Source of the DNA: Methanomicrobiales archaeon
Lineage (GTDB): Archaea > Halobacteriota > Methanomicrobia > Methanomicrobiales > Methanospirillaceae
Length of the DNA stretch: 32,240 nt
NCBI GenBank assembly: GCA_026394715.1
Contig: JAPKXR010000176.1
Coordinates: 1-32,240, forward strand
Reading direction: 5' to 3'
The notes beneath the pieces are model-generated. The model saw nothing but the letters and a program-made list of their open reading frames with translations, made no database searches and was not told where the DNA came from. Positions 1 through 32,240 of this stretch are shown here, piece by piece (the stretch's first letter is position 1; every line of letters starts with the position of its first letter). The position numbers and the translations under genes are program-made.

Positions 1-367
1 CTTGAAGTACCCTCTGCAGGGCGGGATCGCTCACCGGGTAACGCAACCGGATCTTCCGGCCATCATATATGCCGGCCAGTGTATAGGTGACCTCAGCCGC
101 GCTCGGCTTTCCTTGGTCGGCGTGCAGGCGCTGGGTCACGAGATCGGGTATTGTGCGCATGAGAGCGCCGAGTAAGGTGATCTCATGCGCATCGGGAATA
201 CTGACGCTGCCAGGCGGCTGCACCTTCATCACCAGCGGGTATCCTGTACGTTCTGCGGCGACCGCTACATCCTGGCGGGACTGGACAACCGAAAACAGGG
301 GTACGGGAATCCCATGATTTTTCAGCAGCCCGTACCCTTCCGCTTCTGAAAGCATCCTGCGAGTCAT
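1..367 (-). CDS. N-terminal part of a divergent ATP-grasp, acyl-CoA synthetase (ADP-forming) beta-like protein; runs off the window
   Basis: Reading the minus strand from ATG at 367 gives an open frame of 122 codons to the window edge. It starts MTRRMLSEAEGYGLLKNHGI and continues with IPVP and then GYPLVMKV. This opening (MLSEAEGY-LLK-x-GIPVP, then GYP-V-MKV) is that of the ATP-grasp subunit of NDP-forming acetyl-CoA synthetases, which make acetyl-CoA or acyl-CoA with ATP. An SD-like GGAG lies 8 bases before the ATG and supports the start. The HKSD-x-GGV segment that normally follows is not present; instead the sequence reads VQPPGSVSIPDAHE. The protein may therefore be a divergent or non-catalytic homologue. 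The C-terminal part is outside the window, so activity cannot be judged. Confidence 0.6.
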   Translation of the reverse strand, partial: MTRRMLSEAEGYGLLKNHGIPVPLFSVVQSRQDVAVAAERTGYPLVMKVQPPGSVSIPDAHEITLLGALMRTIPDLVTQRLHADQGKPSAAEVTYTLAGIYDGRKIRLRYPVSDPALQRVLQ

Positions 368-866
368 GTCACTAGCTCCATGGTTAGGTATACTCGGCTC
401 CGGGTTATCAGGTTATTTGATAAATGAAACCGATCACACCGGTCATGCCTTCTGTTGTACCGGGAGCTGATTAACGGACCTGCCAGGTGCTGGAACAGTT
501 ACCGTGCTCTTTTTGTTGCCAGCTCCGGTACGGTCACGGGGGACCCGGTCATGTTATTCATCGCAGGGAACCGGGACTATCTGTTAACCCATCTGCAACA
601 GGCCCCGCGAGAACATTATCCGGTGATGAGGGCCCTGAACTTTCTGCAGTATCCACGGCTGGTTTTGGGGAACAGGGCAGACGAGTATTCATCCCGTGCC
701 CTGCTTGTCGCGAGAAGCCCCCCAACCTTCACGTATTGGACGTATTCGGTTTTCTCTCACCCGTGCAGATGTTTGCATGGATGTGGGAAGCTTTATTTCC
801 CGTGGAATTCCGGGCATGCACAAGTATATGTGCTTGAACAACCTCGAGGAAGTAATTGGTGCGCAG
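368..866. other. Intergenic region between divergent genes
   Basis: About 500 bases separate the divergent starts of the ATP-grasp gene (minus) and ppsA (plus). Several open frames cross it on the plus strand, but none has a credible ribosome binding site or a recognisable product. The frame continuous with ppsA extends up to 696 but looks non-coding before 867. No clear TATA box was found; the ATTTATCAAAT stretch (minus strand, about 417-427) is only a weak candidate for the ATP-grasp gene. Confidence 0.5.
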
Positions 867-3146
867 ATGATGGAAAAGGCAGATATTTTATGGCTGGAGG
901 AGATCAGGAAGGAGGATATCGCAGCCGTAGGTGGAAAAGGGGCCTCACTCGGCGAGATGGCGGTAATCGGGCTCCCTGTACCGCGGGCATTCATCGTGAC
1001 AAGTTATGCATTCCGCAGGTTCTTAATCGAGAACCAGCTGGAAAAGATGCTGATTAAGAATTTCGAGAACCTGGATGTAGAAAATAATGCAGCCCTTGAA
1101 CATGCAGCTGAACTGGCAAAAGATGCGGTCATGAAGGCCTCGATCCCTTCAACGCTTGTTGATCACATCCGTGAAGCCTACCAGCTGATGGACTCGGGAA
1201 TGATGGTCGTCGCGGTTCGGTCAAGTGCCACCGCAGAAGACCTGCCTGATGCCAGCTTTGCCGGGCAGCAGGAGACCTACCTCAATATCAAGGGTATCAA
1301 TAACCTGCTTACGGCAGTCCGGATGTGCTGGGCTTCACTGTACGGGGCCCGGGCAATTTATTACCGGTCAAAGCAGGGGTTCGATGACAATACCGTGAAT
1401 ATCGCAGTCGTCGTACAGCAACTGGTCAATTCGGAGAAAGCGGGTGTGATGTTTACCAACCACCCGGTGACCGGCGAGCCGCTCACCATGATCGAAGGGT
1501 CCTGGGGGCTTGGTGAATCGGTCGTTTCCGGCTCCGTATCACCGGATAAATACATTGTTGACCAGCGTGGAGAGAAGGTCATTGACAGGATGGTCTCGAA
1601 CAAGAAGATCGAGATCGTCGCCGAGGGGACACATGGGACGAAGGTAATCCCGGTTTCACCGGAGCGGCAGGATATGCAGGTATTATCTGACGAGGAAGTA
1701 CTAAGGCTCGCAATGTTTGGCAAGATTGCCGGGAACCATTACGGGACACCCCAGGATATCGAGTGGGCGGTCGTGGGAAAAACTTTTTATATCCTCCAGT
1801 CCCGGCCGATTACGACGATAAAACAAAAAGGAACTGAAAAATCTGAGGATAGATCAGAGCCGGGGACCGGGTCTATTATTGTCAGGGGGCAGGGCGCATC
1901 CCCGGGGATTGCGTCGGGGAAGGTCGTTATTGTCCGCGATGCAAAGGACACCAGCGCTGTTTCTGAAGGGGACATCATGGTCACGAAGATGACCAACCCG
2001 GACATGGTCCCGGCAATGAAAAAAGTCTCGGCGATTGTGACCGATGAAGGTGGGATGACCTGCCATGCCGCAATTGTCAGCCGGGAGCTTGGTACACCGG
2101 CGATTGTCGGCACGAAAACCGGGACGACGACGTTACAGCCAGGCCAGCTGGTTACGGTCGATGGTGAGAAGGGATTTGTGTACGAAGGGGCCAATGCCGT
2201 GAAACAGGCCCCGTTGCCAACTAAGGCAGTTATCCAGTCTTCGCCCGTGATCACCGCTACCTCGGTGAAGGTAAATGTCTCTATTCCCGAAGCAGCGACC
2301 CGGGCTGCGGCAACAGGTGCCGACGGAGTGGGCCTTCTCAGGATTGAGCATCTAATCCTTGGCCTGGGTAAGACACCCGGGTGGTACATCACCAGTCACA
2401 AGGAGACAGAGTTCGTACAGGAGCTCTACGACGGCATAAAAATCGTCCTCGACGCATTTTACGGGAAGCCGGTCTGGGTCAGGACACTCGATGCACCAAC
2501 GGATGAATTCCGGAACATGGCCGGCGGGGAGAACGAACCGATCGAGCACAACCCGATGCTCGGCTGGAGAGGAGTCCGCAGGGACCTCCAGAGCCCGGAC
2601 CAGTTCAGGCTCCAGGTCGAGGCATTCCTGCGCCTCTGGGAAGATGGTTACTCAAATCTCGGGGTCATGTTCCCGATGGTCTCGCACCCTGACCAGTTTG
2701 TTGCCGCAAAATCGATGATGAAAGAGTGGGGTGTTGATGTTGACCATGTGGCCCTCGGGATCATGATCGAGATCCCGGCCAGCGCAATTCTCATCAAAGA
2801 ATTCATTGAAGCCGGTATTAATTTTGCCTCGTTCGGTACCAATGACCTTGTCCAGTACACCCTCGCGATCGACCGGAACAATGAAAATGTCGCCTGGATG
2901 GCTGACTCGAAACACCCGGCAGTCCTCAGCCTGATCCATGATGCCATCCAGACCTGCAATGAATATGGAGTGGAGTGTTCCATCTGTGGCCAGGCGGGCT
3001 CAGAACCTTCAATGGTACAGTGGCTTGTGGAGCATGGTATCAGCAGCGTATCAGCCAATATCGATGCCATCGCAAAGATCCGCGAGACGGTTGCCCGGAC
3101 AGAGCGAAAGATTATCCTCGAGAGTGCGAGAAGCCGGGATGTATAA
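867..3146 (+). CDS. ppsA: Phosphoenolpyruvate synthase (pyruvate, water dikinase)
   Basis: Converts pyruvate, ATP and water to PEP, AMP and phosphate, the entry step of gluconeogenesis from acetyl-CoA-derived pyruvate. The 759-aa product has the three expected domains: N-terminal ATP-binding domain (about 1-330, with VGGKGASLGEMA and VRSSATAEDLPDASFAGQQE), the swivelling phosphohistidine domain (about 380-465, GGMTCHAAIVSRELGTPAIV with His400 as phosphoryl carrier) and the C-terminal PEP/pyruvate TIM barrel (about 480-755). The barrel carries the catalytic cysteine in CSICGQAGSEPS (Cys707). The frame is open further upstream, but 867 is chosen because GGTG lies five bases before it and the family starts close to ILWLEEI. 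The neighbouring ATG at 870 is equally possible. Length is normal for archaeal PpsA. It appears monocistronic and is followed by T-runs. Confidence 0.95.
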   Translation: MMEKADILWLEEIRKEDIAAVGGKGASLGEMAVIGLPVPRAFIVTSYAFRRFLIENQLEKMLIKNFENLDVENNAALEHAAELAKDAVMKASIPSTLVDHIREAYQLMDSGMMVVAVRSSATAEDLPDASFAGQQETYLNIKGINNLLTAVRMCWASLYGARAIYYRSKQGFDDNTVNIAVVVQQLVNSEKAGVMFTNHPVTGEPLTMIEGSWGLGESVVSGSVSPDKYIVDQRGEKVIDRMVSNKKIEIVAEGTHGTKVIPVSPERQDMQVLSDEEVLRLAMFGKIAGNHYGTPQDIEWAVVGKTFYILQSRPITTIKQKGTEKSEDRSEPGTGSIIVRGQGASPGIASGKVVIVRDAKDTSAVSEGDIMVTKMTNPDMVPAMKKVSAIVTDEGGMTCHAAIVSRELGTPAIVGTKTGTTTLQPGQLVTVDGEKGFVYEGANAVKQAPLPTKAVIQSSPVITATSVKVNVSIPEAATRAAATGADGVGLLRIEHLILGLGKTPGWYITSHKETEFVQELYDGIKIVLDAFYGKPVWVRTLDAPTDEFRNMAGGENEPIEHNPMLGWRGVRRDLQSPDQFRLQVEAFLRLWEDGYSNLGVMFPMVSHPDQFVAAKSMMKEWGVDVDHVALGIMIEIPASAILIKEFIEAGINFASFGTNDLVQYTLAIDRNNENVAWMADSKHPAVLSLIHDAIQTCNEYGVECSICGQAGSEPSMVQWLVEHGISSVSANIDAIAKIRETVARTERKIILESARSRDV

Positions 3147-3169
3147 GAAACGTTGCGACCGGCACGCTC

Positions 3170-3204
3170 ATTTTTTTCTCTCCTGGCAGTGGCAGATTTT
3201 TTTA
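3170..3204 (+). terminator. Probable T-run terminator of ppsA
   Basis: Two runs of seven T on the plus strand, at 3171-3177 and about 3197-3203, lie 25-57 bases after the ppsA stop. Archaeal transcription commonly ends at such T-runs without a strong hairpin. Confidence 0.5.
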
Positions 3205-3565
3205 TTATTAGCCCGGTGATTGTGCGGCAGGCTTACCAGGCAGCCTATGGTCCCCGGTGGATCAACCGGCAGGATATTCGTCTGGTGCAACGGATCGGGC
3301 GTATCCTCCTTCCAACGGACGGATAACCCGGGTACTATCACCCCCGGCGGCGGGGCTTCTCCTTCTCCGGGTTAGCGTGAGTACCGGCTCTTTTGGTGCG
3401 ACCGTGGGCATGCCAGCCGCGAAGTTACACCGGTGAAGACCGGGACCAGAGTTCGCCTTGTTATCATCTGTTATGTGAGTGATATCGGCCTGCCCATGTA
3501 AAAATAAAGCGGGCCTGGGACCAAAATAGTCCTTTACGTCCGATACCTGGTGGTTTTCATGCCTT
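3205..3565. other. Intergenic region between the convergent ends of ppsA and the methionine synthase gene
   Basis: This gap holds no convincing gene. A short plus-strand frame of about 38 codons starting GTG near 3219 (reads QAYQAAYGPRWINRQ) has a protein-like composition but is too short to assign; it may be a remnant. A minus-strand frame at 3262-3588 overlaps the end of the methionine synthase gene and has a low-complexity Arg/Pro-rich composition. A five-T run on the minus strand (3500-3504) could end methionine synthase transcripts. Confidence 0.4.
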
Positions 3566-4471
3566 TCAAAGGGATTTCCGGACCTCACGGGTCGCTTCTA
3601 CCATGTTGCTCAATTTCCCGAAAGCGGCTTCCCGGGTGCGCATCCTCATGCCGCAGTCCGGGTCGATGAGCATAGTACCAGGCCCGAATACTTCAATCCC
3701 CTGCTCGATACGTTTCCGGATCTCGCTAACCGGTTCGATAGTATCCGTGGATGAATCGACACAACCATAGCCGAGCATCCGCCCGCCAAGGTCTCGTGAG
3801 CTGAAAAGTTCAAGGTTGCCATGATTGTTTGAAAACTCAAAATCAAGAATATTCACCGGGAATTTTATGATTTCATCGATGACCCCTGACAGGTTTCCAC
3901 ATACATGCATGCAGGTGGGTATTCTGACGGAGGAGGCGATCTGTTGAATTGCCTTTCTCCCGACGTTGAGGTCCGCGGTACCGGTCGACAGGATTGGTTC
4001 GTCAAGCTGGAGGATGGTAACCCCAAGGGATTCAAGAGCTTTTGCCTCCCCGATAAACGCGGAAGCGATATCCATCGCAAGTTCATCCCGGTCCCGGTAC
4101 ATCGGTGTGGAAAGGTGGAGCCCGTGGGCGAGTGTAGACGGTCCGGTAATAATACCTTTTACCATGGGTTTGATCGAATGGGCAAATTTGACATCCCCAA
4201 TGGAAATCGGTGATGAGGGGGCCTGTACTTTCCCGTTCACCTCCTGCCCTTTGATGCCTGGCACGGTCCCGGTAAATGCCTGGATCATGTCCCCCCTGAC
4301 CTGACCGTCAGAGATAATATCGATCCCGGCTTTGACCTGGTCATCCACGGCGGTTTTCACCGCAGAATGCAGGGGGTCTAATAACGACCGTAACCCGTGG
4401 CCGGGGATCGCGGGGTAACTTCCGACCACGGTGGTTGGCAGGATTATTCCATAGGGCAGGTCTTTGTTCAT
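3566..4471 (-). CDS. mesA: Folate-independent (MesA-type) methionine synthase, archaeal core-MetE protein
   Basis: Transfers a methyl group to L-homocysteine to make methionine. Archaeal core MetE proteins lack the N-terminal folate half and use a methylated corrinoid protein as donor. The 301-aa product is one TIM barrel starting with TTVVGSYP. The zinc ligands of the MetE family are all visible: His189 and Cys191 in MHVCGN, Glu212 in LDFEFSNN, Cys273 in IDPDCGMR. Other family motifs are ISDGQVRGDM (54-62), GIITGPSTLA and QLDEPILSTG. The DPDCGMR...KLSNMVEAT ending closely matches the methanogen proteins called MesA. The frame extends five codons upstream to 4486, but GGAGG eight bases before 4471 favours 4471. 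No methionine-pathway neighbours are present. Confidence 0.9.
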   Translation of the reverse strand: MNKDLPYGIILPTTVVGSYPAIPGHGLRSLLDPLHSAVKTAVDDQVKAGIDIISDGQVRGDMIQAFTGTVPGIKGQEVNGKVQAPSSPISIGDVKFAHSIKPMVKGIITGPSTLAHGLHLSTPMYRDRDELAMDIASAFIGEAKALESLGVTILQLDEPILSTGTADLNVGRKAIQQIASSVRIPTCMHVCGNLSGVIDEIIKFPVNILDFEFSNNHGNLELFSSRDLGGRMLGYGCVDSSTDTIEPVSEIRKRIEQGIEVFGPGTMLIDPDCGMRMRTREAAFGKLSNMVEATREVRKSL

Positions 4472-5185
4472 GCCACAGGCCTCCATCGGTCCCCTGGGAA
4501 ACGTACCTCATCGCGGAGATCGGCGTAGGCACGGGCCGTCATCGCCAGCCGGCCTGCCCCACGATTCCGCGTTCCGTTTCCTTCCCCACACCCGGGTCCC
4601 TGCATCAGTCCCGTTCTGGTCCCGGACCGATCAGGTGTTGAGACTTCATCTCTCTCTCTGTCTTGTGATGGTACCATACTATCAATCACCCTTTAAGAAA
4701 TGAGCAGTCCTGTTTTACGAGAGGCCGGGGAATGCCCGCGGCCCCATCGTTGCAGCCATTCATCCCAACAGGACGCCCAACTATCAGATTTCGTGAATTT
4801 CTGCTACCGTTACAATAAATCATTTGGAATTCCACGTTAGACTCTCTATACATCCGGACTATGGGATATAGTTTGCCCAACGGGCCACTAAATTTCCCTA
4901 ATCATCCCCTCCTGAAAAAAAGGGCCATTCATTTCTGATCCGGGCATTAATTCAACTCAGGTCAACCTGAGAGAGAAATCCAGACCTATTCCAGCCACTT
5001 TATTCCAAAAATAAGGGGATATTCTCATGGCACCACCCAATTCACTATCCCTCCTCCTGCAAGGGCCCTGATTTTTGGGTTGGTACTGCCACCATTCCAC
5101 CCAGTTTCTTGAAATAACCAGATATCTGCCATATTTTTAAAGAACCCTAATTCACCCTTCTTTCCTCGGTATCCGGGGCCTTAAT

Positions 5186-5204
5186 GTGCAGGGATTACCT
5201 GCAC
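5186..5204. repeat. Short inverted repeat (possible hairpin)
   Basis: GTGCAGG and CCTGCAC are perfect seven-base complements around a five-base loop (GATTA). No T-run follows, so it is not an obvious terminator, and no adjacent gene gives it a role. Confidence 0.35.
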
Positions 5205-5302
5205 CTACATTTACCAGGCATATGGCATAACCAGTAACGGGCGCACCAGCTAACTCTGAATTCCGACCACGCACGGATCGTTTGCATATTGTTGAAGAAT
5301 CC

Positions 5303-5335
5303 GTAAGACTTGTCTTACATGCATTATATTTTAAG
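5303..5335. promoter_or_regulatory. Palindrome next to a TATA-like element, possible operator
   Basis: GTAAGACTTGTCTTAC at 5303-5318 has perfect seven-base arms around a TT centre. On the minus strand it lies directly downstream of an AT-rich stretch (AAAATATAAT, about 5323-5332), where an archaeal repressor would block transcription start. No credible gene follows in either direction, so the target is unknown. Confidence 0.3.
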
Positions 5336-5790
5336 GCTATTTTCGGGAACCGAACAGTAAAATACGCCTTTTTTCGGGTAAGGGTGCGAGAGTCCACCTC
5401 TTAACGGGTCGGGCCGGTATCGTTCCCCAGCTCTATCCGTAACACTCCCGGGGGGTACCGGGCTCATGCAGGACCGTATTGATCGGCTTCCCCTTCCACC
5501 GGATGTTAATACATCATCCCGGATGGCACAAATGCGGCAGGATTATCGTTATGCAATGAACTCAAAACCACGGACGAAACATTCGGGCGAATCTTGAAAG
5601 AACAGGTCAGACCACTAGCCCTATCGCGATGATGCAGCATGGATAAAACCAATGACCGCGGTACTTACGTCCCATGGATACCAGGGTGACCTTGTCGAAT
5701 AGGTAAGAAAAAATGGAATTTCCCGGTTTTTGGAATATTAGAACCTGCGGATAGGCCCGCATCTTTCCGCGAGGTTGTTTTCGGCCCGGG

Positions 5791-6153
5791 TTATCCTGGT
5801 TGACCCCGGGGTTCGTCAATGTACTCAAGGTTGAACCGGTAGAGATGGGTAAACCCGCAATTCCTGCACCGGACCGTAAAATTCCTGCAGCCGATCGTTA
5901 CATCATGGGGTCCGGTTACCTTACACCGCCTGCAAAAAACCGTGGACACCAGGTCCCAGATATCAAAACATCCTGGCCTGATATAGTCCCCGGATTTACT
6001 AATATCTTCAATAATCGGGATATATGCCCTTGTAACCCTGCAATTATCACAGACAACCTGGGCACCGTTCGGGACTGCAGTGATGACCTGGTCAACATCC
6101 TTCTGGCAGTTGAAGCAGGTGGTCTGGTGACGCATCGTGATGAAATCTTCCAT
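5791..6153 (-). CDS. Small protein with four CxxC zinc-binding knuckles
   Basis: The 120-aa product has four Cys-x2-Cys pairs at residues 13/16 (CFNC), 35/38 (CDNC), 74/77 (CRRC) and 96/99 (CRNC), plus single cysteines at 62 and 89. This is the pattern of two zinc ribbons in tandem. Such small archaeal proteins may act in RNA, transcription or redox functions; the role here is unknown. It has no membrane segment. The start is uncertain: ATG at 6153 has no clear ribosome binding site, and an internal ATG at 6135 would remove six residues. The opposite strand also carries a long open frame, but it lacks family features, and the cysteine pattern argues for the minus strand. Confidence 0.65.
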   Translation of the reverse strand: MEDFITMRHQTTCFNCQKDVDQVITAVPNGAQVVCDNCRVTRAYIPIIEDISKSGDYIRPGCFDIWDLVSTVFCRRCKVTGPHDVTIGCRNFTVRCRNCGFTHLYRFNLEYIDEPRGQPG

Positions 6154-6194
6154 TCATCATACTCACAAGCGGGAGCATCGAAAGTATTGCAGTG

Positions 6195-6368
6195 ATGAAG
6201 GAGTGGCTGGACCGGGTACCTGGAAAGTACAACCTTGTTTATGACGCGGAAAAGCTCCCATTACCACCGGGCCAGTCAGCGGAAGTGCATTTCCGTTGCC
6301 GAAAACCTGGCAGGACCCCTAATCAGGATACTTTTAATGCAGGAAGCCGAATGTTTTGTTTGGAATGA
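6195..6368 (+). CDS. Possible 57-aa protein of unknown function
   Basis: Frame starting MKEWLDRVPGKYNLVYD, with a protein-like composition (LPLPPGQSAEVHFRCRKPG) and a stop 41 bases before the next gene. No ribosome binding site is visible and I do not recognise a family. It may be a real small gene, a decayed remnant or chance. Confidence 0.22.
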   Translation: MKEWLDRVPGKYNLVYDAEKLPLPPGQSAEVHFRCRKPGRTPNQDTFNAGSRMFCLE

Positions 6369-6409
6369 CTGCCTGCAGTCAGTCATACCATCGTACAGCG
6401 GGGTGAACC

Positions 6410-6610
6410 ATGCTTGAAAAGGCACTGGTCCTGACAGATTTTTCGTTCTATTCAAGGCGTTTATTGGACTGCATTACGGGCATCCAGGGGATTTCTGAGA
6501 TGGTTCTCATGCATGTAATCGAGGAGGTCAGATCTCCGATGGGGTCTGAAACGGTGGAGGGATTTTCCATTCTCGCTTACCGGAAAAATCCCCGAAACAG
6601 TCCGTTTTAG
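6410..6610 (+). pseudogene. Truncated universal stress protein (UspA-family) fragment
   Basis: The 66-aa frame starts MLEKALVLTDFSFYSRRLLD and continues MVLMHVIEE. This is the first beta strand, first helix and second strand of a UspA-type nucleotide-binding fold (ALVLTDFS... then LMHVIEE). Complete Usp domains are about 140 aa. Here the frame stops after about 65 residues, and the glycine-rich nucleotide-binding motif (G-x2-G-x9-G-S/T) is absent. A good ribosome binding site (GGGGTGA three bases before ATG) suggests that an intact gene once started here. No continuation in the other frames up to 6776 looks like the missing half. Confidence 0.6.
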
Positions 6611-6776
6611 GAAAGGGAATATGCACCGGCATGTCGCCCCGTTTGCGAAAATTCGGATAGGATTGCACAGCCATCACAGGCCCCCGATCATTTATTTGGA
6701 TTTCCATTTTGCCACATCATGTATGCCATCAGGCCTGAAAAACACCGTCATAACACATTTATGATGCTTGTTTTTT

Positions 6777-8423
6777 TCATGATAGCGGGGAAAATGGGGT
6801 TTCCTTCACACCGCCTGTCCGCCACATACCTTTCGGCACCGATATCTCGAACCGTGCTCCCTTCCCCGGCTCTCCTGCCTCTCTGATGGTGATGCCGGTG
6901 ATATCGAGGATCTCACGGATAAAGAAGAGCCCCCGCACCGAAGCACGGGCACTCCCGCCGCGTAAAAAGATCAGCTCCTTCTTCTCCTGCGGGATACCAG
7001 GACCATTATCTTCGAAGACGATGACCACCCCGTCCGGGGTCGCCCGGTACGCGGCCCGGATCCGGGTGACATGGTCCCCGTGCGCGATCGAGTTCTCGAA
7101 GAGGCCCTGAAACGCCTTCTCCAGCAGGGGATCGGCAAAGATCTCAAGGGTTTCTGTTTCCAGACTGTGCTGTATTTCCCCAATGGAGATATGGGAAAGC
7201 CCGAACAACAGTACCATGTTCACGTTCTGCCATGACGGAGGTTTTGCGCCCATATCCTGGTAATCTTTGGAAATTTCAGTAATCTCGTTGATGGACCGGA
7301 CCGACTGCTCAATTTTTTGTATGCCCGCAAGAGTACTTTCCTGCCCAGCTGCTTGTTTTTTTGCCAGTTCAAGGTAACTGTTCAGGATAAATACCTGGTT
7401 GACAAGATCCCTTCGTGTCAGGTCGGAAAGGACATTGAGTTTCTGGTTGACCCGGACAAGGGTATCTTCTGCGAGTTTCCGACCGGTGATGTCGGTACAA
7501 AAACCCAGGTACCGATTATCCGGCAACTGTACGGCATTTAAGATGACCGACAATGAATCGCCATTCTTTTTTACCAGCATCGCCTCTGTAGTCAGTGATC
7601 CGGTCTCCTTCAACTTCAAAAAGCCGGCGAAACGGCCCTTCCCGGTGCCGGCAGGGACGAGGTCACGAATAGAAAGGGTGAGGATCTCCTCGCGGGAATA
7701 GCCGAACATGGAACACGCAGATGGATTTGCGTCCTGGTAGTTGCCCTCCGTATCCACAATGAAGATCGCCTCGGGAGAATTATCGATATATGTCCTGTAC
7801 TTCTCCTCGCTCCCGCGAAGCGCCGCCTCACTGTTTTTCCGGGCTTCGATTTCTTCTTTTAAGTCTTCGAGCAGGTTAATCATCGCCGTCTTATTCTTCT
7901 CCAGTACCTGGTTTGTCTCCCCCAGCTCCATCTCGGCTTTTTTGCGTTCTGTCAGTTCTTTTTCCAGCTGCGATGTGCGGTCAACGACCAGTCCGGCAAG
8001 GCGTTCTTTTTCCCGCCACTCCCGTTCGCCTGCCGCCTTGATCTTCACCATCGCCCGTATCTGGGCAGTCAGCTCTGCTTCGTCGAACGGTTTGGAGATG
8101 AACGCCTCGCCCCCTACCTCCAGTGCCCGGATGCGGCTCTTCCTGTCATCTTTTAACGCAGTGAGAAAGACCACCGGGATGTGCGAAAGGTGCGGGTCAG
8201 CCTTCAATTGCCTGCAGACCTCAAAACCGTCCATGCCAGGCATGAGAATATCCAGCAGGACCACGTCGGGGTCCTTTTCACGTGCCAGTTCGATGCCGTG
8301 TCTGCCGTCTAATGCACTAAACACGCTGACGCCGGGAAAGGCATCAACAACGAAGGCGTTCAATGCCACCAGGTTGTCTTTGTTGTCATCGATGGCGACG
8401 ATTACCGGGCCGTTATGTTTCAT
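6777..8423 (-). CDS. REC-PAS protein with a degenerate histidine-kinase module lacking the H-box histidine
   Basis: The 548-aa product has a receiver domain (about 7-125; acidic pocket DDN, phospho-acceptor Asp58 in VVLLDILMPGMDG, Lys in SKPFDE), a coiled coil (130-205), a PAS domain (about 205-320) and a kinase-like module (325-535). The module differs from working kinases. The H box reads LTRRDLVNQ where an active neighbour has ITRHDINNQ, so Arg338 replaces the phospho-accepting His. The ATP-lid box reads GGSARASVRGLFF instead of GKNTGLGLA. The G1 motif (EDNGPGIP) and the N-box-like ENS are kept. It probably receives phosphate on the REC domain but cannot autophosphorylate. The start at 8423 overlaps the hybrid kinase gene upstream by 11 bases, with GAGGT five bases before the ATG, which indicates translational coupling. 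It is the last gene of a five-gene operon. A frame extension to 8495 lies inside the upstream gene. Confidence 0.85.
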   Translation of the reverse strand: MKHNGPVIVAIDDNKDNLVALNAFVVDAFPGVSVFSALDGRHGIELAREKDPDVVLLDILMPGMDGFEVCRQLKADPHLSHIPVVFLTALKDDRKSRIRALEVGGEAFISKPFDEAELTAQIRAMVKIKAAGEREWREKERLAGLVVDRTSQLEKELTERKKAEMELGETNQVLEKNKTAMINLLEDLKEEIEARKNSEAALRGSEEKYRTYIDNSPEAIFIVDTEGNYQDANPSACSMFGYSREEILTLSIRDLVPAGTGKGRFAGFLKLKETGSLTTEAMLVKKNGDSLSVILNAVQLPDNRYLGFCTDITGRKLAEDTLVRVNQKLNVLSDLTRRDLVNQVFILNSYLELAKKQAAGQESTLAGIQKIEQSVRSINEITEISKDYQDMGAKPPSWQNVNMVLLFGLSHISIGEIQHSLETETLEIFADPLLEKAFQGLFENSIAHGDHVTRIRAAYRATPDGVVIVFEDNGPGIPQEKKELIFLRGGSARASVRGLFFIREILDITGITIREAGEPGKGARFEISVPKGMWRTGGVKETPFSPLS

Positions 8424-11400
8424 GGAGGACCTCGTGTATTGTCTGCAGAAGCAGTGCTCCGTCAACAGGCTTTGAATGGTAACCATTGAAACCATAGGAC
8501 AGGATCTCCTCGCGGTCGCCTTTCATCGCCCGGGCTGTCACGGCAATAACCGGGATATGCTTTAAATGCTCTTCTCTCCGGATTGCAGAGAGCATCGTAA
8601 TGCCGTCCATCACCGGCATTGAGAGGTCCATCAGGATGAGGTCAGGTGTCCGTGCCCGTACATGCTCAATGCCCGACCGTCCGTCCGTGGCTTCGATAAT
8701 AGTATAACGGTCCTTCAACAGCACCCGGACCGTCAGCATATCATCCGGATTGTCTTCGACAATAAGGATGGTCGGCTTCTTGGGTATATTCTTTTGACCG
8801 GTTTTTTCTGCCACCAGTCGTTCCTGACCGCGGGGCCCCGATACCATCGTCTTCACTGCCGCTAACAGCCCACTCCGGCTGATATCCCCTTTCTGGATCA
8901 GCTGGTGGATATGGTTTCCTTCCAGGAAGTTCAGTTCTTCCCGGGTGATATGCTTTGCCGTAAGGATCAGCACCGGGAGCAGGGCCGTCCTCGCATTGCT
9001 GCGGACCATTTTCAGGACTGTAAAACCGTCCACCTCCGGCATCATCAGGTCGAGGATCATCGCATCCGGGAGTTCAAGTCCAATTTGTTCAAGAGCTTCC
9101 TTGCCATTCCGGGCCACCAGCACCTTATATCCCTGCCCGGTAAGAATATCGGTTATCTGGATAACGGCAGGTTCACTGTCTTCCACTACCAGGACAGTCA
9201 GTTCTTTTTCCGGGGGTAAGGACTGCAGGTCGCCGGCCCCGGCAGGGATGGAATATTCCTTTATTTCAGCTGCCTGGTCATCAGGCAGATTCTTGGGAGT
9301 GGTGAGCGGCAGTCGCAGGGTAAACGCTGAACCCTTGCCAACGGTGCTTTCCACATCGATGCTGGCGTTGAGCAGCCGGGCATATTTTTTTGCAATGGAC
9401 AACCCGAGGCCGCTACCCCCGTAGGTCCGTGCAATGCGTTCATCTGCCTGCCGGAATTCATCGAAGATGTAGTGGACCTGGTCCTGGTCGATACCGATAC
9501 CGGTATCTGTTACGGTGATATGGATTTCATCGCCCGCCACCGCTGCCGTGATATCCACTGATCCCTCGTTTGTGAACTTCACGGCATTGGCAACGATATT
9601 CTGCAGGATATGCTGGCACTTGGAGAGATCGCTCGTGATGAGGGGGAGGGTATCACTTACCAGGTTACGCAGGGTAATTTGTTTTTCCTGTGCCTGTGGT
9701 CCGATCATTGCTACCACCATGCTGACAAGTTCATTCACCGTGAAATGGGAGAGGCTTATCTCTTCTCGTCCTGCTTCGATCCGCGAGATGTCCAGGATAT
9801 CGTTGATCAGTCCGAGCAGGTGCCGGCCATTTCGTTCGATCACGTCAAGATAACTGTATTCTTCTTCCGGGATCTTACCGGCCAGCCGGCGGTTCAGGAC
9901 ACCGGACAAGGCAATGACCGAGTTGAGTGGTGTCCTGAGCTCGTGGCTCATATTGGAGAGGAAGACGCTTTTCAACCGGTTGGCATCATCCAGTTGTTTT
10001 TTCTGGACTTCCAGCTCGGTGTTCTGCTCCCGCATTACCTCTGCCTGGACGGTCATCTCAGTATTCTGCTCCCGCATTAGATTCGCCTGAACGGTCATCT
10101 CGGCATTCTGTTCCCGCATTACTTCTGCCTGTTGAGCCAGTTCCCGGGACTTCTCCGTCAGTTCTCGGTTCTGTTCTTCGAGTAGTTCGGAAAATTCCGT
10201 CATCTTCCTGAATGCCAGCACCCCGTTGAAGCGGGCAGTCAGGATAAGCCAGCAGTCGTTGACCAGCCGGATTGCCGGCAACGAGTAGGCATGGATGGAT
10301 GCAAGCGAGATCATAGCAACTGTTTCATGCCCTGAAATGACCGGGATAGTGAAGATCTCCTGTGGCCTCATATCGCCGACGACGGCGGAGAAAACAAACG
10401 GTGTGTCCCCCGGTATCTCCGTGATATGCTGGATCCGTCTCGTTGCGAGCGCTGCACCGAACTCACCTTCCTGTTCCACCGCAGAGAATGATGCCCTGCC
10501 TGCGTGGGAGAGGCCGATGGATTCGAAGAGGACAAATTCGGATTTTTTTGGGTTCAGAAGATACACGGCCCCCACCTGAGATCTGGTAAACCGTGCAAGC
10601 GTTACCAGCAATTCCCGGCAGAACGACGACAATTCTTCTTCCCTGAGCATGACTTCTGAGATCCGGGCTGCCTCCTCTTTGCCCTGTAGTTCGGCCTGGA
10701 CGGTATCGGCAAGCCCGTTGAACGAAGCGGCGAGCACGCCTATCTCATCGGTGGATACATACCGGCTGCGGGCGTCCTTCCTGCCACCCCGGTATTCTTC
10801 CGTTACCGCTGCCAGTTCCCTGAGCGGGTCCCGGATACGTTTTAGCAGGAAAAAAAAGACCCCCAGTGAGATCAGGAGAATAGCGCCCAGAAGGACGACG
10901 AGCTGCACCATTAAGTCTTCCTGGTGCTTCTTGGCATCAAGATAAAACTGGTCGCCCCGCGCTTTGGAGAAATCGCTCATCTTCCCGATATCGGCCATCA
11001 CCTTTTCAACGTGGAGGCCACCGGCACCGGTGGATTTGACACGTTTTTTTGCCCCTGCAACATCACCTTCACGCAGCAGCCGGATGGACTCGTCACGAAT
11101 GGATTTCCACTGGATGAAGTCATTGTAAGAATTGTCAATATCGGAACGGGGTCCCAGGTACAGGTTGTAGAGAGTATCGAACTGCCTGTAAGCATCAGCT
11201 TCCCTGGTATCGATCAGCTGGATGATCTCTGCTCTCTCTGTATCGTTATCAGCCAGGACAAGGGTATTCATTCCACGGTGCATGACCAGGAGGTCCGCAT
11301 CGAGATCCCCGATAGCCCGCCGCACCTGGAGCGGATGCTCGTAGAGCCCGGCTGTTTCCTGCCAGAGGCTCGCTTCCTGGATAACCGCAACGGTACCCAT

Positions 11401-11475
11401 AAGGATGACAAGGACAAGGATGATGCCAAGGCCGATCCCGAGCTGCTTGCCGATATTCAGGTCTTTAATTTTCAT
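8413..11475 (-). CDS. Membrane hybrid histidine kinase: 4-helix-bundle sensor, HAMP, GAF, HisKA, HATPase and two receivers
   Basis: The 1020-aa product is predicted to sense a ligand outside the cell through a four-helix-bundle domain (about 34-188) between two membrane helices (11-33, 189-211). HAMP (about 212-265), GAF (about 275-420) and a coiled coil (425-500) with three 14-residue repeats follow. The kinase is canonical: H box SNMSHELRTPLN with His511, N box NIVANAVKFT, G1 DTGIGI and G2 GGSGLGLSI. Two receivers end the protein, with phospho-acceptors Asp809 (LDLMMPEVDG) and Asp950 (LMDLSMPVMDG). ATG at 11475 overlaps the stop of the CheR gene by four bases (ATGA), with GGTGAT just before it; the five-codon longer start is less likely. 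It is the only operon member with intact phosphotransfer motifs, so it probably supplies phosphate to its own receivers and perhaps to the REC domain of the next gene product. Confidence 0.93.
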   Translation of the reverse strand: MKIKDLNIGKQLGIGLGIILVLVILMGTVAVIQEASLWQETAGLYEHPLQVRRAIGDLDADLLVMHRGMNTLVLADNDTERAEIIQLIDTREADAYRQFDTLYNLYLGPRSDIDNSYNDFIQWKSIRDESIRLLREGDVAGAKKRVKSTGAGGLHVEKVMADIGKMSDFSKARGDQFYLDAKKHQEDLMVQLVVLLGAILLISLGVFFFLLKRIRDPLRELAAVTEEYRGGRKDARSRYVSTDEIGVLAASFNGLADTVQAELQGKEEAARISEVMLREEELSSFCRELLVTLARFTRSQVGAVYLLNPKKSEFVLFESIGLSHAGRASFSAVEQEGEFGAALATRRIQHITEIPGDTPFVFSAVVGDMRPQEIFTIPVISGHETVAMISLASIHAYSLPAIRLVNDCWLILTARFNGVLAFRKMTEFSELLEEQNRELTEKSRELAQQAEVMREQNAEMTVQANLMREQNTEMTVQAEVMREQNTELEVQKKQLDDANRLKSVFLSNMSHELRTPLNSVIALSGVLNRRLAGKIPEEEYSYLDVIERNGRHLLGLINDILDISRIEAGREEISLSHFTVNELVSMVVAMIGPQAQEKQITLRNLVSDTLPLITSDLSKCQHILQNIVANAVKFTNEGSVDITAAVAGDEIHITVTDTGIGIDQDQVHYIFDEFRQADERIARTYGGSGLGLSIAKKYARLLNASIDVESTVGKGSAFTLRLPLTTPKNLPDDQAAEIKEYSIPAGAGDLQSLPPEKELTVLVVEDSEPAVIQITDILTGQGYKVLVARNGKEALEQIGLELPDAMILDLMMPEVDGFTVLKMVRSNARTALLPVLILTAKHITREELNFLEGNHIHQLIQKGDISRSGLLAAVKTMVSGPRGQERLVAEKTGQKNIPKKPTILIVEDNPDDMLTVRVLLKDRYTIIEATDGRSGIEHVRARTPDLILMDLSMPVMDGITMLSAIRREEHLKHIPVIAVTARAMKGDREEILSYGFNGYHSKPVDGALLLQTIHEVLHET
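10003..10128 (-). repeat. Three tandem 42-bp repeats encoding 14-residue coiled-coil units
   Basis: Within the hybrid kinase, AEVMREQNAEMTVQ, ANLMREQNTEMTVQ and AEVMREQNTELEVQ follow each other without gaps. Fourteen residues equal two heptads, so the units lengthen a coiled coil between GAF and HisKA without changing its register. Each unit carries Glu-Gln pairs. Confidence 0.9.
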
Positions 11476-12317
11476 ACCATCACCTGACATTCTTTTATTT
11501 TCCGGTACACGGCACTCATGGGGAAAATTTCTTCAAGGTTTATCGTATCAACAATCCCCCGTTCTGCCTCGCCGGTCACCATGTACCCACCATACGACAA
11601 GGAGTGGCAGACTTTGTTGATGATAAACTGCCGGACCTCCGGCTTGTAATAGAAGAGCAGGTTGCTGCAGAAGACGAGGTCGAAATCCCCGTAAATGCTT
11701 CCCGGGGGACTGGTGGAGCGCTCATCCAGGAGGTCATAGGACGAGAACTCGATCCGGTCTATAAGTCGACGGGAAACCGTATAGCTCCCGTGTCCCGTTT
11801 CAAAGCAGGACTGGAGATGCTTCAGCCTCACGTTCTGCACCGCGACCGTATCGTACACGCCGCGTCCTGCAGTTACCAGGGAATCCCCTGATATATCGGT
11901 GGCAAATATGCGGAACGAGAGGGAAGATTTTCGTGCGACGAGGAGTTCATCGAGCAGGATGGCAACAGAGTAAGACTCCTGCCCGGCGGCACACCCTGCC
12001 GACCAGACACGTAGTTCCGCAGTACAGGAATCCTGTTTTTCCTCGATGAGCCGTGGTAAGACCTGCTGCTCCAGCACGGCAAAGGTAAGCGGGTTCCTGA
12101 AGAATTCACTGTAAGTGATGTTGAGCGACCGAAAGAACTGTTCAGCCTCATCGGCATTCCCCGAAAGGTAATCGCAATAGTCTGTAACCGTCGCAAGGGA
12201 GGTCGCCGCCATTCGTTTTTCTAAGGAGGCGGACAGAAAGGGTTCATCATAGCATGAGATATCGCACCCCTGCAATACCCGCATAGTCTTTACAATCCGG
12301 TGCAGCTCACGGTTCAT
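11472..12317 (-). CDS. CheR-type SAM-dependent protein-glutamate methyltransferase
   Basis: CheR proteins methylate glutamates on the signalling helices of chemoreceptors. The 281-aa product has the CheR helical N-terminus (with the SEFFRNP motif near 84-90), the SAM-binding motif VWSAGCAAGQESYSVAI (about 103-120), an acidic ribose-binding segment (FATDIS) and the LVFCSNLLFYY segment corresponding to FCRNVLIYF of classical CheR. Arg to Ser in FCSN is a deviation. No CheB, CheA, CheW or receptor gene is nearby; instead the gene is coupled by an ATGA overlap to the hybrid kinase. The frame is open to a TTG at 12362, but GGTGAT three bases before ATG 12317 marks the start. The methylated partner is unknown; the downstream MCP-like kinase is the obvious candidate. 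Confidence 0.88.
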   Translation of the reverse strand: MNRELHRIVKTMRVLQGCDISCYDEPFLSASLEKRMAATSLATVTDYCDYLSGNADEAEQFFRSLNITYSEFFRNPLTFAVLEQQVLPRLIEEKQDSCTAELRVWSAGCAAGQESYSVAILLDELLVARKSSLSFRIFATDISGDSLVTAGRGVYDTVAVQNVRLKHLQSCFETGHGSYTVSRRLIDRIEFSSYDLLDERSTSPPGSIYGDFDLVFCSNLLFYYKPEVRQFIINKVCHSLSYGGYMVTGEAERGIVDTINLEEIFPMSAVYRKIKECQVMV

Positions 12318-12355
12318 AGAATCACCAATTGTATTTTCCCCCTCACCCGGTTTCT

Positions 12356-12544
12356 TTAACAAGCATTAATCTCCTGTTTCAACGCGATCATGCGCAGTTC
12401 CCGGTCCAGTGTCAGGTTGTTGAACCGCCTGATTTCATCTACGGTCTTGTTCAGCTGCTCTTCTGCATCATCCCGGACCGAACGTCCGGAGCGGCTGGTA
12501 CCCGCGTCCTTATCTTCCCTGCCCGTCTTCTTTTTTGTAACCAT
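12356..12544 (-). CDS. 62-aa charged helical protein coupled to the kinase-like gene upstream
   Basis: The product has a basic, low-complexity N-terminal half (VTKKKTGREDKDAG) and a helical C-terminal half reading NLTLDRELRMIALKQEIN. That half resembles the signalling-helix linkers found before PAS or kinase domains in larger sensors. Here it stands alone. ATG at 12544 shares one base with the stop of the preceding gene (TGATG), and GGTGAT lies five bases before it. A GTG three bases upstream is less likely. The CheR gene starts 38 bases after its stop. It may act as an adaptor or coiled-coil partner within the operon; that role is inferred only from position and composition. Confidence 0.65.
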   Translation of the reverse strand: MVTKKKTGREDKDAGTSRSGRSVRDDAEEQLNKTVDEIRRFNNLTLDRELRMIALKQEINAC

Positions 12545-15500
12545 CACGCATCACCCCTGCCTGCTGTACGCCACACACCCTTCGGCACCACCATCTCAAA
12601 CCGTACCCCCTGCCCGGGCTCGCCCGTTTCGTTAATCGTAATGCCAGTGATATCAAGGATCTCCCGGACAAAGATCAGGCTTCGCGTCGTCGCACGGGTA
12701 CCGTCGCCACGTAAAAAGATCTGCTCCTTCTTCTCCTGCGGAATGCCAATACCGTCATCTTCAAAGAATATGGTGGCCCGGTCAGGAGTAACCGTGTACC
12801 AGATCCGGATCCGGGTGACATGCCCCCCGTGTTTCACCGAGTTCTCGAAGAGGCGCTGGCATACCTTTTCCAGCAGGGGATCGGCAAAGATCTCGAGGTC
12901 TTCTGTTTCAAGACTGTGCCGGATATTCCCGATGGATATGTGAGAAAGCCCGAACAGCATTTCCATTTTCACGTTCTGCCATTTTGGGGGTTTTGCACCC
13001 ATGTCCTGGTAATCCTTCGAGTATTCAATGGTCGCGTGGATTAACTGGACCGCCTGCACACCTTTTTGCAATGTTGCAATAACCTGGTCCTGCCCGTCTA
13101 ACTGATCTTTTGCCAGCTCGAGGTAACTGCTCAGAACAAAGGTCTGGTTGGTTAAGTCTTTTCGTGTCAGCTGGGAGATTACGTTGAGCTTCTGGTTCAC
13201 CCGCAGGAGAGCGTTTTCCGCCACTTTGCGCTCGGTGACGTCCCTGCTCACACCAATGAGCACCTCGTTGCCGTTCCACCACCCACGGGTAACCTTTGTC
13301 TCGACCTCGATACGCATACCATCCTTTGTAAGAACGGGTACAGAACAGGAATCGGTTGTTTCGGCAGTTATTCCCACTATAATTTTTAGTGCTTCATCCC
13401 GACGCTCGGGTACATGCAATAGAAGGACATTCGTACCGGTAAGTTCCCGTTGGGTATACGAAAGACGTTTCTGAACCGTATCATTTACCGCAAGGATGCA
13501 TCCTTTCATATCCAGCACGAATACCATATCATCGATCGAGTTGAACAGGGTCTTAAAATTTTTTGCGGCGTTCTTAACTTCCCTTTCGGCCGCCATCCTC
13601 TCTATGGTACTGCCAAGTTCGCGGCTGATTGAGATGAGCGTCTGTTTTTCCTCTTCAGAAATTACCTGCCGCCTCTTGCTGGCGAGATTCAACGCCCCGA
13701 TTGCCACACCTTTTGAGAGTAAAGGGATACTTGCCATCGATAAAAATCCATACTTCTCTGATCGGCCTGGAGCGATCTGTGCATAATTCTCAGTGATAAT
13801 CGGTTCGTTTTTTATAAACAACGTATCATAGGGTTTCGTATCAATAGCTAACGGCTGAATTTCAGCAAGGAATTCTTCGGGAAGATTTTTGGAGTGGACG
13901 ACATGTGCAGTTCGTGTGGAACGGTCCACCAGGTAGATCCCTCCGACATCGAAGTCGAGCAGGTGAAGAGATTCTTCAAGGATACTGGTGAGGAGCTCAG
14001 GCAGGTCATCTGCCTTGTTTGCCGTAGAGATAATCGCATTGAGGATGGAAAGTGTTGCAGACTGATGTTGCAGCGCCACTTCCGCCACTTTGCGCTCGGT
14101 AATATCACGTCCGACACTCAAACATACCTGCACCCCTTCATACTCAATGATCCGTACATTGATCTCTGTGGGTATGCAGGTCCCGTCCTTCCGCACATTA
14201 CAGGTCTCGAAGATCTGATGTTTCGAATTCATCAGCTGGCGCAGCCGTTCTGGCACCAGCCCGGCATACTCGGGACTGTCGAAATCCATGGGGGTCATCT
14301 GCAACAGTTCTTCCCTGCTGTACCCCAACCGGTCACAAAGGACCTGGTTTACGTCCAGTATTCTTCCGGTCATATCGTGAATGAGAATTGCATCACTTGA
14401 ATTATCAAAAAGGGCTCGGTATTTTATTTCGCTCCTTTTGAGTGCCTCTTCCACCCGTTTACGCTCGGTAATGTCCCGGGCTGCCGCAAAGACACCACTG
14501 ACATTACCCGCCTCGTCGCGGTACACCGTAGCATTATACAACACGGGAGTGATATGGCCATCGCGGTTTCGGATGCTCAGGGGGTAATCGCGGACAATTC
14601 CGTCAGTGAATACCCGTTGATATCCCTCCTTTGCCTGCTCAGGCTCGGTGAAATTGTCTGAGAAATCGGAACCGATCAGTTCTTCTCTTGAGTACCCGGT
14701 TGCCAGTTCAGTAGAGATATTTACATCAGCGATCTTGCCATCAGAATTTATTGTGACCAGTGGGTCCAGGCTTGCTTCGAGCAGGCTTCGGTTATAAATA
14801 TTGAGAGTCCGCAGTGCCATTTCCTGCCGGGTCAGTTCAAATAAATTAGCCCGGAGCTCTTGTTGTGAAGCGGTCAGTTCCTCATAGGCAGCATGAAGTT
14901 CTTCAGCATTCTTGCGCAGCGCATCTTCCGCCCGTTTGCGCCCGGTGATATCAATCCCGATTGCAATAGAGCGGGCATCCTGCCCGGATGTTACCGGGAA
15001 ATTCCGGGTATTCCACGAGATAACCTTCTCTTCCCCACTCCGGGTCCGGATTTTTGTCTCAAGATTTTCAAAGAAACTGTCCTCTGCAATAATTTTTCCG
15101 ATCTTTTTTGTTATTCCGGCGCGGTACTCCTTGTCCGGGTAGAGGAGTTTCCAGATATCATTGGAACCTGTCACCTCCACCGCGGCATACCCGCTGATCC
15201 GCTCCGCTGCGTTATTCCAGAGAAGGACACGGCCCCTGGTATCCAGCAGCATCAGCCAGACATTGGCGTTCATTAAGGAACTTTCCTGGATATCCACTAC
15301 TTTTTTTAAGGATTTCTCGCTTTGAATAAACTGTTCAGAAAGATATGCCACAACTGCCGCAATCCCGATAAAGACCACGAACCGGATCAGTGCCCCGATA
15401 ATGACCTCATCCTGGCCAGGGGAATATAAAAGGACAAGGCCGATGTAGATAAGGCTGATGATGCCCGATAGCACGAACCCCTTGTACCGGTACCGGTACG

Positions 15501-15720
15501 CAAGAAGCACAATCGGCAGGTAGTAGAGGTGCATGAAGATAATGGTAATACCGTGGGAAAGGCAGTAGACCGAGAAAAGAATGACTACCACAGATATCGT
15601 AAGAATGATTACCTGATACGATCTTTCTGAAATGCCGGCAGCATGATGTAACAACCCATCCTCCCGTGTCCAGTCACCGGTTCCTGGCTTTTGCAGTTCG
15701 GGTTCGTGCATTGCAGTCAT
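12544..15720 (-). CDS. Membrane PAS/GAF sensor with a degenerate histidine-kinase module lacking the H-box histidine
   Basis: The 1058-aa product has four N-terminal membrane helices (about 34-55, 57-75, 81-99, 108-127). These are followed by PAS (148-262), PAS (312-425), PAS (436-550), GAF (560-715), PAS (722-836) and a kinase-like module (838-1055). The H box reads LTRKDLTNQ, so Lys854 replaces the phospho-accepting histidine. The G1 motif EDDGIGIP is intact, but the ATP lid reads GDGTRATTRSLIFVRE with no GLGL glycines. The module shares SKDYQDMGAKPP-x-WQNV and LFGLSHISIG with the REC-PAS pseudokinase at the operon end. AGGA five bases before ATG 15720 supports the start. It is the first gene of the operon and overlaps the 62-aa gene by one base. 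It probably signals by conformational coupling or by pairing with another kinase rather than by autophosphorylation. Confidence 0.88.
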   Translation of the reverse strand: MTAMHEPELQKPGTGDWTREDGLLHHAAGISERSYQVIILTISVVVILFSVYCLSHGITIIFMHLYYLPIVLLAYRYRYKGFVLSGIISLIYIGLVLLYSPGQDEVIIGALIRFVVFIGIAAVVAYLSEQFIQSEKSLKKVVDIQESSLMNANVWLMLLDTRGRVLLWNNAAERISGYAAVEVTGSNDIWKLLYPDKEYRAGITKKIGKIIAEDSFFENLETKIRTRSGEEKVISWNTRNFPVTSGQDARSIAIGIDITGRKRAEDALRKNAEELHAAYEELTASQQELRANLFELTRQEMALRTLNIYNRSLLEASLDPLVTINSDGKIADVNISTELATGYSREELIGSDFSDNFTEPEQAKEGYQRVFTDGIVRDYPLSIRNRDGHITPVLYNATVYRDEAGNVSGVFAAARDITERKRVEEALKRSEIKYRALFDNSSDAILIHDMTGRILDVNQVLCDRLGYSREELLQMTPMDFDSPEYAGLVPERLRQLMNSKHQIFETCNVRKDGTCIPTEINVRIIEYEGVQVCLSVGRDITERKVAEVALQHQSATLSILNAIISTANKADDLPELLTSILEESLHLLDFDVGGIYLVDRSTRTAHVVHSKNLPEEFLAEIQPLAIDTKPYDTLFIKNEPIITENYAQIAPGRSEKYGFLSMASIPLLSKGVAIGALNLASKRRQVISEEEKQTLISISRELGSTIERMAAEREVKNAAKNFKTLFNSIDDMVFVLDMKGCILAVNDTVQKRLSYTQRELTGTNVLLLHVPERRDEALKIIVGITAETTDSCSVPVLTKDGMRIEVETKVTRGWWNGNEVLIGVSRDVTERKVAENALLRVNQKLNVISQLTRKDLTNQTFVLSSYLELAKDQLDGQDQVIATLQKGVQAVQLIHATIEYSKDYQDMGAKPPKWQNVKMEMLFGLSHISIGNIRHSLETEDLEIFADPLLEKVCQRLFENSVKHGGHVTRIRIWYTVTPDRATIFFEDDGIGIPQEKKEQIFLRGDGTRATTRSLIFVREILDITGITINETGEPGQGVRFEMVVPKGVWRTAGRGDA

Positions 15721-15879
15721 AGGGGTCCTGGAATGTGTTGATTTTTTGGGATGTTTCGCATGGTTTTTAATTCAGTCAATTGCCGTCCGGGGTATTTCTG
15801 ATGAGCATGAAGATAAAGGACGCCTGGGAAATAATAGTTTTTCCGCATATTCCATATTGGGCCTTTTCATTCCGGGTCC

Positions 15880-16920
15880 TCATCTGACCTCATGGAGCCG
15901 CCACACCCCCTTCGGTACCGTAATCTCGAACCGTGCTCCATTCCCGGGCCCGCCGGTTTCTGAGATCGTGATGCCGGTGATGGAAAGGATCTCCCGGGCA
16001 AGTGCTAAACCAAGCCCGGTGTTCTTCCCAAAGCCGCGCTCGAAGATCTTCTCCTTCTCTTCGGCGGGTACACCCTCACCATCGTCTTCACAGACGAGTA
16101 CCTCGTCCCCGTCGCGTTCCAGGGCAGAGAACCGGATGGCCGTAATCTTCCCGCCGTACCGGGCAGCGTTGTCCATCAGGTTGTAAAAGACCCTGGTGAT
16201 GAGCTGGTCAGCGAACACCTCCGTTCCGGCAGGGAGGTCATTGTTCACCATGACCTTTCCGAGCGGGGCTTCCTTTGCTACAGCGTCTACGAGTGTGCGG
16301 GTATCCTGCCAGACTGGGGCATTGACACCAATCTCCTCGTATTCCCTGGTGAATCGGACCATGGCGGAGATCCGCTTTGCCGCGGTAGAAACCTTCCCGA
16401 AATACTCATTCTGTGAGGGATCGAGTGGTGTATCTCCGAGTATTTCGAGGTAGCCCATCTGCACCGTGAGCTGGTTGTTAATGTCGTGCCGGGTGATGGA
16501 CGAGAGAAGGGTGAGCTTCTTGTTTGCCTCCCGGAGAGATTCGTCCGCCCGCTTCTTGTTCAGGGCCACCAGAATCGTGGCGGACAGGGTATTCTGGTTG
16601 AACGGCTTGATAATATAACCGTAGGGTGCGGTGACAAGGGACCGGTCAAACGTATACCGGTCAGAAAGCGCCGTGAGAAATATTACGGGGATGTTGAATG
16701 CAGTATGGATCTTTTCAGACGCGGCAATGCCATCCATGTCCCCCAGCAGCTGGATATCCATCAGCACAAGGTCCGGTCTCTCACTCCCCGCCTTCACTAT
16801 GGCCTCCTCACCCGTTGCCACCAGTCCTGCAACGACATAGCCAAGTTCGACCAGGTTTTTCTCAATGACTTTTGCAACGATAAAGTCATCCTCGACAATC
16901 AGTACCGATTCCAATTTCAC
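15880..16920 (-). CDS. REC-histidine kinase with canonical catalytic motifs
   Basis: The 346-aa soluble product has a receiver domain (1-125; DD at 11-12, phospho-acceptor Asp55 in LVLMDIQLLG, Lys105 in IIKPFN) fused to a short kinase. The H box SSITRHDINNQL carries His145. The N box reads LMDNAARYGG, G1 CEDDGEGVP, and the lid FGKNTGLGLALAREIL. It ends with the tail shared across the island. It therefore gives the intact reference for the histidine-less relatives nearby. The start is GTG at 16920, preceded by a weak GGAT; no ATG is available near the beginning of the receiver domain. A TATA-like TTTATCAAT lies about 40 bases upstream on the minus strand. It is separated by 159 bases from the downstream operon and could be co-transcribed or separate. 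Confidence 0.9.
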   Translation of the reverse strand: MKLESVLIVEDDFIVAKVIEKNLVELGYVVAGLVATGEEAIVKAGSERPDLVLMDIQLLGDMDGIAASEKIHTAFNIPVIFLTALSDRYTFDRSLVTAPYGYIIKPFNQNTLSATILVALNKKRADESLREANKKLTLLSSITRHDINNQLTVQMGYLEILGDTPLDPSQNEYFGKVSTAAKRISAMVRFTREYEEIGVNAPVWQDTRTLVDAVAKEAPLGKVMVNNDLPAGTEVFADQLITRVFYNLMDNAARYGGKITAIRFSALERDGDEVLVCEDDGEGVPAEEKEKIFERGFGKNTGLGLALAREILSITGITISETGGPGNGARFEITVPKGVWRLHEVR

Positions 16921-17449
16921 AGTCTATCCGTTTATGGCAATGCTATTGCTTCATAATTGATAAAGTACTTGTTCCCGGAGTGGCTTTGGTGTATACCATT
17001 TAATCGTCCCTGGCCTTCTCACCCGGGTAATCAAAATAGTAAACAGCCCGATTGATCTGGTCCAGGTAACCGGGCATTACGGACAATGCTCGCCAAAAAC
17101 CGCTGGCTGCCTCGTGCAGAGTCTGAACAACGGCATATAAAATGTGAAATAAATCCCCCTTAACTCTGAAGAAACATAACGTTTCATCGGCCATGTTTTT
17201 TTACATAGGGTATATCATCATCGCCCTCGCACCAGATATTTTTTAAATTCTTTTTATTCTCCCGTCTCCCTTTGGTAGGACGTAAGTCCCAACTCCTGGA
17301 GAGTACTATTCAATACCAATTGAGGGTTTCCGAGAGAAAGTGGCAGATTTAGTAGAGAACAATGTAACCAATGTAACCAGGAGTACGATTCGCGAACTCG
17401 CGAGATCAGACTGCAAACGTAGCGGCTTTCTTTTTGATCGTCCAGGCCG
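16921..17449. other. Intergenic region between the broken kinase and the REC-histidine kinase
   Basis: Apart from the doubtful 64-codon frame at 17000-17194, nothing coding is seen. AT-rich stretches occur at about 16955-16965 (TTTATCAAT on the minus strand, possible promoter of the REC-kinase gene) and 17205-17255. Confidence 0.4.
17000..17194 (-). CDS. Possible 64-aa protein of unknown function
   Basis: Starts MADETLCFFRVKGDLFHILY and has a helical, moderately hydrophobic composition without a clear membrane segment. No ribosome binding site precedes ATG 17194, but a TATA-like ATATA lies about 25 bases upstream, which would fit a leaderless transcript. No family is recognised. It lies in the gap between a decayed kinase gene and the REC-kinase gene. 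Confidence 0.25.
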   Translation of the reverse strand: MADETLCFFRVKGDLFHILYAVVQTLHEAASGFWRALSVMPGYLDQINRAVYYFDYPGEKARDD

Positions 17450-18870
17450 TCATCTCCACGCCCCCTTCGGCACCCCCATCTCTAACCGTGCACCCTTCCC
17501 CGGCTCCCCTGTCTCTTTGATCGTAATCCCGGTACTATCGAGAATTTTGCGTACAAAAATGAGACTGCTCATCGAAGCCCGGGTCCCGTCACCACGTAAA
17601 AATATACGTTCCTTCTTCTCCTGCGGAATGCCAATACCATCATCTTCAAAGAATATAGTGGCCCGGTCAGAAGTAACCGTGTACCATATCCGAATCCGGG
17701 TGACATGGCCCCCGTGTTGCCCCGGGTTCTCGAAAAGGCGCTGGCATACCTTTTCCAGCAGGGGATCAGCAAAGATCTCAAGGTTTTCGGTTTCGATTCT
17801 GGGCCGGATATTCCCAATAGATATATGGGAGAGTCCGAACAACATTGTCATCTTCACATTCTGCCAGGCAGGGGATTGTACACCCGGTTCCTGGTAATAT
17901 TTCGAATATTCAATGGTAGCCTGGATTGACTGGATCTCCCGGACACCTTTTTGTACAGTCTCGATGATACAGTCCTGCCAGGCTAATTGAATTTTTGCCA
18001 GCTCAAGACAGTTGCTCAGGGCAAAGATATGGTTGGATAAGTCCTGTCGTGTCAGTTGGGAGAGGACATTGAGCTTCTGGTTCGCCCGACGGAGTGTTTC
18101 TTGTGCGATTTTTGCGTCCGTTGATATCTTCTACCGTCGAGAGAATGTAAGGCCTGCATCCGATCACAATAACGCTGGAGGAAAACTGGCTGGTACGGAT
18201 CTCTCCGGATTTTGTCCGGGTATGTAATTCCATCCCACCTACGAAATGCCTTTCCTGAAGCGCGGAGGCCAGCTGTTCCTGTTCATCGTTATCCGCGAAA
18301 ATCCCCAGTTCCCCGGAAGTTTTGCCAACTACCTCTTCCCGGCAATATCCGGTATTCCGCGTAAATGCATCGTTGACATCTACAAAAACACCATCGGTCG
18401 CCGAAACAAGCGTCATTGAAATCGGGTTACTCTTAAAAATCGTTGCAAACGTGTTCTCAGATTCACGTAATGCTTCTTCCGCCCGATTTCCTTCCACTGC
18501 TTTTTTGATCTGGTGTGAGAGTTCGGCAAACTGTGCGCCCGGTTCACCGCCTTTCTGGAGATAGAAGTCTGCACCGCTGTTGATCGCCTGGATGACCACT
18601 TCTTCCCTGCCTTTGCCAGTGAACAGAATGAACGGGACCGACCCAAATTTATTCCGGACCTCGACGAGGAACTGGATGCCGTTCATGCCAGGCATCTGGT
18701 AATCGGAGATGATGGTATCGAATTTCTCCTTTTTAAGGAGTGTTAAGGCAGCAGGCGCCGAATCAATGGTTGTTACAGAAAACACACCAACCTGCTCAAA
18801 GGAAGATCCTGCCAATATCAAGAAGGTCTGGTTCGTCATCGACATAGAGTACCCGGAGGGGACCATCCAT
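17450..18870 (-). pseudogene. Broken REC-PAS kinase-like gene with two single-base frameshifts; H-box His replaced by Gln
   Basis: Joining three frames gives one protein. Part one starts MDGPLRVLYVDDEPDLLD and runs to FL at about 18801. Part two is the rest of the receiver (ISDYQMPGMNG, then FTGKGREE) and a PAS domain. Part three is a kinase-like module to the stop at 17450. The first shift is one extra T in a T-run (18798-18800 on the plus strand). The second is one extra A at 18121-18122, just after STVEDI. The H box would read LTRQDLSNH, with Gln in place of His, and the lid GDGTRASMSSLIFVRK lacks GLGL. It thus belongs to the histidine-less group and is very close to the module of the 12544-15720 gene. 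Its ATG shares one base with the stop of the gene upstream (TAATG). Both shifts are length changes in short base runs, so sequencing error remains possible. Confidence 0.8.
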
Positions 18871-20309
18871 TATGCACCATACCCCACCGTACGCAATATA
18901 CCTTCCGGCACCATCATCTCGAACCGTGCCCCTTTTGCCCGGGATCACCCGTCTCTTTGATGGTAATGCCGGTGATATCGAGGATCTCCCGGGATATGGC
19001 CAGGCCAAGCCCGGTATTCTCCCCAAAACCCCGGTCGAAGATTATTTTCTTCCCGAAAACCGGGATCCCTACACCGTCGTCCTCGCAGACGATGGTCCGA
19101 TCATCTCCGGATCCCTGGGAACGAAAAACGGATGGTCGTGATCTTCCCGCCGTACCGCACCGCGTTGTCAACCAGGTTGAAAAAGACGCTGGCGGTCAAC
19201 GGGTCGGCGAACACTTCTATACCTGCAGCCAGATCGTTTTTCACCAGGATCTTTCCGAGTGGGGCTTCATTAGCCGCATTTTCGACGAGGTTGCGGCAGT
19301 CCAACCATGTGGGAGACTAAACACCAATCTGTTCGTACTCTTTGGTGAAACGGATCGTAGCAGCGATCCCGGAACTCATCTTTGTGATCTGGTTGAAATA
19401 ATCCTTAAGCGTTGGGTCCGGGGCTTTTGCATGTAATATCTCAATAAACCCATCCAATGCCAGGAGCTGATTGTAGATCTCGTGGCGGGTAATACGGGAG
19501 AGTTGAGTGAGTTTGCTATTGGACGAAAACAGCTCCTCTTCCACCTGCTTTCGTGAAGTCTCATCACGGTAGCGTGCAACAATCTCACCTGAGGGCAGTT
19601 TGAAGATAAAATTATCGCGCCACCCTGATATCCTGTTATCCTTGTAGAAAGAAACGGGTAATGATTCGGGTACACCCGTATGCCAGACACGCCGGAGAAT
19701 GTTGAGGAACCCAAATTCCTGCACCCCGGGGAATACCTCCGTCAGACGGTGCCCGATAACCTCTTCCCGTGTTATCTTCTCTTTTTTCTCTGCAGCATGG
19801 TTAAATTCAAGGATTTCAAAGTCTTCACCATCCATTAAGGCCGAGTAAACTGCAATGCAATCAGGCATGTTTTCAACAAGGGAACGATAGCGGTTCTCGC
19901 TAACTTTTAACGCTTTTTCAGCGATTCTCTGCGCTACTATCATCAGGATATGATGTGAAAGCCCAGGCAAACTGCGCATCAGGGTTACCCCCTTTCTGGA
20001 GGTAAAAGTCTGCCCCGTTGTTGATTGCCAGGGTGACCACCTCTTCCCTCCCCCTGCCGGTAAACAGGATGAAGGGGACTTTCCATACCTGTGCCCGCAC
20101 CTCAATAAGGAACTGGATGCCATCCATGTCGGGCATCTGGTAATCAGAAATGATGGCAGCGGATTGTTCTCTGACGAGGAGTTCTAAGGCAGCATTCGCT
20201 GATTCGAGGGTTAATATGAAATATCACCAGATTTCTCAAGAAACCGTTTGCCGATGTCCAGGAGAAATGGTTCATCATCAACGTAGAGTACCCGGAGTGG
20301 AATAGTTAT
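18870..20309 (-). pseudogene. Decayed REC-PAS-histidine kinase gene with several frameshifts, a nonsense codon and a lost start
   Basis: Joining frames reconstructs a receiver (IPLRVLYVDDEPFLLDIG, then ISDYQMPDMDG and FTGRGREE), a PAS domain (ENRYRSLVENMPDCIAVY) and a kinase. The kinase once had normal motifs: H box LSRITRHEIYNQ, N box LVDNAVRYGG, G1 CEDDGVGIP and lid GENTGLGLAISRE. Lesions seen: the aligned start codon is ATA (20307-20309), with frameshifts near 20216-20226, 19958-19968, 19108-19120 and 18930-18942. An in-frame TAG also lies at 19317-19319, between QIGV and SPTWLD. The downstream frame ends in TAA overlapping the ATG of the next broken gene. It is a tandem paralogue of that gene. 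Six lesions make true decay more likely than sequencing error. Confidence 0.8.
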
Positions 20310-20340
20310 AGCACTCCATCCCCGCGATACACCTTATCTC

Positions 20341-20380
20341 TTTCGGCATTATCATCCAGAACCGTGCTCCTTTGCCCGGC
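20341..20380 (-). pseudogene. Remnant of a histidine-kinase C-terminal tail
   Basis: In a frame different from the PAS protein, the minus strand encodes PGKGARFWMIMPK. This corresponds to the conserved end of the island's kinases (GARFE-x3-PKG). The bulk of the kinase module is missing, so this is what remains after a deletion or recombination. Confidence 0.6.
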
Positions 20381-23300
20381 TACCCGCAGCACCGTTCCAA
20401 CCGGCTTCCGTTTCAGTGATATCATGGATGATGGAAAAGAGGAGCGTCTTTCCGCCAATGGCTACGGGAGAGGAGTGCACCTCAACAGTCCTTGCCTCTC
20501 CGCTCGAATGCCGGTGTTGTGAAGTGAACGTGGTGATCTGCCCCCGTGCTACCTTTGCCCGCAACGCCTTCACCTCTTTTGGAGGCAGGGTGTTAATCTC
20601 ATCAATGGATAACGTACAGATAGTTTCCCTTGACCTGCCGTAGAACCGTTCAGCAGCCAGGTTTGCATCCATGATCATACCGGACCCGGGATCGATCAGG
20701 AGCATAACGGAATCATGGCACTCGAACATCACGCCGAAGATCTTCTCCCTCTTCTGCTGCGCCTCAGCAATTGGTTTACGCCCGGTGATATCGATCAGCA
20801 TCAGGCTGAGGGCTGCTTCAGCTCCTTCACTTGCCGGGGCCGGCCCCGCAATTACCTGTACCCGGAATGGTGGCCCATGCGGATATATCAGGTACATCTC
20901 GCAGGATTGCCGATTCCCCGTCTTGATAAGCTCATTCCGGCAGCCATAGAAGACAGCCTGATGATCCGGTACGATAAACCTGGAAAACGACGTGTTGACC
21001 AGGTTTTTCCGGTCCACACCAAGCAGGGTTGCGGTGGTAAAATTGGCATTGGTGATCAGCCCCTGTTTATTGAGGGTCAGATATCCTGCAGGCGCCAGGT
21101 CATACAGTTCAAAATACCGTTCACGGTACTGGTCGAGATGGGCTTGCACCTTTCGTAGCTCCTCGTTCTGCATCTCCAGTTCAGTCTGGTGAAGATGGAG
21201 TTCTGCTTCCGTCTTCTGCAGACAGTCAGACGTTGTCTTCAGGACATAGCTGGATTTTTCCCGGAGGTCTTCCTCCTTCCGTTTACGACTGGTGATATCG
21301 TGAAAGATCCCAAGCATACCAGAAACATTTCCGGCCTCATCCAGAATAGGAGTTTTTAATGTGGAGACCCAGGATTCCTTACCATTTACGATATACCGCT
21401 CTTCAATCGTGTGGGTGGCACCGGACGCCATGACTTCCCGGTCATACGCCCGGTACTTATCAGCCAGATCACGGGGATAGAAGTCATAATCGGTCTTTCC
21501 CACAATTGCTTCAACGGCAATCCCAAGGTCACGGGCATAGTGTTCATTGCACGAGACATAGGCATCGTTCGTATCCTTGGTAAAGATCTTCTCAGGGATA
21601 TTCTCAACAAGCGTCCGGTACTTATGTTCACTCGCTTCCAGTGCGGCCTCCGCCATTTTGCGCTTGTTAATATCCAGGTGCACTGAAACCCATACCAGTC
21701 CATACTCAGGATGATTAAACGTTGTAGTAGTGGCATTGCACCAGAACATTGTCCCATCCTTTCGGATATTTTGGATCTCTCCATTCCATTCGCCAGTCTG
21801 CAGAAGACTCGTGATAATTTCGTCGGCGACGACCTGGGGATCCTTCTCACCCGGTGCATTGATGATACGTATGTGTCTTTTTGTAAGTTCGCCGGCACCA
21901 TATCCAAACATGCATTCGAAGCGGGGATTTGCATAGACAATAACGCCGTCACGGGCCTGGATCATCACCACACCTTCAGCCATGTTCTGAACAATCCTGC
22001 TCTGAAGGTCCAGCGACTCTTCCGCCCGCCTGCGTTCGGTAATATCAATGTTTGATCCTTCATAAAAAAGCACGGTACCTTCCGTATCCCGGATGGTCCG
22101 CGCAGTGATTGAGACCCAGAAACGGGTACCATCCCGTTTTTTGTGCAGGGTTTCATAATTCTCAATCCTATCTTGCTCCGCAAGAATCCGGACCACTTCG
22201 TTCCGGTCTTCCGGATTGGCATAGAGGTGCTGGTTGACATCTATACGGGTATGTAACATCCCGGCAGCTTCGGTATACCCGTACATGTGGGCAAATGCAT
22301 CATTTACATCGATCAGCAAGCCGCCAGGTGTAGTTTTGAATAACCCTGATACAGATTTTTCAAAAATATCCCGGTATTTTTGCTCGCTTTCCCGCAGTGC
22401 CTCTTCCGCCCGCTTGCGTTCGGTGATGTCTTTTGCAAAACAGCAACAGTACTGTTTGTCCTTGAACTCGAGATAATTGAGGACCATTTCAACAGGGACC
22501 ACGCGGCCGTCATGACCGATGATGGCAGTTTCAAACATGTAATACCGGTCCCGCAGGATTACTTCCCAGGTCTCATCCCACGAAAACGGGAAAACCCCGT
22601 CAATGATATCCTGAAATTTTTCCGTACCCAAATCGCGGTGCTGGTAACCCAGCACCTTCCGGGCTTCCCGGTTCATGTACACGAACCGGCCCCCACGACT
22701 GGCCCACATGATCAGGTACGATGCGTTATCCACAGCAAACTGGGTGAACTGGAGCTTGAGATATGTCCTCTCGTGGCTGGCAATCTCATGATAGATCTGC
22801 CGGTTCAGGTCCTGGACCTCAGCCAGGCGTTCCTGTGCCATGGATTCTCTCTCTTCCACACCTTTCTGTACCGTCTCTTTAAGATTTTTCATATCGGTAA
22901 TGTCACTACCGGTACCCATGTACCCAATCGATTTTCCAGCCTGGTCAAACAAAATCCGGAATATCCACCGCTGCAACCGGGAGTCCCCCCGGGGAGTAAT
23001 GGCCCTGAAATCCAGTGATGACACCGGGTGAGCAGAGTCCAGCGAGAGGAGGCATTGTTTAATCCTGGTATAATCGCTTTTTGGTACCGTTGGTCGCCAC
23101 CGGTGACCGGTAAGTTCGGTTTTTCCTTTCTGCAGAAGGTCACTATATGCCCGGTTCACGTAGGTGAGCGTGCCATCCGGTGTAAACCGGCAGATATATT
23201 CTGTCATGTCCAGTTCGGCAAGCGAATCATCTGCGCCATACTCGTTCCGGTGGGGATAACTGGCAACTGCCGGTATATCGGCAATAAGGGCAACTCCCGG

Positions 23301-23807
23301 CTCCCCGTTCTCGAAAAAAACCGGTAGAATAGTTAACGTGCACGGCAGGGAACGGTCGGCAAGCACAAGTTCCGCTGAAACCTTGATTTCTTTCCCTTTC
23401 AGGCCGTCCCGGATTAACCGGGTAAGTTCGGGAATTGATTCAACGAAAAATGGCAGTTGTCCGGTAGTTTTTCCGATGAGGTCCCGTTTTGCCAGGTGCA
23501 GGAGTTGCCGGAACGGTTCATTCATATCGACAACGGCCTCCCCCCTGCCAAATACGAGGACGCCGTTGTTTGAGAGCTTCAGCACCGCATCAACCGGTAA
23601 CTTATTTGCCTGACAATAGATTTTGGCCGCCCCAACCCGTTTGAGGGTGACCCGGCCCTGCATCTGGAGCAGGTGTAAGTTATTTGCAGCTGCATTACGA
23701 TTCATGCCAAGCATTTCAGAAATATTTTTTATCGTCATTCCCTCAGGATTTTCTGATAATAAAGCCCGGATACTGGAAATTTCATCAGGAAATTTTTCTA
23801 CTGGCAT
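20352..23807 (-). CDS. HTH-domain protein with eight PAS domains and no kinase module
   Basis: The 1151-aa product starts with a winged helix-turn-helix (about 8-70; NISEMLGMNRNAAANNLHLL, then a wing LKRVGAAKIYC). Eight PAS-like domains follow at about 75-185, 195-315, 345-470, 480-600, 605-730, 735-855, 900-1015 and 1020-1135. A coiled coil (about 860-900, LHLHQTELEMQNEELRK) separates the sixth and seventh. No membrane helix is visible. HTH-PAS proteins of this type are common in Methanomicrobiales and are thought to act as DNA-binding sensors. The protein ends directly after the last PAS (IIHDITE) with a short unrelated tail. The DNA beyond encodes a kinase-like tail PGKGARFWMIMPK in another frame (20341-20380), suggesting a lost kinase module. 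ATG 23807 is chosen from the family start MP-x-x-KFPDE; a TTG seven codons upstream is possible, and neither has a strong ribosome binding site. Confidence 0.85.
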   Translation of the reverse strand: MPVEKFPDEISSIRALLSENPEGMTIKNISEMLGMNRNAAANNLHLLQMQGRVTLKRVGAAKIYCQANKLPVDAVLKLSNNGVLVFGRGEAVVDMNEPFRQLLHLAKRDLIGKTTGQLPFFVESIPELTRLIRDGLKGKEIKVSAELVLADRSLPCTLTILPVFFENGEPGVALIADIPAVASYPHRNEYGADDSLAELDMTEYICRFTPDGTLTYVNRAYSDLLQKGKTELTGHRWRPTVPKSDYTRIKQCLLSLDSAHPVSSLDFRAITPRGDSRLQRWIFRILFDQAGKSIGYMGTGSDITDMKNLKETVQKGVEERESMAQERLAEVQDLNRQIYHEIASHERTYLKLQFTQFAVDNASYLIMWASRGGRFVYMNREARKVLGYQHRDLGTEKFQDIIDGVFPFSWDETWEVILRDRYYMFETAIIGHDGRVVPVEMVLNYLEFKDKQYCCCFAKDITERKRAEEALRESEQKYRDIFEKSVSGLFKTTPGGLLIDVNDAFAHMYGYTEAAGMLHTRIDVNQHLYANPEDRNEVVRILAEQDRIENYETLHKKRDGTRFWVSITARTIRDTEGTVLFYEGSNIDITERRRAEESLDLQSRIVQNMAEGVVMIQARDGVIVYANPRFECMFGYGAGELTKRHIRIINAPGEKDPQVVADEIITSLLQTGEWNGEIQNIRKDGTMFWCNATTTTFNHPEYGLVWVSVHLDINKRKMAEAALEASEHKYRTLVENIPEKIFTKDTNDAYVSCNEHYARDLGIAVEAIVGKTDYDFYPRDLADKYRAYDREVMASGATHTIEERYIVNGKESWVSTLKTPILDEAGNVSGMLGIFHDITSRKRKEEDLREKSSYVLKTTSDCLQKTEAELHLHQTELEMQNEELRKVQAHLDQYRERYFELYDLAPAGYLTLNKQGLITNANFTTATLLGVDRKNLVNTSFSRFIVPDHQAVFYGCRNELIKTGNRQSCEMYLIYPHGPPFRVQVIAGPAPASEGAEAALSLMLIDITGRKPIAEAQQKREKIFGVMFECHDSVMLLIDPGSGMIMDANLAAERFYGRSRETICTLSIDEINTLPPKEVKALRAKVARGQITTFTSQHRHSSGEARTVEVHSSPVAIGGKTLLFSIIHDITETEAGWNGAAGSRAKEHGSG

Positions 23808-23865
23808 CGTTACTTCATCATAGCTCAACGGATCTTATCTAGCTTCCGTTCGTGCCAGAGATTAA

Positions 23866-23885
23866 TGCCGTGCATATATGTACAT
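23866..23885 (-). promoter_or_regulatory. Putative TATA box of the HTH-PAS gene
   Basis: CATATATG (23873-23880), inside a near-palindromic GTGCATATATGTAC context, lies about 66 bases before the chosen ATG. This would give a leader of about 40 bases. Sequence and spacing fit an archaeal promoter; no start site is proven. Confidence 0.4.
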
Positions 23886-24010
23886 TTATCAATATCAAGA
23901 TCCATTGTGACATATCCGCTTGTGCAGGGCAGGTGAACGTACCGTCTGGGAAGGGGACCGTTTAACCCCGTCATTCGAAAAAATGGGCATGACACCTGCA
24001 GGCCACAGGC

Positions 24011-24028
24011 GCAAAAGATGAATATACC
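24011..24028 (+). promoter_or_regulatory. Putative BRE/TATA promoter of the polyglucose cluster
   Basis: GCAAAAGA followed by GAATATACC fits an archaeal BRE plus TATA box. The expected start site is near 24050, just before the GTG at 24061. It could drive the small ORF, GH57 and GT4 genes as one transcript. Confidence 0.4.
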
Positions 24029-24060
24029 GGGCGGCACATCGTGCCGGGAGGACCCGCACG

Positions 24061-24264
24061 GTGAGACAGGAGATAATAGAACAGGAAGTCGCCGCACTCT
24101 GGGTCCGCTACTCGGTCATCGAAAAAATGTCGGGTACCTATTCAGATTGTATCGAAAACCGGGCATGTGACCCCATCCGCCGGATAATTTCTGCGGACCT
24201 GGAGGATACCCCGGGACAGATACCCCGGGTGAAACAGGCGGAGAGGGAACCCACGACAGAGTGA
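24061..24264 (+). CDS. Small 67-aa protein of unknown function upstream of the GH57 gene
   Basis: GTG start with GGGAGG nine bases before it and a promoter-like element about 40 bases upstream. Composition is that of a soluble charged protein (EIIEQEVAALWVRYSVIEKM) with two cysteines; codon use resembles the neighbours, with GC-rich third positions. I do not recognise the family. It is followed by a 227-base leader with a hairpin before the glycosidase gene. Confidence 0.45.
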   Translation: MRQEIIEQEVAALWVRYSVIEKMSGTYSDCIENRACDPIRRIISADLEDTPGQIPRVKQAEREPTTE

Positions 24265-24296
24265 ACGGCCCCTTGAAAAAGAGGCACCGCCGTTAA

Positions 24297-24341
24297 AACC
24301 CTGCAGGCCCCGTGAAACCTGGGCGCAACCGTTGCAGGGTT
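24297..24341 (+). repeat. Inverted repeat in the leader of the GH57-GT4 genes
   Basis: AACCCTGCA (24297-24305) and TGCAGGGTT (24333-24341) are perfect nine-base complements around a 27-base loop. It sits between the small ORF stop and the GH57 start and could fold in the RNA. No T-run follows, so a simple terminator is unlikely. Confidence 0.5.
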
Positions 24342-24491
24342 GGAAAAGGAAAGAGCAACAATGCCGGATTGTAACAGGTATTCCGGTGGATTGAAACGAA
24401 ATCCCCGAGGGTTGGGGAAGAAGGAACGATGAAATCAGGAAAAAATGTGACAAAAAATCAGAAAACTTCTGAAACCCAAAGGAGAGAAACG

Positions 24492-25949
24492 ATGCCCGAT
24501 GTTTGTTTTGGTTTTGAAGTGCACCAGCCATTCCGCCTCAACCGGCATTTCTCACCCAACCCGAAGGTAAAGAAAAAAGATCTGCATGCGCTCTATTTTG
24601 ACGAAATGAACAAGGAGGTACTGGCGAGGGTAGCGGAGAAGTGTTACATACCTGCCACCACGGTAATCCTCGAGAAGCTGGACGAAGGGTTCCAGGTTGC
24701 GTTCTCCTTCTCAGGGACCCTTATCGAGCAGCTGGAGAAGTGGCAGCCGGATGTCCTGTCCCTCTTCGATTCAGTCGCCCGTCATAGCAACTGTGAACTG
24801 CTCGGGCAGACCTACTACCACAGCATTGCCGGGTGTTTTGGAGACAAATTTGAGTTCATCGAGCAGGCCCGGATGCACGCCGACCTGATGCATGACCACT
24901 TTAAGGTCCGCCCCACGGTCTTCGAAAATACCGAGTTTACCTTCAATAACACGATTGCAACAATCGCAAAAGAGGTGGGATATGCCGGCATCTTCACGGA
25001 AGGCGTTGACCGGGTCCTTGGCTGGCGCAGCCCGCACCATATCTACACCTGCAATGATATGCCCGTCCTCCTGCGTGATACCCAGTTATCAGATGACATC
25101 GCGTTCCGGTTTGCCAACCAGGGCTGGGACCAGTACCCATTGAAAGCAGACACCTATGCACACTGGCTGGCCGGCGCATCCGGTGACCTCATCACCATCT
25201 TCATCGATTACGAGACCTTCGGGGAGCACATCTGGACAGAGACCGGGATCTTCGGTTTCCTCTCCCACCTGCCCGGCGAGCTGAAAAAACGGGGAGTTAA
25301 CACGGTCCTGCCAGCAGAGGCGCTGACCAGGTATGCGCCGGTCGGTATGATCGATGTCCACCATACCATCTCGTGGGCAGATATCGAAAAGGACGCGTCG
25401 GCATGGATGGGCAACGAGCGGCAGCACACGGCCTACTCGGCAATCCAAAAAGCGGCGGCCTTTGCCAGCAAAGACAAGTCAACCTGGCGGTACCTCCAGA
25501 CGAGCGACCACTTCTATTACATGGCCTCCAAGTACGGGACCTGCGGCGAGGTTCATAACTACTTCAGCCACCACGAGGCAGACGACGCGTTCAGGACATA
25601 TATGGCGGTCCTTTCCGACTTTGAAAGCCGCAACATACAGGGGATGAAAGACCGCAAGTCCGCAAAGACGTTGCGGACCCTGCCCCCCGGACAGGCATTT
25701 CATTTTGCCGGCCCGACTGGCTTTGTCGGCTATGCCGCCTATAACCTTGACCAGTTTGAAAAACTGCTCAGTATCGTGCCCGAAGAGTCAGTCCGCTACC
25801 ACCAGGAGCGCGGGGATATCGCCCGCTGGATCGGGGAAACGCTGGGAGATGAGGGACTGGCTGAAAGTGTTAAAGACTGCGAGGACCAGAGAAAACTCAT
25901 TGAGATCGTCAAAACACGGAGGGAACTGCTATGGAGTCACGTAAGTTAG
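24492..25949 (+). CDS. Glycoside hydrolase family 57 alpha-glucan enzyme (alpha-amylase type)
   Basis: GH57 enzymes are retaining enzymes that cut or transfer alpha-1,4 or alpha-1,6 glucan bonds, usually inside the cell in archaea. The 485-aa product starts VCFGFEVHQPFRLNRHF, the first conserved region. The probable nucleophile is Glu170 in GIFTEGVDRVLGW and the acid/base Asp239 in TIFIDYETFGEH; ENTEFTFNN is a further conserved region. There is no signal peptide, in keeping with a role on stored polyglucose. AGGAG seven bases before ATG 24492 decides the start; an in-frame ATG at 24429 would add 21 unusual residues. The gene overlaps the next by 19 bases. Exact specificity (amylase, 4-alpha-glucanotransferase or branching type) cannot be told from sequence alone. 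Confidence 0.92.
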   Translation: MPDVCFGFEVHQPFRLNRHFSPNPKVKKKDLHALYFDEMNKEVLARVAEKCYIPATTVILEKLDEGFQVAFSFSGTLIEQLEKWQPDVLSLFDSVARHSNCELLGQTYYHSIAGCFGDKFEFIEQARMHADLMHDHFKVRPTVFENTEFTFNNTIATIAKEVGYAGIFTEGVDRVLGWRSPHHIYTCNDMPVLLRDTQLSDDIAFRFANQGWDQYPLKADTYAHWLAGASGDLITIFIDYETFGEHIWTETGIFGFLSHLPGELKKRGVNTVLPAEALTRYAPVGMIDVHHTISWADIEKDASAWMGNERQHTAYSAIQKAAAFASKDKSTWRYLQTSDHFYYMASKYGTCGEVHNYFSHHEADDAFRTYMAVLSDFESRNIQGMKDRKSAKTLRTLPPGQAFHFAGPTGFVGYAAYNLDQFEKLLSIVPEESVRYHQERGDIARWIGETLGDEGLAESVKDCEDQRKLIEIVKTRRELLWSHVS

Positions 25950-27070
25950 CATTCTTTTGCTGGGAGTCAATGCATGCCGAACGCGTGGGAGGTCTCGCAA
26001 GCGCCGCGACCAACCTCGCAGAGACTCTTGCGAAGCAGCATGAGATACATTACTACACCCGCGGGACAATGCCCGACCAGCAGATCAATGGTGTTTGTTA
26101 CCATTACTGCCATCCGCAGGGTGGCAATACGGTGTCGTATTGCGAGGACATGAGTAACCGGATGGTTGAACAGTTTCGAAAAGACGACCAGCATGGGAAA
26201 TTTGACATCCTTCACTTCCACGACTGGCACCCAATCCAGGCGCTCCACCAGCTGCAGGACCGGGACACGATCCTTACGTTCCATTCGACCGAGTTCGGCC
26301 GGAACGGAAACCAGCACGGCAACTGGTGGGAATACCGAGAGGTTTCCGGCAAGGAATGGTATGGCGGCCTTATCGCAAAACGGGTGACCACGGTTTCGGC
26401 GACCTTGAAAAACGAGATCATGCAGCTCTATAACGTCCCCGATTGGAAGTGTGACGTGGTCCCAAATGGAGTTGTACCCAGAAAATACTGCACATCCGTT
26501 GACCCCGGTGAAGTGAAACAATCCTATGGGATCCACCCCTACGCCCCGCTAATCCTTTTCGTCGGCCGGCTGGCGTACCAGAAAGGTCCGGACATTTTTA
26601 TTGAGGCGCTACGGAAGGTCCACGACCACCGCTGGGATTTCAAGGCAATTGTGGCCGGGGATGGCGGGATGCGGCAGTACCTCGGGGAGCGGGCATACGG
26701 GCTGCCAGTCAACTTCGTCGGCTACATCCCGGACACCGAATACTTACGGCTCCTGAACGCCGCCGACATCGTCGTTATCCCGAGCAGGAATGAACCGTTT
26801 GGGCTTGTGCTCTTAGAAGCGTGGAGCGCGGCAAAAGCAGTGGTCGCATCAGATGTCGGGGGCCTTGGTGAGAACATCAACCCCTTCATCGACGGGATCA
26901 AGGTCTGGCCTGATTCTGACTCCCTTGCATGGGGGATCAATAACCTGCTGGATGACCCGGAGAAAGCCAGGACATTCGGGAGCCGGGGACGCTCGAAGGT
27001 CAACCGGACATTCCTCTGGGAGCCGATCGGGAACCGGATGGTACAGACCTATTCGCAGGTGAGCGGCTAA
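25931..27070 (+). CDS. GT4-family glycosyltransferase, likely glycogen/alpha-glucan synthase
   Basis: The 379-aa product has the two Rossmann domains of a GT-B enzyme. The N-terminal domain contains MHAERVGGLASAATNLAE, whose glycine-rich loop binds the acceptor side, and ILHFHDWHP. The C-terminal domain contains LFVGRLAYQKGPDIFIEAL and the E-x7-E motif in RNEPFGLVLLEAW (Glu288, Glu296), which contacts the nucleotide sugar. GGAGG eight bases before the ATG supports the start inside the end of the GH57 gene. Coupling to a GH57 enzyme and the resemblance to glycogen synthases suggest that it extends an alpha-1,4-glucan from ADP- or UDP-glucose. The nucleotide-sugar preference cannot be read from the sequence. 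Confidence 0.88.
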   Translation: MESRKLAFFCWESMHAERVGGLASAATNLAETLAKQHEIHYYTRGTMPDQQINGVCYHYCHPQGGNTVSYCEDMSNRMVEQFRKDDQHGKFDILHFHDWHPIQALHQLQDRDTILTFHSTEFGRNGNQHGNWWEYREVSGKEWYGGLIAKRVTTVSATLKNEIMQLYNVPDWKCDVVPNGVVPRKYCTSVDPGEVKQSYGIHPYAPLILFVGRLAYQKGPDIFIEALRKVHDHRWDFKAIVAGDGGMRQYLGERAYGLPVNFVGYIPDTEYLRLLNAADIVVIPSRNEPFGLVLLEAWSAAKAVVASDVGGLGENINPFIDGIKVWPDSDSLAWGINNLLDDPEKARTFGSRGRSKVNRTFLWEPIGNRMVQTYSQVSG

Positions 27071-27136
27071 GCGGGGCACCAGGGGGAGTATCGTTGCTGG
27101 ATACCCCTTTGATATGGCAAGTAAACAGGAGGAAAA

Positions 27137-27478
27137 ATGACACAACATTGTCCACTCTGTGGAAAAGGCGGTATATGCTGAATATAATGCGGACCCCGGG
27201 AACCTGACCAGGATGTTTTACTTCTGTCGCGGAAGCCCCCTGATGGTTGCAGAGCGACATTCATGATTGACCCGGACGGGGAATGTGTTGAATCGCCTGT
27301 AACCGAAGTGAATGAAACGAATGGGTCCGATTACCTTGGAAAAATACCCATCCACTACGAGGGTATGGACTGCCGGGAGGGCGGTATCATCTTATAGGGA
27401 GAGCGCAATTATGACATCGATGAGTTCCGGTCGTTGGTCAATGGCCGGCTCAGACGATCGTATGAAGAAAACGAGTGA
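27137..27478 (+). pseudogene. Frameshifted small cysteine-rich (YHS/TRASH-like) protein gene
   Basis: A perfect ribosome binding site (AGGAGG) precedes ATG 27137, but the frame stops after MTQHCPLCGKGGIC. The next frame continues VYAEYNADPGNLTRMFYFC, and a third frame continues GCRATFMIDPDGECVE and on to GMDCREGGIIL, with a TAG at 27395. The same frame then goes on as GERNYDIDEFRSLVNGRL to a TGA at 27476. Joined, this has CPLCGK, FYFC and GC-x-ATF-x-x-DPD. That pattern is typical of YHS/TRASH-type metal-binding domains (C-x2-C ... YFC-x3-C-x-x-F). At least two frameshifts, near 27166-27171 and 27236-27250, and one nonsense codon break it. Sequencing error cannot be excluded. Confidence 0.6.
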
Positions 27479-27616
27479 GCATAGGAATAGTATGTTGGGG
27501 CACCGATGAACGGGTGCCGGGAAACATGGGGTTCCACGCAGGGGTGAGGGGAGACTGAAATTGAGCTTTTTCGATCCCATAAGAGACGGGAATATGAGGA
27601 AAAAAGGAGGGGAGAA

Positions 27617-28120
27617 ATGAAAAAAACCAGCGAAACTACGATAAACCATCAGCCTGCGGCTGATATGGGTACTGACATCAGGGGGGAGGATATCTCACCC
27701 AGGACATGGATTTTATTTTATCTTATCTGCCTTGTTGCGATTCTCTGGGCGACGTTCCTCCTTGTCCGGGAGGAGATGATCTGGTTAAGTTTTGCCCTGG
27801 TTATTATTGCTGCCGGCAGCGGGATGTTCCTGTTTATCCACAATATAAAATTACGGACAGGGTTTTTCTTCTATCTTATCTGTCTTGTGGCAATTCTCTG
27901 GGCCGCATTCCTCCTTCTCCGGGAGGAAATGGTCTGGGTCAGCGCTTTCCTGTTTCTCGTTTCGGCAGGCATGGTAGTTTTTGCATATTTCCTTGGCGAA
28001 CATCACCACCAATCAATACCCGTTGCCAGTCCGAATCCCGAACCCGTAGCCAATCCCGGCAATCCTGCTCCCGTGTCGTCCGAAAAAACAAGCAGCCCAA
28101 TGGACCCGGAAGAGGAATAG
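27617..28120 (+). CDS. Small membrane protein with an internally duplicated two-helix unit
   Basis: The 167-aa product has a polar N-terminus (1-29), four membrane helices (about 31-48, 55-75, 83-100, 105-125), a His-rich turn (GEHHH) and a Pro/Asn/Ser-rich acidic tail ending DPEEE. The first and second helix pairs are near copies: FYLICLVAILWATFLLVREE (34-53) and FYLICLVAILWAAFLLLREE (85-104), each followed by a second helix. A strong ribosome binding site (GGAGG six bases before the ATG) supports the start. No family is recognised. A Glu-Glu pair recurs at the end of the first helix of each unit. It sits downstream of the polyglucose genes, but no functional link is visible. Confidence 0.8.
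   Translation: MKKTSETTINHQPAADMGTDIRGEDISPRTWILFYLICLVAILWATFLLVREEMIWLSFALVIIAAGSGMFLFIHNIKLRTGFFFYLICLVAILWAAFLLLREEMVWVSAFLFLVSAGMVVFAYFLGEHHHQSIPVASPNPEPVANPGNPAPVSSEKTSSPMDPEEE
27716..27943 (+). repeat. DNA repeat within the membrane protein gene
   Basis: About 75 bases at 27716-27790 recur at 27869-27943 with few changes, 153 bases (51 codons) apart. The similarity at DNA level points to a fairly recent in-frame duplication. Confidence 0.75.
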
Positions 28121-28561
28121 AATTGCCCGGGATTTGATTGGGGTTGGGGTGCACCTGACTTCCCAACCCAACCTGACAGTCCCCACCTTTTCCTGCCCGG
28201 GTTAACGAAACAATCCTCTCAAACTGGGCCTCTCCATTACCCACCCCCTTCGATAAAACCTGCCCTCGTTCGTTTAAATCGCCCGCATTTGCCCCCGTTT
28301 CCACCCGGTTAAAAATAAAACGATTTAATGCAACATTATTTCGATTAAGCCTATAATTTGGCTTTATTTGAGCCCTATCATTTTTCTGATCCCTTGATCG
28401 TCACCCTTTCGACACCGGTGTACCATGGTTAGAGAGCAATAACCCGGCGGAGGACAGGTTCACGGATTGGTGCCCTCAAGAATCATCGTAGCCCCTGATC
28501 GTTACCGGGGTACCAGGCGGATTTGTTAGCGTGGCCGTTCTACCGATAGCAGTCCCGCCAG
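28121..28561. other. Intergenic region between convergent genes, with a hairpin
   Basis: GGGTTGGG (28141-28148) and CCCAACCC (28162-28169) form an eight-base stem with a 13-base loop shortly after the membrane-protein gene and may end its transcript. The stretch 28310-28400 is AT-rich and includes a T-rich tract on the minus strand (about 28313-28325) that could end pgk transcripts. No gene is seen. Confidence 0.45.
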
Positions 28562-29746
28562 TTATGTATCCGGCAATACGGCAACCCCGGGAAGTTGAAT
28601 TCCTGACAGGAACTGGAGCGAGGCTCCGCCACCCGTGGAGACATGGGACATTTTTCCAGCCAGCCCCAGTTCTGTCACCACCTCGGCGGTGGATCCACCC
28701 CCGATGACCGTGACGGCATCAAGACCGGCGATGACCGTGGCAAGTGTACGGGTCCCCTGCGAGAACTGCGGTACTTCGAATACACCCATCGGGCCGTTCC
28801 AGAACACCGTCCTACACCGTTTAAGGGCCTGTGAAAATTCACCGGTGGCACCCGGACCAATATCGGCAATGGCCCATCCGTCCGGTATCAGGGTTGCCGG
28901 GACAGTCTGAATTTCGTGCCGGCCATCAATATTGTTCGTGATAACCACGTCGGGCGGAAGCAACAGGCTGACACCGAGAGACGTTGCCTTCCCGGAAAGT
29001 TCTTCCACGTACCGTAGTTTATCGTCCTCCACAAGGGAGGTACCGACAGCATACCCCAGGCTTTTAAAAAAAGTCGCCGCCATGCCACCACCAATGATCA
29101 ACATATCCACCTTTGGAAGGATGTTTTCAAGCATCATCAGCTTCCCGCTCACCTTCGCCCCCCCAATTACCGCGGCAAACGGGCGCCCAGGTGTAGCAAG
29201 CAGCCCTCCAAGCATATCCAGCTCCTTTTCCATAAGCAGGCCGGATACCGCCGGGAGATGGGAGACCACACCGGTAACTGATGCGTGGGAACGGTGACTT
29301 GCCCCGAAGGCATCGTTGACAAAGATCTCACCCAGGCGGGAAAGTGCACGGGAAAAACCGGGGTCATTGGCTTCTTCTTCCGCGTGGAACCGCAGATTTT
29401 CCAGGAGCACCACCTCACCTTCCTGCATTGCCGATACCGCCACCTCCACCATGGGACCAACACAATCGGTCAGGCAGCGGACCGGTCTCTTTAGAAGTTC
29501 TGACAACCGGATTGCCACCGGTGTCATCCTCAACGATTCTATCACCTGGCCTTTTGGTCTTCCCAGGTGGGAGCAGGCAATGATCCGGGCATGATGATCG
29601 ATAAGGTAACGGAACGTAGGGAGCGTGGCACGGATACGGGAGTCGTCTGAAATAACCCCTTCATGGGTCATCGGTACATTAAAATCAACACGCAATAGAA
29701 CTCTTTTTCCCGTAACATCAATATTTTCCACGGTTTTTTTTGTCAT
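28562..29746 (-). CDS. pgk: Phosphoglycerate kinase
   Basis: Interconverts 1,3-bisphosphoglycerate plus ADP and 3-phosphoglycerate plus ATP in glycolysis and gluconeogenesis. The 394-aa product has the N-terminal substrate domain with RVDFNVP (19-25), SHLGRPKG, ENLRFHAEEE and NDAFGASHRSHAS. The C-terminal nucleotide domain carries GGAKVSGK, the segment FWNGPMGVFE, GGGSTAEVV and STGGGASLQFLSG. All catalytic motifs are intact and the length is normal. The composition looks closer to the bacterial-type sequence than to many archaeal PGKs, but this is only an impression. ATG 29746 is preceded by GGTG seven bases upstream. A TATA-like ATATAT (about 29813-29820, minus strand) lies some 70 bases upstream. 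Confidence 0.96.
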   Translation of the reverse strand: MTKKTVENIDVTGKRVLLRVDFNVPMTHEGVISDDSRIRATLPTFRYLIDHHARIIACSHLGRPKGQVIESLRMTPVAIRLSELLKRPVRCLTDCVGPMVEVAVSAMQEGEVVLLENLRFHAEEEANDPGFSRALSRLGEIFVNDAFGASHRSHASVTGVVSHLPAVSGLLMEKELDMLGGLLATPGRPFAAVIGGAKVSGKLMMLENILPKVDMLIIGGGMAATFFKSLGYAVGTSLVEDDKLRYVEELSGKATSLGVSLLLPPDVVITNNIDGRHEIQTVPATLIPDGWAIADIGPGATGEFSQALKRCRTVFWNGPMGVFEVPQFSQGTRTLATVIAGLDAVTVIGGGSTAEVVTELGLAGKMSHVSTGGGASLQFLSGIQLPGVAVLPDT

Positions 29747-30430
29747 TTCACAACACCAACGGTCAACCTGTCAATGAGATACGAAAAAGCCATAATTGAA
29801 GATAACAAGTCCCATATATCTGAAGATGCGACCACTTCACTATAATAACCCTTCTTTACGTGCAATTGGTTACTCAGCCAGTACAAGATTTTTTTATGCA
29901 GACCAAGTGGTACAGCACCCGCATGGTGCAGACAAGACCACCCCCCGGAATTTTTCAACAACCACGGAAAATTTCTCTGGTGACTTCAGGAAATTCCCTA
30001 ACGAGGGATCTCGCATGTACCGGAGTTTTTTAATTTATAAAAAGGGTGCGGAGTCACCAATTCCGGGCAGGCTGACGCAACCGTTTCCCTATCCTCCCCC
30101 ATACCTGGTAATGACAGGGTACAGTAAACAAAGTCAATTAAGGCCACGGAATATGATAAAACGAGGGCATATCGGGGTTTTTTAGAGATCAGGCCAATAT
30201 CGGGTTATTACCCGAAACTGACGAGAATAACAGCCGTACCAACCAAAAATAAGGGCTCTTGCAGAAAGGGGGTTATAGGATGGGTGATGCACGGGAAATA
30301 TCGGGCTTATTATTGGAATAACGAGGCCGGAATAGGGCGGGATTTCTCCCCTGGCAGGAGGCATTGAATTGGTGTCCTGCTCTGAAATGAAGGACACTGA
30401 TGTTCGGGAGAGGCACGATATGGGAACTAC
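29747..30430. other. Intergenic region upstream of pgk
   Basis: About 700 bases without a convincing gene. The longest frame (plus strand, 29796-30185) has no ribosome binding site or family features. Minus-strand frames at 30182-30488 overlap each other and also look like chance. AT-rich patches occur at 29810-29850 and 30030-30045 (TTTTTTAATTTATAAAAA). Confidence 0.45.
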
Positions 30431-30447
30431 AAAAAAAGATTTTTTTC
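30425..30447 (-). terminator. Probable T-run terminator of the pfk-pgi transcript
   Basis: A run of seven T on the minus strand (30431-30437) lies about 38 bases after the isomerase stop codon, a common archaeal termination signal. Confidence 0.45.
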
Positions 30448-30474
30448 ACAAGATCTGATGCGAATGGCCAGCGG

Positions 30475-31233
30475 TCAAGGGACTTCACGGGAAAAAAATG
30501 ACCTGCACCTCTCCGGGTGGTTCAGGATGGAAAGGACATCCCGGCGTTTTTCGACCATTGAATACAACGGCACACCGAGTTCTCCGGATATGTTCCTGTA
30601 TTTACTGGCTTTCACCCTCCGTACGGATGGGAGATCCGGGTATGACGGATTTTTCAAAAATTCGCCGGTTGTCATCTCGTAATACGCAGCCCCACGCAGT
30701 TTTTCATATTCGCGGTAATCACTCTGGAACCGTGAAGAGACGAGGTTTGCCATCTGCAGGACGGTACCCTTCGTCGGGTTAATCGTCACATGCCCAAAGC
30801 CTGGCGGGACCATGACGAGGTCGCCGGCATGCGCATCAACAACAATGACCTGCGAGAGGTCGTGCGCCTGCAGAAGGTAGTGGGCATGCCCTTTCAATAC
30901 TTCATAAATTTCAGGATACCCGGCACCTTCCGGATTTTCCGGGTGGTAATGTCCTGCAGTCTTGATATATTCCCCGCAGAGGTCCCGGGGTGGTATAACG
31001 GTAATATCATACCGGATCCCCTGTTCACGGAGCCAGATGCGGTCGGAATCAGAACCGGCAACATCCCGGTACATGTAGTACATCTCACCGTCACACTGGC
31101 AATCCAGGTCGGCAAGGACGGGCCGTAATTCATCCGCCAGTCGTATGTCAGGTTCCGGGAGCGGCCCGTTCCAGTCTGGCACCAGACCAGGACTGTATCG
31201 AACCGACCTCGTCATATTCACCAGGGCGCTCAT
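30475..31233 (-). CDS. pgiA: Cupin-type archaeal glucose-6-phosphate isomerase
   Basis: Interconverts glucose 6-phosphate and fructose 6-phosphate. The 252-aa product carries the cupin metal site of archaeal PGI: His95 and His97 in KTAGHYHP, Glu108 in GYPEIYEVL, and His148 in PPGFGHVTINP. It has a C-terminal extension of roughly 50-60 residues compared with the short archaeal enzymes of about 190 aa. ATG 31233 overlaps the phosphofructokinase stop by four bases (ATGA), with GGAAGG directly upstream, so the two genes are translationally coupled. An in-frame ATG at 31215 is less likely. It links polyglucose breakdown or synthesis with the fructose-phosphate pool used by the coupled kinase. Confidence 0.92.
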   Translation of the reverse strand: MSALVNMTRSVRYSPGLVPDWNGPLPEPDIRLADELRPVLADLDCQCDGEMYYMYRDVAGSDSDRIWLREQGIRYDITVIPPRDLCGEYIKTAGHYHPENPEGAGYPEIYEVLKGHAHYLLQAHDLSQVIVVDAHAGDLVMVPPGFGHVTINPTKGTVLQMANLVSSRFQSDYREYEKLRGAAYYEMTTGEFLKNPSYPDLPSVRRVKASKYRNISGELGVPLYSMVEKRRDVLSILNHPERCRSFFSREVP

Positions 31234-32240
31234 ATCCTTCCACCAATTACCGTCTTTGCGAGTTCATAGAATTCAAGGTCAACGGTCTTCAACCGGGACA
31301 CCGCATCTTCAAGCGGGATTGAAGTGATACGGTTTCCCTGCAGGGCGACCATCTGGCCAAATTTCCCATCCCGGATAAGCTGGACCGCACCAACACCCAG
31401 CCGGGTCGCAAGGACACGGTCAAATGCCGTCGGGGAGCCCCCACGCTGGATATGCCCGAGGATGGTGACCCGGGTCTCGATGCCGAGCCTCCGTTCCAGC
31501 TCTCTTCCAAGGAGGAGCCCTACACCCACAAATTTTTCATTGCCGCATTCATCCCGGATATCTTCCGGTACTGGCGGGAGCCCGATATCCTCCCGCCGGG
31601 CCCCTTCTGCGATCACAACAATGGAGAATTTTTTCCCTGAATCATACCGTGCCTGGAGATTTTCACAGACAGACTCCATGGTGAAGCGCACTTCCGGGAC
31701 CAGGATTTCATCCGCACCCCCTGCAACTCCCGCAGTCAGCGCAATCCAGCCCACGTTCCGTCCCATCACCTCAACCACGATGATACGGTGGTGCGATTCG
31801 GCAGTCGTGTGAAGGCGGTCGATTGCTTCGGTTACCGTTGAGACTGCCGTATCGAACCCGAACGTCATATCGGTCCCCGAAATATCATTATCAATGGTTT
31901 TCGGCACGCCGACCAGCGGTATCCCCTGTTTTGAGACGTCCCGTGCCGCAGACAGGGTACCGTCACCGCCGATCACGACGAGGGCATAGATCCCGTACTT
32001 TTTCATATTATTCTGGATTTTCTGGAAATCTGATGTTTTTTCCAGGGGATTGGTACGGGATGTACCAAGAATAGTCCCTCCCCGTGGAAGGATCCCGGAA
32101 ACAGAAAAATCCGTAAGCGGTTCAACATCGCCATCAATCAGGCCCCGCCAGCCGTTGCGGATGCCGAGCGTTTCAAAGTCATATGTTATCCCGGACCGGA
32201 CAACCGCCCGGATCACCGCATTCAGCCCCGGGCAGTCCCC
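31230..32240 (-). CDS. pfkA: 6-phosphofructokinase, PfkA family (5' end beyond the window)
   Basis: Phosphorylates fructose 6-phosphate to the 1,6-bisphosphate. The frame is open to the window edge, starting inside GDCPGLNAVIRAVVRSG; the first residues of the protein are missing. Visible family motifs: GGTILGTSRTNP, VVIGGDGTLSAA, VGVPKTIDNDI, the following GTDMTFGFDTAV, EVMGRNVGWIAL, EGARRE and LGHIQRGGSPTAFDR. At the two positions that usually separate donors, it has Gly in GGDG (as in ATP enzymes) and Lys in PKTIDND (as in pyrophosphate enzymes). The GTDMTFGFDTAV segment fits the mixed-substrate group III. Gly in GGDG argues for ATP. The gene is coupled to the isomerase gene downstream. Confidence 0.93.
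   Translation of the reverse strand, partial: GDCPGLNAVIRAVVRSGITYDFETLGIRNGWRGLIDGDVEPLTDFSVSGILPRGGTILGTSRTNPLEKTSDFQKIQNNMKKYGIYALVVIGGDGTLSAARDVSKQGIPLVGVPKTIDNDISGTDMTFGFDTAVSTVTEAIDRLHTTAESHHRIIVVEVMGRNVGWIALTAGVAGGADEILVPEVRFTMESVCENLQARYDSGKKFSIVVIAEGARREDIGLPPVPEDIRDECGNEKFVGVGLLLGRELERRLGIETRVTILGHIQRGGSPTAFDRVLATRLGVGAVQLIRDGKFGQMVALQGNRITSIPLEDAVSRLKTVDLEFYELAKTVIGGRI

Follow-up and report, generated by a model that had tools for sequence, protein, structure and literature searches.

Histidine kinase-like modules without the acceptor histidine

The window, i.e. the whole stretch of 32,240 nucleotides analyzed here, belongs to a 3.25-Mb metagenome-assembled genome (MAG) in 402 contigs; its named near relatives are MAGs labelled Methanoregula or "uncultured Methanomicrobiales", several of which are lake-derived judging by the isolate name. 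Three genes on the minus strand of the window encode DHp-CA modules in which the phospho-accepting His of the H-box is replaced by Arg, Lys or Gln, as an earlier note on this DNA had claimed and direct reading confirms. The first gene (6777..8423) encodes, according to domain search, a REC-PAS-[His-less DHp-CA] protein of 548 aa starting from the ATG at 8423, and its module (6819..7454) reads LTRRDLVNQ, with the Arg acceptor codon at 7410-7412 and a Ser-His dyad at 7191-7196. The second gene (12544..15720) encodes a membrane/PAS/GAF sensor protein of 1058 aa with the His-less module at the C-terminal end (12568..13203; LTRKDLTNQ; Lys acceptor codon 13159-13161; Ser-His dyad 12940-12945). In the third gene, a frameshift separates the REC-PAS part (18003..18866) from the module (17453..18088; LTRQDLSNH; Gln acceptor codon 18044-18046), which is a decaying copy. 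In all three modules, the glycines of the ATP lid are gone as well, again as the earlier note had it, the respective segments reading GGSARASVRGLFF, GDGTRATTRSLIF and GDGTRASMSSLIF, without GxGL.

The same strand carries two His-bearing relatives with the H-boxes given in the earlier note, namely an intact REC-DHp-CA protein (15880..16920; ITRHDINNQ in the module at 15898-16527; GLGL lid), which is encoded directly upstream of 12544-15720, and a broken gene (about 18914..20300; ITRHEIYNQ around 19520) with an internal TAG and a frameshift. The Pfam HisKA model matches the active kinase at 15880-16920 and none of the His-less modules, which score above the cut-off for HATPase_c. The first His-less gene is the last member of an operon-like run (12362-6777, minus strand) that starts with a CheR-type methyltransferase (11472..12362) and continues with a hybrid histidine kinase containing two RECs (8413..11490; 4HB_MCP-HAMP-GAF-HisKA-HATPase-REC-REC by domain search), the end of which (8413) is overlapped by the start of the His-less gene. 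The same trio, in the same order and with Arg at the acceptor position, is present in another genus (L194:1534-7191), where the architecture of 6777..8423 recurs at L194:5464-7191; the hybrid kinase is the likely phosphodonor partner of the His-less protein. The methyltransferase thus adjoins a 4HB_MCP-HAMP hybrid kinase in two genera (window 8413-12362 and L194:1534-5510). Elsewhere in the window, 20352-23828 encodes a 1158-aa protein that has a helix-turn-helix-like N-terminus and several consecutive PAS domains and in which Pfam finds no kinase domain.

Two His-less groups and their distribution

The modules of the window belong to a His-less clade with the H-box LTR[KQRE]DL, hereinafter R-type. 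A second His-less group, hereinafter F-type, has [TIV]F[QNTSDE]DIQ where its relatives have TRHDI. Both were enumerated by a genome census that combined profile searches with fetched stretches. A search with the 212-residue module yields 10 R-type matches in the window genome (nine full and one fragment) with 69-100% identity, and the next full-length matches in this genome show 36-44% identity, so that the window samples a sharply separate group of paralogs, which accounts for approximately one quarter of the related kinase modules of the genome. R-type modules are present in 12 of the 108 genomes and 5 of the 17 genera of the host's family (Methanoregulaceae as analyzed), including the single-contig genome G006 (2,922,917 bases), in which a single R-type gene was identified. 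The F-type, first met among relatives at 40-50% identity, is more widespread, its members having been verified in no fewer than four of the order's families. Two genomes, G007 and G026, each hold several His-less modules, and every dyad-bearing module read in them lacks the His, with the exception of a TSHDI module of G007. In the 394 genomes of the phylum that were sampled, the profiles match less well outside the order, and the modules read there carry TRHD. We found no earlier description of this His-less clade in the open-access papers searched, which cover the literature in part.

Conserved and lost residues and the predicted fold

The acceptor position is occupied mostly by Lys in R-type modules (K 59, Q 22, R 10, T 5 and E 2%) and by Gln in F-type modules (Q 46, T 15, N 13, S 10, D 7 and E 4%), and by Tyr in neither; the phospho-accepting His itself is found in 1 of the 41 R-type modules (a chimera) and 2 of the 68 F-type modules. 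The GxGL lid is present in 96 of 99 His-bearing modules, 52 of 68 F-type modules and none of the 41 R-type modules. The joint loss of the His and the lid that the earlier note had proposed therefore does not hold in general: as the F-type demonstrates, the loss of the His can stand alone. Most of the remaining signature residues are retained. An acidic residue (D/E) follows the acceptor position (H+1) in 98-100% of the His-less modules, and H+4, the phosphatase position of HisKA kinases, is N, T or S in 97-100% (N/T in 75% of R-type and 84% of F-type modules, the remainder being mostly Ser, 16-22%). The N-box Asn is kept in 88% (R-type) and 97% (F-type), and the G1 box (DxGxG), Lys159 and Phe163 are kept as well.

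Seven residues are common to the F-type and R-type and rare elsewhere, foremost among them the Ser87-His88 dyad (module numbering), found in 108 of the 109 R-type and F-type modules vs 1 of 99 His-bearing modules, and Phe at H+7 (94-95% of the His-less modules), a position that corresponds to T250 of EnvZ, a known partner-specificity residue (PMC2991266). Of the two shared motifs singled out in the earlier note, LFGLSHISIG contains this dyad and with it a genuine clade marker. The other, DYQDMGAKPP-x-WQNV, is the R-type version of a segment found in active kinases too, there as EYEEIGVxAPxWQD; in an active kinase encoded by the window genome it reads EFQDMGAKPPVWQS, so that the KPP motif is not private to the R-type. 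Outside the clade, a single His-bearing module, L123 on C29 of the window genome (TRHDIRNQ, AISHLD), has the complete dyad; it may represent a step before the loss of the His or a case of convergence.

The AlphaFold model of the R-type module at 12568..13203 (pLDDT 84.6, falling under 50 in the lid, residues 167-173) consists of a DHp hairpin and a CA fold. A Foldseek comparison of this model with solved structures gives E = 1e-11 to HK853 and query TM-scores of 0.5-0.74 in the top 50; the best matches are HK853-RR468 complexes, EnvZ chimeras and DivL (4q20), and those closest by TM-score include KdpD and ZraS. In the model, His88 is located where the first CA helix ends, off the DHp hairpin. 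The conservation of the fold assumed in the earlier note rests on structure prediction together with sequence.

Phylogeny and the loss of the histidine

Trees were built without the acceptor column and the lid. In the tree of 213 modules, SH-aLRT support is 99 for the R-type clade and 96 for the union of the F-type and R-type; the F-type receives 97 without its most basal row and 80 including that row. The corresponding bootstrap/SH-aLRT values in a tree of 70 modules are 100/98 for the R-type, 99/85 for the F-type and 98/92 for the union. When outgroups that do not belong to the order (Methanosarcinales and others) are added, the union is supported at 97/89; here, a His-bearing outgroup row on a long branch and a further row with the His weakly join the R-type (96/51 and 84/50), so that one or two losses of the His are both possible. 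The trees support an R-type clade and a His-less union distinct from active TRHD kinases, as the earlier note had expected, and reject, as the main pattern, homologs scattered among active kinases; isolated losses of the His do exist outside the clade. One such independent loss is the pair AYQDIQNK/SYQDIQNK (L110 of the window genome, C58:4920-5546, and L151:9547-10173). Other single modules without the acceptor His are L152 (TRRDILNQ), L160 (AKNDIMDR) and L302 (LTRTTMNNQ), the first two with a lid that otherwise looks active.

Three His-bearing modules fall inside the union in the 213-module tree: L133, L236 (TFHDI) and L252 (TSHDI). In L133 (L133:4224-5984, JANYBK010000065.1; module 5334-5969), a membrane sensor, an active-type H-box (SSITRHDINNQ) is immediately followed by R-type sequence, the CA having no lid, which looks like an apparent recombination that returned the His to a pseudokinase background.

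Selection

For pairs with dS under 1, the median dN/dS is 0.227 in the R-type, 0.231 in the F-type and 0.224 in active kinases, medians that are descriptive because the pairs are non-independent. By segment, the R-type and active kinases are close in the CA (0.19 vs 0.21) and DHp (0.32 vs 0.30) and differ in the lid (0.29 vs 0.11) and the H-box (0.19 vs 0.05), so that relaxation is confined to the acceptor/H-box and the lid. Orthologs of His-less modules from separate species show values of 0.09-0.12. The purifying selection predicted for the lineage in the earlier note is accordingly found at the level of active kinases, with only the acceptor and the lid relaxed. Together with the supported clade, this favors the view that the lineage is selected for a role that is non-catalytic in the classical sense, although not in the copy at 17450-18870: measured against common relatives, the dN of its module (17453-18088) exceeds that of the sister by a factor of 1.4-1.8 at similar dS, and this faster evolution and the frameshift mark it as decaying.

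Proposed function and alternatives

The computed clades, conservation, selection, retained residues and predicted fold form a pattern that fits a receiver-directed phosphatase or reading module better than decay. Judging by their sequences, the R-type and F-type very probably represent a maintained, many-membered family of pseudo-histidine-kinases of Methanomicrobiales without classical autokinase activity. Given that the acceptor His is lost and nearly everything else is kept, these proteins probably read or erase phosphate signals of other kinases; in our estimate, there is an even chance that they are transmitters which, gated by the sensor part, read the phosphate of response regulators or take it off. 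Within the maintained family, a receiver phosphatase comes close to such a chance, a reader of phosphorylated receivers or heterodimer partner is a serious if weaker candidate, and a kinase of other substrates is improbable.

The steps we infer are loss of autokinase activity, docking of REC proteins and phosphatase action. The His-less modules would descend from His-bearing kinases and would not be autophosphorylated at the usual place. Their sensor part (PAS/GAF/REC) would still set the shape of the DHp hairpin, which would dock REC proteins phosphorylated by other kinases, and the phosphate of the docked receiver would be chiefly removed via the retained H+4 Asn/Thr, or simply read. The sensor parts are ordinary (PAS, GAF, PocR, solute-binding and REC), and a REC at the N-terminus is less frequent among the His-less proteins (7/35 and 13/55) than among the active kinases (37/78), so that a built-in substrate is not the rule.

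A receiver-directed module is suggested by the conserved operon, the fold similar to histidine kinase-receiver complexes and DivL, the correspondence of H+7 to EnvZ T250, and the behavior of the CrdS mutant H371A, which keeps most of the phosphatase activity (the half-life of CrdA~P is 2.6 min vs 53.5 min without CrdS), the H+4 residue N375 being required for the phosphatase only (PMC3510030). Several observations speak against the phosphatase reading. The PleC mutant H610A loses the phosphatase, the His being needed for both activities (PMC3510030), and DivL, with Tyr in place of the His, is neither a kinase nor a phosphatase, senses DivK~P and regulates CckA (PMC4211667). Replacement of the CrdS H+4 residue by Ala, Gln or Asp abolishes the phosphatase, and the Ser found at H+4 in 16-22% of the His-less modules, a substitution absent from these data, may likewise count against it (PMC3510030). 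Furthermore, the H+1 acid of CrdS is needed for the kinase only (PMC3510030), so that its retention is not explained by a phosphatase role.

The principal alternative, which we consider possible without favoring it, is a reader or heterodimer partner that, like DivL, has no catalytic activity; it would attach to a phosphorylated receiver or form a pair with an active paralog, whose activity it would alter. In addition to the precedent of DivL, the pseudokinase variant of ChrS acts with its paralog HrrS, and heterodimers have been seen (PMC9491836). The complete loss of the R-type lid is compatible with this reading, as is the gene context: 12 of 25 R-type genes lie next to a gene for an active kinase vs 10 of 54 His kinase genes (p = 0.014), and in three genomes an R-type gene is followed, 0-4 bases on, by a REC-PAS-kinase gene. 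Against it, adjacency within the window genome is no higher than for active kinases (4/9 vs 5/14, p = 1) and no F-type gene of 38 adjoins one, and pure reading alone leaves the retention of H+4 and of the F-type lid unexplained. On the same counts, we do not rely on proximity to active kinases as a hallmark of the family, and the suggestion of the earlier note that these proteins are allosteric partners or dominant regulators of active kinases stands as one possibility.

It is improbable that the modules, above all the F-type, bind and hydrolyze ATP and phosphorylate another protein or residue. In the F-type, the N-box Asn and the G1 box are indeed retained, in most cases together with the lid, the clade has acquired a near-invariant His (Ser87-His88), and RdmS binds and hydrolyzes ATP without autokinase activity, for which its authors propose an unknown substrate (PMC11784639). 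Nevertheless, the R-type lacks the lid glycines, the position of His88 in the model is away from the DHp hairpin, and ATP binding could serve as a conformational cofactor only. Still more doubtful is a functional replacement of the H-box His by the Ser87-His88 dyad, which would then either carry the phosphate itself or form a new contact that makes the module a kinase or switch for other proteins.

Simple decay, in which duplicated kinases turn into pseudogenes, is very unlikely: kinase islands are rich in paralogs, and the copy at 17453-18088, with its raised dN, and its active neighbor are both broken, but the family evolves under the constraint seen in active kinases, with even lower dN/dS between orthologs of separate species, the frames are open in the other R-type places listed, and the shared residues are conserved clade-wide. 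Decay is thus largely refuted for the family and stands for the one broken copy. An assembly or annotation artefact can practically be dismissed: the window genome is fragmented and its two broken genes could include sequencing errors, but His-less modules are present in many independent assemblies, including the single-contig genomes G006, G007 and G026, which refutes it for the family as a whole.

Significance and comparison with known systems

To our knowledge, most of what is known of pseudo-histidine-kinases comes from the individual cases of DivL and RdmS. Here, a whole clade has multiplied, with relatives across a methanogen order; the earlier note was right on the lineage and on selection, and the order-wide spread and the Ser-His marker are added by the present analysis. 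Because the acceptor and the lid are changed and the rest is under normal constraint, the family amounts to a natural mutagenesis set, which allows one to ask what transmitters do without autophosphorylation and bears on the control of phosphate flow in archaea rich in REC-only regulators. It also carries a warning: many methanogen proteins that probably bear the annotation of sensor histidine kinase are unlikely to act as such on themselves, i.e. as autokinases.

Like the R-type and F-type, DivL of Caulobacter and its relatives combines a conserved DHp-CA with PAS sensors and has the His replaced (PMC4211667). DivL is a single-function ortholog group of alphaproteobacteria with Tyr at the acceptor position, whereas the R-type and F-type are many-copy methanogen paralogs with Lys, Gln, Arg, Glu, Thr and others at this position and the Ser-His dyad, the R-type also being lidless. 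They are thus pseudo-histidine-kinases in the sense that the His is replaced in a conserved, selected clade, without the Tyr that characterizes DivL orthologs. The MA_type 2 kinases RdmS and MsmS of Methanosarcina acetivorans are likewise methanogen sensors without the H-box His, and RdmS has no autokinase activity (PMC11784639, PMC6944256); it hydrolyzes ATP without self-phosphorylation, an earlier tyrosine signal having been revised as unspecific (PMC11784639). The MA_type 2 kinases are described as lacking the whole H-box, in contrast to the R-type and F-type, in which the H-box helix is intact save for the His, and in the 5.8-Mb Methanosarcina-type genome G536 the F-type profile has a single match at E <= 1e-15, which reads TRHDI. 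Identity with MA_type 2, with RdmS compared by its description, is therefore unsupported. The archaeal "nonenzymatic HK-like proteins" resemble the R-type and F-type in having sensor domains and an incomplete transmitter, but keep the His and lack the HATPase, which is the reverse of the present case (Galperin et al. 2018, PMC5847659). Finally, the bifunctional HisKA kinases EnvZ, HK853 and CrdS share with the R-type and F-type the module anatomy and the H+1 and H+4 residues and are among the top structural matches (PMC3510030, PMC5727384); of the canonical HisKA features, the His-less modules have the DHp and the Bergerat-fold CA, and differ from these kinases in lacking the phospho-accepting His; of the N, G1 and G2 boxes of the CA, they keep the first two, whereas G2, the lid, is lost in all R-type modules and kept in most F-type modules.
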